A stretch of DNA of 58,327 nt, from NCBI GenBank assembly GCA_021323595.1, contig JAJPKR010000003.1, positions 1-58,327 on the forward strand, given 5' to 3'. Each line of letters opens with the position of its first letter. Positions within the stretch are counted from its first letter, which is position 1. The position numbers were made by a program, and so were the translations under genes. A model generated the notes under the pieces. It saw only the letters and a program-made list of their open reading frames with translations. It did no database searches and was not told where the DNA came from. Positions 1 through 58,327 of the stretch are shown piece after piece. This stretch comes from Terriglobia bacterium (GTDB lineage Bacteria > Acidobacteriota > Terriglobia > Terriglobales > SCQP01).

Positions 1-590
1 ATCCCCGCCCCCGTCACCGCCGCCGACGAGATCGTCGCCGTCGCCGTCCCCGTGTTCGTCACCGCCACCGACAGCGTCGAGCTCTGCCCCACCGTCACGC
101 TGCCGAAACTCAAGCTCGTCGGGTTCGCCACCAAAGGACCGCGATTCGGTCTTCCGTTACCGTGGAGGCTGACCGCAAGCGCACTGCTGCTATCGGACGT
201 AGCGATTGTGAGTGAGCCATCGTCGGTGGTCGCGGTTGTGGGAGCGAACACCACCGCGATCGATACCGTCTGCCCCGCATCCACGACGATCGGGAGCGCG
301 GGCGCCGACGAGGCCAAGCTGAACCCGCTCCCCGTCACGTTCGCTTGCGAGACAGTGATCGCCGTCGTTCCGGAATTGGCGAGCGAGACGTTCTGGGTCG
401 CCTGAGTGCCGACCGTGACGTCGCCAAAATTGATCACCGATGGGGCGACCGTGAAATGAGCCGCTGTTGGCGTGCTGGAAGCGGCGGAAACGATGTTTGC
501 CTGGCCGCCACAGCCGGTAAGCGTTGCGATCGCTGCCAGCCCAAATGCGACGGCTAAATATGACCTGCACGCACGACCAACTCGGTTCAT
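1..590 (-). CDS. Choice-of-anchor-D domain lipoprotein, partial (C-terminus beyond left edge)
   Basis: An open frame starts at the ATG complementary to 588-590 and runs unbroken off the left edge. The N-terminus is a lipoprotein signal peptide: a basic start, a hydrophobic stretch and the lipobox LTGC at residues 24-27. The mature part carries tandem immunoglobulin-like repeats of the ASH/choice-of-anchor-D type, each with an INFGDVTVG or LSFGSVTVG signature followed by a SGT/NTGT turn; at least one and a half repeats are visible. The start is preceded by GGGCAAAGGG, a reasonable ribosome site. It is divergent from a related lipoprotein at 1155-1859. Such domains are surface or adhesive modules in many soil bacteria; the exact role here is unknown. 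Confidence 0.8.
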   Translation of the reverse strand, partial: MNRVGRACRSYLAVAFGLAAIATLTGCGGQANIVSAASSTPTAAHFTVAPSVINFGDVTVGTQATQNVSLANSGTTAITVSQANVTGSGFSLASSAPALPIVVDAGQTVSIAVVFAPTTATTDDGSLTIATSDSSSALAVSLHGNGRPNRGPLVANPTSLSFGSVTVGQSSTLSVAVTNTGTATATISSAAVTGAG

Positions 591-1154
591 CCCTTTGCCC
601 TCGACTGCGACTGATCGCTCGGCCAAGAGTCACTGGACACAGGCCAAACGACGAGACTCACTCGCCAACGAAGGGGCAACCGTGCGATACAAACCTGCAC
701 GGCTCACGCCAAAGCCGTATCTCTAAGGCGATCAACCGAGCGCACGCGTGCGCTGTTCGCGAGAGCAGCGGGAGCCGCGACACCTTTCGCGTCATCGCAG
801 TCAGACTCGGCGCGGCCCGAGCATCTGCCCATCGGGCCAAGGTCACGCCACGATATTTCCCCGCCTGGGCTGCGATCATCCGGGTTCGATGTGGGTCTCC
901 CGCGCCCGTCTCGCTTTTCGGAATGCCGAAAGAGTGGAAGCAGTAAGCACCGCAAGGGAACCAAATGCGCGAAGCGTTGCCCGGCAGGTCAGCCCGATAC
1001 GATTCTTCGCGTGCTGCGAAACTTTTGCCTATCGACCGACGCCCCGGCGCCCTAAACCGTCGCTGACGAACCAGGGATTTCCGCACTGGAACCCGGAATC
1101 GGATCTGGCCACCGACTTGCATGACATCGGCGCGACCGAAAAGTGTGCCTCGTA
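591..1154. other. Divergent intergenic region, no gene recognised
   Basis: About 560 bp separate two divergent lipoprotein genes. Open frames on both strands are arginine- and serine-rich and match no family I know, so I treat them as chance frames of GC-rich DNA. The promoters of both lipoproteins should lie here, but I could not place convincing -35/-10 pairs. Confidence 0.4.
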
Positions 1155-1859
1155 ATGAGCGCCCCCCGAATCTCTCCTTCCGCTCGCGGCTGGTTTCGGA
1201 TCACTCCCATTGGTTCTGGCGTGCTCGCATGCCTGATGCTCACGGCTTGCGGGGGCAAACAGCAGCTGACCAGCCAACCGCCACCACCGCCTCCGCAGGG
1301 CACGCTCACGATCACACCTTCGCAACTCAGTTTTGGAACGGTAAGCGTAGGCGCGAGTGCGACTCTGACACTCGACGTGGCCAACAGCGGATCAGCGGCA
1401 GTCTTGATCTCCAACGTGCAGCTGACCGGCAACGGATTCAGTTGGGTCGCCGGTGCACCTACGCTGCCGCTCACGATTGCCGCCGGCAAGAGCGTTTCTT
1501 GGTTGGTCGCCTTCGCACCACAGGCTTCCGGTGCTCAGAGCGGGTCTCTTTCGATCGCCAGCAACGCCTCCGACTCCAGCCTCAATATCGATCTCGCGGG
1601 TAGCGGCGCGGCGCACCACGCCGTGGCGCTGACCTGGGCGCCGAGCGCTTCGCCGGTGAACGGATATAACGTTTATCGCGGCGACGGGCAGTCCGGCACG
1701 TTCGTCCGGATCACCACCGCTCCGATTGCGAATACGAACTTTAGCGATTCAACCGTGCTAGCTGGCCAGACTTACCATTACGCGGTGACCGCGGTCGATT
1801 CGCAAGGCGCGGAGAGCTCGTTCTCCAACCAAGTCACCGTCACGATTCCAAATCTCTAA
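1155..1859 (+). CDS. Lipoprotein with choice-of-anchor-D and fibronectin type III-like domains
   Basis: The frame is open from a GTG at 1143; the ATG at 1155 (MSAPRIS) gives a 234-residue product and is preferred. A long basic N-region and hydrophobic core end in the lipobox LTAC, so the product is probably anchored to a membrane through its Cys. A proline run (PPPPPP) forms a linker. An ASH/choice-of-anchor-D repeat follows (LSFGTVSVG, then VAFAPQASGAQSGSLSI), and the C-terminus is fibronectin type III-like (GYNVYRGDGQSGTF, then YHYAVTAVDSQGAES). It resembles the divergent lipoprotein at 1-590, suggesting duplication. Function unknown, probably extracytoplasmic binding or structure. Confidence 0.8.
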   Translation: MSAPRISPSARGWFRITPIGSGVLACLMLTACGGKQQLTSQPPPPPPQGTLTITPSQLSFGTVSVGASATLTLDVANSGSAAVLISNVQLTGNGFSWVAGAPTLPLTIAAGKSVSWLVAFAPQASGAQSGSLSIASNASDSSLNIDLAGSGAAHHAVALTWAPSASPVNGYNVYRGDGQSGTFVRITTAPIANTNFSDSTVLAGQTYHYAVTAVDSQGAESSFSNQVTVTIPNL

Positions 1860-1916
1860 CCTCACCGTTCGGCCTCTTGCGCTTGAAGCCGCTGCCTGAC
1901 CGGTATCCCTGGCCGG

Positions 1917-1943
1917 TCAAGTCCAAGCGAAAACCGCCGATAA
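1917..1943 (+). promoter_or_regulatory. Candidate sigma28 (FliA) promoter of the HDOD gene
   Basis: TCAAGTCC, an 11-base spacer and GCCGATAA match the FliA consensus (TAAAGTTT-N11-GCCGATAA); the -10 element is exact. It ends nine bases before the ATG at 1952, so the transcript would be leaderless or nearly so. Confidence 0.6.
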
Positions 1944-1951
1944 CAACAGGG

Positions 1952-2533
1952 ATGAACGAATTCACCCTGCCGGGCTCGCTCGCCGCCCTGAACCGATGCC
2001 TGGGCGAATACCCGCTGGATTTGGCTAGGATTGCAGAGCGCGTGGCGCGTTTTCCCGCACTGGCCCGCCGGATTCGCCGCGCCAGCCCACGGGCAAATCT
2101 CGAAGAAGGCATCATCTCCCTTGGATCGGAGGGCATGCGCCTGCTCGTATGGCACACGGCGCTGAGCGCATCCTCGCTCGGCCGTCGCTGGTGCCCGGTC
2201 GCTAGGCTGTGCCGTCGGTTGGCGCTGGCCAACGGCTATCCGCTGCCGCAGCGGGCCTATTTGGCCGGACTCATTTACGATCTAGGCCGCCTCCCTCTGG
2301 TCGCGGCGGGCGCCGACCCCGGCGCTCCCATCGCCATCGAGCGCCGGGGCTGGGGATTCGACCACTGCCAGATGGGAGCTTGGTTAGGCCGCGCTTGGAA
2401 TTTTCCTCCGGACCTCGTCGAGGTGATGAAGCACCATCACCAACCTGAGCGCGCGATGCTCGATCCTCAACTCGTGGCCCTGGTCGCGGCGGCGGATGAA
2501 TTCACTCACCACCCGGCAAGGATTGCCCACTAA
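1952..2533 (+). CDS. HDOD domain protein, short form
   Basis: Chosen start is ATG 1952 (MNEFTLPGSL); the frame is also open from a TTG at 1877. The 193-residue protein is a compact HDOD domain (a non-catalytic HD-like fold found in signalling proteins): an N-terminal helical part (LARIAERVARFPALARRIRRAS), a central ISLGSEGMRLLVWHTAL segment like the usual SLG helix, and the HD-like core ending in VMKHHHQPERA. It has no extra output domain. Its sigma28-like promoter and its position just before flgF tie it to motility. HDOD proteins in flagellar systems are often linked to regulation or c-di-GMP signalling; its partner is not evident here. Confidence 0.7.
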   Translation: MNEFTLPGSLAALNRCLGEYPLDLARIAERVARFPALARRIRRASPRANLEEGIISLGSEGMRLLVWHTALSASSLGRRWCPVARLCRRLALANGYPLPQRAYLAGLIYDLGRLPLVAAGADPGAPIAIERRGWGFDHCQMGAWLGRAWNFPPDLVEVMKHHHQPERAMLDPQLVALVAAADEFTHHPARIAH

Positions 2534-2574
2534 CCGGCAATTGCTGTTCGTCATCCCAGGCCGTGCCCATCGAA

Positions 2575-2600
2575 CCCGCCCAAAATTCTAGCCGGGCGGG
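2575..2600. repeat. Inverted repeat upstream of flgF
   Basis: CCCGCCC (2575-2581) and GGGCGGG (2594-2600) form a 7-bp stem with a 12-base loop between the HDOD stop and the flgF promoter. No T-tract follows, so it may be a weak terminator or a protein-binding site. Confidence 0.35.
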
Positions 2601-2631
2601 AGAGATTGGTAAGACGCTCTTAATATCGTTT

Positions 2632-2647
2632 TGGACCGCGGCGTGCA
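2632..2647 (+). promoter_or_regulatory. Candidate sigma54 promoter of flgF operon
   Basis: TGGACCG-CGGC-GTGCA has GG and GC at exactly the -24/-12 spacing of sigma54 promoters (TGGCACG-N4-TTGCA). The GC lies 13 bases before the flgF ATG, predicting transcription from about 2658, almost at the start codon. Confidence 0.45.
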
Positions 2648-2659
2648 CCAGCGCTCGGC

Positions 2660-3400
2660 ATGGAGAGCGGGTATTACGCAGCCCTCACCGGCCTGCTGGC
2701 GCGCACGCAAGCCCTGGACGTAATCGCCAACAATCTCGCCAATACCGCGACCGCCGGCTACAAGGCGCAACGCGAGTTCTATTCGGCTCTCACGGCTAGC
2801 TCGAATGCCGCCCAACTCAGCCCGCTCAATCGCGCCGTTAATGATTATTCCGTTCTCGGCGGCATGGGACTCGACCTGTCGCAAGGGAACCTTCAGCCCA
2901 CCGGCAATCCCCTCGATTTGGCTCTTCAGGGAGGCGGATTCTTTGTGGCCAATACGCCGCGCGGGGTTCGCTATACCCGAAATGGCCACTTTCACCTCAG
3001 CACGAGGGGAATCCTTCTCAGTGACACGGGCGATCCCATTCTGGATCCACGCGGAAAGCCAGTTCGCCTGCCGGCCGGCCCGGTGACCGTCAGTCCGGAC
3101 GGCACGATTTCCGCCGATGGCGCCATTGTCGCCAAACTCCAAATCGCGAACTTCGCCGCCGGGGTGGCGCTGACGCCGGAAGGAGCATCGTATTTCGCTG
3201 CTCCCGCCGGTGCCGCGCGCCCGGCCGCGGCCGCCTCAGTCGTGCAGGGGAGTCTCGAACAGGCCAATCTCAGCCCGATCGAGGGCATGGTGGGCTTGAT
3301 CGAATTACAGCGCAACGCCGAGCTGCTGCAAAAGGCTCTGACCACCTTCGATCGTGATTTCAATCAAACGGCAGTGACCGATCTGCCCCATATCAGTTAG
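2660..3400 (+). CDS. flgF: Flagellar basal-body rod protein FlgF
   Basis: 246 residues, normal for FlgF, a proximal rod subunit exported by the flagellar type III system. The N-terminal rod signature includes ANNLAN at residues 23-28 followed by TATAGYKAQR. A central FlgE/F/G-type beta domain contains TGNPLDLALQGGGFFV and the C-terminus ends in the amphipathic rod helix (GMVGLIELQRNAELLQKAL). It opens the cluster flgF-flgG-flgA-flgH-flgI-flgJ; flgG begins nine bases after its stop. No Shine-Dalgarno sequence precedes the ATG. Confidence 0.93.
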   Translation: MESGYYAALTGLLARTQALDVIANNLANTATAGYKAQREFYSALTASSNAAQLSPLNRAVNDYSVLGGMGLDLSQGNLQPTGNPLDLALQGGGFFVANTPRGVRYTRNGHFHLSTRGILLSDTGDPILDPRGKPVRLPAGPVTVSPDGTISADGAIVAKLQIANFAAGVALTPEGASYFAAPAGAARPAAAASVVQGSLEQANLSPIEGMVGLIELQRNAELLQKALTTFDRDFNQTAVTDLPHIS

Positions 3401-3409
3401 GAGAGTTCC

Positions 3410-4198
3410 ATGATTCGCGCGTTGCAAACCGCCGCCAGCGGCATGATGGCCCAGCAATTGAACCTGGACAATATCGCCAATAATCTCGCCAACGCCAGCA
3501 CCGCCGGTTTCCGCGAGCGGCGCTTGCAATTTGAAGATCTGCTCTACCAAAGCCTGGTCGCCCCTGGTTCGGCGGCGACGCAACAGACGACCGCGGTCGG
3601 TCTTCAGATCGGCTTGGGAACCCGCACCGATGCCTCGGAGATCTTGCGGAGCGAGGGCGAGATGCAGTCCACCGGGAATCCTCTGGATCTGGCCATTCAG
3701 GGCGAGGGCTTCTTTCAGGTGCAGCAGCCCGACGGCACTATCGCCTACACCCGATCCGGCGAGTTCCATCTCGACTCCCAAGGCAATCTGGTCACGTCGG
3801 AGGGGAGCCCGCTGCAGCCCAGTATCACCATTCCCGCCGGCGCCACTTCCATCAACATCGGCAGCGATGGCACCGTCAGCGTGACCATGCCCGGTCAATC
3901 CAACGCACAACAAGTCGGCACCATCACCTTGGCGCTGTTTCCGAATCCCGGCGGCCTGAACAGCATTGGCCGCAACCTCTTTACACCCACCACCGCCTCG
4001 GGCGATCCCGTCGTGGGCAATCCGGGCGGCAGCCAAGGCTTGGGCACGTTGCAGCAGGGCATGCTCGAGGGTTCGAACGTGAGCGTCGTCGATGAGTTCG
4101 TCCAGATGATCCTGGCGCAGCGGGCCTACGAGGCCAACTCCAAGGTGGTTAGCACCGCTGACCAGATGTACCAAACGACCAACAACATGAAGCAATAG
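3410..4198 (+). CDS. flgG: Flagellar distal rod protein FlgG
   Basis: 262 residues, the usual length for FlgG, the distal rod subunit that spans the P- and L-rings. It starts MIRALQTAASGM with ANNLAN at residues 23-28. The middle has the STGNPLDLAIQGEGFF signature and the C-terminus the FlgG-type helix (NVSVVDEFVQMILAQRAYEAN). A good ribosome site (TAGGAGAG) lies upstream. It is co-directional with flgF and flgA with gaps of a few bases. Confidence 0.96.
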   Translation: MIRALQTAASGMMAQQLNLDNIANNLANASTAGFRERRLQFEDLLYQSLVAPGSAATQQTTAVGLQIGLGTRTDASEILRSEGEMQSTGNPLDLAIQGEGFFQVQQPDGTIAYTRSGEFHLDSQGNLVTSEGSPLQPSITIPAGATSINIGSDGTVSVTMPGQSNAQQVGTITLALFPNPGGLNSIGRNLFTPTTASGDPVVGNPGGSQGLGTLQQGMLEGSNVSVVDEFVQMILAQRAYEANSKVVSTADQMYQTTNNMKQ

Positions 4199-4200
4199 CC

Positions 4201-4839
4201 ATGCCGCCGGCACCTGGATTTCTTCGGCCCCGCATTCGCTCTCGTTCCGCCACTGTGGCGATTGTGGCAACGGTGCTCTTGGCCGGCAGGCTCTCCGCTA
4301 CCCGTCCCAGACCGTTGACCGACCAAGAGATTCGGCGCTCGATCGCCAACGCTTTGCGCGCGGCCGGCGTGCCCGGTGCGCTAGCCGCCCTGCACTCGCA
4401 AAGGCTCTCCGCGCCGGTCACGGTAACCGTCGCGCAGCCCAGGTTGCGAGTGGTGGCCATTCGGCCCGATCCACTTGAGGGCGTGACACGCTTTCAAATG
4501 GTCGCCGAAGCCGAGCCTCATCTTCTGCCCTTTGAGGTGAGCCTCGCGGAATTGATCCACTTCCCCGGCGGCGTGCCGGCATGGTACTCGTCTCGGCCCG
4601 GTAAAGGGCTTCCCTTCGCGAACGAAAACCGCCGCGTCCCGCTTCACACGGATTGGCTGGTGTGTCCGAGTCATCCCGCGATCCTGACGATTCTTGCGGC
4701 TCGCTTTCGCGTGAACCTATCCGTCCGTCCCTTGGAACTGGGGGCGCGCGGCCAAACGATCCGCGTGCGCGATGTAGCGGGAAAGCGCGTCTTGCGCGCG
4801 GCTGTGATCGGTCCCGACCAGTTGGAGATTCGTGAATGA
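4201..4839 (+). CDS. flgA: P-ring assembly chaperone FlgA
   Basis: 212 residues. FlgA is a periplasmic chaperone for P-ring (FlgI) assembly. The arginine-rich N-terminus followed by ATVAIVATVLLAG is an export signal. The C-terminal part (about 130-212) fits the FlgA/SAF fold: a wall of short strands ending RVNLSVRPLELGARGQTIRV and RDVAGKRVLRAAVIG, the typical FlgA ending. Sequence conservation is otherwise low, as is usual for FlgA, so position between flgG and flgH supports the call. The last eight bases overlap the first possible start of flgH. Confidence 0.85.
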   Translation: MPPAPGFLRPRIRSRSATVAIVATVLLAGRLSATRPRPLTDQEIRRSIANALRAAGVPGALAALHSQRLSAPVTVTVAQPRLRVVAIRPDPLEGVTRFQMVAEAEPHLLPFEVSLAELIHFPGGVPAWYSSRPGKGLPFANENRRVPLHTDWLVCPSHPAILTILAARFRVNLSVRPLELGARGQTIRVRDVAGKRVLRAAVIGPDQLEIRE

Positions 4840-4849
4840 GGAAGGCGGC

Positions 4850-5551
4850 ATGACACGGCGCCCAGTGTTCGTCTTGCTTTTCCTGTGCTTCTCGATCCCC
4901 GCCATGGCGGCCGGCGGGGGCCCGCCGAAAGCGCGTGCCGATAACGCCAGCCTCGCGGCGTATTTGCGTCGCGTGCGCTTGCCGCCGCCCGCTGCCCCGC
5001 CACCGCTCGGCAGCATTTGGGTTGATCATGGCCCCCTCTCGTTCACGGGCGCCGACGTCCAGGCGCTGCGAGTCGGCGATCTGATCACCATCCACGTCGT
5101 CGAAAACACGACGGCGGTAGGCTCGGGCTCCGTCCAGGCCAAGCGCGATTTCTCGGCCCAGTCGGGACTGCTGCAAATGTTCGGCCAGATCGGCCCGCGC
5201 AGCGGCTTGAGCAATCTTTTCGGCCCCAGCTCGAATCAAGCTCTCGCCGGCCAAGCTCAAACCGCATCCAGCACCACGCTAAGCACCGATCTTACGGGCC
5301 AGGTTGTCGCCCGTCTTCTCAACGGCTTGATGGTGATCGAAGCGCGGCGCAGCGTCCGCATGAACAATCAGCAGGAGACGGCAATTCTGCGCGGGCTGGT
5401 GCGGCCCCAAGATGTCGCCCCCAATAACACCGTGTTGTCGAGCTCGCTCGGCGACCTTGAAGTCGAACTCCTTGGAAAAGGCGTGATCAGCGATAATACA
5501 CGGCCGCCGAATCCGATCACGAATTTCCTCCTCAAACTGTTTGGGTTTTGA
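4850..5551 (+). CDS. flgH: Flagellar L-ring protein FlgH
   Basis: 233 residues from ATG 4850 (MTRRPVFV), preceded by GAGGAAGG; an ATG at 4832 would overlap flgA. FlgH forms the outer-membrane L-ring. Family signatures are clear: GSIWVDHGPLSFTGADVQALRVGDLITI, the VVARLLNGLMVIEARRSVRMN segment and VLRPQDVAP-like GLVRPQDVAPNNTV with the terminal NFLLKLFGF. Unusually, there is no lipobox: the signal peptide ends AMA before AGGG and no Cys follows it, whereas classical FlgH is a lipoprotein. flgI begins two bases after the stop. Confidence 0.94.
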   Translation: MTRRPVFVLLFLCFSIPAMAAGGGPPKARADNASLAAYLRRVRLPPPAAPPPLGSIWVDHGPLSFTGADVQALRVGDLITIHVVENTTAVGSGSVQAKRDFSAQSGLLQMFGQIGPRSGLSNLFGPSSNQALAGQAQTASSTTLSTDLTGQVVARLLNGLMVIEARRSVRMNNQQETAILRGLVRPQDVAPNNTVLSSSLGDLEVELLGKGVISDNTRPPNPITNFLLKLFGF

Positions 5552-5552
5552 G

Positions 5553-6668
5553 ATGATCCGCACCGCTTCTTGCATCCTCCTGTTGACCGCTCTCCTGGCC
5601 GGTGGCGCCACGGCCCCCACTCCCGCCGTGCCCAACACCGTGCGCTTGCTCGACATCGCTGGAATCGAAGGCGTGCGCGCCAACTCCTTGATCGGATACG
5701 GACTCGTCGTGGGTCTGAACGGAACGGGCGACCAACGGCAGAGCATCTTTACCACTCAAACCCTGGCCAACGTCCTCCGCCGCATGGGCGTGCAATACGA
5801 CACGACACAAGTTCAGACTCACAACACGGCAGCCGTCTTCGTCACCGCGCAGTTGCCTCCGTTCGCTCGTCCCGGGACGAAAATCGACGTCACTGTCTCC
5901 TCCCTAGGCGACGCCAAGAGCATCGAGGGTGGCTTGCTGCTGTTAACGCCTCTGCTCGGTCCCGACGGCGTCGTTTACGCCGACGCGCAGGGTCCGCTCA
6001 CGTTGGGCGGCTATTCCGCCGGCCAAAGCGGCAATTCCGTCCGCGTCAACCAGGCCAATGTCGCGATCATTCCCAACGGAGGCATTGTGGAACGGGGAGT
6101 CGACGTCAACTTGGACGGCATGAAGACCCTGCGCTTGCTGCTCAATCGCCCCGACTTCGAAACTGCTCACAATGCCGCGGCGGCCATCAACGCCGTGATC
6201 GGCAGCAATGTGGCGCAGGCGGTGGATAGTCGCTGCATTGCGGTTACGCCTCCCCAAGGACAGTCCGTACCGGATCTGTTGGCGCGCCTGGAAGACGTTC
6301 CTGTGACCGTTCATGCCGCGGCGAAAGTCGTGGTCGACGAGCGCACCGGCACCATCGTGTTGGGCCAGGCGGTTACCTTGGGCGCGGTTTCAATCCTGCA
6401 CGGCGATCTGGCCATCGAAATCTCCACCCGCTACCAAGTCTCCCAGCCCGCGCCGTTTTCGCCCCAAGGGCAAACGGTGGTTGTGCCGCAAACGCAGGTT
6501 TCCGCGGCGGAAACCCCCACGCGCCATATCGAACTGGGAGCCGGCGCCACCGTCGAGGATCTAGTGCGCGGGTTGCAGGCAGCCAACGCCAGCGCGCGCG
6601 ATATTGTGGCGATTCTTCAGGCTCTAGAAGCCGCGGGCGCCTTGCACGGCGAGTTGGAGGTCATATGA
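5553..6668 (+). CDS. flgI: Flagellar P-ring protein FlgI
   Basis: 371 residues from ATG 5553 (MIRTASC); a TTG at 5541 is a poorer alternative. FlgI makes the periplasmic P-ring. A signal peptide (ILLLTALLAGGATA) precedes highly conserved FlgI sequence: VRLLDIAGIEGVRANSLIGYGLVVGLNGTGD, ANVLRRMGV, NTAAVFVTAQLPPFARPGTKIDVTVSSLGDAKSIEGG, and the ending VRGLQAANASARDIVAILQALEAAGALHGELEVI. flgJ overlaps the last four bases (ATGA). Confidence 0.97.
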   Translation: MIRTASCILLLTALLAGGATAPTPAVPNTVRLLDIAGIEGVRANSLIGYGLVVGLNGTGDQRQSIFTTQTLANVLRRMGVQYDTTQVQTHNTAAVFVTAQLPPFARPGTKIDVTVSSLGDAKSIEGGLLLLTPLLGPDGVVYADAQGPLTLGGYSAGQSGNSVRVNQANVAIIPNGGIVERGVDVNLDGMKTLRLLLNRPDFETAHNAAAAINAVIGSNVAQAVDSRCIAVTPPQGQSVPDLLARLEDVPVTVHAAAKVVVDERTGTIVLGQAVTLGAVSILHGDLAIEISTRYQVSQPAPFSPQGQTVVVPQTQVSAAETPTRHIELGAGATVEDLVRGLQAANASARDIVAILQALEAAGALHGELEVI

Positions 6669-7012
6669 ACGCGATTCTGACCTCGCGACCCCAGTTGGGT
6701 CCGGCGGCGGAACAACAATATAAGATTAAAGCCAACGCGGAGGCTTTCGAAGCCATCCTCTTGCAACATTGGTGGGCGAGCATGGCCCAAAGCGAATTGG
6801 GCGGCGAGGAACAAGACCCTGCCCTGGCGACCTTTCAATCCTGCGGGATGCAAGCCGTGAGCCTTGCGGTCGCCCACGGTGGCGGCATCGGGATTGCCCG
6901 GCTGCTGGAACAGGCTTTGGAGAAAAGGCCTGCTGAACTACCCCTGAAACCCGGCCGTTCCCCAGACGAAGCAGCGGCCAAACCCGGCAGCAGCGGCGGC
7001 GCCCGGCTTTAA
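6665..7012 (+). CDS. flgJ: Rod-binding protein, FlgJ N-terminal domain only
   Basis: 115 residues. Residues 20-85 match the FlgJ rod-cap/rod-binding domain (KANAEAFEAILLQHWWASM, then GIGIARLLEQAL). The C-terminal muramidase domain of enterobacterial FlgJ is absent, as in many phyla where a separate enzyme opens the cell wall. The tail is low-complexity. It overlaps flgI by four bases, so it is translationally coupled. Confidence 0.85.
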   Translation: MNAILTSRPQLGPAAEQQYKIKANAEAFEAILLQHWWASMAQSELGGEEQDPALATFQSCGMQAVSLAVAHGGGIGIARLLEQALEKRPAELPLKPGRSPDEAAAKPGSSGGARL

Positions 7013-7030
7013 GCGACGAGGCGCTCAGGG

Positions 7031-7046
7031 TGGCATTCTGCGTGCT
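7031..7046 (+). promoter_or_regulatory. Candidate sigma54 promoter upstream of flgM
   Basis: TGGCATT-CTGC-GTGCT has GG and GC at the canonical -24/-12 spacing. It lies between flgJ and flgM, about 75 bp ahead of a sigma28-like site, giving flgM two possible promoters. Confidence 0.5.
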
Positions 7047-7104
7047 GGCACGCAGCCGGAGATCGGACCGGCGGTACGACATGAAAAAAAGCTTGCCGGG
7101 ACAT

Positions 7105-7131
7105 TAAAGTCCGCTTACTGCCGGCCGATAT
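7105..7131 (+). promoter_or_regulatory. Sigma28 (FliA) promoter of flgM
   Basis: TAAAGTCC, 11 bases and GCCGATAT is an excellent FliA match (TAAAGTTT-N11-GCCGATAA). It is 24 bp upstream of the flgM ATG. Sigma28 control of its own anti-sigma factor is a classical feedback loop. Confidence 0.75.
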
Positions 7132-7155
7132 CCAGAGTGAAAGGCGAGCCATCGA

Positions 7156-7458
7156 ATGCGTATCAATCCCAATCCCAACGCCAGCGACCCCGCTCTGCGG
7201 CGGCTCGAGCGCTCGGAATCCACGCCTGCCGCCTCGAATTCCGGCGTCATGCCGGCGGCCGGCGAGGATACGGCACAACTGTCCTTTGCCGGCGGCGCGG
7301 TGTCGGCCCTGAAGAGCCGTTTGGCATCGATGCCGGAGGTGCGCCAGGAACGCGTGCAAGCTTTGCGTCAAGCACTGGCATCGGGCGCATATCGCGTCAA
7401 CTCCCAGCAGTTGGCGGACGCCGTGTTTAACGATCTGCTGGGTTCGGTGCGCCAATAA
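7156..7458 (+). CDS. flgM: Anti-sigma28 factor FlgM
   Basis: 100 residues, typical for FlgM, which binds and inhibits FliA until it is exported through the finished hook. The N-terminal half is disordered in character (MRINPNPNASDP); the C-terminal sigma-binding part is conserved (VSALKSRLASMPEVRQERVQ, then YRVNSQQLADAVFNDLL). GTGAAAGGCGAG lies upstream of the ATG. Its target FliA is encoded at 42367-43173. Confidence 0.92.
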   Translation: MRINPNPNASDPALRRLERSESTPAASNSGVMPAAGEDTAQLSFAGGAVSALKSRLASMPEVRQERVQALRQALASGAYRVNSQQLADAVFNDLLGSVRQ

Positions 7459-7470
7459 CCCGGGTGAAAC

Positions 7471-7632
7471 GTGAGCGACGAACTCATAATCGGCGCGATT
7501 CCTCCGCTGGCGGAGCAAACGGATTCGCCTGATCCCAGCGCTCGCCGCGGCAAGGCCAAGCGAGCGCCGGCGGCCTCCGACGAGCAAGCGGCCGACGACG
7601 AGCCTGCCCATGAAGTCGACACCACGGTCTGA
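7471..7632 (+). CDS. Small hypothetical protein between flgM and flgN
   Basis: A 53-codon frame starts at GTG 7471, 12 bases after the flgM stop, and ends inside the first codons of flgN (22-base overlap). The product starts MSDELIIGAIPPLAEQ, has a basic middle (RRGKAKRAP) and an acidic end (DEQAADDEPAHEVDTTV). I do not recognise it. Its tight fit between flgM and flgN suggests it is a real member of the unit, perhaps a small export-related peptide, but it could be a chance frame. Confidence 0.45.
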   Translation: MSDELIIGAIPPLAEQTDSPDPSARRGKAKRAPAASDEQAADDEPAHEVDTTV

Positions 7633-8035
7633 CCCGGCGGCGATCCTTGATCATCGCCTGCGACTGCTGCGTGCCCTGGCGGCTGAGTTGCGCACCGCCA
7701 TCGCCGATTTTGCGGCTGGATCGGCCAGCGCAGTTTCGACGCAAGCCGCCAAGCTGGAAGGTCTGTGCACGGCGCTGGCGGGCTGCCCGCCGCTGCCGGC
7801 GCAGTGCGAGGGGAACATCGCGAACATGGCAAGCCTGCTCTCCGAGCTCGGCGAAGTGACCGGTGAGGTTCGCCGCCTCAACCATCACTATGCGGTGCTC
7901 GTTCGTGAGGCGCGCCGCACCGCCGCCGCCCTGCTCCATCATCTTTGCGCGCACGCCGGCGTTTATTCCCATCCGGCCGCGGAAACGCCCGCGCCGGCCG
8001 CGGCTTGCGGCGCCGAACTGAGGGTATCCGCATGA
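7610..8035 (+). CDS. flgN: FlgN-like chaperone for FlgK/FlgL
   Basis: 141 residues. FlgN proteins are small helical cytoplasmic chaperones for the hook-filament junction proteins. This sequence is mostly helix with a long heptad-like segment (residues 10-110: ILDHRLRLLRALAAEL, then NIANMASLLSELGEVTGEVRRLNHHYAVL), fitting the weakly conserved FlgN family, and it lies directly before flgK. Its stop overlaps the flgK start (ATGA). The name rests on size, helical pattern and context. Confidence 0.75.
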   Translation: MKSTPRSDPAAILDHRLRLLRALAAELRTAIADFAAGSASAVSTQAAKLEGLCTALAGCPPLPAQCEGNIANMASLLSELGEVTGEVRRLNHHYAVLVREARRTAAALLHHLCAHAGVYSHPAAETPAPAAACGAELRVSA

Positions 8036-9408
8036 GCCTTTCGGGGGGCCTCTGGACCGCGGTTTCGGCCTTGAATGCCGACGAGGGTGCGCTCCAAGTC
8101 ACGGCCAACAACGTCGCCAACGCCAATACCCCCGGCTACAGCCGGCAACTGCCGGTGTTGGTGGAGCCCCCCCCCGAGCAGTTGGGCAATTTAATCTTCG
8201 GAACCGGTGTCACGCTCGAACAAGTGCAAAGCGTCCGCGACGGCGTGCTCGAATTGCGCATCCAGCAACAACAGCAGCAATCGGGCAAGCTCGACTCTTT
8301 CCTCAATGCGCTGCAGCCGACGCAACAACTCTTCAACGAGGCCCAGGGGGCGGGGCTCGAGAGTGCGCTCGGGGCCTTCTTCAATAGCTGGCAGCAGCTC
8401 TCGACCAACCCCACCGATCTGCCTACGCGCCAGCAAGTGATCGACGCCGGCCAGACCCTGGCCACGGCTTTCAGTCAGACCGCCGCCAGCTTGGCCGGCC
8501 AGCAAAGCGACTTGAACCAAAGCGTCACGCAGGCGGTGGCACAGGTCAACTCGCTCATCAGCCAGATTGCGGCTCTCAACGTGCAAATCGCCAGCCTGTC
8601 GCCCAACACCTCGGGTGACAACCAGCTCGTGGATCAACGCACCGCGCTGATCGGGCAACTGTCGCAACTGATCGACGTTTCCAACATCGCCGCCAGCGAT
8701 GGCAGCGTAACCTTGACGACCACGAGCGGCTCGGCGCTGGTCGTGGGCGGTCAGAGCATGGCCCTCACGACCGCCATGAATTCCAGCACCGGCATGCAGG
8801 ACGTCTTTGACGCGCAAGGCAACGACATCACGATCAAGATTGCGGCCGGCCAACTGGGCGGGCTGATTCAGGCGCGCGACCAAACGATTCCCGGCCTCCG
8901 CAGCCAGCTGGACGCGCTGGCAAACGGCATCATCGCCGCCGTAAACGCGCAACATGCGGCGGGTTTCACGCTCTCCGGCGCGGCCGGCGGCAACTTTTTC
9001 GCGCCGCCGCCGGCCGGCGGCGTGGGCGCCGCCGCCATGGCGGTGGTGATTACCGACCCCGCCCAGATTGCCGCCAGTTCCGATGGCACCGCGGGCAGCA
9101 ACGGCAATGCGGTGGCGTTGGCCGATCTGCGAGCGCAAAATTTGGTCGCCGGCCAGCCGCCCGACGCCTATTACGCCAATATGGTTGCGAACCTCGGCAG
9201 CACGATCCAGAACGCCACTGCCGCTCAGCAGGCCACCAGTCAGGTCCTGAATCAGTTGCAGAATCAACGCGGCGCCGTGTCCGGCGTTTCTCTCGACGAG
9301 GAAGCGGCCAACTTGATGAAGTACCAGCGCGCTTACCAAGCGGCGGCGCGCGTGGTCACGGTCATAGATCAGATGACGCAGTGGGCGGTCAATCTAGGAC
9401 AAGACTAG
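8032..9408 (+). CDS. flgK: Hook-filament junction protein FlgK (HAP1)
   Basis: 458 residues from ATG 8032, which overlaps the flgN stop; an upstream frame extension to 7945 is spurious. FlgK links hook and filament. The N-terminus is diagnostic (MSLSGGLWTAVSALNADEG, then TANNVANANTPGYSRQ at 24-39). The C-terminus has the FlgK ending (VSLDEEAANLMKYQRAYQAAARV). It is somewhat shorter than enterobacterial FlgK, in keeping with a reduced middle domain. flgL follows after two bases. Confidence 0.96.
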   Translation: MSLSGGLWTAVSALNADEGALQVTANNVANANTPGYSRQLPVLVEPPPEQLGNLIFGTGVTLEQVQSVRDGVLELRIQQQQQQSGKLDSFLNALQPTQQLFNEAQGAGLESALGAFFNSWQQLSTNPTDLPTRQQVIDAGQTLATAFSQTAASLAGQQSDLNQSVTQAVAQVNSLISQIAALNVQIASLSPNTSGDNQLVDQRTALIGQLSQLIDVSNIAASDGSVTLTTTSGSALVVGGQSMALTTAMNSSTGMQDVFDAQGNDITIKIAAGQLGGLIQARDQTIPGLRSQLDALANGIIAAVNAQHAAGFTLSGAAGGNFFAPPPAGGVGAAAMAVVITDPAQIAASSDGTAGSNGNAVALADLRAQNLVAGQPPDAYYANMVANLGSTIQNATAAQQATSQVLNQLQNQRGAVSGVSLDEEAANLMKYQRAYQAAARVVTVIDQMTQWAVNLGQD

Positions 9409-9410
9409 CC

Positions 9411-10319
9411 ATGAGCTTGCGCGTAAACCCGAATCCCAGCTTGAACCTCGCGGATTCCCTCGATCTGTTGAATCAGCAAGAAAGCACCGCGCTGGAGCAA
9501 CTTTCGAGCGGGCAATCGGTCAACGAGCCTGCGGACAACCCGGCCGCCCTCGCCGCCCTCATCCAGAACCACGCCGCTGCCGGCCAAACCGACCAGTACA
9601 CGCAAAGCATCGCCAGCGTGCAAGGCGCCTTGCAAACCGCCGACGCCGCCCTCAACACCGTCGTGACCAGCCTCGGCCAGGCCCTCTCGCTCGCTACGGA
9701 AGGCGCAAACGGCACGCTCACTGCCTCGCAGCGCCAGGCCATCGCCAGCCAGGTCGATAATCTCCAGCAGCAAATTTTGCTCGCCGCCAACCAGTCCTAT
9801 CAGGGCAGCTATATCTTCGGGGGCACGGCTTCGACCGCGCCGCCCTTCGTCGCCATCAGCACGTCGCCCTCCGGCGTGAGCTACGTCGGCAACAATGGCG
9901 TGAATTCGATCGAACTCGCACCCGGTGAAACCGCCGCGATCAATAAACCTGGCGACCAGATTTTCAACATCGCCGGCGCCGACGTGTTCCAGGCGCTCCA
10001 GGACCTATCGAACGCCCTCAGCGCCAACAACCAATCTGCCGTGGCGACGGCGGCGACCGAGGTGCAAAACGCATTCAATGCCGTTGGGGTGCAGCGCACG
10101 TTCTATGGCGCGACCCTGCAACGCATGCAAACCATGGATACCTTCCTGAGCACCGAGAAAGTCGAGCTCAGCCAGCAGGCCACCCAATTGGTCGGGGCGG
10201 ACATGGCGCAGGTGGCCACCAACCTCAGCCATTTGCAGGTGCAGCGCCAGGCGCTGGTGCAAGCGGAGAGCCAGGTCCTCGGCCAGCCCAATCTCTTCCA
10301 GTACATGCCCGTTCCCTAG
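9411..10319 (+). CDS. flgL: Hook-filament junction protein FlgL (HAP3)
   Basis: 302 residues from ATG 9411 (MSLRVNPNPSL). It shares the flagellin-like N-terminal helix (LEQLSSGQSVNEPADNPAALAAL) and C-terminal helix (LSQQATQLVGADMAQVATNLSHLQVQRQALVQAESQV), with FGGTASTAPPF in the middle, typical of FlgL. It joins FlgK to the flagellin filament. Last gene of the flgM-flgL unit; no clear terminator follows. Confidence 0.94.
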   Translation: MSLRVNPNPSLNLADSLDLLNQQESTALEQLSSGQSVNEPADNPAALAALIQNHAAAGQTDQYTQSIASVQGALQTADAALNTVVTSLGQALSLATEGANGTLTASQRQAIASQVDNLQQQILLAANQSYQGSYIFGGTASTAPPFVAISTSPSGVSYVGNNGVNSIELAPGETAAINKPGDQIFNIAGADVFQALQDLSNALSANNQSAVATAATEVQNAFNAVGVQRTFYGATLQRMQTMDTFLSTEKVELSQQATQLVGADMAQVATNLSHLQVQRQALVQAESQVLGQPNLFQYMPVP

Positions 10320-10439
10320 CAGGCCGCAAGATGGGCGGCGCCACCCGGGGACCAGCATGGACTGGGTCGTCCGGTTGCGCCCTGCGCGCGCGGGTGGCCC
10401 GGCGGCATTCGGGATTCGCCTAGGTCTGATTTCGCAAAC

Positions 10440-10455
10440 TGGCGCGTGAGTTGCA
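10440..10455 (+). promoter_or_regulatory. Strong sigma54-type promoter for the glycosyltransferases
   Basis: TGGCGCG-TGAG-TTGCA differs from the sigma54 consensus (TGGCACG-N4-TTGCA) at one conserved base. Predicted transcription begins near 10466, giving a leader of about 40 bases to the ATG at 10508. Confidence 0.65.
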
Positions 10456-10480
10456 ATTGCAATCGGGGCGCTCGTTCCGG

Positions 10481-10498
10481 AATTAGGGCGCTCTAATT
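10481..10498. repeat. 18-bp near-perfect palindrome before the glycosyltransferase start
   Basis: AATTAGGGCGCTCTAATT is palindromic except for one central pair. It lies in the predicted leader, nine bases before the ATG, where a ribosome site would be expected. It could be an operator or an RNA hairpin that gates translation. The octamer GGGCGCTC also occurs just upstream, at 10465-10472. Confidence 0.4.
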
Positions 10499-10507
10499 GG
10501 CCGCCCG

Positions 10508-13042
10508 ATGCGCCGCACTCGTACCCTTTTTGTTCACGACAGCTTGCCCGTTCCTGACCGGAGCGGAGCCGAAAAGCGCATCCTCCTCTTGCTCGAAGAG
10601 CTCGCGCAGCAGGGCCATGCGATCACCTTTCTGGCTCGTTGGGGTAAAGGGAGGGAAGAAGAACTTCCCGCCGTTCAGCGCCTTTGCGAACGCGTCTATC
10701 ACACCGATCTCGAACACCTTCGCTACCTCGGCCACCACGCTCAGCCGCAATTCCGGCTTTCTGGGATTCTCGAAGAGGGAGATTTCGATCTCGCGATCCT
10801 GACCCACTGGCACTGGAACTGCATCGCGGTCTCCGAGCAGTACCTTCACAAGATCCGGCTGTTGTCTCCCCGCACTCGCATCGCTGTGCTCAGCGAGGAC
10901 CACCACGGCTGGCGCGAAGCGCGATTGGCGCACATCAGTGGTGAATGGCAGGATTGGGAACGAGCCCGCAATTACGAAGACCGCGAGCTGGAAATATATC
11001 GCCTTGCCGATGTGGTGCTCGCCGTTTCGACCGCCGATCGCGACGGGATCCTGCGCGTGGCGCCCGACGCCCCGATCGAGGTTCTGCCCCCGGTCGCCGA
11101 TGAAGTGGAGGCGTCGGCTGCGCCATTCGAACAACGCCACGGAATTCTCTTCCTGGGCCAGTACGACAATCCTGCCAATCGTGACGGTATCGACTGGTTT
11201 CTAGCCGACGTCTGGCCGTTGGCGCTCGCCCGCGAGCCCGGCCTAAGGCTGAGCCTGGCGGGGCCGAATTGGCCGGACGATTATCTGAACCATCGCCATG
11301 TCGAGGCGCTCGGTTTTCTGCGCGATCTTGGACCGGCCTTCGCCCGCCATCGGCTTGCGATCTGTCCCATCCGGTACGGCACCGGCATCAAGACCAAGAA
11401 CCTCCCCGCGCTCGCCTACGGCTTGCCGCTCGTAACCACTTCCGTCGGCGCGGAAGGCATGGGGGTGACGGACGGCATTCACGCCGCGATTGCGGATCAC
11501 CCGGATGACTTCGCCGCGCGCCTCGTCGAGCTCTATCGCGAGCGCTCGCTTTGGCAGGCCATGGCGAGCGCCGCGCGGGCCCTCGCCGAGGCCGCTCTTT
11601 CCCGGGCGGCGTTGTCGCGGCGGATGCGTGAGGTCATTTCAGCCACATTGAGCCGGCCGGCCAAGGCGCCTGCCGGCCTGGGTTTGCACTCGCCGCTGTC
11701 GGTCGAGATCTATCACCCCGAAATTTTGGATCCGGGTGGCGATGCGTTCCAGCGGCGTACCCACGCCTACCTGGATCTCGGCGAGCGCAGGCTGGAGCAA
11801 GGCAGGTTGCAGGAAGCGCGTGCGCAGTTTCGCCACGCTTTGAGCTTCTTGCGCGACCGGCATCACCCTCTGATGGCCCGCATCGAGGCGGGCCTATGCC
11901 GCTGCGCCGCCGCGCCAGAGGCGGACTATTTCGCGCCCCTGCGTCGGCGCACGCCCGCCGCTCCCCGCAACGCCGGCGCGGCCCACGCCCCGCTGTTCAG
12001 CGCGATCATTCCGACCTATAATCGGCGGCCGGTCCTGCAGAAATGCCTCGAGGCCCTGGCCGCGCAATCCACGCCGCCCGATCGCTTCGAGGCGATTGTG
12101 ATTGACGACGGCTCCAGCGACGATACGGAATCATGGTGCCGTTCCTGGTCGGCGCCCTTTCCGTTGACCTATATCCGGCAGGATCATGCGGGCGTCGGCG
12201 CTGCCCGGCGCGCGGGCGTGGCTGCCGCGCGAGGCGAATATTTGTGGCTCGCCAATGACGACACGATCGCGGCCCCGGGCTTGCTCGCAGCCCATGCGGC
12301 GGCATGGCGGCGGCTCTCCGGAACGCCGCTGGCGATCCTCGGCGATTTTCGCTATTCCTTCGGCGCCGCTCGCCGCGCGCTCAGTTACACGCTCAGCCGG
12401 TCGCCTTTTTTGTTTCCTCAATTGGCCATGGAGCCCCGCTCCCGCCACGACTGCACGATGTTCATGACCTGCAATTTGAGCGTGCGCCGGGCGGCGGTCC
12501 TGGAGGCCGGGAATTTCGATCCGCGATTCCACGTTGCCGAGGACACCGAACTCGGCGCCAGACTCGAATCCGCCGGCTATGCCGTGCAATTCGAGCCTGC
12601 CGCGGTCGCCTGGCACGATCATCTCGATTTTCGCTGTGACGACCTGGTCGCGCGGGCGCGCCGTTATGGACCCGCCATCCTGCTCCTGCACCGCTTGCAT
12701 CCGCGGCTGCTCGGCGATGGGCGCGGCCGCCTGGGCCGCCTCGACGCCGCGTCGTTTGACGCGATGCGCCGTTTCCTGGATTGCCATCGCGACGAAGTCG
12801 CAGCCGCTGTCCGCGCCCTGCGCCGACTCGATGATCTCGACTTTCTGCCTTTCTTCGCTCAGCCGCGGCCGGAGGGCAATGCCGCCGGTCAAGTCGCGGC
12901 GCTCATTGCCGCCGCGCTTCCCACGATCCACTGGTTTTATGTCTACGAGAGCCTGCTCGCGGCCCACGACGCAACTGCGCCGCCGGCTTTAACGCAAGGG
13001 TTTTCCGCGCCCCAGCCGGCGCATCCGGTGGGGGTACTGTGA
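10508..13042 (+). CDS. Bifunctional glycosyltransferase (GT4-like plus GT2)
   Basis: 844 residues. Residues 1-385 form a GT-B fold of the GT4 type: an N-terminal Rossmann domain (TLFVHDSLPVPDRSGAEKR) and a C-terminal nucleotide-sugar site (YGTGIKTKNLPALAYGLPLV). A short TPR-like helical linker follows (LDLGERRLEQGRLQEARAQF). Residues about 495-760 are a GT-A domain of family GT2 (AIIPTYNRRPVLQKCLEAL, VIDDGSSDDTE, DxD-like ANDDT, and NFDPRFHVAEDTELGARL). With flgL before and fliC after, and a sigma54-type promoter, modification of flagellin is the likely role, though the sugar and target are inferred. Its stop overlaps the next start. Confidence 0.85.
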   Translation: MRRTRTLFVHDSLPVPDRSGAEKRILLLLEELAQQGHAITFLARWGKGREEELPAVQRLCERVYHTDLEHLRYLGHHAQPQFRLSGILEEGDFDLAILTHWHWNCIAVSEQYLHKIRLLSPRTRIAVLSEDHHGWREARLAHISGEWQDWERARNYEDRELEIYRLADVVLAVSTADRDGILRVAPDAPIEVLPPVADEVEASAAPFEQRHGILFLGQYDNPANRDGIDWFLADVWPLALAREPGLRLSLAGPNWPDDYLNHRHVEALGFLRDLGPAFARHRLAICPIRYGTGIKTKNLPALAYGLPLVTTSVGAEGMGVTDGIHAAIADHPDDFAARLVELYRERSLWQAMASAARALAEAALSRAALSRRMREVISATLSRPAKAPAGLGLHSPLSVEIYHPEILDPGGDAFQRRTHAYLDLGERRLEQGRLQEARAQFRHALSFLRDRHHPLMARIEAGLCRCAAAPEADYFAPLRRRTPAAPRNAGAAHAPLFSAIIPTYNRRPVLQKCLEALAAQSTPPDRFEAIVIDDGSSDDTESWCRSWSAPFPLTYIRQDHAGVGAARRAGVAAARGEYLWLANDDTIAAPGLLAAHAAAWRRLSGTPLAILGDFRYSFGAARRALSYTLSRSPFLFPQLAMEPRSRHDCTMFMTCNLSVRRAAVLEAGNFDPRFHVAEDTELGARLESAGYAVQFEPAAVAWHDHLDFRCDDLVARARRYGPAILLLHRLHPRLLGDGRGRLGRLDAASFDAMRRFLDCHRDEVAAAVRALRRLDDLDFLPFFAQPRPEGNAAGQVAALIAAALPTIHWFYVYESLLAAHDATAPPALTQGFSAPQPAHPVGVL

Positions 13043-14424
13043 TGCCGCGCCTCGCCCTTTCTATGATCGTTCGCGACGCCGCCGCTGATCTCGAGCGCTG
13101 CCTGGCCAGCGTCCGCCCCGTGGCGGATGAGATCGTCATCGCTGACACCGGATCGCGCGACAACACGATCGCCGTGGCGCGAGCGCACGGCGCGCGCGTC
13201 ATTTCCATTGCGTGGTCCAACGATTTTGCCGCCGCGCGCAACGCCGCGCTCGAACCGGTGACGGCAGACTGGGTGCTCTCGCTCGATGCCGACGAGCGGC
13301 TCGATCCCGAGGCCCGGCAGGAATTGCCGCGCCTCTTCGCGAACCGCAAAATCGCCGCCTATCAAGTCAACATCCGCAATTACTTCCGCGATGCCCGCAT
13401 TCACATGTACGACCAGCTCGCGCGCGCCAACGACGGCCGTCTCGCGGAAGCTCGCGATTGCGCGGCTTTCGTCGTCCATCAAAACCTGCGGCTATTCCGC
13501 CGCCAGTCCTGGATTCGCTTCGAAGGCCGAGTGCATGAAAACGTCTCCCGCAGCGTCTTGGCGCATGGTGGCGCTATCGGCCCGCCCAGCTTGCTCATTC
13601 ACCACCTCGGCTTGGCCGATCCGGAAGCCATGCGTCGCAAGGCGCAGGCCTATCGCGAACTCGGCAAGCAAAAGGTGCGCGAGATGCCCAACGACGCGCA
13701 AGCGCATCTCGAGCTGGGAGCGGAAGAACTGGAGCATTTTGGCGAGCCGGCCGTCGCGCTGGCGCTGTTCGAGCGCGCCTGCCTCCTCGCTCCCGGGATG
13801 GCGTTGGCCTGGTACTATTTGGGGCTTGCGCGAATTCGCGTCCATCAGCTGCCCGCAGCGGTCGAAGCTCTGACTGCCGCAGAGCGGCTTGGCATATCAG
13901 GACCCTTGCTCTACGATGCGCGCGGCGATGCCCGCTACGATTTAGGTGAGTTTTCGGCGGCGGCGCGAGATTACCGCCGCGCGCTGAAGCTGGTGGGCGA
14001 GTCGGCCCTGATCGAAAGCAAGCTCGGTCTCGCCGAGATCCGCGCGGGCGAGCTGGATGCGGGCTTCGCGCGCATGAAGCGAGCGGTTCGGCGCGAGCCG
14101 GACAACGCAACCGTGCGCGACCGCATGATCGCGGCGGCGGCCGCAGTCCATCGCTTGGCGCTGGCCGCGGAAGCAGCCGAAGATTATTTGCGCGTCATCC
14201 CTCACCCTTCCGAACGCGCCTTTTTGCGGGCCGCCACGCTTCGCGCCCAGCTGCGGCAATGGACGCAAGCGGAAGCGGTGCTGCGCGACGGCCTGTCCCG
14301 ATGGCCAGCCTCGCCGGCGCTGTGCGAAGCGCTGCGGGAAGTCGAGACCGGCGCTGCCGCGCCCATGCCTGAAAACAAGAATCCATCGCTTCCACCTGTA
14401 CCAAATTTTCCTCCGCTGGCCTAA
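13042..14424 (+). CDS. GT2 glycosyltransferase with TPR repeats
   Basis: 460 residues from ATG 13042 (overlapping the upstream TGA); a GTG at 13039 is also possible. Residues 1-230 are a GT2 domain of the SunS-like type (LALSMIVRDAAADLERCLAS, ADTGSRDNT, LSLDADERLDPEA, and HENVSRSVL). Residues 230-440 are TPR-like helices (LELGAEELEHFGEPAVALALFERA). This architecture occurs in protein-modifying glycosyltransferases, where the TPRs bind the acceptor. Lying immediately before the fliC promoter, it likely acts with the preceding enzyme on flagellin. Confidence 0.83.
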   Translation: MPRLALSMIVRDAAADLERCLASVRPVADEIVIADTGSRDNTIAVARAHGARVISIAWSNDFAAARNAALEPVTADWVLSLDADERLDPEARQELPRLFANRKIAAYQVNIRNYFRDARIHMYDQLARANDGRLAEARDCAAFVVHQNLRLFRRQSWIRFEGRVHENVSRSVLAHGGAIGPPSLLIHHLGLADPEAMRRKAQAYRELGKQKVREMPNDAQAHLELGAEELEHFGEPAVALALFERACLLAPGMALAWYYLGLARIRVHQLPAAVEALTAAERLGISGPLLYDARGDARYDLGEFSAAARDYRRALKLVGESALIESKLGLAEIRAGELDAGFARMKRAVRREPDNATVRDRMIAAAAAVHRLALAAEAAEDYLRVIPHPSERAFLRAATLRAQLRQWTQAEAVLRDGLSRWPASPALCEALREVETGAAAPMPENKNPSLPPVPNFPPLA

Positions 14425-14448
14425 AGCCTTAAGCCGACGGGCCGATAC
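14422..14448 (+). promoter_or_regulatory. Sigma28 (FliA) promoter of fliC
   Basis: TAAAGCCT, 11 bases and GCCGATAC match the FliA consensus. The -35 element begins in the TAA stop of the upstream gene. The leader to fliC is about 110 bases. Confidence 0.78.
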
Positions 14449-14563
14449 CTCCTCATGAAGGCAAGAATCGGTTCCGTGAGCTGGAACGGCGATGGCTCGG
14501 GGCTAAGCGGCCGACCGAGTACAGTTCTCCGACGCGGGACCAGGAGAGGAAAGGAGACCTCAC

Positions 14564-15379
14564 ATGTCGTTTAGCATTCTGAATAACATTCCCGCGATGC
14601 AGGCGCAGGATCAGCTTGGGCTGACCAATGCCAGCCTCCAGAGCACGCTGTTACAGCTTTCCACCGGTTCCCGCATCAACACCGGCGCGGATGACCCGGC
14701 CGGCTTGTCGATCGCCAACGGGCTGCATGCCAACGCCCTGGCCCTGCAGCAATCGGCGCAAAACGCCAATACCGGCGTCGGCCTGCTGCAAATCGCCGAT
14801 GGCGCGCTGTCCCAGGTCACCAACCTGCTGAACAGCGCCGTGACGCTGGCCACCGAAGCGTCCAACGGCACCGAGACGTCGCAACAGCTGACGGCTCTGA
14901 ACGCGCAGTTCACGCAGTTGATGGCGGAAGTGGATCGCATCGGAACCGGCACCACGTACAATGGCAACGCCGTCTTCAGCGCCTCCACCACCTCGATCTT
15001 TCTTTCCGACGGCAACTCCTCCAGCACCATCGCCGTGACGGTCGGCACGCTCAGCTCGGCGACGCTGGGCTTGAACACCAACGACTTGACGACCCAGGCC
15101 AACGCGCAAGCCGCGCTGACCAGCATCGTGGCCGCGATCAACACCGTGGATACCAACCGCGGCACCATCGGCGCCACCGTCAACCGCCTGCAAGACGCCC
15201 AAAACGTCATCAACGTGCAGGTGCAAAATGTGACCTCGGCCGAAGACAGCATTCGCGCTGCCAACATTCCCGAGGAAGTGGCGAAGATGTCGCAGTACCA
15301 GATCCTGGAGCAGACCGGCATCTCGGCGCTGGCCCAGGCCAACTCTATGCAGCAGATCGTCCTCAAGCTCCTGCAGTAA
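14564..15379 (+). CDS. fliC: Flagellin
   Basis: 271 residues, a minimal flagellin with D0/D1 domains and a short variable middle. Conserved N-terminal helix: LNNIPAMQAQDQLGLTNASL, then LSTGSRINTGADDPAGLSIANGL. Conserved C-terminus: RGTIGATVNRLQDAQNVINVQ and EEVAKMSQYQILEQTGISAL, ending QIVLKLLQ. The short central part is Ser/Thr-rich (SASTTSIFLSDGNSSSTIAVTVG), suitable for O-glycosylation by the upstream enzymes, which is inference. A strong ribosome site (AGGAGAGGAAAGGAG) and a sigma28 promoter precede it and a terminator hairpin follows, so it is probably a single-gene transcript. Confidence 0.97.
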   Translation: MSFSILNNIPAMQAQDQLGLTNASLQSTLLQLSTGSRINTGADDPAGLSIANGLHANALALQQSAQNANTGVGLLQIADGALSQVTNLLNSAVTLATEASNGTETSQQLTALNAQFTQLMAEVDRIGTGTTYNGNAVFSASTTSIFLSDGNSSSTIAVTVGTLSSATLGLNTNDLTTQANAQAALTSIVAAINTVDTNRGTIGATVNRLQDAQNVINVQVQNVTSAEDSIRAANIPEEVAKMSQYQILEQTGISALAQANSMQQIVLKLLQ

Positions 15380-15389
15380 CTTGCAGGCG

Positions 15390-15426
15390 ATCGTGGCGGG
15401 GCCCAAGGGGGGAGCCCCGCCACGAT
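15390..15426 (+). terminator. Terminator hairpin after fliC
   Basis: A perfect 13-bp stem (ATCGTGGCGGGGC / GCCCCGCCACGAT) with an 11-base loop lies 10 bases after the fliC stop. The following TCCATCTTTCCC is only moderately T-rich. Confidence 0.8.
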
Positions 15427-15460
15427 TCCATCTTTCCCTCCGTAAGAAGGACCGGCTCGG

Positions 15461-16870
15461 ATGGCGACTCTAGGCTTGCCCGCGCTCAATACCCAAGGCC
15501 TGCTGGCCAATTCGACAACTGGGCTGAACGTCGCCCAGCTCGTCAACGCCTCGATGGCGGCGCTCGAAATTCCCCAGCAAAATCTGCAAAACGAACAGGC
15601 GCTGCTGAGCTCCCAGTCCTCCGCGCTATCCGCGCTCAACAGCGATCTCAACGCCTTCCAAACCGCCTTTCAAACCCTAACCTCCCTCAGCGGCGCCCTC
15701 GACGCCACTGCAGCGGCATCGTCCAATACTGGAGTCCTGACGGCCTCGTCGGATAGCACCGCGGCGGTCGCCAGCCACACCGTGCTGGTCAACAGTCTCG
15801 CCGTCACGTCTTCCTACGACACCAACGAACTCGCTAGCTCCAGCACGACCTTCGGCACGGGATCTTTCACCATTCAGGTTGGCTCCGGAACCGCGCAAAC
15901 CGTGACGGTGGATAGCACCAACAACACGCTGTCCGGTCTAGCCACCGCGATCAACAGCATGGGCCTCGGCGCGACCGCGAGCGTGGTCACCGATGCCAAT
16001 GGCGCGCGGCTCTCGATCGTGAGCAATACCTCCGGCGCCGCCGGCGACCTGACCATTGCCAATGTCGGCGGGTTGACGGGCCTCAGCTTCACCAAGACGC
16101 AAACCGGCGCCAATGCTTCCCTGACCGTGGACGGCACCCCGATCAGCAGCGCCAGCAACACCGTCACCGGCGCGATCTCCGGCGTAACGCTCAATCTGGT
16201 CGGCGCTTCTACTACCCCAGTCACGGTGAGCGTGAGCCCTGACACCAGTTCCGCGACGACCGCGATCAAAAGCTTTGTCTCCGCCTATAACACCTTGATC
16301 GGCGACATCAACAAACAGTTTGCGACCACCAGCACCACCAGCAGCGACGGCACCACCACCAGCGTCACCGCCGGCGTCCTGATGGCTGACCCGGCGCTGA
16401 GCAACGTTCAGGAACAGCTGCTGAGCGCGATGACGTACTCGATGTCCGGCAACAACGGCATCACGAGCCTCTCGTCGTTGGGAATCACCATGAACCAAGA
16501 CGGGACGCTCACTGTGAACTCCAGTACGCTGCAGAACGCGCTTTCCAGCAACTTCTCCGCGGTGCAAACTTTCTTTCAAGGAGCGTCCGGAACCTTCGGC
16601 TCGAACTTGACGACCAATTTGACCCAGCTTACCGATCCGGTCAACGGTCCCTTCAACCTGGAGCTGACCAACATCTCCACGCAGCAAAACGATCTCTCCC
16701 AGCAACTCACTCAAATGCAGGGGCAGCTGGCGATTGAGCAGCAACAACTGCTGCAGGAATACAGCCAGGCCAACGCCGCCTTGCAAACGTTGCCGCTGAT
16801 GCTCCAGCAGATTTCGAGCCAGTTGGGCAGCCTCTCCAGCTTCTCGTCCCCGTCGCCTACCCATGGATAA
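15461..16870 (+). CDS. fliD: Filament cap protein FliD (HAP2)
   Basis: 469 residues. FliD caps the filament and guides flagellin insertion. The N-terminus is coiled-coil (LVNASMAALEIPQQNLQNEQALLSSQSSALSALNSDLNAF) and a Ser/Thr/Ala-rich body carries SLTVDGTPISSASNTVTGAISGVTLNL, the FliD signature. The C-terminal domain has NGITSLSSLGITMNQDGTLTV and a final coiled coil (QQNDLSQQLTQMQGQLAIEQQQLLQEYSQANAAL). AAGAAGGA precedes the ATG. The last eight bases overlap fliS. Confidence 0.94.
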   Translation: MATLGLPALNTQGLLANSTTGLNVAQLVNASMAALEIPQQNLQNEQALLSSQSSALSALNSDLNAFQTAFQTLTSLSGALDATAAASSNTGVLTASSDSTAAVASHTVLVNSLAVTSSYDTNELASSSTTFGTGSFTIQVGSGTAQTVTVDSTNNTLSGLATAINSMGLGATASVVTDANGARLSIVSNTSGAAGDLTIANVGGLTGLSFTKTQTGANASLTVDGTPISSASNTVTGAISGVTLNLVGASTTPVTVSVSPDTSSATTAIKSFVSAYNTLIGDINKQFATTSTTSSDGTTTSVTAGVLMADPALSNVQEQLLSAMTYSMSGNNGITSLSSLGITMNQDGTLTVNSSTLQNALSSNFSAVQTFFQGASGTFGSNLTTNLTQLTDPVNGPFNLELTNISTQQNDLSQQLTQMQGQLAIEQQQLLQEYSQANAALQTLPLMLQQISSQLGSLSSFSSPSPTHG

Positions 16871-17312
16871 CATTCGAGCCAATCCCGTCGCCGCCTATCG
16901 CCGTTCGGCGATTGAAGGCGCCTCTCCAGTGCAGCTCGTCGGCCTGCTTTACGAAGGCGTGATTGCCGCCCTGCATGTGTCGGTGCGCGCCGTAAAAGCG
17001 GGCGAAATTGAGACCCGTGTGCGCGAAATCAATCGCGCGATGGCGATCCTCGCCGAACTGGGCGCCTCTCTCGATCTCGAGCGCGGCGGCGAGGTCGCCG
17101 CCACATTGCGGCGCTTCTACAACATCGCGCAGGGGCGAATGCTCGAAGCCAGCATCAAACAGTCGGCGCCGATTCTCGAAGAGTTGATCTCGCAGTTCCG
17201 CGGCCTGCGCGATTCATGGCGGCGCGTTGAACGCGACGCCCAGGTGGCGCATCAGCTCCAGCCGACCGCGTTCCGGCCCGCGGAAGCCGTGGGCGCGGCT
17301 TGGGGCGCCTGA
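16863..17312 (+). CDS. fliS: Flagellin chaperone FliS
   Basis: 149 residues, near the usual FliS length. FliS binds the flagellin C-terminus in the cytoplasm and prevents early polymerisation. Family signatures are AYRRSAIEGASPVQLVGLLYEGVIAAL, then VREINRAMAILAELGASLDLERGGEVAATLRRFYN. It overlaps fliD by eight bases and its stop overlaps the next start (TGATG), so fliD-fliS-next gene form one translationally coupled unit. Confidence 0.93.
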   Translation: MDNIRANPVAAYRRSAIEGASPVQLVGLLYEGVIAALHVSVRAVKAGEIETRVREINRAMAILAELGASLDLERGGEVAATLRRFYNIAQGRMLEASIKQSAPILEELISQFRGLRDSWRRVERDAQVAHQLQPTAFRPAEAVGAAWGA

Positions 17313-17686
17313 TGATCGGGGAATTCCGAACCAGATTGCAAGCCGCCAACGAGGCTTGTGCAGCCTGGGCGGCGCTGCTTGCAGGGCCGGAGGCCGCGAT
17401 GCCAGGCGCTCTCGGTGCGTTGCCGGCCCTCCACGCCGAGCTCGAATGGATCGGCGCGAACCTGTCGGCGGCCCGAGCCGGTGCGGACGCATCTCTCGCT
17501 GCCGATCTGGCGACTTACGCGAAGACTCTCCTCGTCTTGGAGCCTCTGCTGCAGCGCTTGGCGGCATGCTTGCGCCGTCGGCAAGGCGACCTGCGCCGCG
17601 CCGGCGCACATATTGCCGGAGTTCGCAGTTGGGCCGACCTCGCCGTCGGCATCGGCCGAGCCGCTCTCCAGGATCTCCCGCGTTGA
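17312..17686 (+). CDS. Helical protein in the fliT position
   Basis: 124 residues from ATG 17312 (MIGEFRTRLQ). The protein is Ala/Leu/Arg-rich and almost entirely helical (RTRLQAANEACAAWAALLAG, then TLLVLEPLLQRLAACLRRRQGDLRRAG). I do not recognise a family by sequence. FliT, the chaperone of FliD, is a small helical protein found right after fliS in many genomes, so a FliT-like role is the first hypothesis; it rests only on context and predicted helix content. Confidence 0.6.
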   Translation: MIGEFRTRLQAANEACAAWAALLAGPEAAMPGALGALPALHAELEWIGANLSAARAGADASLAADLATYAKTLLVLEPLLQRLAACLRRRQGDLRRAGAHIAGVRSWADLAVGIGRAALQDLPR

Positions 17687-17697
17687 ACCTGTACCGT

Positions 17698-17725
17698 TAA
17701 AGTTACCTCCCGAACCCGCCGATTC
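17698..17725 (+). promoter_or_regulatory. Candidate sigma28 promoter of flbD-motAB
   Basis: TAAAGTTA (a near-perfect -35) and GCCGATTC are separated by 12 bases instead of 11. The site is about 45 bp before flbD. Stator genes are typical late, sigma28-dependent genes, which supports it. Confidence 0.5.
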
Positions 17726-17770
17726 CATTCTTGGCGAAATCTCTCCGCCGTTTGCCCAAGGTACGGGGCC

Positions 17771-18049
17771 ATGATCCAGCTTACGCGCTTGAATCATCAA
17801 TCTATCGTGGTGAATTCCGACGCCATCAAGTTCGTCGAAAGCGCTCCAGACACAACTATTACCTTGATGAGCGGCGAAAAGCTTCTCGTTCTCGAGTCGC
17901 CCGCCGACGTGGTCGAAAGAATCGTTCACTTTCGCCGGCTGATCCTCGCCGGACTTTCACCGGCGAGCGTGGCCCAGGCGCTCGCCATCTATTCCGAAGC
18001 CGCGCGCCTCGAAGGCTGCATGGAACAAGGGAAGGCGAGCCGTGGATAA
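17771..18049 (+). CDS. flbD: FlbD family flagellar protein
   Basis: 92 residues. This is the small FlbD family of spirochaetes, Firmicutes and others (MIQLTRLNHQSIVVNSDAIKFVESAPDTTITLMSGEKLLVLES), not the Caulobacter response regulator of the same name. Its molecular role is poorly defined, but it is usually found directly before motA, as here. The last eight bases overlap motA. Confidence 0.88.
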   Translation: MIQLTRLNHQSIVVNSDAIKFVESAPDTTITLMSGEKLLVLESPADVVERIVHFRRLILAGLSPASVAQALAIYSEAARLEGCMEQGKASRG

Positions 18050-18860
18050 GAGCACTTGGCTCGGAATGGGCATCGCTGCCGCCGGCATTCTCTCCGGCAT
18101 GATGATTGAGGGCGGCAGAATTGCCCAAATCCTGCAGCCCACCGCCGCCATGATCGTTTTCGGCGGCACGCTGGGCGCGGTGATGCTGCAGTTTCCGATG
18201 CCGACGGTGATCGCCGGCTTCAAGCACCTGCCGCACGCCTTCTTCGAACCCAAACTCGGGCCGCGCGCCATGGTCGAACAAATTGTCGGCTTCGCCAACA
18301 AGGCGCGCAAGCAGGGCATCGTCTCGCTGGATGCCGATCTCGGTTCAGTGAACGATCCATTCCTGAAAAAGGCTTTGACACTCGCCGTCGACGGCACGGA
18401 ATCGCAGGAATTGCGCAAAATGATGGAGCTCGAGATGGAAAATCAAGCCGAACGCGACGAAAAGATTCCGCAATTCTTCGAGGCAGCGGGCGGCTACGCA
18501 CCCACGGTCGGCATCTTAGGCGCGGTGATCGGGCTGATCCAGGTGATGCAGCATCTGAGCGACATCAACGAAGTGGGCCGCGGCATTGCGGTGGCCTTCG
18601 TCGCGACAATTTACGGCGTCGCCTCCGCCAATCTCTTCTTCCTCCCCGTGGCCGGCAAGTTGAAGTTCCAGCTGCATGAGAAGCAGGTCATGCGCGAAAT
18701 GGTCCTCGAGGGCGTTGCCTCGATCCTGGACGGAATGAACCCGCGCATGCTCGAGACCAAGCTTTTGGGCTTTCTGGCCGAGCCCTCGGGTGAGAAGCAG
18801 GAGAAGATCTCTAAGGAAGCGGCCGCACCCGAAGGCACACTCGCCGAGGCCCACCGTTAG
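18042..18860 (+). CDS. motA: Flagellar stator protein MotA
   Basis: 272 residues, starting at GTG 18042 (preceded by AAGGCGAG) and overlapping flbD. Four membrane segments: residues 5-25, 32-52, about 150-170 and 180-200. The family signature is present (VTAMIVFGGTLGAV-like MIVFGGTLGAVMLQFP, then FFEAAGGYAPTVGILGAVIGLIQVM and VAFVATIYGVASANLFFLPVAGKL). MotA and MotB form the proton-type stator acting on FliG. motB follows after five bases. Confidence 0.95.
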   Translation: MDKSTWLGMGIAAAGILSGMMIEGGRIAQILQPTAAMIVFGGTLGAVMLQFPMPTVIAGFKHLPHAFFEPKLGPRAMVEQIVGFANKARKQGIVSLDADLGSVNDPFLKKALTLAVDGTESQELRKMMELEMENQAERDEKIPQFFEAAGGYAPTVGILGAVIGLIQVMQHLSDINEVGRGIAVAFVATIYGVASANLFFLPVAGKLKFQLHEKQVMREMVLEGVASILDGMNPRMLETKLLGFLAEPSGEKQEKISKEAAAPEGTLAEAHR

Positions 18861-18865
18861 CCGCC

Positions 18866-19810
18866 ATGGCGCGCAAGAAAAAGCACGCTGGGCACGTGAA
18901 TCACGAGCGTTGGCTGATCTCCTACGCCGATTTCATTACCCTGCTCTTCGCCTTTTTTGTGGTGATGTACGCCAGCTCGCAAGTGGACCGCGCCAAGACG
19001 ATTCAACTCGCCGCCGCCATTCAGGCTGCGTTCCAGCAAATGGGCATGTTCCACCCGTCTTCCTTGGAGCCGCCCATTGAATCCTTAGGCTCGCCGTCGA
19101 GCTCGCCCGCACCGCCTTCCTTGGCCACGGTGACGCCCAGTCCGGAACTCGCGCAATTGACGGCCCAAGCCGGCGTTCTCTCCAGTGGCCGCGATTTGCG
19201 TCTCTTGGCGACAGAGCTGAAAAAGGAACTCGCGCCCGAGATTCTCAAGCATCAGATTCAGGTCAACATTCGGAAGGAAGGCGTGGTCGTCAGCCTGTTG
19301 GAAGCCGGCTTCTATCCCAGCGGTTCGGCGCAATTGCTGCCCGGCTCCGATGCGATTCTCGCGCGCATCGCGGCGGTGGTCCGCCATCACCCCAATGCCG
19401 TGCGCATCGAAGGTCACACCGACAACGTGCCGATCCACAACGCGCAATTCGATTCCAACTGGGCGCTCTCCACCACGCGCGCGACCGAGATGGTGAAGAT
19501 TTTCATCACCCGGTTCCACTTTCCCCCCGATCGCCTCTCGGCCGCCGGCTATGCGCAGTACCACCCCGTCGCGACCAATGCCACCGCCGCCGGCCGCCAG
19601 CGCAATCGCCGTGTGGATATCGTGATCCTGCCGCCGCCTGGAACGGCGTGGCTGCCCTTGCCCGACGACGCCACCGCGGACATCGTGCCCAATCGCGCTC
19701 AGACCGCCACGAGACGACTCACGCCCTCGGTGGCGCCGGTGGAAAAATCGCCGCCCCTGCCGGAAGGTGCGAAGGATAAGGCCAAAGGACGTTCCGGCGC
19801 GATTCCCTAG
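18866..19810 (+). CDS. motB: Flagellar stator protein MotB
   Basis: 314 residues. A basic N-terminus (MARKKKHAGH) leads into the single membrane segment WLISYADFITLLFAFFVVMYAS, with the proton-carrying Asp at residue 22. A Pro/Ser-rich plug-linker follows, then a C-terminal OmpA-like peptidoglycan-binding domain (IEGHTDNVPIHNAQFDSNWALSTTRA, then GRQRNRRVDIVI). The tail is longer than usual. It is convergent with the regulator at 19807: both genes use the palindrome CTAG (19807-19810) for their TAG stops. Confidence 0.95.
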   Translation: MARKKKHAGHVNHERWLISYADFITLLFAFFVVMYASSQVDRAKTIQLAAAIQAAFQQMGMFHPSSLEPPIESLGSPSSSPAPPSLATVTPSPELAQLTAQAGVLSSGRDLRLLATELKKELAPEILKHQIQVNIRKEGVVVSLLEAGFYPSGSAQLLPGSDAILARIAAVVRHHPNAVRIEGHTDNVPIHNAQFDSNWALSTTRATEMVKIFITRFHFPPDRLSAAGYAQYHPVATNATAAGRQRNRRVDIVILPPPGTAWLPLPDDATADIVPNRAQTATRRLTPSVAPVEKSPPLPEGAKDKAKGRSGAIP

Positions 19811-20472
19811 CCGAGCTGGTAGCCGACGCCGCGAATGGTCTGGATCAGCTTCGGCTCGAAGCCTTTGTCGATCTTCCCGCGCAGATAGTTGATATAAACA
19901 TCGACCACTTTGGTGTCGGAGTCGAACTCGAGATTCCACACGTGTTCGATGATCATGGCGCGGGTAAGGCGGCGGCCGCCATTCACGGCGAGATACTCAA
20001 GCAGCGCGTATTCCTTCGGGGTCAGGTCAATCCGCTTGCTGCCGCGCTTGACCGAGCGCTCCACCCGGTCAAGCTCCAAGTCCGCAATGCGGATCACATT
20101 CTCTCGCGCGCGGCGCCCGCGGCGCATCAGGGCGCGAATGCGCGCCGCCAGCTCAGAAAATGAAAACGGTTTGCTGATGTAGTCGTCAGCGCCGAGATCG
20201 AGCCCGCGAATACGGTCGCGGACGCCATTGCGCGCGGTCAAGACGATAACTGGCAAGCCCGGGTGGCGGCCGCGCAGGGTTTGCAAAACCTCCAGGCCGT
20301 CGCGCCGCGGCAAATTGAGATCCAGGACCGCTAAATCGTATTTTTCACTTAAAATGCGCGCTTCCGCCGCCTCGCCGTCGCCTACCACGTCCACGGCATA
20401 GGAGTCGGCTTCCAATCCCTTGCGAATGAACTCGGCAAGCGGCTCGTCGTCCTCAGCGAGTAAGATCCTCAT
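19807..20472 (-). CDS. OmpR/PhoB-family response regulator
   Basis: 221 residues. The receiver domain (1-118) has the acidic pair D8/D9, phospho-acceptor D51 (LAVLDLNLP), T79 and K101 (SKPF). The C-terminal winged-helix domain (125-221) is of OmpR type (LTPKEYALLEYLAVNGGRRLTRAMI, then VDVYINYLRGKID, then IRGVGYQLG). No histidine kinase gene adjoins it, so it is an orphan here. It lies downstream of fliJ on the same strand but has its own promoter and a palindromic operator candidate. Its targets are unknown. Confidence 0.92.
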   Translation of the reverse strand: MRILLAEDDEPLAEFIRKGLEADSYAVDVVGDGEAAEARILSEKYDLAVLDLNLPRRDGLEVLQTLRGRHPGLPVIVLTARNGVRDRIRGLDLGADDYISKPFSFSELAARIRALMRRGRRARENVIRIADLELDRVERSVKRGSKRIDLTPKEYALLEYLAVNGGRRLTRAMIIEHVWNLEFDSDTKVVDVYINYLRGKIDKGFEPKLIQTIRGVGYQLG

Positions 20473-20510
20473 TTCCTGACTGCCGCAGGCTTCACGGCAC
20501 GGGGCGCAAC

Positions 20511-20522
20511 CGCACTAGTGCG
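20511..20522. promoter_or_regulatory. Perfect 12-bp palindrome, operator candidate
   Basis: CGCACTAGTGCG abuts the -10 element of the response-regulator promoter on its transcribed side, overlapping the expected transcription start. That is a typical place for autoregulation. Confidence 0.45.
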
Positions 20523-20551
20523 ATTGTCAGAGAGCCATCGTCTCTTGTCAA
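20523..20551 (-). promoter_or_regulatory. Sigma70-type promoter of the response regulator
   Basis: On the minus strand TTGACA (20551-20546), a 17-base spacer and GACAAT (20528-20523) form a good housekeeping promoter, about 50 bp upstream of the regulator ATG. It separates this gene from the fliJ-terminated flagellar operon. Confidence 0.6.
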
Positions 20552-20597
20552 GCTGCAGGACAGCGCCGGCGCGCGTGTTCCCGCTGATCCTCGGCAT

Positions 20598-21044
20598 TTA
20601 GCACTTGCCGCGGTGATAACGTCGCTGCAAATGAGTTTCGTCGAGGCTCTGCTGCTCTTTGCGGGCAAAGCCGCGATGATAGGCGGCTGCGGCTTGTTCG
20701 CGTAACGCCTCGATCGCTCGCCGCTCCGTTCGCGCGCGCTGGTAGGCTGCTTGCTGCTCCGCCCGGCGGCGCTCGGCGGCGGCATGCTCGCGAGATAGCT
20801 GCTGTTCCAGTGCCCGCAGGGATCGCTGGCGCTCGGCGGTAAATTGTAGTTCCGCGCCACTCATCGCCTCTCCTAGGGCTTCGTTTTGCGCGCGCCGCAG
20901 CGCGAACTGCCGGTCGCGGCATTCTTCCAGCGCGGCTCGAATCCGAGCGGCTTCTTGCTGCGCTGCCGCGAGCAGCAGCTCCTCCTGGCGTTCGATCGCC
21001 TCGCGCGCGTGCAGCAGCGAATCCAGCGGAAATCGGAAGGCCAT
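20598..21044 (-). CDS. fliJ: Flagellar export protein FliJ
   Basis: 148 residues, almost entirely a long two-stranded coiled coil rich in Glu, Arg, Gln and Ala (FRFPLDSLLHAREAIERQEELLLAAAQ, then AERQRSLRALEQQLSREHAAAERRRAEQQ). FliJ sits in the centre of the FliI hexamer and helps couple the export ATPase to the gate. It begins three bases after the fliI stop and is the last flagellar gene of this minus-strand operon. Confidence 0.88.
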   Translation of the reverse strand: MAFRFPLDSLLHAREAIERQEELLLAAAQQEAARIRAALEECRDRQFALRRAQNEALGEAMSGAELQFTAERQRSLRALEQQLSREHAAAERRRAEQQAAYQRARTERRAIEALREQAAAAYHRGFARKEQQSLDETHLQRRYHRGKC

Positions 21045-21047
21045 GCC

Positions 21048-22385
21048 CTAGGCGCTCGGCAATGCCCGCAGGCGCTTCACGTTCTCCGCGAGCGGCGCCG
21101 CCTCTTCTTTCTTCTGCTGCAGATACTCGAGAATCGCCGGGCGTAACGCCAGCGCCCGGTCGAGAAGCGGATCGGCGCCCTTCTGGTAGGCGCCGATGCG
21201 GATCAGATCCTCGGAGCGTGCATAATGCGCTAGCAGCTTCTTCAACTGCGCCACCTTCTCCATCTGCTCACGCGAGCAGATGGACGGCATGAGGCGGCTA
21301 AGGCTGTCCAAGACATTGATGGGGGGATAATGCCCTTGCGCCGCCAGGCTGCGGTCGAGCACGACGTGCCCGTCGAGCAGCGAGCGCACGGCGTCCACGA
21401 GCGGATCCTGCTGATCGTCGCCCTCCATCAGCACGGAATAGAACGCGGTGATGCTGCCCTCGCCGAATCGGCCGGCCCGCTCGATCAGCCGCGCCAACAG
21501 CGAAAATACCGAAGGCGTGTAGCCCTTGGCCGTGGGTGGCTCGCCCGCCGCCAAGCCGATCTCGCGCTGTGCCATCGCGAATCGGGTCAGCGAATCCACC
21601 ACCAACAAGACGTTTTGCCCAAGCCCGCAAAAATACTCGGCGATGGACGTGGCGGCCAGGGCCGCCCGCAGCCGCAAGAGCGGGGATTGATCCGAGGTCG
21701 AAACCACGACCACCGACCGGCGCCGCCCTTCCGCGCCGAGAGCCTCGTCCAGAAACTCCTTGACTTCGCGGCCGCGCTCGCCGACGAGCGCCAGTACCGT
21801 CAGGTCGGCGCTGGTGCCGCGGGCCATCATGCCGATCAAGGTGCTCTTACCGACGCCGCTGCCGCCGAAAATCCCCACGCGCTGGCCGCGGCCGCAGGTG
21901 ACGAACCCGTCGATCGCGCGCACTCCGCAGCCCAAGGGTTCGCGAATCAACTCGCGCGCCATCGGCAAGGGCGCGTTCGCATCGTACGCGCGCCGGGCGC
22001 GCGCCCGCGGCGTCGCACCGCCGTCCAGCGGCTGGCCGCTGGCATCCAAGACCCGGCCCAACAGCGCCGGCCCCACCGGAATCGAGGGACGATGGCCGCC
22101 GGTGATGATCAGATCGCCGAAGCGAATCCCGTCGGGCTTCGCCACGGGCATGGAGAGCACCGTGCGGCCGCGAAAGCCGATGACTTCGGCCTCGAAGCGG
22201 CGGCCGTGCTGATCTTCGATCTCGCAAGCCTCCCCGAGCGAGCAGCAGGGGCCCTCCGACTCCACGACCTGGCCCACCGCCTGCGTAACGCGGCCGGTCC
22301 AATGGAGATTTCCGCAGCTCGCGAGCCGCTCGAAGTATGGCGCGAGCAAATCGCCGTTCGTTGCCGCCAAGGTACCCTTGCTCAC
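21048..22385 (-). CDS. fliI: Flagellum-specific export ATPase FliI
   Basis: 445 residues, a normal length. FliI is the ATPase of flagellar type III export. Walker A GGSGVGKST lies at 174-182, Walker B at VLLVVDSLTRFAMAQREI, and the family-typical PPTAKGYTPSVFSLLARLIERAG follows. It starts with an ATG that overlaps the fliH stop by four bases. Confidence 0.97.
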   Translation of the reverse strand: MSKGTLAATNGDLLAPYFERLASCGNLHWTGRVTQAVGQVVESEGPCCSLGEACEIEDQHGRRFEAEVIGFRGRTVLSMPVAKPDGIRFGDLIITGGHRPSIPVGPALLGRVLDASGQPLDGGATPRARARRAYDANAPLPMARELIREPLGCGVRAIDGFVTCGRGQRVGIFGGSGVGKSTLIGMMARGTSADLTVLALVGERGREVKEFLDEALGAEGRRRSVVVVSTSDQSPLLRLRAALAATSIAEYFCGLGQNVLLVVDSLTRFAMAQREIGLAAGEPPTAKGYTPSVFSLLARLIERAGRFGEGSITAFYSVLMEGDDQQDPLVDAVRSLLDGHVVLDRSLAAQGHYPPINVLDSLSRLMPSICSREQMEKVAQLKKLLAHYARSEDLIRIGAYQKGADPLLDRALALRPAILEYLQQKKEEAAPLAENVKRLRALPSA

Positions 22386-23131
22386 TCCTCGTCGGCGCCG
22401 TCTCCGCCGGCGCGCGTGCGCTCCTCCAACAGATCGTAGAAGCCTTGGTCAATTTCCTTCATCTGCTGCTCGATGTTGAATGAGGCGTTGCCCAGATCCG
22501 TCTCGAGCTGGCACTCCCCGGGCTTGATCGACGCGTCCTCGACAATCCGCGGCATGCCCCGCTCGATTCCTTGGAAGGCCTCGTTCCACAGCTCCGCCTG
22601 CGAGGGATGCACGCGCAGATTGACCTGCGTCGAACCCTCCAAACGATCGAGCGCGACGCGCACGGCTCCGCGCAGCAAGATCGGGTCGAGCTGCGCCTCG
22701 CGATGGAGAATGCGGCGCGCCACCGCCAATGCCAGGCGCACGACTTCGCCCTCGATGCGCATGAAGTACGACGCGCGAGCACGGGCGAACGCGCCCACCA
22801 CCATGCTGATCGAGGCGCGCTCTTGCATGAGGGCCTGGGCCACTTCCGCTTGCGCCCGCGCCTCCGCCTCCATCTTTCCCCGCCGGAACGCCTCGGTCTC
22901 GATGCGCTCTCGCAGCTCGGGCATCCCCACCGCCGCGTCTCCCGCCGGCGCCACCGGCTTGGGTGCAATTTCGTCCACCGTGGGATAGACGAAGGGCTCG
23001 GCATTGAACGCGGCGTCGTGGACGTGGAGCGAGGGCGCCGCCGGGTTCGGGCTGAGCCGGGCTCGCGCCGCCGCGAAGCTCCCCCGCGCTTGCCCTTCGG
23101 AGCTGCCGTCGCGGCTAGACGACGAACTCAT
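22382..23131 (-). CDS. fliH: Flagellar export regulator FliH
   Basis: 249 residues. FliH is the peripheral stalk of the export ATPase and docks it to the C-ring. A low-complexity N-terminus is followed by a long Ala/Glu/Arg helix (ERIETEAFRRGKMEAEARAQAEVAQALMQ) and the C-terminal FliH/HrpE domain (VVRLALAVARRILHREAQLDP, RVHPSQAELW, CQLETDLGNASFNIEQQM). The start overlaps fliG by 17 bases. Confidence 0.92.
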   Translation of the reverse strand: MSSSSSRDGSSEGQARGSFAAARARLSPNPAAPSLHVHDAAFNAEPFVYPTVDEIAPKPVAPAGDAAVGMPELRERIETEAFRRGKMEAEARAQAEVAQALMQERASISMVVGAFARARASYFMRIEGEVVRLALAVARRILHREAQLDPILLRGAVRVALDRLEGSTQVNLRVHPSQAELWNEAFQGIERGMPRIVEDASIKPGECQLETDLGNASFNIEQQMKEIDQGFYDLLEERTRAGGDGADEE

Positions 23132-24146
23132 CGCTTTTTTCCTCTTTGAGGATCATCTTGCCTTCCGCTTCCAGCTTGCGCGCCAGCGCCACCGCCTCCT
23201 GCTGCGCCTTGGCGACCTCGCGCCCGCGCACCGGGCCGAGCACCTCCATATCTTCTTTCAGCATTTCCACCGCGCGCGACGACATACTTTTGAAGATGTG
23301 ATCCCGCAGCTCCTGCGAGGCCCCCTTCAGCGCCAGCGCCAGGGTCTTCTTGTCCAGTTGCGCCAAGAGCTCGCGGATGCTGGTCTCCGGAACCGTGATC
23401 AGGTCCTCGAAGGTGAACATCAAATTGCGAATGGCGATCGCCAATTGCGCGTCGCCCTGCTCGAGGGTTTCCAGGATCGCCCGGCTCGAGGCCGGATCGG
23501 TCCGGTTCAGGATCTCCGCCACCGCCTTCACGCCGGCATAAGCGCGCCGCCCCTGCTCGCCCATGTTCTGGAATTTCGAGTTCAGCACCAGGGAGATCTT
23601 TTGCGCCATCTCCGGCGAGAACTGGCGCATCTCCGCCAGCCGCTTGATGGCAAGCGCGCGCCGCTCCGCCGGCAGCAGGCTGAGCAGCGTCGCGGCGCGG
23701 GTGCCGAGATGGGCGAGAATCAGCGCGATGGTCTGCGGATGCTCGTCCTCGAGAAACTTCGCCAATTGCTGAAAATCCACGCTGTGCAGCGTGTCGAAAT
23801 TGCCGGCGCGTTCCCGATGCGCCTGCTCCACCTGCGCCAGCAAGGATCGCGCCGACGCCTCGCCCACCGCTTTCACCAGGAGTTTACGGGCGTATTCGGC
23901 GCCGCCTTGGGTGACGTACGCCTGCGTCATCGTGAGCTGATGGTATTCCTCCAGCACCTGCATCGCGACTTCCTTCGGAATCATTCCTAGCTCGGCGATC
24001 TCCTGGGTGAGCTGCTGCATTTCGGCCTCGGAGAGGTTGCGATACACCTGGCTGGCGGCTTCGTCCCCGAGCAAGACCATCAGGATCGCGGCCTTGCGCA
24101 GGCCTGTCAGCGACGGTGCGGCTGCGGTTGGGGCGGAGCCTTTCAT
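23115..24146 (-). CDS. fliG: Flagellar motor switch protein FliG
   Basis: 343 residues from the ATG at 24146, which overlaps the fliF stop (ATGA); a longer frame to 24179 is less likely. All three FliG domains are present: N-terminal FliF-binding (LTGLRKAAILMVLLGDEAASQVYRNL), middle (EHPQTIALILAHLGTRAATLL, containing the EHPQ motif) and C-terminal torque domain (LMFTFEDLITVPETSIRELL, LALKGASQELRDHIFKSMSSRAVEMLKEDME). The charged torque helix residues that contact MotA are kept. Confidence 0.97.
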   Translation of the reverse strand: MKGSAPTAAAPSLTGLRKAAILMVLLGDEAASQVYRNLSEAEMQQLTQEIAELGMIPKEVAMQVLEEYHQLTMTQAYVTQGGAEYARKLLVKAVGEASARSLLAQVEQAHRERAGNFDTLHSVDFQQLAKFLEDEHPQTIALILAHLGTRAATLLSLLPAERRALAIKRLAEMRQFSPEMAQKISLVLNSKFQNMGEQGRRAYAGVKAVAEILNRTDPASSRAILETLEQGDAQLAIAIRNLMFTFEDLITVPETSIRELLAQLDKKTLALALKGASQELRDHIFKSMSSRAVEMLKEDMEVLGPVRGREVAKAQQEAVALARKLEAEGKMILKEEKSDEFVV

Positions 24147-25759
24147 CCCTGCGGCTCTTCGCCGCCACCGCGGATCCACTGCCGGATCAGGCGGCTGCTG
24201 TTATCCGGCTCGCGGCGCACATTCTCGGCAATTTGGGTGCGGATCTGCTCGATTCGCTTGGCCTCCGGCGCCGGCTCCGGCAAGTTGGCGGTGCTCTCGC
24301 CCGCCAGCGGCCGTTGCCCCGCTGCCGCCGCCAGCGCTGGTTGCGGCGCACGCTGTGCGGCGGACGTCACCATGCGAAAGAGCGGCCGCACCAGCAGCAA
24401 ATAGGCAAGCAGGAACAGCACCAACAGCGCCAGATAATGCAATTCGCTGCTGAACCGGTTCCCCACCTGCTGCACGCGCTCGAGCACCCCGGGCGCCGCC
24501 GGCATGCTGGCCGCCGGCTGCTCAAAGGGCAGGTTCTCGACCACCACTTGGTCCCCCCGCTGGGCGTCGAAGCCGATCGCGGCCTTGGCCAGATCGCTGA
24601 TCTGCTGGAGCTGTTGCGGCGATCGCGCCTGCCGCGTCTCCACCGTCTTTCCGTTCACCGTCTGGGCGGTGAGGATATCGTCCACGACGATCGCGGCGGT
24701 AATGCGCTGGATCCGTCCCGCCGGATCGACCTCATGCGTCTCTTGATGGCTGATCGCGTACGTGTCGCTTTCCCGCTGGCGGATTTCCCCCGGGGTCGGC
24801 GCGCCGGCCGCCGCCTTGTTCTTGCTCCCCGGGGCGCCCGCCTGGGGGCCGGGCACGTTGCTCGCCGAGCCCGGCAAGCCGCTGACGCCGCCGCCGTTCA
24901 TGCTCTCCGAGCTCTTTTCCGTGGCGGCCAAGATCACGCCTTGCGGGTTGTAGGTGGTGTCGCTGATTTCTCGCGTGCTGGGATCATATTGAATGTTGAC
25001 GTTGGCGTGAACCGCGTTCGCCCCCACGATCGGCGTCAAGATCGCCAGCAGCTTCTGCGTCAACTGCGCCTGCAGCGTTTGCGCCGCGCCGGGCAGGCTG
25101 TCTTGCCCGGGAGCGAGCAGCACGTCGCCGTCGGCATCGATCACGGTCACATCCTCCGGCTTCAGGTCCTCGACTGCGCCCGCCACCAGCCGCCGAATCG
25201 CCACCGCCTCTTCCGGCCGCATCTGTCCATTGCGCGGGCGCACCACCACCGACGCCTTCGCCGGCCGCTGCTCGTCGGCAAAGAGGGACTGCTTCGGCAG
25301 CACCAAGTGCACGCGCACCGCGGCCACGTCGTCCAGGGTCAGGATCGAGCGCTCCAGCTCGCCTTCCAGCGCGCGCTGATAGTTCACCTGATCATCGAAG
25401 TCGCTGCCGACCCAGTTGGGCTTGTCGAAGATCTCCCACCCCATCTGCCCCGTCCGCGGCAAGCCTTGCGCCGCCATTTGCATCCGCACCCGATCGACCT
25501 GCGATGCAGGCACGCTGAGGGTGGTGCCGTCGGGGGAAATTTGAAAGGATACGTTTGCGGCGGCCAGGCGCTGCATCAGCGTCTGCTGATCGCTCGGCGA
25601 TAGCCCCTTATAGAGGACGGCGTAGGGCGGCCGCGCCAGCAGCGCCGTGAACAGCCAGATCACGCCCGCCACCGCCAGCGCGGCGGCCGCCAGCATGAGC
25701 TTCTGCCGGCCGGAAAAGCCGCGCAGAAAATCGTCCACAGGTTTTAACCCGGTATTCAC
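24143..25759 (-). CDS. fliF: Flagellar MS-ring protein FliF
   Basis: 538 residues, typical. FliF forms the MS-ring in the inner membrane. Transmembrane segments lie near residues 20-42 (KLMLAAAALAVAGVIWLFTALLA) and 440-462 (LHYLALLVLFLLAYLLLVRPLF). Conserved ring motifs include YAVLYKGLSPSDQQTLMQRL, VRMQMAAQGLPRTGQMGWEIFDKPNWVGSDFDDQVNYQRALEGELERSI and VHLVLPKQSLFADEQRPAKASVVV. The cytoplasmic tail that binds FliG is at the end. Confidence 0.97.
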   Translation of the reverse strand: MNTGLKPVDDFLRGFSGRQKLMLAAAALAVAGVIWLFTALLARPPYAVLYKGLSPSDQQTLMQRLAAANVSFQISPDGTTLSVPASQVDRVRMQMAAQGLPRTGQMGWEIFDKPNWVGSDFDDQVNYQRALEGELERSILTLDDVAAVRVHLVLPKQSLFADEQRPAKASVVVRPRNGQMRPEEAVAIRRLVAGAVEDLKPEDVTVIDADGDVLLAPGQDSLPGAAQTLQAQLTQKLLAILTPIVGANAVHANVNIQYDPSTREISDTTYNPQGVILAATEKSSESMNGGGVSGLPGSASNVPGPQAGAPGSKNKAAAGAPTPGEIRQRESDTYAISHQETHEVDPAGRIQRITAAIVVDDILTAQTVNGKTVETRQARSPQQLQQISDLAKAAIGFDAQRGDQVVVENLPFEQPAASMPAAPGVLERVQQVGNRFSSELHYLALLVLFLLAYLLLVRPLFRMVTSAAQRAPQPALAAAAGQRPLAGESTANLPEPAPEAKRIEQIRTQIAENVRREPDNSSRLIRQWIRGGGEEPQG

Positions 25760-25792
25760 GCGCCTGCGACCTCGTTGTCTGGCTCGCGGCCG

Positions 25793-26083
25793 CTAAAACG
25801 ACATCTGCGCGACTTCTTGATACGCCTGCACGATCTTGTTGCGCACCTGCATCATGAATTGGAACGCCAGGTCCGCCTTTTCGACCGCCAGCATCGCGCC
25901 GTGCAGGTCCTCGCCCTGGCCGCTGAGCAAGCCCTCGACCTGCGCCTTCGCGTCCGCTTGCATCTGGTTGACTTTTTGGATCGCGCCTGTCAGGGACTCC
26001 AGGAAGCCGCTGTCGCCGCCCGCGGCGCCGGCGCTCGCCGACGGCGCCAGGATGATGGGATGGATGCCGGGAATCGATGTCAT
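25793..26083 (-). CDS. fliE: Flagellar hook-basal body complex protein FliE
   Basis: 96 residues. FliE is the small adaptor between MS-ring and rod. The C-terminal half carries the family signature (VEKADLAFQFMMQVRNKIVQAYQEVAQMSF). It lies between flgC and fliF, its usual neighbours, 17 bases after the flgC stop. Confidence 0.93.
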   Translation of the reverse strand: MTSIPGIHPIILAPSASAGAAGGDSGFLESLTGAIQKVNQMQADAKAQVEGLLSGQGEDLHGAMLAVEKADLAFQFMMQVRNKIVQAYQEVAQMSF

Positions 26084-26100
26084 GGTGTGCCTCTGCTCGC

Positions 26101-26532
26101 TTAGCTGAGAATTTGCAGCGTCTGTTGAATCATGTCCTTGGTCGCTTGCACGGCCGAAACGTTGAATTGATACGCGCGCACCGCCCCCATCAAGTCGGCC
26201 ATCTCCTGCACCGGATTGATATCGGGATACGAGACGTAGCCTTGGGCATCGGCGGCCGGGTTGGAAGGATCGAACTGCCGAATCGGGGGCGCCGTATCCG
26301 CCACCACACCCGCGACTGCCACGCCCCGGGCTGCGAGATCTGCGCTGTCACCGGAGCCCTGGCCGATGGGCAGCGGCTGTGCCGCGAACACCACCGACTC
26401 GCGTTGATAAGGACGGCCGTTGGCGGGCCCGGTGCTATCCGCGTTCGCCAGATTGCTTGCCACCACCTCGGCCCGCTCCCGTTCCGCGACCAGAGCCGAG
26501 CTGCTGATGTCCAGCACTCCGAACAGATTCAT
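26101..26532 (-). CDS. flgC: Flagellar proximal rod protein FlgC
   Basis: 143 residues, typical of FlgC. N-terminus MNLFGVLDISSSALVAERERAEVVASNLANADST is the rod signature, and the C-terminus (NPVQEMADLMGAVRAYQFNVSAVQATKDMIQQTLQIL) is typical. It overlaps flgB by four bases. Confidence 0.96.
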   Translation of the reverse strand: MNLFGVLDISSSALVAERERAEVVASNLANADSTGPANGRPYQRESVVFAAQPLPIGQGSGDSADLAARGVAVAGVVADTAPPIRQFDPSNPAADAQGYVSYPDINPVQEMADLMGAVRAYQFNVSAVQATKDMIQQTLQILS

Positions 26533-26897
26533 GGCATGCCTCCGTTGCCGCTGTTGATCGCCGATTGGATGCGGTGCAATTCGCTGGTCAGCAAACTGAT
26601 GCCAACCCGATATTGCAGTTGCGTCTGCGCCAGCGCCATGGCTTCGCGATCAACGCTCACGTTATTGCCGTCGGGGCGCTGCATGAGGCCGGCGACCTCC
26701 TGCACGTCGGGCGTGAATGCCTCGCCCGCCGGCGTCGCCTCGGCCTCCGCCAGTGCGTCCTGAAAATTGAAGTCCAGCGTGTGATAGCGCGGCGTGTCGA
26801 CGTTCGCGATATTGCTCGCGATCAACGATTGCCGCAATCCCGCCAGGTCCAAGAACCGTTGCAGATCGTTGAGATATGGCGTGGTCATCCAGTTCAT
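26529..26897 (-). CDS. flgB: Flagellar proximal rod protein FlgB
   Basis: 122 residues from the ATG at 26897 ([11 protein letters not shown]); a second Met is three residues further on. The frame is open to 27191 but the extension is out-of-frame sequence of the regulator gene. Rod signatures are LAGLRQSLIASNIANVDTPRYHTLDFNF and VSVDREAMALAQTQLQYRVGISLL. The start overlaps the stop of the sigma54-dependent regulator by four bases, coupling regulator and structural genes. Confidence 0.95.
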   Translation of the reverse strand: MNWMTTPYLNDLQRFLDLAGLRQSLIASNIANVDTPRYHTLDFNFQDALAEAEATPAGEAFTPDVQEVAGLMQRPDGNNVSVDREAMALAQTQLQYRVGISLLTSELHRIQSAINSGNGGMP

Positions 26898-28213
26898 GCG
26901 TAGCTCCTGGGAGGAAGCTGATACTCGCGAATCTTGTTGCGGATCGTCCGCAGGCTCATGCCAAGCATGGTGGCGGCCCGGGTGCGGTTGCCGCCGGTCG
27001 CGGCCAACGTGGCCTCGAGCAGCTTGCGTTCCGCCTCGCGCCAAGAGACGCCGGGCTGCAAGCCCGGCGCCGCGCTGGGCGGCGCCGGCCGCGGCTCCTC
27101 CTCGAGTGCTTCCAGGCCGATGCGCGGGCCGCGCGCCAGCGCCAGGGCACGCCGCACGAAGTTTTCGAGCTCGCGCACGTTGCCCGGCCACGCACGCTGC
27201 GCCAGCGCGCGCAGCAGCTCGGGCGTCAACTCGATGAACTCGCCGCCATGCTTGCGCAAGAAATGCGACGCCAAGGCGGGGATGTCCTCGCGCCGCTCGC
27301 GTAAGGGGGGCAGCCGCAGCGGCACCACGTTCAGGCGGTAATAGAGATCCGCGCGAAACTGGCCGCTCTCGACCAGCGCCTGCAAAGCGCGGTTGGTCGT
27401 CGCGATCACGCGCACGTCCACCGCGACCGGCGTCGTGCCCCCGAGCGGATCGACCTCGCGCTCTTGCAAGGCGCGCAGCAGTTTCGGCTGAAGTTCCAGC
27501 GCCATCTCGCCGATTTCATCGAGGAGCAAAGTCCCGCCGTTGGCCAGCTCGAACTTGCCGGCCTTGGACCGATCGGCGCCGCTGAAAGCCCCGCGAACGT
27601 ATCCGAACAGCTCGCTCTCGAGCAAGTGTTCCGGCAACGCCGCGCAGTTGACGGCCACGAAGGGCTTCGCCCGGCGGCGGCTGGCGGCATGAATCGCGCG
27701 CGCCACCAATTCCTTCCCGGTGCCGCTCTCCGCCTCCACCAGAATGTCGGCCTCGGTTGCCGCGATCTGCCCGATGGTCTCACGCAGCCGGGCTATCGCC
27801 GCCGAATCTCCCACCAGTTCTGTGCCGCCGTCCCGCGGCTCCGTCTTGTCCGGCGCGCCGGCCATGACCCGCTCGGCAGCCGCCAGCAACTGCGAAAACG
27901 AGGCCGGCTTCATCAAGTAATCGCAGGCTCCCGCGCGCATCGCCTGGACCGCGTCCGGCACGTTGGCGAAGGCCGTCAGCAGCACGATAGCGGTATTGGG
28001 CGCGCTCTGCCGCACCCCGGCGATCACCTTCATGCCATCGCCGTCGGGCATGCGCATATCGGTGACTACCAACGGGCAGGGTGCTTGGCGAAACTTCGTC
28101 AGCGCCTCTTCCACGCCCGCGGCGGTGGCCACCGACCACCCTTGCCGCCGGAAATTCACCTCCAGCCCCGCGCGCACGCCGGCATCGTCGTCGGCAATGA
28201 GCACACGCTTCAT
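26894..28213 (-). CDS. FleR/FlrC-like sigma54-dependent response regulator
   Basis: 439 residues from the ATG at 28213, overlapping the kinase stop. Domains: receiver (1-120; acidic D8-D10, acceptor D52 in VVTDMRMP), AAA+ sigma54 activator (about 135-365; Walker A AESGTGKE, Walker [12 protein letters not shown]) and a C-terminal Fis-type helix-turn-helix ([28 protein letters not shown]). The sigma54-contact loop reads GAFSGA rather than GAFTGA, and Walker A starts with Ala instead of Gly. It probably drives the sigma54-like promoters of rod, hook and junction genes in this window. Confidence 0.92.
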
Positions 28214-29391
28214 GCCGCCGCCCCCCAGCGCCAGAGCGTCAACGCGAAAGTCGTGCCCTCGCCCGGCTTGCTGGTCACGCTGATCGTGCCGTGATGCTGA
28301 TCCATAATCTTGCGGCAAACCGCCAGGCCCAGCCCCGGACTGCCGGGAAGCGTGCTGAAGCCGGGTTCGAAGATCTTCGCCAGGTCCTCGGCGGCGATGC
28401 CGCACCCTTGATCCACGATCTCGATGCGGATTTGGCCCGTCGCCCCCGGGAGCGCCACGATCCGCAGGCAGCCGCCGCTCGCCGCCATCGCCCGCATGGC
28501 GTTGAGCGCCAGGTTGAACAAAACCTGCTGCAGCCGCGGCGCATCCGCCGCGACCTCCACCGCGCCCAAGCGGTCGTCGAGCTCAAGCGCCAACTGGCGC
28601 TGTTGCGCCAGAGGCTGCAAGAACTCCATCGTGGCGCGCAAGAAACGCTTGAGACGGAGCGGAGCCAGCTCCAGCGCAGGCTCGCTATAAAGATGCAACA
28701 CATTATTGACGGTGGCCGCCAGCAGACGGAGCCCGGCTTGTAACTGCTCGATCCAGGATTTTTCCTCCGTGCCATCCTCGGTGGCTTCCGCCAGCAAGCT
28801 CGCGAAAAGTTCCATGCCGGCGAGCGGATTGCGAATCTCGTGCGCCAGCAGGGCCGACATCTCCGCCAGCGCCTGGCCGCGCTGCCGTTTTCGCTCCAAC
28901 GTCGTGTCGCGAAGAATCAGCAAGCGGTTCTCCGGCACTCCGCCGCCCGCTTCGAGCGGCGCTGCCGTCACGCCCAGCGAACGCGGCTCCCCTTGCTCCG
29001 TTTCCAAACAGAACTCTTCGCCGTTCGGCGTTTCCAAGGCCGACACCAGGCATGGCGGCAGCTCTTGACCCGCTTCAACTCCGGGCTCGCTCCACGGCGT
29101 GATCAACTTTTGTGCCGCGCCGTTGATCGCTTGCACCCGGCCTCCTTCAACCACCACGACCCCGCAGGGCAGACTGGCCAAGATCGCCTCCAGCCGCGCC
29201 CGCATCGCCGAGTTCTCTTGGTTCTTGCGGCGCAGCTCGCGGCGCAAGCGCGCCAGCTCGCCGCGCAAATCGGCGTACGAGCGCTCGAGCAAGCCGGCGG
29301 CTTGATTAAAGTCTTGGAACGCTGCTGCCAACGCCCGCTCGGCGGTGCCGTCGGCCGGCAAGCGTTGCCCGCTGCTAGGCAAAGTTGCCAT
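28210..29391 (-). CDS. FleS-like PAS histidine kinase
   Basis: 393 residues with no membrane segment, hence a cytoplasmic kinase. A coiled coil (ERSYADLRGELARLRRELRRKNQE, 35-58) precedes a PAS domain (60-165), a HisKA domain with phospho-acceptor His184 (LLAHEIRNPLAGM) and an HATPase domain (N-box NLALNAMRAM, G-boxes DQGCGI and GLGLAVC). Overlap with the next gene, the sigma54 regulator, makes them a cognate pair like FleS-FleR or FlgS-FlgR, which sense basal-body or export-gate completion. Confidence 0.9.
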   Translation of the reverse strand: MATLPSSGQRLPADGTAERALAAAFQDFNQAAGLLERSYADLRGELARLRRELRRKNQENSAMRARLEAILASLPCGVVVVEGGRVQAINGAAQKLITPWSEPGVEAGQELPPCLVSALETPNGEEFCLETEQGEPRSLGVTAAPLEAGGGVPENRLLILRDTTLERKRQRGQALAEMSALLAHEIRNPLAGMELFASLLAEATEDGTEEKSWIEQLQAGLRLLAATVNNVLHLYSEPALELAPLRLKRFLRATMEFLQPLAQQRQLALELDDRLGAVEVAADAPRLQQVLFNLALNAMRAMAASGGCLRIVALPGATGQIRIEIVDQGCGIAAEDLAKIFEPGFSTLPGSPGLGLAVCRKIMDQHHGTISVTSKPGEGTTFALTLWRWGAAA

Positions 29392-29406
29392 CCTGCCTAG
29401 TCGCCC

Positions 29407-29422
29407 TGCAGCTGGAGTGCCG
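29407..29422 (-). promoter_or_regulatory. Candidate sigma54 promoter of the kinase-regulator-flgB operon
   Basis: Read on the minus strand, CGGCACT-CCAG-CTGCA keeps GG and GC at exact -24/-12 spacing and GGCAC intact. Transcription would start near 29396, five bases before the kinase ATG. Confidence 0.45.
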
Positions 29423-29453
29423 CAATTGGTTAAAAAGCTCCAACGCCACCGCG

Positions 29454-30611
29454 TTAGTGCTCATTCCCGATCGCGCACACTTCCTCGGGCAGGTGCCAGG
29501 GCATGATCTCCGGCTCGCCGCTAGCGAGAATCACCCCTCGTTCGATGGCATGCCGAAGCTGGCGCACATTGCCGGGCCAGGCGTAAGCGCCGATGGCGGT
29601 TTCGGCTTCGCGGCTGAACCGTTTGTTGGCCGCGCCGTCGCGCCGGCAGAATTCCGCCAGGAATTGCCGCGCCAGCAGCACCACGTCCCCGGCGCGTTCC
29701 CGCAGCGGCGGCAGTTCCAAGGGGAACACCGCCAGCCGGTAGTAAAGATCGGAGCGAAACAGGCCCTGCTCGACCTTCTGTTCCAGGCGCGAATTCGTGG
29801 CCGCGACGATGCGCACGTCCACACGAAACACGTCGGAACTGCCCAGCCGCTGTACTTCCCCCTCCTGGATAAACCGCAGCAGTTTCGCTTGCATGCCCAG
29901 CGGCAGTTCCCCGACTTCGTCCAGGAACAACGTGCCGCGATGGGCCGCATGGACCCGCCCCAAGCTGGCCTGCACGGCGCCCGTAAACGCCCCGCGCGTA
30001 TGACCGAACAGCTCCGACTCGAGCAGCGCCTCGGGAATCGCCGCGCAATTGACGACCACCCAGGGCTGGGCCGCGCGCCCGCTCAACTGATGCAAGCCGC
30101 GCGCCACGACTTCTTTGCCGGTGCCGCTTTCGCCCGTGATCAACACGGTGGTGTCGCGCAAGGCGATCAGCCGCGCCAGATGAAACACCCGCTGCATCGC
30201 CGGGCTCGCGCCCAGCATGCCGGGCAAAGGTTCGGCGCGCGGCGTTTCCTGCGGCCGCCTGCGCCAGGGCGTGAGCGGCGCGGGCGCCGGGCCGGCGGCC
30301 CGCCCGGGATTGTGCGAATCGATCAGTAGAACTCGCAACGCCGGGTTTTGCTGCCGAATGCGCAGCGCCACCTCTTCCGCGTCCAAGTCCGGCAGCCGTC
30401 GGTCCAGCAGGATCGTGCCGGCCGCGCCGTCCTCGAGCTTGGCCAGCGCGTCCGCCCCGCCCACCGCTTCGAGCGCCGTTACCAGGCGCTCTTCGCAGCG
30501 GGCCCGGGCCAAACTTCGAAATTCCGCATTCGCGCTTGCGACCAATACCCGGTCGCGGGGAGATAGAGAGAGGGAATCCAGATCGAGCGTGGGGAGAGCA
30601 GAAGTTGACAT
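29454..30611 (-). CDS. FleQ-like sigma54 activator lacking a DNA-binding domain
   Basis: 385 residues. An atypical receiver-like domain (20-105) keeps an Asp at 70 (ILLDRRLPD) but lacks the usual N-terminal acidic pair (RVLVASANAEF). The AAA+ domain is intact: Walker A GESGTGKE at 160-167, GAFTGA at 207-212, Walker B GTLFLDE near 226-232, and YRLAVFPLELPPLRERAGDV. The protein ends just after the AAA+ lid (WPGNVRQLRHAIERG... EIMPWHLPEE) with no Fis-type helix-turn-helix. It is probably a master or accessory flagellar activator working without direct DNA binding, as Helicobacter FlgR does. A TATAGT -10-like element lies upstream at about 30645, suggesting housekeeping transcription. Confidence 0.88.
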   Translation of the reverse strand: MSTSALPTLDLDSLSLSPRDRVLVASANAEFRSLARARCEERLVTALEAVGGADALAKLEDGAAGTILLDRRLPDLDAEEVALRIRQQNPALRVLLIDSHNPGRAAGPAPAPLTPWRRRPQETPRAEPLPGMLGASPAMQRVFHLARLIALRDTTVLITGESGTGKEVVARGLHQLSGRAAQPWVVVNCAAIPEALLESELFGHTRGAFTGAVQASLGRVHAAHRGTLFLDEVGELPLGMQAKLLRFIQEGEVQRLGSSDVFRVDVRIVAATNSRLEQKVEQGLFRSDLYYRLAVFPLELPPLRERAGDVVLLARQFLAEFCRRDGAANKRFSREAETAIGAYAWPGNVRQLRHAIERGVILASGEPEIMPWHLPEEVCAIGNEH

Positions 30612-30701
30612 TGAGAGCGCAATCCAAACCGCATGGACACCTACTATAAAGGCCCAAAATTAAAATCCGGTTAGCCGCGCGTTAAAAGTCACTTACGGTG
30701 C

Positions 30702-30728
30702 TCAAGCGCGCCGGCTCTTTACCGATTC
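30702..30728 (+). promoter_or_regulatory. Candidate sigma28 promoter of cheR
   Basis: TCAAGCGC, 11 bases and ACCGATTC resemble a FliA promoter (CCGAT core kept). It ends one base before the first cheR ATG, so the transcript would start near the second ATG (30736). Confidence 0.4.
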
Positions 30729-30729
30729 C

Positions 30730-31614
30730 ATGAACATGACGGAAATGTGCGCAGAATCGGCGGCAGCAGGCCTGTTTGGCCCAAGTCTCGACGCCGCCGT
30801 CGTGCGCGTGCGCGACACCCTGTACCAAACCAGCGGATTCTTCATGCCCACCGCACACTGGCCGCGCCTGCAAGAAAGCTGCGAGCGCCGCATGCAGGCG
30901 CTCGGCATCGCCTCGCTGCGCGAATACTCCGCGCGCTTGGCCTCCGCCTCCGCCGGCGAGGAACTCGGACACTTGCTCGGCCAGCTCAGCGCCGGCGAGC
31001 GCTTCTTCTTTCGCTACCCGCAGCAGTTGGAAGCCTTGCGCCGCATCGTTTTGCCCGCACTCCGGCTGCAGCCCGAGCGCGAAGCTGCCGCAAACGTCGC
31101 TTGCATCGGCGGTGGCGAGGACGCGTACACGCTGGCCCTGATCCTGGCGGAGCAGGCGGCGCTGGACGGGCGCTTCCACGTTTACGCTTGTGATGCCGAC
31201 CCCGCCCGGCTGGCCGCCGCGCGGCGCGGCGTGTTCGCGGCGGCCGCGCTGTCACAGACGCCGCCGCATCTGCGGGCAAAGTATTTCCGGGCGATTGCCC
31301 CGGAGACCTTCGCCGTGACCCCGGCGCTGAAGCAGCATCTAACCTTCTGCAATGCGAGCCTGGCGGGACCTGCGGCCGCGCTCCTCGAAATGGGCATGGA
31401 CGTCATCTTCTGCCGCGATCTCATCGCGCGGCTCGATCCGCTGCAACGGCGCCGCGCGGTCGGCCTCCTCGCCGCCAGCCTCAACTCCCACGGCTACTTG
31501 TTCTTCTCGCCGTTCGAGTCGCCGATGGGCGCCGAGCTGCACCACTTGCGCTTGATCCATTTCCCCGCCGCCACCGCCTATCGCAAGGTGCCGGCTCCGG
31601 CCAACTGGTCATGA
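30730..31614 (+). CDS. cheR: CheR-family chemotaxis methyltransferase
   Basis: 294 residues from ATG 30730; ATG 30736 and 30745 are alternatives. CheR methylates glutamates of chemoreceptors using S-adenosylmethionine. The N-terminal helical domain (FFMPTAHWPRLQESCERRMQALG, then FFRYPQQLEALRRIVLPAL) precedes the Rossmann-like domain (VACIGGGEDAYTLALIL in place of the usual GCSTGEEPYS, then VYACDADPARLAAARRGVF and MDVIFCRDLIARLDPLQRRRAVGLL). The SAM-binding motif is divergent. No other che genes are present in the window. The next gene overlaps by four bases. Confidence 0.85.
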   Translation: MNMTEMCAESAAAGLFGPSLDAAVVRVRDTLYQTSGFFMPTAHWPRLQESCERRMQALGIASLREYSARLASASAGEELGHLLGQLSAGERFFFRYPQQLEALRRIVLPALRLQPEREAAANVACIGGGEDAYTLALILAEQAALDGRFHVYACDADPARLAAARRGVFAAAALSQTPPHLRAKYFRAIAPETFAVTPALKQHLTFCNASLAGPAAALLEMGMDVIFCRDLIARLDPLQRRRAVGLLAASLNSHGYLFFSPFESPMGAELHHLRLIHFPAATAYRKVPAPANWS

Positions 31615-32516
31615 GCGACAACGTGCGCAACGCCCTCGTGGAGCGGATCAAGAACGTCCAGGCGATGCCGACGGTTCCGCCCACGCTATTGCCGCTCTTG
31701 CACATGCTGGAATTGCCCGCCGATCAGTGGGACATGCGCAAGATCGTCGACTTGATCTCTTGCGACCCGTCGCTGGCGGCGCAATGCCTGCGCATGGCCA
31801 ATTCCCCGCTGTTTGGCCGCAGTCGCACGATTACCACGATTCACGCGGCAGTCATCACCATCGGCACCGGCCGGCTATGGGATCTGCTCACCGCCTTCTG
31901 CCTCATGGACCTGGCTCCTGCCGAGCAATGGTTACTGGATCCCCTCTCGTTCTGGGAGCACTCCTTCGGCTGCGCCTTGATCAGCCGTCATTTGGCCCAG
32001 ATTGTCGGCTTCAGCCAGCCGGATAAGGCCTATGCCGGCGGGCTCTTGCATGACATCGGCGAAATGGTCAACTCCTTGTTGTTCCCCAAGGAATTCCGCG
32101 CCGCCGCCGACTTGGCTTTCACTGAGGAAATCTCCCTGGTGGAAGCCGAGCAATACGTCATGGGCATCTCCCATTGCGAAGCCGGGCGCCTCTTAGCCGA
32201 CCACTGGCATATGCCCGAAGACTTGGCGCAGGTGATCCGCTGCCACCATCACGAAGTTGCACCAACGCCGGAACACGCGGCCTTGGTCATGATCGTCAGC
32301 CTCGCCGACTTGCTCTGCCGCGTCCGCGGCATGGATTACGGCTACTACGAGGCCGTGCAGGTCGATCTCGTCGCCGATCCGGCCTGGTTGTATCTCGTTC
32401 GCGAGTTCCCGCGCTTGCGCGACGTAGACCTAGTGCGACTCAGTCACGAACTGGATGACTACGCCAGTGAAGCCAAGCGGATCGTCGCCGCGGTTTTCCG
32501 CACCGACTCGAAGTAA
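31611..32516 (+). CDS. HDOD domain protein
   Basis: 301 residues. A full HDOD domain spans 15-210 (MPTVPPTLLPLLHMLE, LISCDPSLAAQCLRMANSPLFG, TTIHAAVITIGTGRLWDLLTAF, YAGGLLHDIGEMVN, EVICHHHEV-like QVIRCHHHEVAP). The HD-type pair HDIGE is present, but HDOD proteins are usually non-catalytic scaffolds. It overlaps cheR, and fliK follows. It is the second HDOD gene of the locus; both have nearby sigma28-like promoters, suggesting a motility signalling role. Confidence 0.85.
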   Translation: MSDNVRNALVERIKNVQAMPTVPPTLLPLLHMLELPADQWDMRKIVDLISCDPSLAAQCLRMANSPLFGRSRTITTIHAAVITIGTGRLWDLLTAFCLMDLAPAEQWLLDPLSFWEHSFGCALISRHLAQIVGFSQPDKAYAGGLLHDIGEMVNSLLFPKEFRAAADLAFTEEISLVEAEQYVMGISHCEAGRLLADHWHMPEDLAQVIRCHHHEVAPTPEHAALVMIVSLADLLCRVRGMDYGYYEAVQVDLVADPAWLYLVREFPRLRDVDLVRLSHELDDYASEAKRIVAAVFRTDSK

Positions 32517-32518
32517 CG

Positions 32519-32552
32519 GCCCACTCGGCGAGATCTGCCGTGCCCACTCGGC
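32519..32552. repeat. Direct repeat upstream of fliK, possible enhancer site
   Basis: GCCCACTCGGC occurs at 32519-32529 and 32542-32552, 23 bp apart start to start, 65-97 bp upstream of the sigma54-like site of fliK. This is where an NtrC-type activator would bind; binding is inferred. Confidence 0.35.
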
Positions 32553-32615
32553 AAACCCTGCCTAGCGGGCGGCGGCTTACGCCGCTAAGCTGCTGAGTTG
32601 CAATGATTTTGACAT

Positions 32616-32631
32616 TGGCCCCCGCCTTGCG
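32616..32631 (+). promoter_or_regulatory. Candidate sigma54 promoter of fliK-flgD-flgE
   Basis: TGGCCCC-CGCC-TTGCG has the -24 GG and -12 TTGC at exact spacing. Predicted transcription start is about 32642, one base before the GTG used for fliK. Confidence 0.55.
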
Positions 32632-32642
32632 ATTCCGGCGGC

Positions 32643-34244
32643 GTGCCCAGTTCCGGCCTTATCGTGACGCCTGCCCTGCCGCCCGCGCCGTCCCCGGCGC
32701 CGGCGCCGCGAACGGCGTCGCCTGCCGCGGGCCCCCTGCCGGGTTTCGCCGGCCTCTTGGCGTCCCTCTTGCCGCAAGCGACTGCCGCTGCGGCGGGCGC
32801 TCCCACGCCTGCGGCAACATCGCTAGCGGGCGATTCGCTCCCCTCGATTCCGCCGACCGCCGATCCCAAGCCGCAGGTCCGGCACAAGCCAGCGCACGAA
32901 TTCCATCTCAACTTCGCCGCCGTTCCACCGGCAGCGGCTCCGCTCGCGCCTGGCCCGATAACGCCGCCATCGCTCAAGCCGGCTTTGCCGCCCGTGCGCG
33001 ATGCCGCGGGGCATTGGCCGGCGGGCGACCTCCGGAACTACGCAGCGCGCTTTTCCGCTCTGCCGGCAACCGTCCAGGCAGCGCCGATTGCGCAGCCGCC
33101 AGTCTTGCTGGCAGATGCAAATGCGGCGGCCTTCCCGTCCGCATTCGGAGCACCGGCGCTTTCGCCGTCGTCCCCATTGTCGCAAACGCTCTCGGCTCAT
33201 CTGCAAGCCCCGCCGCCGGTCGCCCAAGGCCGGCTGCCAATTGCCGACGCGTTCCAACCGGCCGGACTCGTCCCGGCTGGCGCGCTGCGCGCCGCACCAG
33301 GCGGCTCTAACATCGTTGCCATCGAAGTCATGCCGGCGCCGCTCTCCGGCAGTGCCGATGCCGCACCGGGAACTCCTTCGTCCGGCGTAGCGGCAGCGCC
33401 GACGAAGCCCGCGCCTCAGGGCCCCGCCGGCATCCCGGCGCGCAACGCCGCCATCTTCACCGCGCCGCTTTCGGTTTCACCCGCGGTCCAACCCGCGGCG
33501 CCAACCCCGCCGCGCCCCGCCGCCGCGCCGATTCCCGCTCCCGCCTCGGCCGGAACGTTGCCCGACGAGGCTAGCCAGAAGTCCGCGGGTGATCACGAGT
33601 CCGATCGGTCGGCGCAGGGCCAAGCCGCGCCGTCGCTGGCAAAGCCGGCTGCAGCCAAAAACCCGGCTCCGAATTTCACGTTCCCGGCTGCACACCCGCC
33701 GGCGACGCAACTCACGGTGGCGGCCGCGCCGGCGCATGGGACTTCGCCCCCGCCATCGCCGGCCCCCGCATCGCCGCAACCCAATGCGACGCACCAAGCC
33801 ATGGAGGCCTTGCGCACGATCCAGCCCGCGCCCGCAACTTCTTCCGCGGCGACCCACATGCGCCTGGCGCTCCACAGTGAGACGCTCGGCCCGATCGAGC
33901 TGCAAGCGACTCTGCGGGGCGCCACCGTCCAAGCGTCGCTGCATGTGGCGCAGCCGGCGGCCCGCGACGCCCTGCGCCACGAGCTGCCCCAACTCCAACA
34001 AGTACTCGCCGACCGCAATCTGCCGGTAACGAGCATCTCTCTCGCGCACGGGACTTCCGTCAACACCGGTTCAGCCGGCGCCGGTGCTCACGCCTATTCC
34101 GGCAATGATCGCCGGCAGACCGGAAACGGCACGCCGCCCCGAACATGGGTCGGCTTGGCTCAGACCGGCAATTCTTCCTCCGCCCGCGCCTCGGAGGCCG
34201 CAGCGGCCTTGCCCGGCCTGGGCCGCATCAGCGTTCGCGTCTAG
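32643..34244 (+). CDS. fliK: Flagellar hook-length control protein FliK
   Basis: 533 residues from GTG 32643; a GTG at 32664 is an alternative. FliK measures hook length and switches export specificity through FlhB. Residues 1-390 are Pro/Ala-rich and low in complexity (ruler region), as expected. Residues about 395-475 form the conserved C-terminal domain (HMRLALHSETLGPIELQATLRGATVQASLHVAQPAARDALRHELPQLQQVLADRNLPVTSISLAHG). Position before flgD-flgE supports the call. Confidence 0.88.
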   Translation: MPSSGLIVTPALPPAPSPAPAPRTASPAAGPLPGFAGLLASLLPQATAAAAGAPTPAATSLAGDSLPSIPPTADPKPQVRHKPAHEFHLNFAAVPPAAAPLAPGPITPPSLKPALPPVRDAAGHWPAGDLRNYAARFSALPATVQAAPIAQPPVLLADANAAAFPSAFGAPALSPSSPLSQTLSAHLQAPPPVAQGRLPIADAFQPAGLVPAGALRAAPGGSNIVAIEVMPAPLSGSADAAPGTPSSGVAAAPTKPAPQGPAGIPARNAAIFTAPLSVSPAVQPAAPTPPRPAAAPIPAPASAGTLPDEASQKSAGDHESDRSAQGQAAPSLAKPAAAKNPAPNFTFPAAHPPATQLTVAAAPAHGTSPPPSPAPASPQPNATHQAMEALRTIQPAPATSSAATHMRLALHSETLGPIELQATLRGATVQASLHVAQPAARDALRHELPQLQQVLADRNLPVTSISLAHGTSVNTGSAGAGAHAYSGNDRRQTGNGTPPRTWVGLAQTGNSSSARASEAAAALPGLGRISVRV

Positions 34245-34256
34245 ACAAGGATCGTC

Positions 34257-34574
34257 ATGCAGATCGCATCGTTACTCAGCGCCTTCCGCCCCCAGCCCGC
34301 GGCTCTCGCCGCCAACGCCGCCCCCGCATCTGGCAATCCCAATCAAGCCGCTGGCGGCAATCAACTTACCCCTAATTCCTTCATCCAACTCTTGAGCGCC
34401 CAGCTCCAGGCCCAAACGCCCGACGACACCTTGGATCCGAACCAGATGATGACCGAGCTCGTGCAATTCAATACCTTGCAGCAGATCATTCAGATGAACC
34501 AGGAACTGGGCGCTTTCTTGAGCAGCCAGTCGAGCACGGCGCCACCCACGGGCTCCACGGCCGCCGCTCGATGA
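34257..34574 (+). CDS. flgD: Hook assembly scaffold FlgD, short form
   Basis: 105 residues. FlgD caps the growing hook. The conserved N-terminal part is present (NSFIQLLSAQLQAQTPDDTLDPNQMMTELVQFNTLQQIIQMNQEL, the FlgD signature). The C-terminal Ig-like and tudor domains of long FlgD are missing, a form known from several phyla. AAGGA precedes the ATG. flgE follows after 33 bases. Confidence 0.93.
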   Translation: MQIASLLSAFRPQPAALAANAAPASGNPNQAAGGNQLTPNSFIQLLSAQLQAQTPDDTLDPNQMMTELVQFNTLQQIIQMNQELGAFLSSQSSTAPPTGSTAAAR

Positions 34575-34607
34575 CGATTTTCGAATTCACTTTTAGAGAG
34601 GAGAACG

Positions 34608-35864
34608 ATGGCTTCCTTTTCAATCCCCTTGTCCGGTCTTGACGCCTACGCCCAGGCGCTTTCGGCCGTTTCCAACAACTTGGCCAATCTCAATACCACC
34701 GCATTCAAGTCCGAAACCCCGCAGTTCAGCGATCTTTTTTACCAGCAGATCGGATCGGCGGGTTCCGGAGATCCGGTTCAAGTCGGTGTCGGTTCGCGCA
34801 TCGGCTCCATGGAATCCAACTTTACCCAGGGCAGCATGGAGAGCACCGGGGTCAACACCGACGTCGCTATTCAAGGCAACGGCTTCTTCGTGCTCGACAA
34901 CAACGGCCTGGTCAGCTATTCCCGCGCCGGGAACTTCTCCATCAACCAGCTTGGCTACTTGACCAGCGCCGACGGCGCGCTCGTCCAGGGCTTTCCCGCC
35001 ACCAACGGCGTCGTCAATCCCAACGGGACGCTGGGGCCGTTGAATGTCGGCAACGGACTTACCAGCCCTCCCAACGCTACCGCCAACGTCACCGCCGGCT
35101 TGAATCTCGATGCCGGCGCCGCCGTCGGCGCCAGCTTCAGCACTCCGGTGACGATCTATGACGCCCTCGGCACCAGCCACGTGGCCACGTTCAACTTCAC
35201 CAAGACGGCGGCCAACACCTGGAGCTTCACCGTGACCGTGCCCGCCGCCGATCTCGGCCAGACCGGAGCGCCCGTGGCCCTCACCACCAGCACCAATACC
35301 TTGGCGTTCGACGGTAACGGGGTGCTGACGACGGCAGGCCCCATCGCCGTGACCATGCCTGCGGGGGATACCTGGGCCGACGGCGCGACGGTGCCGGCCA
35401 CCCTCTTCAACTGGCAATTGACCGATGCCGCCGGAAACCCGGTGATCTCGCAAGTTGCCAGCCCCTCGGCGACCTCCTTCATCGATCAAGACGGCTACGC
35501 CAGCGGCGCGCTCTCCAGCTTCACCGTGGCCAACGACGGCACCATCGAAGGCACGTTCAGCAATGGCCGGTCGGCCGCGCTCGGGCAAATCGCGCTCGCC
35601 CAGTTCGCCAATCTTCAGGGACTGATCCGCAACGGCAATAACGAATATTTGGCCAGCATCGGGTCAGGACCGGCGACCATCGGAATTCCCGGGACCGCCG
35701 GCCGTGGAACGCTCTCGGGCGGAGCCCTGGAGTTGTCGAATGCCGACATTTCCAGCGAGTTCACGCAGCTCATCATGGATGAGCGCGGCTTCCAGGCCAA
35801 TGCGCGTGCGATCACGACCTTCGACAACATCACGCAGGAGTCGCTGAACCTGATCCATCCGTAG
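34608..35864 (+). CDS. flgE: Flagellar hook protein FlgE
   Basis: 418 residues, similar to enteric FlgE. The N-terminal signature is SIPLSGLDAYAQALSAVSNNLANLNTTAFKSETPQF, followed by QGSMESTGVNTDVAIQGNGFFVLD. The middle domain has VTIYDALGTSHVATFNFTK. The C-terminus is NADISSEFTQLIMDERGFQANARAITTFDNITQESLNLIHP. A strong ribosome site (AGAGAGGAG) precedes the ATG. A hairpin follows the gene. Confidence 0.97.
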   Translation: MASFSIPLSGLDAYAQALSAVSNNLANLNTTAFKSETPQFSDLFYQQIGSAGSGDPVQVGVGSRIGSMESNFTQGSMESTGVNTDVAIQGNGFFVLDNNGLVSYSRAGNFSINQLGYLTSADGALVQGFPATNGVVNPNGTLGPLNVGNGLTSPPNATANVTAGLNLDAGAAVGASFSTPVTIYDALGTSHVATFNFTKTAANTWSFTVTVPAADLGQTGAPVALTTSTNTLAFDGNGVLTTAGPIAVTMPAGDTWADGATVPATLFNWQLTDAAGNPVISQVASPSATSFIDQDGYASGALSSFTVANDGTIEGTFSNGRSAALGQIALAQFANLQGLIRNGNNEYLASIGSGPATIGIPGTAGRGTLSGGALELSNADISSEFTQLIMDERGFQANARAITTFDNITQESLNLIHP

Positions 35865-35877
35865 CCGTGGCCGGGGA

Positions 35878-35904
35878 AGCGGCGGCGCCGCCGGCGCCGC
35901 CGCT
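35878..35904 (+). terminator. GC-rich hairpin after flgE
   Basis: AGCGGCGGCGCC and GGCGCCGCCGCT form a perfect 12-bp stem with a 3-base loop, 14 bases after the flgE stop. There is no T-tract, so termination efficiency is uncertain. Confidence 0.5.
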
Positions 35905-36059
35905 CCGCAAGTAAGCGCCCGCTAACCGAGCCGGCGCGCACAAGAAATCCTTAATTCGCGTGGCGGCGCGTCTAACTTGACGGCTGACAACCGGATAGCT
36001 GGCGCGGGCGCGCCCGGCGCGGTTCGGCGTGGCAATTGCAGCGGCGATGACGAATCGCC

Positions 36060-36482
36060 ATGGCAAGACCTCGCTGCTCCTCCGTTTTCGCGCTCGCCGC
36101 GCTCGTGGGCATCACAGCCGCCGCGGGTTGCTCCTTCGCGCATCGCTCCTCCGCTGCGACGCCGTCCCAGCCCAAAGTCAATTCCGTTCTTCATCTCGAC
36201 AGCTTCTTGGTGAACTTGAATGGTGGCGGCTACCTGCGGGTCGGCATTGACCTAGGTCTCGACGTCGCGTCCAAGCAAGGCGGTGAAGCCGCAACCCCGC
36301 CGGTCGCTCCCATCCGCGACACCATTCTCGGGGTCCTCACGGCGGCTTCGGCCGCGCCGCTCCTCACGCCCGAAGGCAAGGAGGAGTTGAAGAAGCAGAT
36401 CGCGGCTGCCATCAACAAGCAAAACCCGAGCTTGGGACTGGTGGCCGTCTTTTTCACCGATTTTCTCGTGCAGCCCCAATGA
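36060..36482 (+). CDS. fliL: FliL-like flagellar stator-associated protein
   Basis: 140 residues. FliL surrounds and supports the stator. The conserved C-terminal domain is visible (LDSFLVNLNGGGYLRVGIDLGLD, then IRDTILGVLTAASAAPLLTPEGKEELKKQIAAAINK, ending VAVFFTDFLVQPQ). The N-terminus (ARPRCSSVFALAALVGITAAAGCS) could be the normal membrane anchor or a lipoprotein signal, since AAGC resembles a lipobox. It opens the run fliL-fliN-fliO-fliP; its stop overlaps the next ATG. Confidence 0.87.
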   Translation: MARPRCSSVFALAALVGITAAAGCSFAHRSSAATPSQPKVNSVLHLDSFLVNLNGGGYLRVGIDLGLDVASKQGGEAATPPVAPIRDTILGVLTAASAAPLLTPEGKEELKKQIAAAINKQNPSLGLVAVFFTDFLVQPQ

Positions 36483-36757
36483 GCGGCGCCAGCCCAGCCG
36501 CGCTCCAAGCCAAGCCCGAGCCCCCCGTCGAGCCTTGGGGCGAGCTCGTCCAACTCCCCGCCCAAGTGACGGTCGAACTGTGGGTTCCGCGATTCACCAT
36601 CCGCGATCTGATGCAACTCGAACGCGGCTCGATCGTGGACACGCGCTGGCAGACCGGCGTTGACGTGCCGCTGCGCGCCAACGGCCAGTTGATCGGGTGG
36701 GTGGAATTCGAAGTTTCCGGCGAACAGCTCTCGGTCCGGCTGACGCGCCTAGCCTGA
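36479..36757 (+). CDS. fliN: Small FliN/SpoA-domain C-ring protein
   Basis: 92 residues, essentially one SpoA domain (VQLPAQVTVELWVPRFTIRDLMQLERGSIVDTRWQTGVDVPLRANGQLIGWVEFEVSGEQLSVRLTRLA). SpoA domains build the flagellar switch (FliM, FliN). It lies in the canonical fliN position, between fliL and fliO, while a longer second FliN is encoded at 44127. The start overlaps fliL (ATGA). Confidence 0.85.
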   Translation: MSGASPAALQAKPEPPVEPWGELVQLPAQVTVELWVPRFTIRDLMQLERGSIVDTRWQTGVDVPLRANGQLIGWVEFEVSGEQLSVRLTRLA

Positions 36758-36778
36758 TGCCCTGGAGGCGGATGAAGC

Positions 36779-37357
36779 ATGAGTCCCAAGAAACGATCCC
36801 CTGCCGCGCCGCTGCGAACGCGCAAGCCGGCGAAGAAGTCACCCCCGCGGCGCGCTGCCCGCGCCACCGCGGCCGTCCGCGCGCGGAGCGTCCGCCCGGC
36901 GGCGGCGCCGTCGCCCGACTGCTCCGCCGAGATGATGCTGCCGCCCGCACCCGCGTGCGCCGCGCCGGCCGCGCCGCCCAACGACAGCGCGCTGGCCGGC
37001 GCCCCGTTTGCCTTGCATCTCCAGCCGGCGGTGCGCCCGCAACTGGCGCTGGCACGGCTCTGGACGCCGTTCGCGGCGCTGCCGCGCCACTTGCGCGCGC
37101 TGGGCGCGCGTTTGGGCCGCGGCGCATCGCGTCTCTCGCGCCGCCCGCGGCGCGATCTGCGCCTTTGCGAGATGCTGCAGCTCAGCGACAAGCGCTTCCT
37201 GGCCGTCGTCCGTTATGGCGACGTGCATTTCTTGATTGGCGGCGCCCCCGGCTCGCTCACGCTTCTCTCCCGGCTCGAGCCCAATGCAGCCGCGCCGCTC
37301 GCCTGGAACCCCGCCGCTGGCGCGGTGCCGGCCAATCCGCATGCCTGGTCCTGCTGA
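36779..37357 (+). CDS. fliO: FliO-like protein without an obvious membrane segment
   Basis: 192 residues after a GGAGG ribosome site. The C-terminal part has the FliO pattern (CEMLQLSDKRFLAVVRYGDVHFLIGGAPGSLTLLSRL), and its place between fliN and fliP is canonical. FliO normally has an N-terminal membrane helix and helps FliP assemble. Here the first 120 residues are Lys/Arg/Pro/Ala-rich (SPKKRSPAAPLRTRKPAKK) and no hydrophobic helix is seen, so the protein is unusual. Its stop overlaps the probable fliP start. Confidence 0.72.
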   Translation: MSPKKRSPAAPLRTRKPAKKSPPRRAARATAAVRARSVRPAAAPSPDCSAEMMLPPAPACAAPAAPPNDSALAGAPFALHLQPAVRPQLALARLWTPFAALPRHLRALGARLGRGASRLSRRPRRDLRLCEMLQLSDKRFLAVVRYGDVHFLIGGAPGSLTLLSRLEPNAAAPLAWNPAAGAVPANPHAWSC

Positions 37358-38130
37358 TCCTCGCCGTGTTGCTCGCCGCCGCGCCGGGCGCCGTGGCGCA
37401 AGCGCCCGCGCCGGCGCCCGGCCTGCCCGTTGCCATTCCCGGCGTCCCGCTCGCGTCGCTGACTCGTTCCCTACTGCCGCCGGCGGGCGCGCCGCCGCGA
37501 ACCGCCGGCTCCCTGTCGTGGGAAATCGTCGTCATCTTGACGCTGCTCATGTTGTTGCCGGCGCTCTTGATGTCGATGACGCCGTTCGTGCGCATCTTGG
37601 TGGTCTTCCACTTCTTGCGCCAGGCCCTCGGCACCGACAACACCCCCACCAACCAGACCCTGATCGGGCTCGCCTTGTTTCTGACCTATTTCATCATGCA
37701 GCCCGTCGTCGCCCAGGTGCACAAGGTCGCGGTGACGCCCTACGAGCAGGGCCGAATCACCGCCACCGAAGCCATCGCGCTGGGCTCGGCGCCGCTGCGC
37801 AATTTCATGCTGAAGTACACGCGCGAAAAGGACCTCGCGCTGTTCGTCGAAATGGCGCACGTGCCGCGGCCGCGCTCGCCGCAAGACCTCTCCATGCGCA
37901 TCGTGATTCCGGCCTACATCATTTCCGAACTCAAGACCGGCTTTCAGATCGGCGTCGTCCTGTTCTTGCCGTTCTTGGTGATCGATATGGTCATCGCCTC
38001 GGTCACGACCGCCGTCGGCATGATGCAGCTGCCTCCGGTCGTGATCTCGACGCCGCTAAAAATCCTGGTTTTCGTCGCCGTAGACGGCTGGCATCTGGTC
38101 GTGGCCTCGCTGTTGAGAAGTTTTCATTGA
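37354..38130 (+). CDS. fliP: Flagellar export gate protein FliP
   Basis: About 258 residues. FliP is a core export-gate subunit. Family signatures are unmistakable: MTPFVRILVVFHFLRQALGT, QTLIGLALFLTYFIMQPV, SMRIVIPAYIISELKTGFQIGVVLFLPFLVIDMVIASVTTAVGMMQLPPVVISTPLKILVFVAVDGW. The signal-peptide-like N-terminus (LILAVLLAAAPGAVAQA) has no ATG, GTG or TTG in front of it; the frame's GTG at 37366 would remove part of it. CTG 37354 overlaps the fliO TGA exactly as ATGA overlaps do elsewhere in this locus, so I propose CTG initiation. The start is uncertain. Confidence 0.93.
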   Translation: MILAVLLAAAPGAVAQAPAPAPGLPVAIPGVPLASLTRSLLPPAGAPPRTAGSLSWEIVVILTLLMLLPALLMSMTPFVRILVVFHFLRQALGTDNTPTNQTLIGLALFLTYFIMQPVVAQVHKVAVTPYEQGRITATEAIALGSAPLRNFMLKYTREKDLALFVEMAHVPRPRSPQDLSMRIVIPAYIISELKTGFQIGVVLFLPFLVIDMVIASVTTAVGMMQLPPVVISTPLKILVFVAVDGWHLVVASLLRSFH

Positions 38131-38145
38131 AGGAGGAGTGAGCCA

Positions 38146-38415
38146 ATGGGCACGGATCAAGCGGTTGAATTGGCGCGCCGGGCGCTGCAAACGGCCTTTT
38201 GGGTCGGCGCGCCCATGCTGATCGCCGCCACCCTGGTAGCGCTCGTGATCAACATTTTTCAGGTCATGACGTCCATTCAGGACGCGACCGTCTCGACGGT
38301 GCCGCGCCTGGCCGCGGTCGCGGCCGTCAGCTTCTTGCTGACGCCCTGGATGTTGCACCGGCTGACCTATTACACCGTGCGGCTCTTCTCGGACTTCCAC
38401 CCGTTCGTGCACTGA
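38146..38415 (+). CDS. fliQ: Flagellar export gate protein FliQ
   Basis: 89 residues with two membrane helices, typical (VELARRALQTAFWVGAPMLIAATLVALVINIFQVMTSIQDATVSTVPRLAAVAAVSFLLTPWMLHRLTYYTVRLF). A strong AAGGAGG precedes the ATG. It follows fliP by 15 bases and precedes fliR. Confidence 0.96.
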   Translation: MGTDQAVELARRALQTAFWVGAPMLIAATLVALVINIFQVMTSIQDATVSTVPRLAAVAAVSFLLTPWMLHRLTYYTVRLFSDFHPFVH

Positions 38416-38426
38416 GGTCGCGCTGC

Positions 38427-39194
38427 TTGCCCTATCCACTCCCAGCCTACGTCGTGCCGGTGGTTCTGATTGCGGCCCGTGCCGGCGGCCTGCTCAGCTT
38501 CTTGCCCGTGTTCGGCTCCAACGCTGTGAGCTGGCGCGTCAAGGCCGGACTGACCATGGCGCTGACCGCGGTGCTGGCCCCCGGCCACTTGACGCCCTTG
38601 CCGGGCGTGGGGCCGATCACGGCCCTGGGCATGGTGGTGAGCGAGCTGGCACTCGGCCTTGCCACCGGGCTGCTGCTCTATTTCGTCTTCGAGGGCATGG
38701 AGCTGGCCGGCCAGGTGATCGGCTTTCAGCTCGGCTTTTCGCTGGCCAACTTGATCGATCCTACCAGCCCCGTGAACACGCCGGTGATGAGCGTCTTTCA
38801 TCGCCTCATCGCGATTCTGATCTTTCTGCAGCTCGACGTTCACCATTGGGTCTTGCGCGCGCTGGCCAGCAGCTTCACGTTGGTGCCGCTCGGCGGCTTT
38901 ACCGCCAACTGGATCGTGACCCACGGCGTCCTGACGCTGGGCAACATGATGTGGGTCGTGGGCGTGCAAATCGCCGCCCCGGTCTTGGTGGCCACTTTTC
39001 TGACCGATTGGGCGATGGGCTTCCTATCCAAGGCGTCGCCGCAGTTCCCGGTGCTTTTCGTGGGCATGTCCATCAAGAGCCTGCTCGGCTTTGCACTCCT
39101 CGCCGCGACCGTCGTCTATTGGCCGCGTTATTTGGAGGGCTATTTCGGGCGGGCGATCTCCGCCGCAGTCGGCATGATGGGGAGCGCGCACTGA
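38427..39194 (+). CDS. fliR: Flagellar export gate protein FliR
   Basis: 255 residues from TTG 38427, 11 bases after the fliQ stop; the open frame upstream to 38199 lies inside fliQ. FliR completes the FliPQR gate. Motifs: ARAGGLLSFLPVFGSNAVSWRVKAGLTMALT, GQVIGFQLGFSLANLIDPTSPVNTPVMSVFHRLIAILIFLQLDVHHWVLRALASSF and APVLVATFLTDWAMGFLSKASPQFPVLFVGMSIKSLLG. Several membrane helices are evident. Confidence 0.95.
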   Translation: MPYPLPAYVVPVVLIAARAGGLLSFLPVFGSNAVSWRVKAGLTMALTAVLAPGHLTPLPGVGPITALGMVVSELALGLATGLLLYFVFEGMELAGQVIGFQLGFSLANLIDPTSPVNTPVMSVFHRLIAILIFLQLDVHHWVLRALASSFTLVPLGGFTANWIVTHGVLTLGNMMWVVGVQIAAPVLVATFLTDWAMGFLSKASPQFPVLFVGMSIKSLLGFALLAATVVYWPRYLEGYFGRAISAAVGMMGSAH

Positions 39195-39203
39195 GTGTTC
39201 GCC

Positions 39204-40298
39204 ATGGCGAACGAGAAGACAGAACAGCCCACGCCGCGACGACGGCAAAAGGCGCGCGAAGAAGGCCAAATCTCGCGCAGCGCCGATCTGTCGTCGGCGC
39301 TGGCCGTGCTGGCGGCCTTGCTCATCATGTTTTGGGCTCCGGCACGCATGGCCGCGACCTGGCGGGCATTCCTGGCCGGCACGCTCGACCAGGCCGTCCT
39401 GCCGGGCGCCTTCCACGTCGTGCCACTGCTGAATCAAGCCGATCTCCTGATCTTGCGCTGGACCCTGCCCGCCCTGGCCGGCGCCTGGGCCCTCGCCGTG
39501 CTCGCGAGCGTGGCGCAAGGCGGGCTGCTCTTCGCCCCCTCCCGCCTCGCCCCCAAAATCGAACGCATCAACCCGGCCGGCAACCTCAAGCGCATCTTTT
39601 CCCCGGCTTCCGCCAGCCGCCTGCTGCGCTCGCTCTTGCCCGCGGGCGCGATGGCCTATGTTTGCCTGCTTGTCTTCGGGCGCGAGTGGTCCCACCTCGC
39701 GCTGGCGCTGCATCGCGGCACCGCGTTCATCGTGAGTTGGTCGCTGGGTCTGGCCTTCGAGATCGGCTGGAAGGCAGGCTTGATCTTGCTGCTCTGGTCG
39801 GGCGTGGATTACGCGCTGCAGCGCCGCCAGCTCTCGCAACAGTTGAAGATGACGAAAGAAGAGGTGCGGCGCGACTTCAAGGAAACCGAGGGCAACCCGG
39901 AAAACAAGCGCCGCATTCGCCGCGCGCAGCGCACGCTGGCGAGCCGCCGGCGGCGCCAGCAACTCCAGGCGGTGGCGGGCGCCACCGTCGTGGTGGTCAA
40001 TCCCACCGAATACGCCATCGCCCTGCGCTACGATCCCAGCACCACGCCGGCGCCGATCGTCGTCGCCAAGGGCCGCGACCACCTGGCGCGCCAAATCAAG
40101 CGCGAGGCTCTCTGGCATGACGTGCCCACGGTGGAAAACGTCCCGCTGGCGCACGCGCTCTATCGCGCGGTCGAGGTCGGGCAGATGATTCCGGCTTCGC
40201 TCTACGCCGCCGTCGCCGAAATTCTCGCCTTCTTGCATCAGCGCGGGCGCATGGCGAACGTCGCGCCGCGCTCGCTCGCCGCCGGGAGGCTCGCCTAA
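39204..40298 (+). CDS. flhB: Flagellar export switch protein FlhB, NPTE variant
   Basis: 364 residues from ATG 39204; GTG 39195 is an alternative. FlhB controls the export-specificity switch. The basic N-terminus (EKTEQPTPRRRQKAREEGQISRSADL) and four membrane helices are typical, as is QLKMTKEEVRRDFKETEGNP. The autocleavage site, normally NPTH, reads NPTE at residues 266-269 (VVVNPTEYAIALRYD). The Asn-Pro needed for cleavage is intact; the His is replaced by Glu. Confidence 0.96.
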   Translation: MANEKTEQPTPRRRQKAREEGQISRSADLSSALAVLAALLIMFWAPARMAATWRAFLAGTLDQAVLPGAFHVVPLLNQADLLILRWTLPALAGAWALAVLASVAQGGLLFAPSRLAPKIERINPAGNLKRIFSPASASRLLRSLLPAGAMAYVCLLVFGREWSHLALALHRGTAFIVSWSLGLAFEIGWKAGLILLLWSGVDYALQRRQLSQQLKMTKEEVRRDFKETEGNPENKRRIRRAQRTLASRRRRQQLQAVAGATVVVVNPTEYAIALRYDPSTTPAPIVVAKGRDHLARQIKREALWHDVPTVENVPLAHALYRAVEVGQMIPASLYAAVAEILAFLHQRGRMANVAPRSLAAGRLA

Positions 40299-42356
40299 AT
40301 GGCCGCGAAAACCGCCAGCGCCGCTCTCGCGCCCTCGCGCCGCGGCCGCGCCGACTGGATCGTGCCGCTCGCCGCCGTCGCCTTGATCTTGGTGATGCTG
40401 GTGCCGATGCCGGCGATGCTGCTGGACGTGCTGCTCACGCTCAGCATCACCGCCTCGGTGCTCGTGCTGCTGAGCGCGATCTCCGTGCTGCGGCCGGTGC
40501 AGTTTTCCGTCTTCCCTTCCCTCTTGCTGCTGCTGACGCTGTTCCGCCTCTCGCTGAACTTGGCCAGCAGCCGCCGCATCTTGCTCCATGGCAGCGACGG
40601 CCCCGCCGCCGCGGGCCACGTCATCGAGGCCTTCGGCCAGTTCGTGGTCGGCGGCAATTACGTCGTCGGTTTCGTCATCTTTCTCGTGCTGATCGCGATC
40701 CAGTACATCGTCGTCAGCCATGGCGCCGTGCGCACGGCCGAAGTCTCCGCCCGCTTCACCCTGGACGCGCTGCCCGGCAAGCAGATGGCGATCGACGCCG
40801 ACCTCAACGCCGGCTTGATCGACGAGCAGCAGGCGCGCGTCCGGCGCGAAGCCATCGCCCGCGATGCCGAATTCCACGGCGCCATGGACGGCGCCGCGCG
40901 CTTCAATCAGCGCGACGCGCTCGCCAGCGTCCTGATCACCTCCATCAACATCATCGCGGGATTCCTCATCGGCGTCTTCCAGCAAGGCATGGCCTTTCAG
41001 GACGCGCTGCGCACCTACACCATCCTCACCGTCGGCGACGGGCTGGTGACGCTGATCCCCTCCCTGCTGGTGTCGGTGGCGGGCGGCATCGTGCTCACTC
41101 GCGCCGCCAGCGACGAATCGCTCGGCCAAGACCTGCGCCGGCAACTGCTCGGCCGCCGCCAGCCGCTGTGGATCGCCGCCGGCATTCTGCTGGCGGTGGC
41201 CTTGATCCCCGGCCTGCCGAAATGGCCCTTTCTCCTGCTCTCCGCCGGCTTGGCGATGCTGGCGCGCCGCACCCGCGAGGGCCAGCCCGCGCCCGCCGAG
41301 GCCGCGCCCAAGCCCGCCAGCCTGCAACAACAACTGGAGGGCCTGCTGAAACTCGAAGACCTGAGCCTGGAGGTCGGCTACGGGCTGGTCGCCTGCGTGG
41401 ACGAGAAGCAGGGCGGACAACTGCTGCCGCGCATTCGCTCGCTGCGCAAACACTTGGCGACGCAGCTCGGCTTCATCGTGCCGCCGATTCACATCACCGA
41501 CAATCTCCGTCTCAAGCCCAACGAATACGTCATCTATCTCCGCGGCGCCGAGCTCGCCCGCTGGGAAACCTACGCCGACCATCTGCTCGCCATCAGCGCC
41601 GAACCCACGCCGCCACCGCTCGAGGGCCACGACACGCGCGAGCCCGCCTTCGGCGTCGCCGCGAAATGGATACCGCCCGCCGCCCAGGAGCACGCCCTCG
41701 CCGCCGGCTACGCCGTCGTGGACCAGACCTCGGCCATCGCCACGCATTTGGCCGAGGTGATCAAGGCGCACGCGCATGAGTTGCTCTCCCGGCAAGAGAC
41801 CAAGCGCCTGCTCGACGCGCTCTCCGAATCGCAGCCGAAGCTGGTCGAGGAGCTGGTGCCCAAGGTGCTGTCGCTCGGCGAAGTGCAGAAGGTGCTGCAG
41901 CAATTGCTGCGCGAACAGGTCTCCATCCGCGATCTGGCGACCATCCTGGAGACCTTGCTCGATCAGGCCGCGGTCAACAAGAATCCCGTCTTGCTGGTGG
42001 AAGCCGTGCGGCAAGCGCTGCGCCGCTCCCTGATCCGGCCCTTGCTCGGCGACGACGGCAAGCTGATGGTCGTCACCCTCGATCCGCAACTCGAGGAAGA
42101 GCTCAGCCGCGCTTGGGAGCCGGCGGCGCCCGCGGGGAACGGCTTGCAAGGTTCGTTCCTGCGCCGCGTCGTCGAGGGCCTGCGCCGCTTGGGCGAAGAG
42201 AGCGCGGCGCCGCTGGCTCCCGTGCTGCTCTGCGGCTCGCCGGCGCGCTTCTATCTGCGCCGGCTGGTCGAGCCGTTCCTGCCCAAACTAGTCGTGCTAT
42301 CGCCGGGAGAGATCCCGCCTTTGGTTTCAGTCCAGTCTTTGGGAGTCGTGCGATGA
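40299..42356 (+). CDS. flhA: Flagellar export gate protein FlhA
   Basis: 685 residues, normal. FlhA is the proton-driven export gate with eight N-terminal helices and a large cytoplasmic domain. Signatures: LTLFRLSLNLASSRRILL (79-96) and RFTLDALPGKQMAIDADLNAGLI (152-174). The usual GAMDGAxKFVxGD segment reads GAMDGAARFNQRD (194-206), keeping the Asp but not the Lys and Gly. The C-terminal part (VGYGLVACVDEKQGG to the end) matches FlhA-C. It starts directly after the flhB TAA. Confidence 0.96.
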   Translation: MAAKTASAALAPSRRGRADWIVPLAAVALILVMLVPMPAMLLDVLLTLSITASVLVLLSAISVLRPVQFSVFPSLLLLLTLFRLSLNLASSRRILLHGSDGPAAAGHVIEAFGQFVVGGNYVVGFVIFLVLIAIQYIVVSHGAVRTAEVSARFTLDALPGKQMAIDADLNAGLIDEQQARVRREAIARDAEFHGAMDGAARFNQRDALASVLITSINIIAGFLIGVFQQGMAFQDALRTYTILTVGDGLVTLIPSLLVSVAGGIVLTRAASDESLGQDLRRQLLGRRQPLWIAAGILLAVALIPGLPKWPFLLLSAGLAMLARRTREGQPAPAEAAPKPASLQQQLEGLLKLEDLSLEVGYGLVACVDEKQGGQLLPRIRSLRKHLATQLGFIVPPIHITDNLRLKPNEYVIYLRGAELARWETYADHLLAISAEPTPPPLEGHDTREPAFGVAAKWIPPAAQEHALAAGYAVVDQTSAIATHLAEVIKAHAHELLSRQETKRLLDALSESQPKLVEELVPKVLSLGEVQKVLQQLLREQVSIRDLATILETLLDQAAVNKNPVLLVEAVRQALRRSLIRPLLGDDGKLMVVTLDPQLEEELSRAWEPAAPAGNGLQGSFLRRVVEGLRRLGEESAAPLAPVLLCGSPARFYLRRLVEPFLPKLVVLSPGEIPPLVSVQSLGVVR

Positions 42357-42366
42357 AAGGGAAACC

Positions 42367-43173
42367 ATGACTGCGGCCCAAGCCTATCAATCCGGCCCGG
42401 ATGAGGCCGCGGAGATCGAGCGCCGCCTGCTGGAACAACTGCCCCAGGTGCATCTGATCGCCCGCCGCATCCATGATCGCCTGCCGCGCCACGTCGCGCT
42501 CGACGATCTGGTGCAAGCGGGCGTCGTCGGCCTGATGGACGCGGTGCGCAAGTACGACGCCAGCAAAAACGTCCCCTTGCCCGCGTACGCCAAATTCCGC
42601 ATTCGCGGCGCCATTCTCGACAGCCTGCGCGCCCTCGATTGGAGCCCGCGCGAGCTGCGCCGCAAGGCGCGCGGCATCGAGGAGGCCCATGCCCGCCTGC
42701 ACGCCGCCCTCGGCCGCGCCGCCAGCGACGAAGAAGTCGCCGCCGAGCTGCGCATGGAGCTGGAGGAGTTCCAACAGCTCCTCGGCGAATTGCGCGGCCT
42801 CGAGCTGGGCAGCTTCGAAGCGCAATTTCCCGGCGAAGAGCCCGGCGTCTATCTCCCCAACGCGCCCGAACAAGACCCCTACTTCGTCTGCCTGCGATCG
42901 GAGTTGAAGCGCGAACTGGCGCAAGCGATCGAGGAATTGCCCGATCGCGAGCGCCAGCTCATGGCCCTGTACTACTTCGAGGAACTGACGATGAAGGAAA
43001 TCGGCGCCGTGCTCGGCATCGGCGAATCCCGCGTGTGCCAAATCCACGCCGCGGTGCTGATCCGCCTGCGCGCGCGGCTCCGCGCCATGAGCCCCGAGCG
43101 GCGTCCCGCCGCCGCCGTACCCGCAGCCCCTAAGGAACGACATGCCCGACCCGCTCAACCAACACGAGATTGA
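42367..43173 (+). CDS. fliA: Flagellar RNA polymerase sigma factor FliA (sigma28)
   Basis: 268 residues. Sigma region 2 (LPQVHLIARRIHDRLPRHVALDDLVQAGVVGLMDAVRKYDASKNVPLPAYAKFRIRGAILDSLRALDWSPR), region 3 and region 4 (LAQAIEELPDRERQLMALYYFEELTMKEIGAVLGIGESRVCQIHAAVLIRLRARL) are typical of FliA/WhiG. It should recognise the TAAAG-N11-GCCGATA sites found before fliC, flgM, flbD, cheR and the HDOD gene. FlgM (7156-7458) is its antagonist. The last 32 bases overlap fliM. Confidence 0.95.
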   Translation: MTAAQAYQSGPDEAAEIERRLLEQLPQVHLIARRIHDRLPRHVALDDLVQAGVVGLMDAVRKYDASKNVPLPAYAKFRIRGAILDSLRALDWSPRELRRKARGIEEAHARLHAALGRAASDEEVAAELRMELEEFQQLLGELRGLELGSFEAQFPGEEPGVYLPNAPEQDPYFVCLRSELKRELAQAIEELPDRERQLMALYYFEELTMKEIGAVLGIGESRVCQIHAAVLIRLRARLRAMSPERRPAAAVPAAPKERHARPAQPTRD

Positions 43174-44140
43174 CGAACTCGCCCGCCGCGCCCGCGTTTC
43201 CCCGCCGGCCGGCGGCCCGGCGGCGCGCGCCCGCGCCCGCGCCGTCGCCGCCTGCAACTTCCGCACCGTCGGCCAGATCAGCCGCGAAGAAACCGTGGCC
43301 ATCACCCGCCTGCACGAACCCTTCGCCCGCAATCTGGCGCATTCGCTCGGCGCTTACCTGCGCACGATGCTCGAGCTTTCGCTCGCTTCCGTCGAGCAGC
43401 TCACCTATTCCGAGTTCCTGTCGCGCGTGCCCGAGATCACCTACCTCGCTTCCCTGCGCATGATGCCGCTCGATGCGGCGGCGGCGGTGCACATCGATCT
43501 CAGCATCGCCTTCCCCATCATCGACGTCCTCCTCGGCGGCAAGGGCGAAGCCGATTTCCAAGCCCGCGAGGTCACCGATATCGAAGATGGAATCCTGGAA
43601 AATATCGTGCGCTTGATCTCGCGCGAGCTGCATTCCGCCTGGGAGCAGATCTTGCCCCAGGAATTCGAGTACGAGCAGCGGTGGCAGGCGGCGCAGCTCA
43701 TGCAGTTCATGTCGCCCAACGAGCGCGTGCTGGTGATCGGCTTCGCTCTCAAGATGGCGCAGGCCTCCGGCCAATTTCACGTGCTGCTGCCCGCGCTCGC
43801 CTCCGGCGCGCTGCTGCGCCGCCTCTCGCTCGAATACACGGGGCAAAAGCGCCGCGGCACGCCGGAGGAGCTGGCGCGCATTCGCACGCGCCTGCTGCAA
43901 TGCCCGTTCGCGGTGGAGCTGCTGCTGCCCGGCGGCGTTTCCAGCGTGCACGAATTGATGGCGCTCGAGCCCAATCAGGTGCTGCCGCTCAATCTGCCCC
44001 TCGATTCTCCCGCCTATCTCGCCGTCGCCGGCTTGCGGCTCTATCTCGCCGCGCCCGCGCGCAGCGGCGCGCTGCGCGCCAGCCACATCAAGCAGCGGCT
44101 TTCGCTCGCCGAGAAAGGAAAGTCCCATGACGAACTCTGA
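43142..44140 (+). CDS. fliM: Flagellar motor switch protein FliM
   Basis: 332 residues. The N-terminal CheY-P-binding motif is present (LNQHEIDEL, 5-13, like LSQxEIDAL). The CheC-like middle domain has the GGKG motif (DVLLGGKGEADF) and REVTDIEDGILENIVRLI. The C-terminal SpoA domain (LLLPGGVSSVHELMALEPNQVLPLNLPLDSPAYLAVAGLRLYLA) binds FliN. AAGGA precedes the ATG. fliN overlaps the end by 14 bases. Confidence 0.95.
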   Translation: MPDPLNQHEIDELARRARVSPPAGGPAARARARAVAACNFRTVGQISREETVAITRLHEPFARNLAHSLGAYLRTMLELSLASVEQLTYSEFLSRVPEITYLASLRMMPLDAAAAVHIDLSIAFPIIDVLLGGKGEADFQAREVTDIEDGILENIVRLISRELHSAWEQILPQEFEYEQRWQAAQLMQFMSPNERVLVIGFALKMAQASGQFHVLLPALASGALLRRLSLEYTGQKRRGTPEELARIRTRLLQCPFAVELLLPGGVSSVHELMALEPNQVLPLNLPLDSPAYLAVAGLRLYLAAPARSGALRASHIKQRLSLAEKGKSHDEL

Positions 44141-45092
44141 TCCCCAACCAACCCTCCAAGCGGCGTACGCCGCCGCCTGGGCGGCGGCGCTGGCGCAGGT
44201 GCTGGCCGCATGCAGCGGCGCCGCCGTGGATGCCGAGCTGCTCGCCCCCGAGCATGCCGACGCGCAAGCGGCCGCCGGCGGCTTTTGGCTGCGCTGGCGC
44301 GTGCGCGGCGCCTGGCAGGGCGAGCAAGCCATGGCGCTCAGCGCCGCCGACGCCGTGGTGCTGGCGCAACTCGCCGCCCATCAGCCGGCCGACCGCCAGG
44401 CCGAACTCAACGCCGGCCATGCCGAGAAGCTCGCGCAATGGGCGCAAGAGCTCGCCGCCGCGGCGCGCGCGCAACTGAGCGCGCTGGGCGCGGTAGAGTT
44501 CGAATTCGCCGGCACGCAGGCGCTCGCCGCCCATGCCGCGAGCTTCGCCTGCCGCTGCGCCGGCGAAGGCCTGCCGCCGCTCTCCCTCGCCGTGGCGCTC
44601 GATGCCTCGCTGGCGGAGGCGCTGCGCGGCCCGGCAGCGCCGCCGGCCGCCGCGCCGCTTGCGGCCCCACCGGCCGCCGCCGCGCCCGCACCGGCCGCGG
44701 ATGCCGAGCCCGCCCTGGCACCACCGGGAGAACCCAAGGCGCCGCCCGCCGCCGGCACCGCCAATCCGATCGATGCGGAGCTGGAGCCCGACTTCAGTGC
44801 GCCGCGCCGCGCTCCCGAAGGCAATCTCGATCTCCTGCTCGACGTCCCTTTGGACGTCAGTTTGCGCTTCGGCGGCCGGCAAATGGTGCTCAAGGATATC
44901 CTCGAGCTCGGCCCCGGCGCGGTGATCGAGCTCGATCGCGGAGTGCAGGATCCGGTAGAGCTGTTGGTCGCCGGCCGCGTCGTCGCTCACGGCGAGGTCG
45001 TGATCCTAGACGGCAACTACGGCCTCCGGGTCACCGAAATCGCCTCGCCGCGGCATCGCCTGAGCACCTTCGGCAGCCCCTTTCTCAAATGA
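44127..45092 (+). CDS. fliN: FliN-family C-ring protein with an N-terminal extension
   Basis: 321 residues, much longer than simple FliN. The C-terminal 95 residues are a FliN SpoA domain (NLDLLLDVPLDVSLRFGGRQMVLKDILELGPGAVIELDRGVQDPVELLVAGRVVAHGEVVILDGNYGLRVTEI). Residues 1-165 form an Ala-rich helical domain, possibly a degenerate FliM/FliY-like middle domain, linked by Pro/Ala sequence. It is coupled to fliM. The window has another FliN-like gene at 36479. Confidence 0.9.
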   Translation: MTNSDPQPTLQAAYAAAWAAALAQVLAACSGAAVDAELLAPEHADAQAAAGGFWLRWRVRGAWQGEQAMALSAADAVVLAQLAAHQPADRQAELNAGHAEKLAQWAQELAAAARAQLSALGAVEFEFAGTQALAAHAASFACRCAGEGLPPLSLAVALDASLAEALRGPAAPPAAAPLAAPPAAAAPAPAADAEPALAPPGEPKAPPAAGTANPIDAELEPDFSAPRRAPEGNLDLLLDVPLDVSLRFGGRQMVLKDILELGPGAVIELDRGVQDPVELLVAGRVVAHGEVVILDGNYGLRVTEIASPRHRLSTFGSPFLK

Positions 45093-45107
45093 GTCGCGAG
45101 CTTCGCC

Positions 45108-46001
45108 ATGCACCTTCGCTTTGAACTCTCCGCCTGGCGCCCCAACCTGCCTCCGCTGCGGCCGTGCGGCAATCCCGATTGCCTGCAGCACCGGCCCCTG
45201 CCGCGCGCCTTGGCTTGGCAATGGGATGGCCGCCGCCTCTGCTCCCCCGAATGTTTCGCCGCCGCCGCCGAAGCCGATTGCGCGCGCCTGCTGCCCGCGC
45301 TGGCGCCGGCGCCGGCACCGCGGCATCGCATGCCGCTGGGGCTGCTGATGGTCGAACAAGGCTTCCTCGCCGCCGAAGATCTTCGCCGCGCCCTGGCCGC
45401 GCAACAGCAAGCCGGCGCCGGCCGCATCGGCTACTGGCTCACGCGCCTCGGCTTCGCGAGCGAATCCCAAATCACCGCCGCGCTGGCGCGGCAATGGGGC
45501 TGCTCGGTGTTTCCGCTGGCCGAAACCGCCTGCGAGCCCGCCGTCAGCCGCCTGTTGCCGCGGGCGCTGCAAGTGGGCTTCGGCCTCGTGCCCGCCCATT
45601 TCGCTGCCGCCCGCCGCACGCTCTTCGTCGCTTGCCGCGACGGCATCGTGCGCTCGGCGCTTTACGCCATGGAACGCATGTTGGGCCTGACGCTCGAGCC
45701 TTGTTTCGCCGACGCCTCCGCCGTGGACGCCCGCTTGGCCGCGCTCAGCGGCGTTCGCGATGCCGCCGGCCAGGCCGGGGAAGCGCTCCCGAATGAAGCC
45801 AGCTTCGACAGTCCCTTTTCCGCCGCCGAGCTGGCGGCGTGCGCGCGCGGCTATGCCGTCAAGCTGCGCCTGCGCAGCGCTCGCGCCGTCACCTGCTCCG
45901 AGTACCTCTGGGTTCGTTGCGCCGGCGTGGAGACGCACTTCGATCTGGTCTTTCATCGCCCGCACCGCCGCATGGCCGCCTTCGGTCCAGGCCTGCCCTA
46001 G
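45108..46001 (+). CDS. Stand-alone MshEN-domain protein with a Cys cluster
   Basis: 297 residues. An N-terminal zinc-site-like Cys cluster (CGNPDC at 20-25 and CSPEC at 45-49) is followed by two tandem MshEN-type motifs: PLGLLMVEQGFLAAEDLRRALAAQ (76-99) and RIGYWLTRLGFASESQITAALARQ (106-129). MshEN domains of type II secretion and pilus ATPases bind c-di-GMP through such repeated motifs, but no ATPase follows here. The remainder (about 150-297) resembles the rest of a GspE N-domain plus unknown sequence. It follows fliN by 15 bases, so a role in second-messenger control of motility is an attractive inference. Confidence 0.75.
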   Translation: MHLRFELSAWRPNLPPLRPCGNPDCLQHRPLPRALAWQWDGRRLCSPECFAAAAEADCARLLPALAPAPAPRHRMPLGLLMVEQGFLAAEDLRRALAAQQQAGAGRIGYWLTRLGFASESQITAALARQWGCSVFPLAETACEPAVSRLLPRALQVGFGLVPAHFAAARRTLFVACRDGIVRSALYAMERMLGLTLEPCFADASAVDARLAALSGVRDAAGQAGEALPNEASFDSPFSAAELAACARGYAVKLRLRSARAVTCSEYLWVRCAGVETHFDLVFHRPHRRMAAFGPGLP

Positions 46002-46213
46002 CGCGGCCGCCCCATTCAGTAAGGTAGGCAGCCATCACGGGGGCGTTGCGGGGTTCCGCATGCGCCACGGTACTTCAAACTCCCCAACTAAAGTAGGATT
46101 CAGAACTGCCGGCCAGGGTTGCCCGCTGCGCGGCGCCCGGCGCAGGATTGTTCGACGGCCCGGGCCGGGCGCGGAGCCGCGCAGCGCGTTGCCAGCCCGC
46201 ATAATGCCAAGAG

Positions 46214-46729
46214 ATGGCGAAAAAGGTCGAAGCAAAATCGCCCGAAGCCAGCGACCAGGAATGGATGGCGCAGGCGCTGGAGTTGGCGCGGGCGGCGGAA
46301 CTGGCGGGGGAAGTGCCGGTGGGCGCGATCGTGGTTTCGCCCGAAGGCGTGGTGCTGGGGCGCGGCTATAACCGAACGATCCTCGACGTGGACCCCAGCG
46401 CGCACGCCGAGATCGTGGCGCTGCGCGAGGCGGCGTGGAAAACCGGCAATCACCGCCTCGCCGGCTGTACCGTCATCGCCACGCTCGAGCCTTGCGCGAT
46501 GTGCGCGGGGGCGCTGGTGCAGGCCCGCGTGGCGCGGCTGGTCTATGGCGCCGACGATCCCAAAGCCGGCGCCATCCGCTCGGTGCTCGGGCTGGCGGCG
46601 CATCCCCGGCTGAACCATTCCTTCGCCGTCGCCGCGGGCGTGCGCGGGGAGGAGTGCGGCGCGCTGCTGCGCGCGTTTTTCGAGCGGCGGCGCGCCGATG
46701 CCGCCGCGGAGCAAAGCCCGATAAAATAG
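46214..46729 (+). CDS. tadA: tRNA-specific adenosine deaminase TadA
   Basis: 171 residues. TadA converts A34 to inosine in tRNA-Arg(ACG). The zinc and catalytic residues are present: HAE at 64-66 and PCAMC at 93-97. Other family features are EVPVGAIVV, GRGYNRTI and RLVYGADDPKAGAIRSVL. The acidic/basic first 14 residues are an extension of the usual start. It is separated from the flagellar locus by about 210 bp with no gene. Confidence 0.95.
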   Translation: MAKKVEAKSPEASDQEWMAQALELARAAELAGEVPVGAIVVSPEGVVLGRGYNRTILDVDPSAHAEIVALREAAWKTGNHRLAGCTVIATLEPCAMCAGALVQARVARLVYGADDPKAGAIRSVLGLAAHPRLNHSFAVAAGVRGEECGALLRAFFERRRADAAAEQSPIK

Positions 46730-46767
46730 AGTCGCGCGCAATCGCGCGCCGCCGAAACACACGTCGC

Positions 46768-46857
46768 GGAGAGGTGGCCGAGTGGCTGAAGGCGCGCGCC
46801 TCGAAAGCGTGTATACCTGAAAGGGTATCGGGGGTTCGAATCCCTCCCTCTCCGCCA
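46768..46857 (+). tRNA. tRNA-Ser (CGA)
   Basis: A complete 90-nt class II tRNA. Acceptor stem GGAGAGG pairs with CCTCTCC, followed by discriminator G and encoded CCA. The D arm is GCCGAGTGGCTGAAGGC. The anticodon loop CTCGAAA gives anticodon CGA (serine, codon UCG) on a CGCGC/GCGTG stem. The long variable arm (ATACCTGAAAGGGTAT) is typical of tRNA-Ser. T arm GGGGGTTCGAATCCCTC is present. Confidence 0.96.
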
Positions 46858-47186
46858 GCCTTTCCGCTCCCCCGAGCCGCGCTTTGCTTCCATTCCACGC
46901 CTGCCGCCGGCCGAGCGCTTACGCCACAAGAGGAACGACGTCCGAGAACGACGGTCTGGCTGCCGCCGTGCGCAAAAACCTGGCCGGAAGACCAGGTCAA
47001 CACCCCGGATGCTGCGCGCGGCGCCTCCGAGCCGCTAACCAGTTACGGTGCTTGAGTTTACGGCCGAGACTGCGCGCCGCGAAAGCGCCTCGCAGTGTTG
47101 AGCTTCCCAACGGGGGGAACCCAAGCTGGAGCCCCCAATGGTAGGCGGGGCGATAAGCTTCGCAGGGCTTTGATCTCCCACCCCAA

Positions 47187-47207
47187 GGCGCTCCGCTGCG
47201 CTGCGCG
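47187..47207. repeat. Dispersed GC-rich repeat, copy 1
   Basis: A 21-base word beginning GGCGCTCCGCTGCG recurs identically at 52376-52396 and with two changes at 52348-52368. The preceding CCCAAGGCG context is also shared with the hairpin at 52221-52257, so this is a family of small intergenic repeats. Confidence 0.55.
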
Positions 47208-47552
47208 CTCTCTCGGCGCTTGCCTCGCAGCGCATTCCCCCCGGTCTCGGCCGGCTGGATTTTCTGTGGTGGACTCGGGGCCGGCCCCCCCCGCCCGAAT
47301 GGGGGAGTGGCGGGCCTCGATTCAACCTTATATAAGCCAAGCGAAATCCGACGGCCAACCGTGAGACAGCGAAAGCGCCCATCTACGGGGCGCGCCGACA
47401 GACGCCTCTTCGTCCTAGGAGCGAACCCCCTCCGAGATGAATGCGGCGTTCCGCCGGGCCCTGCAGCGCACTCGGCCCGACGCCACGGCGGCTTCCCCCG
47501 GCGGGCGTCATAAGTAGGATTCGGCCTGCGCTGGCAGAGTTGCCCAGAATTG

Positions 47553-47600
47553 CCGTCCGGATACAATGCAGACGGCCCATGCCTCCGGTTGCGCCGCCGT
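47553..47600 (+). repeat. Promoter-like repeat module, copy 1
   Basis: This 48-bp segment matches 48572-48619 at about 42 of 48 positions. It contains TACAAT, and TTGCCC lies 16 bases upstream of it, a plausible housekeeping promoter. Only short frames follow this copy (for example a 32-codon frame from GTG 47632). Confidence 0.55.
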
Positions 47601-47972
47601 TCCGCCGGAGCGACCGCCGCTCTGGTGGCGACGTGACTATTCTGGAGCGAGACGAAGAGGGGCTCGCGCATGGGTACAAGTCCGGCGAACAGTCGGGCAG
47701 GCGCGCATGTCCGAGGGCATTCCCGTCTTGACGCGGGCGAGATCCGGTGAATGCGGTAAGAGGCGTTCGGCGTATCTATCGCCGGCTCGCATTTGGGCTA
47801 GGTTATCGCCACGAAATCGGCGCCGCTTTCCGCTTCCGGGGCGACGATCGGTGATCTTGCCGCGCGGAGTAAATGACCGGAATCCGCCGCAAGTTCCCGT
47901 CACGCGGGAGCGATGGTAAAATTTTGGACGACCTCGACGTTCTTCTCTCTTTGAGCCAAAGGTGTCGTTCCC

Positions 47973-48362
47973 ATGGACGCGAAGGAAGCAGGCTGCTGCG
48001 AAGTTTCAAAGCAGAATTATCGGACGTATGACTTGGCGTGTGGCAAGAGCGCGGTTCTGCTTTGGTATCTTCCGGTACTTGCCCTGATCGCAGGCCTGAA
48101 CTGGGCCGAGGGGCGCCCGTGGCTGTGGATTCCGGCGTTCGCGGTCATGGGCGTTGCGTGCCTTGTCAACGCCGCCCGATGCGGCAGGCTGCATTGTTAC
48201 GTGACGGGCCCGGTTTATCTGCTGGCGGCCCTCTACACGGCGTTCGCGGCTTATGGAATTTTGCCGCTGCGTCCCGGCCTCTTCTTGACGATTGTGCTCG
48301 GAATAGCCGTCCTCGCGCTCTGTGCCGAATGCCCATTAGGGACATATCGCCGCAAGGCGTAG
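47973..48362 (+). CDS. Small Cys-containing integral membrane protein
   Basis: 129 residues, with four probable membrane helices near 28-45, 51-67, 78-95 and 101-118. Distinctive features are an N-terminal Cys pair (GCCEV), the loop NAARCGRLHCYVTGPVYLLAALY and CAECPLG near the end. I recall small uncharacterised membrane proteins with the RCGRxHCYxTGP motif, but no known function. It is a free-standing gene in the accessory stretch with no clear ribosome site before the ATG. Confidence 0.65.
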   Translation: MDAKEAGCCEVSKQNYRTYDLACGKSAVLLWYLPVLALIAGLNWAEGRPWLWIPAFAVMGVACLVNAARCGRLHCYVTGPVYLLAALYTAFAAYGILPLRPGLFLTIVLGIAVLALCAECPLGTYRRKA

Positions 48363-48424
48363 CCGCTATCGTGACGCTTTTCGATTGTCGAACTGAGTTT
48401 CCGCAAACCTAAGCCGCTTCGACC

Positions 48425-48505
48425 CTCGCGCCCGTCGCCCCGACCCGCTCACGATCTCACCGAGCGGGGGGTGGGCGTATCCGTGACCGCCGGCGCCTGC
48501 GCGGG
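48425..48505 (+). pseudogene. 80-bp orphan copy of part of the 805-residue protein gene
   Basis: This stretch aligns with 50766-50845 by eye at roughly 85-90%, with one single-base insertion, including a 24-base identical core around CTCACGATCTCACCGAGCGGG. In the intact gene it encodes LAPVAPAAHDLTERAATVSL. The insertion breaks the frame here, so this is a relic or a moved fragment. Confidence 0.6.
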
Positions 48506-48571
48506 TCGCGTGGTTGCGCTTCCCCTCAATCGAGGCTCGCTGCATCCCCGATCCGGAGTTGTCCGGAGCTG

Positions 48572-48619
48572 GCGTCCGGATACAATGTAAACGGCCGGTG
48601 CCTGCGGTTGCGCCGCCGT
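48572..48619 (+). promoter_or_regulatory. Promoter-like repeat module, copy 2
   Basis: Paired with 47553-47600. TTGTCC (48560-48565), a 16-base gap and TACAAT form a housekeeping-type promoter candidate. It would give the 83-residue gene at 48673 a leader of about 80 bases. Confidence 0.5.
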
Positions 48620-48672
48620 CACGCCGAAGCAATCGAAGCGCGAGCCGGAAGGAAATCGTTACCGAGGGAGAA

Positions 48673-48924
48673 ATGAGCATCGGCGTCGATGGCATCCCGC
48701 TTTTCACCACCCACGGCTACAGTCTCCTGATGGATTGGCTCGGCGACGACTATCCGCATGACAAGATCGAGAATCTTCGGCTCATCGCGATGATGCCGGA
48801 GGAAGCCAGCGCCTCGGCGGTCAAGCGAGAGTTGAAGGCGCTGCTGAAAGCCAAGCCGCCCAAGCGGATTCATCGCATTCTCTCCGACGCGATCGCGACC
48901 TTGACGGAGGACGGCATCAAGTGA
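48673..48924 (+). CDS. Small conserved-looking hypothetical protein
   Basis: 83 residues from ATG 48673, preceded by GAGGGAG at good spacing. The sequence is soluble and helical (MSIGVDGIPLFTTHGYSLLMDWLGDDYP, then VKRELKALLKAKPPKRIHRILSDAIATL). I do not recognise a family. Good ribosome site, balanced amino-acid composition and an upstream promoter candidate make it credible. Confidence 0.65.
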   Translation: MSIGVDGIPLFTTHGYSLLMDWLGDDYPHDKIENLRLIAMMPEEASASAVKRELKALLKAKPPKRIHRILSDAIATLTEDGIK

Positions 48925-49142
48925 CCGCGGCGTAGTCGGGCCCGACGTGCCCGCGCCCGCGCGCGCCCGCGCCGCCGCGGATTGCCGCCGCCGAGCGTGC
49001 CGGCCGGCCGCAGTGCAAACTGCCGAGGCCAACGCGGCCCTTGCGGGGTCGCGGCCGGCGCCGGAACCAGCGGATTTCAGCGCCGGCGCCGTTCGCGGCA
49101 GCTCGGCATATTAAAATTGCAGGGTAAGCTCCTCATGCCGCG

Positions 49143-51560
49143 ATGCGTTTCCTGGCAGTCCCGTTCCTATTTTTCGCCCTCGTTCCCCTGTCGGTAGCGC
49201 AGGTTGCCGGCGCGTGCCCGGGCGGACGGGTGATCAGCGGCTTTCAATTGACGGTCGAGACGCCCGCGGGCGGCCCGGCGCTGCCGCTGACCGAAGTCAA
49301 CGACCTGCAAGCGGGCGACACGCTCTACTACGTTCCCTACCGCCTGCCGGTTCGCTGGCGCAATCCGGCGCACGTCGCGATGCTGATCGTGCCCCAGGCG
49401 GAAGACGGCGACGGCGAGCTCCGCGTCTTCACGCAGCCGGCGAAGCGCGCCGCCGCCTGGACGCTGACCCAGACTCCGGCCGCGGTCGCGTTTCTGTTCG
49501 GGCCGCATGGGTTCAACGCCAACAAGACCCGTTCGCTGCTCGCCGCCCATCCCGAACTCATCGCCCGCTTCACCAGCTATGCGGCGCAAGCCGCGCGGGT
49601 TGAGGCGCTGGTGCGCTTGCTCGCGGCTTACGAGCAATCGCCGCCGGGCAGCGTCGATCTGAACGCGGAACTCAAGCAGTACTCCACCGTTTACGGCGTG
49701 GATCTGCCGAGCGTGAACCCGGCGCTCTCCCCCGCGCAAGAGGCGGCGGCGCTGCTCGCCGCCGTCGCGCCGCCGACGGCGGAAAACGGCCCTTCGCCCC
49801 ACGCCGCCTTGGCCGCCGGCTCGACCAGCACCGCCGCCGCTCTGGCCAGCCTCTACTTCGGCCCCGAGATGGGCATCGCCAACACGACGCTGCCGCTGTT
49901 CCGGGCGCTGCACAACAGCCTGTTTCCGGGCACGGAGTTTCAGGGCGCCTTTGCCGATCCGGCCGCCGGCGGCACGCTGCTGTGCACGGCGGCGACGGCG
50001 GCGTCGCGCAAGCATCCGGTCTTCATCTGGATGGACACCATCCCCGGCGGCGCGCCGCCCGCGGTGCGCCTGGCGCAGGGCGATTCGGCGACGCTGCCGG
50101 CGCGATGGAAATCCAAGGTTGCCGTCACGTGCGCCAGCGTCGGGCAATTGCGCGCGTTGCGGCGCGCGCGCGATTGGGAGTTAGTCGGGCCCACGCGCGC
50201 GGCCGTGCCGGTGCGGCTCGCCGTCGGCGAGCTGGACGACACGCTCACGCTCGATCTGCGCCAGGCGAAGCTCGTTCCCGGCGATTACCGCCTCACCGCG
50301 CGCTGGGACTGGACGCCGATCACCGTCTCCGGCACGTTCCGCGTCGCCGCCATACCCGACCTGGCCGCCGCCCGGATCGCGCCGGCGGCGGCCGCGGCGC
50401 TGGTCACGAAGAGCGGGACGGTCGCGGTGCCGCTGACCGGCGGCGATTTTTCCTTCGTGGAGAAAGTCGAGCTCGCGCCCCAGGCGGGCGGCGGCGCGCC
50501 GCAAGCGGTCGCCTTCCAGCGCGCCGGCGGCCGATTCACGGTCGCGCTCGACACCGACGCCTTGGCGCCCGGCAACTACGATCTGCGCTTGATCCAGGTC
50601 AACGGCGCCGCGCGCAGCGTGCCGCTCGCGATCCGCGCGCCCAATCCCAGCCTCGAGGACCTGCCGCTGCGCGTCAACGCGGGCGCCGCCGCGGCGCCGG
50701 TGATCTTGCGCGGGCGTTATCTCGAGCGGCTCGGGCGGATCACCAGCCCGAACGCCACCTGGGCGCTCGCGCCCGTCGCCCCGGCCGCTCACGATCTCAC
50801 CGAGCGGGCGGCGACCGTATCCCTGACCGCCGGCGCCCGCCCCGGCGACGACCTCGCCGCCAGCCTGTTCGTGGCGGGCCTGCCCACGCCCATCCTGGTG
50901 CCGGACGCGCTGCGCGTGCTGGGACCGCAGCCGGCGATCACCAGCATCCGGCGCTCGCTCGAGACCGATGCCACGGTGGCGCCGCGGCCCGACGAATTGC
51001 CGCGCGACGCCACCGCCAACTTCACCTTCCTCTTGGCGAACGGCTCCGCCGATCCGGCGATCCGGCTGCGCTGCGCGCAGGCGGGGGCGGGCGGGCCGCC
51101 GATCACGCTGCGCGCCGGCGAGCCGGCCGCGGCCGGCGAGCTGGATGCCGGCGGCGACGGCCTCTTCTATTTATCCATCGCGCCCGGCCGCATCGCCGCG
51201 CCCGGCTGCGAATTGCAGATGATCGCGACCGATCCCGAGGGCGGCGATTCCGCCCCGTATGATCTCGGCCGCATCGTCGAACTGCCGCGCATCACGCGCT
51301 TCACGCTCACCAACCGCAGCGTCGGCCCCAATCTCTACGCCGGCGAACTCACCGGCCAGGACCTGCAACTGATCGCCAAGACCGGATGGTCCGCCGACGC
51401 GGGCGTGCCGGTCACCAGCATTCCGCTGCGGCATGGGGGAACGCCGCCGGTCGAGACGCTGGAGATCGCCATGCCCTGGCCGCCGCCGGCGCCGCATGCG
51501 CCCCTCTATATCTGGCTGCGCGGCGAGCGCCAGGGCCGCAAGACCACCGTCGCGCCCTAG
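49143..51560 (+). CDS. Large exported protein of unknown function
   Basis: 805 residues. A signal peptide (RFLAVPFLFFALVPLSVAQ, cleavage near AQVAGA) directs export. The rest is Ala/Gly/Pro-rich beta-type sequence. Residues 1-330 contain a helical segment (FTSYAAQAARVEALVRLLAAYE). Residues 330-800 look like several Ig-like or domain-of-unknown-function modules (VRLAVGELDDTLTLDLRQAKLVPGDYRLTARWDW, then PGNYDLRLIQVNG). I do not recognise a named family. An 80-bp copy of its coding sequence lies upstream at 48425-48505. Confidence 0.75.
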   Translation: MRFLAVPFLFFALVPLSVAQVAGACPGGRVISGFQLTVETPAGGPALPLTEVNDLQAGDTLYYVPYRLPVRWRNPAHVAMLIVPQAEDGDGELRVFTQPAKRAAAWTLTQTPAAVAFLFGPHGFNANKTRSLLAAHPELIARFTSYAAQAARVEALVRLLAAYEQSPPGSVDLNAELKQYSTVYGVDLPSVNPALSPAQEAAALLAAVAPPTAENGPSPHAALAAGSTSTAAALASLYFGPEMGIANTTLPLFRALHNSLFPGTEFQGAFADPAAGGTLLCTAATAASRKHPVFIWMDTIPGGAPPAVRLAQGDSATLPARWKSKVAVTCASVGQLRALRRARDWELVGPTRAAVPVRLAVGELDDTLTLDLRQAKLVPGDYRLTARWDWTPITVSGTFRVAAIPDLAAARIAPAAAAALVTKSGTVAVPLTGGDFSFVEKVELAPQAGGGAPQAVAFQRAGGRFTVALDTDALAPGNYDLRLIQVNGAARSVPLAIRAPNPSLEDLPLRVNAGAAAAPVILRGRYLERLGRITSPNATWALAPVAPAAHDLTERAATVSLTAGARPGDDLAASLFVAGLPTPILVPDALRVLGPQPAITSIRRSLETDATVAPRPDELPRDATANFTFLLANGSADPAIRLRCAQAGAGGPPITLRAGEPAAAGELDAGGDGLFYLSIAPGRIAAPGCELQMIATDPEGGDSAPYDLGRIVELPRITRFTLTNRSVGPNLYAGELTGQDLQLIAKTGWSADAGVPVTSIPLRHGGTPPVETLEIAMPWPPPAPHAPLYIWLRGERQGRKTTVAP
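50766..50845 (+). repeat. Coding segment duplicated at 48425-48505
   Basis: In-frame source copy of the orphan fragment upstream. It encodes part of an Ig-like module of the 805-residue protein. Confidence 0.55.
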
Positions 51561-51707
51561 GCCCGCCCGCCGCGCGCTCCGCGCCGAACCGCCGCGCGCT
51601 TCCCCGGTTCGGCCGGCGCGGCCCGGCGCCCGCCGCCATCGCCGGGGCGAGCCCCGCGCGGCGTGGGGTGAAGATGAAGCTTTCCGGCGCGGGCCGGCGC
51701 GCCGCTC

Positions 51708-52091
51708 TTATTTGACCGAGAACGCCAGCGTCTTGAGCACCGTGCCGCCGGACGCGGTGACGCTCACTTGCCAATCCCCGGCCGCGTCCACGGTCTTGTA
51801 CGCCCAGGTGTGCCAGGGACTGCCCTTGACGTCGAGCTGCGTCTGAAAGCTGGCGTGGCGCGGCGACGTCCAAGTCACCGTCACGGGATCGGAGGGTCCG
51901 CCGGTGAGTTCCAGCCAGAGATAGACGCGGCTGCCGGCGGCAAAGGAAGTGTTCTCGCCCGACAGCTGCCGGTTCTGCACTGCCGTCCCTAGTTTCGCCT
52001 GAGTCACCGCGGGCGGCCCTGCGGCCAAGGCCGCCATCGCCAATAAGAGGACCCCTATCGGGGCCATAACTAGCAGTTTTCCGCTCCGCAT
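51708..52091 (-). CDS. Exported DUF2914-like protein
   Basis: 127 residues. A signal peptide (KLLVMAPIGVLLLAMAALAAG) is followed by a single domain with the DUF2914 pattern: SFAAGSRVYLWLELTGGPSDPVTVTW, then SPWHTWAYKTVDAAGDWQVSVTASGGTVLKTLAFSV. DUF2914 domains are periplasmic and of unknown function. It is convergent with the large exported protein at 49143. Confidence 0.78.
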   Translation of the reverse strand: MRSGKLLVMAPIGVLLLAMAALAAGPPAVTQAKLGTAVQNRQLSGENTSFAAGSRVYLWLELTGGPSDPVTVTWTSPRHASFQTQLDVKGSPWHTWAYKTVDAAGDWQVSVTASGGTVLKTLAFSVK

Positions 52092-52220
52092 GCGCGCATC
52101 ATAGGCCGCGCGGGGACGCGTGTCAAACGCCGGCCGCGCCGGGCGCCCGCGCCGCCGGGCCAGGCCGCCGACCCGGGCCGCGGAGCTCCGATCCCGCGCG
52201 GCCAGCGATGGCTCGCCGCT

Positions 52221-52257
52221 CGCGCCTTGGGGACCCCGATTCCCATCCCAAGGCGCG
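52221..52257. repeat. Intergenic inverted repeat
   Basis: CGCGCCTTGGG (52221-52231) and CCCAAGGCGCG (52247-52257) form a perfect 11-bp stem with a 15-base loop. No T-tract, and part of the right arm recurs near 47184, so it is more like a dispersed palindromic repeat than a terminator. Confidence 0.5.
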
Positions 52258-52347
52258 CCGCTGCGCCGTGGGGACCCCGGCCCGCCCCGCTCCGGCGTGG
52301 TTAACTGGCAGGGACCCGCCCTGCGGAATCTTGCGGGGTCTTCTATT

Positions 52348-52396
52348 GGCGCTTCGCTGCGCTGCGCATTGTCTTGGCGCTCCGCTGCGCTGCGCG
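52348..52396. repeat. Dispersed GC-rich repeat, two direct copies
   Basis: Two 21-base copies (52348-52368 and 52376-52396), 28 bp apart start to start, each preceded by TT. The second is identical to the copy at 47187-47207. They sit just after the 3' end of the asparaginase-family gene. Confidence 0.55.
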
Positions 52397-52409
52397 GTTA
52401 CACGACTCA

Positions 52410-53555
52410 TTACGACTCGCGCCGCATGAGATAGGCCATGTTTTCCAGACGATTCACCCCGTCATGCACGGCGAACTGGCGCGGCTGCGTCTCCCCCGCC
52501 GGCCGGTCCCACAGGGTGGCGGCGGCATAGGCGCCATCCACGCGCAGCGCGTAGAAGGAGAGGTCGAAGAGCTTGAGCCGGTCGGGAAAGGCGCGGAAGT
52601 TGTGCACCACGCGCTGCAACACCTCCAGCACCGCCTCCCGCGGATGCTTGCCCTGGCGCATCAACTCCACCACGGTATGCCCGCCGGCGACGCGAATATT
52701 CTCTTCGCCGCGTCCGGTCGAGCCCCCCGCCCCCACTTCCCCATCCACGAACAGCCCGGCGCCGATGAGCGGCGAGTCGCCGACGCGCCCGGGAATCTTG
52801 AAGGCGATGCCGCTGGTCGAGGTCACGCCGGAGATCTCGCCCCGCGCGTTCACGCCCAGGCAGGTGATCGTGCCCGTGGGCGGATTGAGGATGCGGTTGA
52901 TGGCGCGCTCGCGCTCGGCTTCGGGAATGCGCAGCCGCCGCGCCCGCGCCTCCAGCTTCTTGCGAAACTCCGGCGAGTCCAGCCCCGGCCCCCAGCTATC
53001 CTTCAGGCTGCGCGTCTCCCGCCACAGCAGCCACACGCGCCGGGCGTGGTCGGTGAGCAAGTCCACCTGGGGAAAGCCGTAGTCCTTGGCGAACTGCGTC
53101 GCGCCCGCGCCCACGAAAAAAATCTCATCGGTGTGATCCATCACCGCCTTGGCCACCAGCGACGGATTCTTGCAGTTCTCGAGCGCGCCCACCGCGCCGC
53201 AGCGGTTGCTCGGCCCGTGCATGACGCAGGCGTCGAGCTGCACGACGCCCTGTTCGTTGGGCAGCCCGCCGTAGCCGACGGTGTCGTCGGTGGGATCGTC
53301 TTCGGTGCGGTTCACGCCGGCGATGACGGCGTCGAGCGTGTCGTCGCCGGCCGCCAGGCGCTCGTAGGCGGTCTGCGTCGCGCCGGTGCGGAAGCCGTTG
53401 CCGCTGGCCAGCACGACGGGCCGCTTGCCGCCGTTCGGCTGCGTCCGCCCGGCCGCCGCCGCGCCCGGCCGCGCCGCCTCCGCTCCCAATACCACCGTCG
53501 TGCCCACCCCAGCGGCCAAGCCGGCCGCGAACTCCCGCCGCGAAAGCTTGCTCAT
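52410..53555 (-). CDS. Tat-exported N4-(beta-N-acetylglucosaminyl)-L-asparaginase family protein
   Basis: 381 residues from the ATG at 53555; the frame runs on to 53615 without a better start. A twin-arginine signal (SKLSRREFAAGLAAG) indicates folded export. The body is an Ntn-hydrolase of the glycosylasparaginase family (GNGFRTGATQTAYERLAAGDDTLDAVIAGVNRTEDDPTDDTVGYGGLPNEQGVVQLDA). Autoprocessing should occur before Thr229 in TGTITCLGVNARGEISGVTSTSG, making that Thr the nucleophile. It cleaves Asn-linked sugars or beta-aspartyl bonds; the natural substrate is unknown. Confidence 0.9.
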   Translation of the reverse strand: MSKLSRREFAAGLAAGVGTTVVLGAEAARPGAAAAGRTQPNGGKRPVVLASGNGFRTGATQTAYERLAAGDDTLDAVIAGVNRTEDDPTDDTVGYGGLPNEQGVVQLDACVMHGPSNRCGAVGALENCKNPSLVAKAVMDHTDEIFFVGAGATQFAKDYGFPQVDLLTDHARRVWLLWRETRSLKDSWGPGLDSPEFRKKLEARARRLRIPEAERERAINRILNPPTGTITCLGVNARGEISGVTSTSGIAFKIPGRVGDSPLIGAGLFVDGEVGAGGSTGRGEENIRVAGGHTVVELMRQGKHPREAVLEVLQRVVHNFRAFPDRLKLFDLSFYALRVDGAYAAATLWDRPAGETQPRQFAVHDGVNRLENMAYLMRRES

Positions 53556-53755
53556 AGCGCTCCTCGATGGTTTCCGAAGCGAGGAGCATACCAGGATTGC
53601 CCGCCCGGCCGCCATCCGCCCTCGCGCAGCGCGGTCGGGGAGCGGCGCCGCGCGGCTTGCGCGAGCATCGCCCGGGCCGGTCGTGAAAAAGCCCTTAACG
53701 GCCGCGGCGCGCGCCGCCGGAACGCGGCCGGCTCGCGGCCCCGATCCCGAGCCCG

Positions 53756-54358
53756 CTAATGCCGCGTCTGGCGTATGACGATCTCGGTCTGCCCGCCGCG
53801 GCTGCGGGTTTCGATGTTCAGTTCCAGGCCGGCATCCACCACCCCCAGCGTGTTGCCGCCCTGGTTGGTGATGCGCGCTTTCGCGTATTGCGTCCGGTAG
53901 AAGTCGAGCACCGCGGCCGCCGGATCGGGCGTGAGGAAACGCAGCACGTCAGCGTGAAAACTGCCGAAGTCCACGCGCTGGCTGCGCTCCGCCGTCGCGC
54001 CGGGATAGATGGCGACGCCCAACTCGCGCGCCGCTTGATCGGAGGGCTGGCCATCGCTGACCTTGCCCCACGGCAGGGTCACGACGTTGCCGTTGGCGGT
54101 GTGCTCCGTGCGCACGTGGCTGATGAAATAGGCGCCATAGCCGAGAATCACGATCACGCAGAGCACGATGACCACGCCGGCGCCGATGGCGATCGTAGCG
54201 CCCAATCCCAGGCCCTGCTTCGCCGCCGGCGGGACCGGCGCCGCCGGCATTTGCGGCCGCGCCGCCGCGCTTGCTTCGTTCACATTGCGCGATCCGCATT
54301 GCGCGCAGAAGGCCGCGCTCGCGCCGATCTCCGCTCCGCACTTATTGCAAAACGGCAT
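53756..54358 (-). CDS. Zinc-ribbon membrane protein
   Basis: 200 residues from the ATG at 54358; the open frame beyond it is not coding in character. A zinc ribbon (CNKCGAEIGASAAFCAQCGS, 4-23) is followed by a Pro/Ala linker, one membrane helix (ATIAIGAGVVIVLCVIVILGYGAYFI, about 55-80) and an extracytoplasmic domain containing VAIYPGATAERSQRV and VLDFYRTQYAKARI. Similar proteins occur in Acidobacteriota but their function is unknown to me. Confidence 0.8.
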   Translation of the reverse strand: MPFCNKCGAEIGASAAFCAQCGSRNVNEASAAARPQMPAAPVPPAAKQGLGLGATIAIGAGVVIVLCVIVILGYGAYFISHVRTEHTANGNVVTLPWGKVSDGQPSDQAARELGVAIYPGATAERSQRVDFGSFHADVLRFLTPDPAAAVLDFYRTQYAKARITNQGGNTLGVVDAGLELNIETRSRGGQTEIVIRQTRH

Positions 54359-54650
54359 GCCCCGTTGCCTCCCGGCCACTATAGCATCGCCCGCCCCGCG
54401 CTTCGCTCCCGCCGTTATCCGCCGGCCTGTGCGCTCCTCCTCGGCGGGCGTCCGGCCATTCGCCCGGGAGCGGCGGACATCCGGCGCGCCGGCGCGAGCC
54501 GCTTTCCGTCGGACCGCGAATGTGCAAAACGCCGCACACGAACACCACATTCCTGATTCCTGCGCGGGGCTGCCGGTCCGGAGGCGAAGAAACAAAATAA
54601 AGATCGCGCCAGCGACGGAATTGCCGGGTAAGATTGGTTCGGCACCAACC

Positions 54651-55334
54651 ATGTCCCCCCGATGGCTTTGCGTGTGCGTGCTGGTGGTTGCGTCGGCGCT
54701 GGCCGTTTTCGCCGACGGCATCCCGGCCACTTCGACCCCGCCCGATCCCCGCATCAGCGTAGGCGGCGGCTCGGATGCGGTGCCGATCACCAGCCTGAAT
54801 TTCACCTTCTTCAGCGAGAACGGCCTGAGCGGCTCGTTCTACACGCCCGGCAGCCCGCAGGACTGCGAACTCGGCGTGCCCGTCGACAGCACCAACGTGC
54901 CCGGCTGCAGCTTCGAGAACATGACCGGTCAGATCCTCAACACGCTGACGGTGCAGATTCCCACGGACATGCAATTCGACGTCTTCGACTGTACGCCCAG
55001 CTCGTTCGTCACCTTGCCGATTCTCGGCACCGTCCCCATTCCCGGCTTCCATAGCTGCAGCGAGCAGAACAACGCCCAGGGCGGAGTCACCGCGATCGTT
55101 TTCAGCAGCAATTACGACAACGATCAGGATCTCGACGACATCGGCCTGCTTCCCGGCCAGTTCTTCCAGATCAGCCTCGCCGGCGGCACCGGCAGCGACG
55201 CCGGCGGCTGGGATATGAACACGCCGCTCTCGGTGGCGTTCAACGCTCCCGAGCCTGCGAGCCTCGCGCTGCTGGCGCTCGGGCTGTTGCTGGCCGGCGG
55301 CCTGGCCGCCTGGCGCCGCCGCCGCGCCTTGTAG
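54651..55334 (+). CDS. PEP-CTERM sorting-domain exported protein
   Basis: 227 residues from ATG 54651, preceded by a TTGGT/ACCAA hairpin. A signal peptide (WLCVCVLVVASALAVFA) starts the protein. The body is Ser/Thr/Gly-rich and contains four or more Cys. The C-terminus is a clear PEP-CTERM signal: NAPEPASLALLALGLLLAGG, then WRRRRAL. Such proteins are processed by an exosortase and often end in the extracellular matrix. No exosortase gene is in the window. Confidence 0.88.
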   Translation: MSPRWLCVCVLVVASALAVFADGIPATSTPPDPRISVGGGSDAVPITSLNFTFFSENGLSGSFYTPGSPQDCELGVPVDSTNVPGCSFENMTGQILNTLTVQIPTDMQFDVFDCTPSSFVTLPILGTVPIPGFHSCSEQNNAQGGVTAIVFSSNYDNDQDLDDIGLLPGQFFQISLAGGTGSDAGGWDMNTPLSVAFNAPEPASLALLALGLLLAGGLAAWRRRRAL

Positions 55335-56522
55335 CTAGTCCTTCGCGCCCACGAGCGCGGCGAAGTCCGCGCGCTTTTGCAAAGCGGCCAGCTCCGGATC
55401 CTGCCGCACGGTGGTCGCCGAATAGCCGTGCGCGACGGCCTGGCGCAGCATGGCCATCGCCGCATCGGGGCGATGGCCGAGCGCATCCACGACCGCCTGG
55501 CTGTACATCAGCGCCACGTCGTCGGGCGCGATCGCGCGCGCCCGCCGCGCGAACTGCGCCGCCTCGGCGTCGTTGCCTTCCTTGGCGTAATACATCGCCA
55601 GGTCGCCCATGGTGTCCGCGTCGCGGGGATTGACCTGCAGCTCCTGAAACGCCAGCGCGATGGCGCGGTCATAGCGCTCCTTGGCCGCCGCGGTCTGGCC
55701 CGACCAGCGCAGCGCATCGGCTAAATTCCCCAGGTCGGTTTCCGCATGGGGCCGCATCTCCACCGCTTTCTGGAAGTAGGGCACCGACTGCGCGTACTGG
55801 TGCAGGTAAAAATAGGCGACGCCCAGATTCGAGTAGCCGTCGGCGGTGGGACTCAGCGCCACCGCGCGCTGCAGCGGCGCCAGGCTGGCCTGGTACTTCC
55901 CTTGCGCCAGCAAGACCGCGCCGGTATTCAAGTAGCCGAGCTGATTGTCGGGCGCCAACTGCGTCACGCGCCGGTAATGGGCCAAGGCGCGCGCATAATC
56001 TCCGAGCTGAAACTCCGAGTTGCCCAGCACCAGCGCATTCAGCCAGTAATAAGGATTGAGCTGCACCGCCTTCTCGTAGGCGGCGTGCGCCGGCGCCGGC
56101 TTGCCGGCCGCCAGGTACGCCGCGCCCAGCGAGCGGTAGGCCTGGTCGGAGTTGGGCGCCAGCTGCGCCGCCTGGCGCAACTCGGCGATGGCGGCATCGG
56201 TGTTGCCGGTCGCGCGCAGGACGCGGCCGCGTGCCAGCAGCACCTCCGCCTGCCGCGGATCGAGCTGCGCCGCCTGATCGGCGGCGGCGCGCGCCTTGGC
56301 CGCCCAGAACGCGTCGCGGGTGATGTCGTATTGCACCAGGCTGGCGTCGGCGATGCCGGCATAGGCCAGCCCGAAGCGCGGATCGCGGCTGAGCGCCTGC
56401 GTGAACAGATCGATCGCCGCCTGCGCGCCGGCGCGGCTGCGCTGCGCCGCCAGCGCCTGCCGCCCGCGCAGATACAGGTCATAGGCTTGCAGGTTCTCGG
56501 TGGGATGCGCCACCGCCTGCAC
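55335..56522 (-). CDS. TPR half of a split Ser/Thr kinase gene
   Basis: 395 residues counted from GTG 56522, but the same reading frame is open right up to the TGA at 56628-56630. About nine TPR repeats (for example AIAELRQAAQLAPNSDQAYRSLGAAYLAAGKPAPAHAAYEKAV and YSNLGVAYFYLHQYAQSVPYFQKAVEM) end at VGAKD. In intact relatives this TPR array is the periplasmic tail of a kinase, so this is probably the lost C-terminal half of the gene at 56628-58166. No ribosome site is evident at the GTG. Confidence 0.75.
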   Translation of the reverse strand: MQAVAHPTENLQAYDLYLRGRQALAAQRSRAGAQAAIDLFTQALSRDPRFGLAYAGIADASLVQYDITRDAFWAAKARAAADQAAQLDPRQAEVLLARGRVLRATGNTDAAIAELRQAAQLAPNSDQAYRSLGAAYLAAGKPAPAHAAYEKAVQLNPYYWLNALVLGNSEFQLGDYARALAHYRRVTQLAPDNQLGYLNTGAVLLAQGKYQASLAPLQRAVALSPTADGYSNLGVAYFYLHQYAQSVPYFQKAVEMRPHAETDLGNLADALRWSGQTAAAKERYDRAIALAFQELQVNPRDADTMGDLAMYYAKEGNDAEAAQFARRARAIAPDDVALMYSQAVVDALGHRPDAAMAMLRQAVAHGYSATTVRQDPELAALQKRADFAALVGAKD

Positions 56523-56627
56523 CTGCTCGGCCGGCGTCGGCTTCAGCGCCAGCGCCTGCGCCAGCCCGCCGTAGATCTCGTCCTCGAGGGTGAAGAGATC
56601 GCCGGCGGCGGCGTTGAACTCCCGTAC

Positions 56628-56630
56628 TCA
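56628..56630 (-). other. In-frame TGA splitting the kinase-TPR gene
   Basis: Codon 513 of an otherwise continuous 943-position frame (58166 to 55335). The context is GRV-TGA-VREFNAAAGDLFTLEDEI; in this family a Trp normally follows GRV, so TGG to TGA is the simplest change. Confidence 0.8.
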
Positions 56631-58166
56631 CACGCGCCCGCCGGTGACGGCGTTGTCGAGAGTCACGATCACGCGCAGGCGGCCGCCCGCCTCCGCCACC
56701 GTTCCCTGCACCACCAAATTCGCGCCCAGCGCCCGCGCCGCCGCCGGCCAATCCCGCGGGCTCGCGGCCGGCGCCGGCGCATCGCGGCCGGCCAGATGCA
56801 CGTCGGGAATCTGGAACAGCCGCGCCGAGAGCGATTCGGCCATGCCCAGCGCCAGATAGTTCGCGTTCGCCGGCCCCAAGAAATGGAAGGGCAAGATGGC
56901 GACGAACTTGCCCCGCGCCAGCGGCGGCACCTCACCGCTCAGCCGAGCCGGCGTGGTTGCCGGCGCGGTTGCCGGCGCGCGGTGGCGCAGCGCCCACCAG
57001 CCGCCCCCCAGCGCCGCCGCCAGCGCGCAGGCGCCGGCGACGGCGAGCATCCCGCGGCGCCTCCGCGCCCGCAGCCGCCGCCGCGAAACGGGCGCGGCGG
57101 CAGTCTCGCCGCCGAGGTCCGCGAGCATCTCCCGCGCCGACTGGTAGCGGTCCTCGGGCCGCGCCTCCAGGCAGCGGTCGATCACGCGGCAGAGCGCCTC
57201 GGGCAGATCCGGGCACGCCTCGCGCGGATCGCGCGGCCGCGACTTTACCCGCTGGTACATCAACTGGAACGCCGTCTCACCGTGAAAGGGCGTGTCGCCG
57301 GTCGCCATCTCATAGAGGATGATGCCGATGGCGTAGAGATCGGCGCGCGCATCCGCCGTCCGCCCCTCGACCTGCTCCGGCGACATGTAGCGCGGCGTGC
57401 CCAGCACCGCCCCGGTCTGCGTCATCGCCGCCTGGCTCGCCGCCAGCGAGCGCGCCAGGCCGAAGTCGGTGATATAGAGGCTGCCCTGGCGGTCGAGCAG
57501 CAGATTCTGCGGCTTCAGGTCGCGATGCACTACGCCTTGCTCGTGCGCGGCCGCCAGCGCCTCGAGCATCTGCCGCGCCAGCCGCGCGCACTCCTCCGGC
57601 GGCAGCCGGCCTTCGCGCCGCAGCCGCCGGTGCAGGTCCTCGCCCTCGATGTAGGCCATGGAGATGAACTTCACCCCCTCGGCTTCCCCGAGATCGTGGA
57701 TGCGCAGGATGTTTTTTTGCGAGATGCGGCTGGCCAGCAGCAGCTCTTGCTTGAACCGCCGCATCATCTCTTCGTCGGCGGCCAGCGCAGGCTGGATGAT
57801 CTTCAGCGCCACCGTGCGGTCGAGTTCGCGGTCATAGGCGCGATAGACGCGTCCCATGCCGCCCTCGCCCAGCAGCGCCTCGATGCGATAGCGGGGGCCG
57901 AAGTCGGCGCCCGGCGCCAGGCCCGCGGCGCGCACGGCCGTCGTCGCCGCCGCCGCGCCCGCGGCCGACGCGCCGCCCGGCGGGGACGCGCCGCCCGGCG
58001 GGGACGCGCCGCCCGGCGGCGACGGCGCGTTCGGCGGCGCGGCGCCGCCCGCGTGCGGCGCCGGCAGCGTGGCGTTGTCGCCGCCGATGCCGACGGCCGA
58101 ACCGCAACGCGCGCACGACACCGCCGCTTCTTCTACGGCCTCGCCGCAATGCAAACAGTGGCGCAC
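56628..58166 (-). CDS. Zinc-ribbon Ser/Thr protein kinase with periplasmic FlgO-like domain, truncated
   Basis: 512 residues from GTG 58166. An N-terminal zinc ribbon (CLHC at 4-7, CARC at 18-21) is followed by a PPGGAS tandem repeat (50-67). The protein kinase domain spans about 92-355: glycine loop GEGGMGRVY, Lys122 (VALKII), HRDLKPQN at 214-221, DFG at 234-236 and GTPRYMSPEQVEG. A membrane helix (MLAVAGACALAAALGGGWWAL, about 370-390) leads to an extracytoplasmic FlgO-like domain (FVAILPFHFLGPANANYLALGMAESLSARLF). It ends at TGA 56628, directly before TPR sequence in the same frame. An IS481-like element lies 37 bp upstream of the start, so its native promoter may be lost. Confidence 0.85.
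   Translation of the reverse strand: MRHCLHCGEAVEEAAVSCARCGSAVGIGGDNATLPAPHAGGAAPPNAPSPPGGASPPGGASPPGGASAAGAAAATTAVRAAGLAPGADFGPRYRIEALLGEGGMGRVYRAYDRELDRTVALKIIQPALAADEEMMRRFKQELLLASRISQKNILRIHDLGEAEGVKFISMAYIEGEDLHRRLRREGRLPPEECARLARQMLEALAAAHEQGVVHRDLKPQNLLLDRQGSLYITDFGLARSLAASQAAMTQTGAVLGTPRYMSPEQVEGRTADARADLYAIGIILYEMATGDTPFHGETAFQLMYQRVKSRPRDPREACPDLPEALCRVIDRCLEARPEDRYQSAREMLADLGGETAAAPVSRRRLRARRRRGMLAVAGACALAAALGGGWWALRHRAPATAPATTPARLSGEVPPLARGKFVAILPFHFLGPANANYLALGMAESLSARLFQIPDVHLAGRDAPAPAASPRDWPAAARALGANLVVQGTVAEAGGRLRVIVTLDNAVTGGRV
57967..58020 (-). repeat. Three tandem copies of an 18-bp coding repeat
   Basis: The unit GACGCGCCGCCCGGCGGG occurs at 57967, 57985 and 58003 (last base differs in the third copy). 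It encodes the PPGGAS repeats of the kinase linker. The near-perfect identity suggests recent slippage. Confidence 0.75.
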
Positions 58167-58202
58167 ACGCTCCCGGACTTCCCCGGCTTCGGATGCGCCG
58201 GG

Positions 58203-58327
58203 TGTAGCTGTGATTATCCTCTAGCTGTGGAGGCGCAATAGGTTGTTCCGTGCAAGGCCGGAACGGCTGATGGGCGGTGACAGACCCAAGCTAGCATGAG
58301 GCCGGTGCCAGTTGTACTGGTGGACCC
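58203..58327 (-). mobile_element. IS481-family insertion sequence, 3' end only
   Basis: The terminal sequence TGTAGCTGTGATTATCC at 58203 begins with TGT, as IS481-type inverted repeats do, and lies 17 bases outside the transposase stop codon. Most of the element lies beyond the window. Confidence 0.6.
58221..58327 (-). CDS. IS481-family transposase, C-terminal 35 residues
   Basis: The minus-strand frame entering from the right edge reads VHQYNWHRPHASLGLSPPIS, then RSGLARNNLLRLHS and TAG (58221-58223). The YNWHRPHASLG and NNLLRLHS motifs are the C-terminal hallmark of IS481-type DDE integrases. The DDE catalytic residues lie outside the window. Confidence 0.85.
   Translation of the reverse strand, partial: VHQYNWHRPHASLGLSPPISRSGLARNNLLRLHS

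Follow-up and report, generated by a model that had tools for sequence, protein, structure and literature searches.

A stand-alone Cys4-MshEN protein encoded next to fliN in flagellated Acidobacteriota: a candidate c-di-GMP receptor of the flagellar switch

The last gene of a flagellar switch operon in a Terriglobia bacterium encodes a protein of 297 residues, termed here Cys4-MshEN, in which an N-terminal Cys4 module is followed by an MshEN (GSPII) domain (residues 74-217) and a small domain at the C-terminus, after which the protein ends. The gene lies at 45108..46001 on the forward strand of the window, which is the whole stretch of 58,327 nucleotides that was analysed, and is defined by its open reading frame and translation, a match to NF053729, an AlphaFold model and orthologues across the phylum. 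There is about an even chance that the product is a flagellum-dedicated MshEN-type c-di-GMP receptor that acts on the C-ring, most likely on FliN. The best reading is a known type of function carried out by a new architecture. We infer the ligand, the zinc, the partner and the direction of the effect; for action on the switch the pointer is gene linkage, which is tightest to fliN.

The gene closes a same-strand run of flagellar genes, so that its position at the end of the operon, as first described from the sequence, is confirmed. The run begins with flhB (39195..40298; Pfam Bac_export_2, 3.1e-105) and flhA (40299..42356; Pfam FHIPEP, 8.3e-246), and continues with a flagellar-type sigma-70 gene (42367..43173; Pfam Sigma70 r2, r3 and r4), FliA/WhiG-like by size, domains and place. 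It then contains fliM (43142..44140; Pfam FliM, 5e-43) and fliN (44127..45092), all on the forward strand; the latter encodes 321 residues with the FliN C-terminal domain at 236-306 (FliMN_C, 7.5e-22; TIGR02480 above cut-off). Cys4-MshEN starts 15 bases past the fliN stop at 45092 and ends the run in the window, since a deaminase gene (46214-46729) and, beyond it, a tRNA-Ser (46768-46857) come next. A promoter and terminator scan gave nothing exceeding shuffled sequences.

The window also contains much of the remaining flagellar cluster, in which unscanned genes were named by sequence recognition and by their order in relatives. Two long ORFs at 10508-14424, between flgL-like and flagellin-like ORFs, both start like glycosyltransferases and may possibly serve flagellin glycosylation. 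Genes for two sigma-54 activators, one of them with a complete receiver domain, lie at 26894-30611 amid flagellar genes, adjoined by genes for CheR (30730-31614) and an HDOD protein (31611-32516).

The tandem MshEN motifs proposed at residues 76-99 and 106-129 are borne out by the NCBIfam model NF053729 (MshE-type c-di-GMP motif), which scores 42.1 bits over residues 76-129, above its curated cut-off of 38, and by the MshE fold of the domain. Motif I (PLGxx...Q; 45333..45404, forward strand) and motif II (RIGxx...Q; 45423..45494, forward strand) are delimited by this model and by column counts. Some details of the earlier note had to be revised: motif I starts with Pro76 and not with Arg, the two motifs are separated by 6 residues in the query and not by 5, and the domain extends beyond the two motifs to about residue 217. 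The extension is the MshEN_C subdomain (residues 131-217; 45498..45758, forward strand), recognised by Pfam MshEN (PF05157) at 23.0 bits, 0.1 bit below the cut-off of 23.1, and by the VIA match to 5HTL. The AlphaFold model of the whole protein, built on 67 sequences (pLDDT 89, pTM 0.85), contains the two halves of the MshEN fold, a four-helix MshEN_N and an alpha/beta MshEN_C. The best structural match, found by Foldseek and by VIA with the AlphaFold model as query, is MshE with c-di-GMP (5HTL), which fits residues 74-214 with a Z of 12.2 and an rmsd of 3.2 over 138 residues.

A phmmer search of the PDB found PilF, PilB and MshE, with PilF and PilB as the best sequence matches. This similarity is more than chance, because profile and phmmer E-values lie between 1e-11 and 1e-18 and the protein is conserved phylum-wide. 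Pfam and NCBIfam scans of the 297 residues revealed no RecA-like ATPase core with Walker motifs, and Pfam gave no PilZ match at E up to 1. An ATPase-free MshEN protein after fliM and fliN, both confirmed by Pfam and NCBIfam, is thus real. The only other match in the source genome is a 644-residue frame of the pilus/secretion ATPase type. Pfam matches of members to DUF4388, SymE, HPTransfase and other families were weak (best 0.0033) and scattered, and were set aside.

Comparison with the paired consensus RLGxx(h)(h)xxG(h)(h)xxxxLxxxLxxQ reveals that NF053729 is matched above its cut-off and that the ligand positions are largely kept apart from the Pro at the start of motif I. All 67 aligned members match NF053729 at E up to 0.1. 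L77, G78, G108 and Q129 are present in 67/67, Q99 in 66/67 and L92, L96 and L126 each in at least 64/67, while 66 of the 67 have R or K at position 106. Motif I opens with Pro rather than Arg in every one of the 67, a count that is partly so by construction, since this set (A2) was found by a pattern containing PLGL; the same Pro is present in all 32 rows of set A1, which were found without that pattern. Deeper lineages mostly have K, R or L there. In motif II, position 122 is V or I and not L in 66/67 members, and the turn Gly that the query has at position 115 is usually lost in the others.

Studies on related proteins indicate how such changes may be read. In MshE, mutation of the Gly abolishes c-di-GMP binding and changes of Arg9, Asp12 or Gln32 cost at most about fivefold; the Gly and Leu10 positions matter most for binding and the Arg least (PMC5013675). 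In PilF, GSPII-B K167L binds c-di-GMP at 2 nM, GSPII-C, whose sole deviation is P335, binds at ~0.3-0.5 uM, and the motif was widened to (R/K/L)LG (PMC11731258, PMC12002112). GSPII-C of Thermus thermophilus PilF is a c-di-GMP-binding GSPII domain with one Pro-first motif (PMC11731258); it differs in belonging to a pilus/DNA-uptake ATPase, in having three motif copies and in carrying the Pro in the second. Because the ligand residues are mostly kept and GSPII-C binds despite the same substitution, binding of c-di-GMP by Cys4-MshEN is plausible, with conserved ligand residues, the fold and the precedent of Pro-, Lys- and Leu-first motifs as its support. PilF GSPII-A, which has the right fold, may fail to bind even with its motifs restored (PMC12002112), so that fold and even restored motifs are insufficient as proof of binding.

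If it binds, c-di-GMP held between the two motifs would alter the packing of the MshEN helices, and this in turn would change the docking of the protein on the cytoplasmic C-ring, with FliN as the likeliest site. A rise in c-di-GMP would then adjust motor direction, speed or assembly, as YcgR-type PilZ proteins do elsewhere. In traffic ATPases the N-terminal MshEN domain is a regulatory and docking module, and GspE docks on GspL through its N1 domain. A second reading, which we consider unlikely yet worth weighing, retains docking alone: the protein would be a nucleotide-independent accessory of the C-ring or the export apparatus that helps to assemble or anchor FliN or the products of the rod genes. 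The lack of Arg from motif I in 67/67 members and the drift of motif II suit this reading, as do the strong operon fixation with fliN and flgF/flgG, which befits a structural role, and the precedent of XpsE, where binding is lost through changes at key residues (PMC5013675). Docking alone, however, does not explain why Q129 and the Gly of both LG pairs never vary and Q99 is kept in 66/67, and the gene is missing from some flagellated relatives. For the receptor reading itself, the replacement of MshE's guanine-stacking Arg by Pro and the departure of motif II from the consensus are counted against.

The Cys4 module (C20-x4-C25 ... C45-x3-C49; 45165..45254, forward strand) was delimited by cysteine conservation and the secondary structure of the model. 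C20, C45 and C49 are invariant in the 67 aligned members and C25 is present in 64/67; with this conservation and a zinc-finger-like spacing, the Cys4 cluster described in the earlier note stands. In the AlphaFold model the module is treble-clef-like, with a hairpin at 37-44 followed by a helix at 47-64, and the four conserved cysteines make a zinc site probable.

As a further revision, there is a third, beta-alpha-beta-beta-beta domain at residues 226-287 (45783..45968, forward strand), identified from an AlphaFold model of this part alone with a pLDDT of 88. W268 is invariant in this domain and R270 nearly so. Its fold matches are weak: residues 102-170 of EpsE (1p9w) fit with a Z of 4.5 and an rmsd of 2.8, and halves of glyoxalases with a Z of up to 5.7. 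In hhalign the C-terminal part alone is collinear with ASDIHIEP/RVRFRIDG, at a level that is not significant. The domain may be the N2 domain of a secretion ATPase in shortened form, the EpsE match being tied with those of the unrelated glyoxalase halves.

Orthologues were sought in genomes with the query protein (P0001) and then with profiles built from its relatives. A pattern scan of 84,980 species genomes gave 113 relatives, of which 80 were kept; the pattern used, HR[VIM]PLGL..., is specific to near relatives. The 80 bear Acidobacteriota-type titles (Acidobacteria, Terriglobia, Edaphobacter, Granulicella and others) except for one MAG. That MAG, titled Betaproteobacteria, carries the gene in a locus of identical gene order. 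Within the order of the source, orthologues follow fliN in most flagellated genomes, and the profile search placed the gene again between fliN and flgF/flgG in other families of the phylum, deep lineages included. A sigma gene, flhA, fliM or fliN lies just upstream at 72 of the 73 testable loci from named genomes, and flgF-flgG are often found 3' of the gene in relatives. The start of the gene overlaps the fliN stop in 39 of the 71 cases measured, most by the same 13 bases; three overlaps span several hundred bases, where start codons were probably called too far upstream.

The constancy of fliN, which adjoins the gene in nearly all relatives, makes FliN the likeliest partner; operon linkage in itself suggests shared function and not direct contact with FliN. 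At five loci (L051, L052, L049, L032 and L162) fliN and the Cys4-MshEN gene are paired and fliM was not found near fliN. That the pairing is kept even there is counted for a receptor acting at FliN. At another locus (L139) an orphan copy stands beside a response-regulator-like ORF; the 6 kb upstream contain no recognised flagellar genes.

Gene order also bears on a possible role in gene expression. A c-di-GMP-responsive regulator that, for example, holds the operon's own sigma factor would follow a logic comparable to that of RsiG-WhiG in Streptomyces; in most relatives the sigma gene belongs to the same run, three genes ahead of this one, and Cys4 modules often mediate contacts to proteins or nucleic acids. 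We judge such a role improbable, since fliN and not the sigma gene is the most constant neighbour, cheY/cheX alongside the gene in some relatives point to the switch, and no anti-sigma or DNA-binding family in Pfam or NCBIfam matched the protein.

The same cheY and cheX genes, which follow the gene in that order in some Acidobacteriaceae, invite a further explanation, namely a chemotaxis-branch adaptor that works with CheY/CheX and, instead of acting by itself on FliN, couples c-di-GMP to the CheY signal at the switch. MshEN occurs elsewhere in ATPases, in glycosyltransferases and in fusions with CheA, CheX and other proteins (PMC5013675), of which the CheA and CheX fusions lend this idea some support. 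It is nevertheless very improbable: neither the window nor the deeper lineages examined have cheY/cheX 3' of the gene, and in one deeper family genes for HDOD and DUF2802-like proteins precede it instead.

MshEN domains occur most often at the N-terminal end of ATPases for pili and secretion. A regulator of type IV pili or type II secretion that lies near flagellar genes by chance would accord with this distribution and with PilF/PilB as best PDB sequence matches. The earlier note had held that a location of orthologues mainly with pilus genes would speak against its proposal; they sit with the flagellar switch operon, and no pilus clusters occurred among the loci examined. In a tree of the MshEN part, a branch supported at 95/86 separates all 32 Cys4 rows from the ATPases. 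This separation and the flagellar synteny at 72/73 loci led us to reject the pilus or secretion reading, which we hold to be hardly credible; moreover, 15 of the 16 flhA-negative relatives, several with a PilB-like ATPase, are without the gene. Four ATPase-free proteins of ~280-340 residues from another Acidobacteriota family (L193, L194, L195 and L197) were rejected as orthologues: they align to the profile solely over its MshEN part (about 83-220), the tree places them with the ATPases, and no flagellar gene was recognised in their vicinity.

The Cys4-MshEN gene is co-inherited with flagellar genes. Among 60 relatives from the order, 39 have both flhA and the gene, 5 have flhA only, 1 has the gene only and 15 have neither, so that the gene is present in 39/44 genomes with flhA and in 1/16 without; the Fisher p of 4e-9 refers to species that are non-independent, without correction for phylogeny, and some of the genomes are incomplete. 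Four genomes with flhA (G002, G025, G039 and G059) have no copy adjoining the switch genes, and in G007 the contig stops at flhA, which leaves absence of the gene there unproven. Relatives that are flagellated and lack the gene, or in which it went undetected, mark Cys4-MshEN as a flagellar accessory and not a strictly required core part. The five such relatives, together with the orphan copy described above, are counted against the receptor reading. The only genome with the gene and without flhA (G049, locus L201) keeps fliM, fliN and the gene, flhA not being found in the genome; loss of the flagellum may be under way there, or the assembly may have a gap. We also note a genome with two flhA matches (G052), in which the cluster on C1 (L202) is without the gene after fliN and that on C2 has the gene nearby.

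The source genome contains seven GGDEF matches, and these diguanylate cyclase domains are counted for a c-di-GMP receptor. The YcgR N-domain PF12945 is absent from it and from 15 of the 16 genomes tested. PilZ gave no match in G005, G009 and G011 of genus g6, which are flagellated and carry the gene (G011 is 82% complete). Both absences are counted for the receptor reading, and the three PilZ matches in the source genome, which could serve the motor, are counted against it. Taken together, the stand-alone MshEN family and its neighbourhood link to the switch, as put forward in the earlier note, are well supported, and the effector role proposed there is supported in part.

The relation of Cys4-MshEN to known systems can be summarised as follows. 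It shares with the MshEN domain of Vibrio cholerae MshE (5HTL) and with the GSPII domains of PilB and PilF the fold, the two-motif layout and nearly all ligand residues. Unlike these proteins, it lacks an ATPase, has an additional Cys4 module and a Pro in place of Arg in motif I, and is encoded with flagellar and not with pilus genes. NfrB, a c-di-GMP-activated glycosyltransferase, also has MshEN outside an ATPase, and residues 72-210 of the query align with that MshEN part in a partial match to NF008411; NfrB differs in being a glycosyltransferase and in having no flagellar link. The proposed role resembles that of YcgR, FlgZ, MotL and PlzD, c-di-GMP-dependent action on rotor or stator (PMC9303241), whereas the fold of those proteins is PilZ, unrelated to MshEN. 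Cle proteins are likewise c-di-GMP effectors at the flagellar motor (PMC5677366), and differ in their CheY-like receiver fold without MshEN. A search of open-licence papers found none that links MshEN to the motor or describes a fliN-adjacent stand-alone Cys4-MshEN protein.

Control of the motor by c-di-GMP has so far been attributed mainly to PilZ proteins of the YcgR type and to CheY-like Cle proteins; MshEN, if the receptor reading is true, would be a third route. We suggest tentatively, at somewhat less than even likelihood, that a regulatory and docking module of pilus or secretion ATPases lost its motor and was joined to a zinc module to become an ancient part of the Acidobacteriota C-ring, through which c-di-GMP reaches the switch without PilZ or CheY-like effectors. 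By the third route, a sensing module of pili and secretion systems would be tied to the flagellar rotor, and the parts list of the C-ring would gain an uncharacterised protein. This would also account for a possible link between motility and c-di-GMP in flagellated Acidobacteriota without PilZ proteins.
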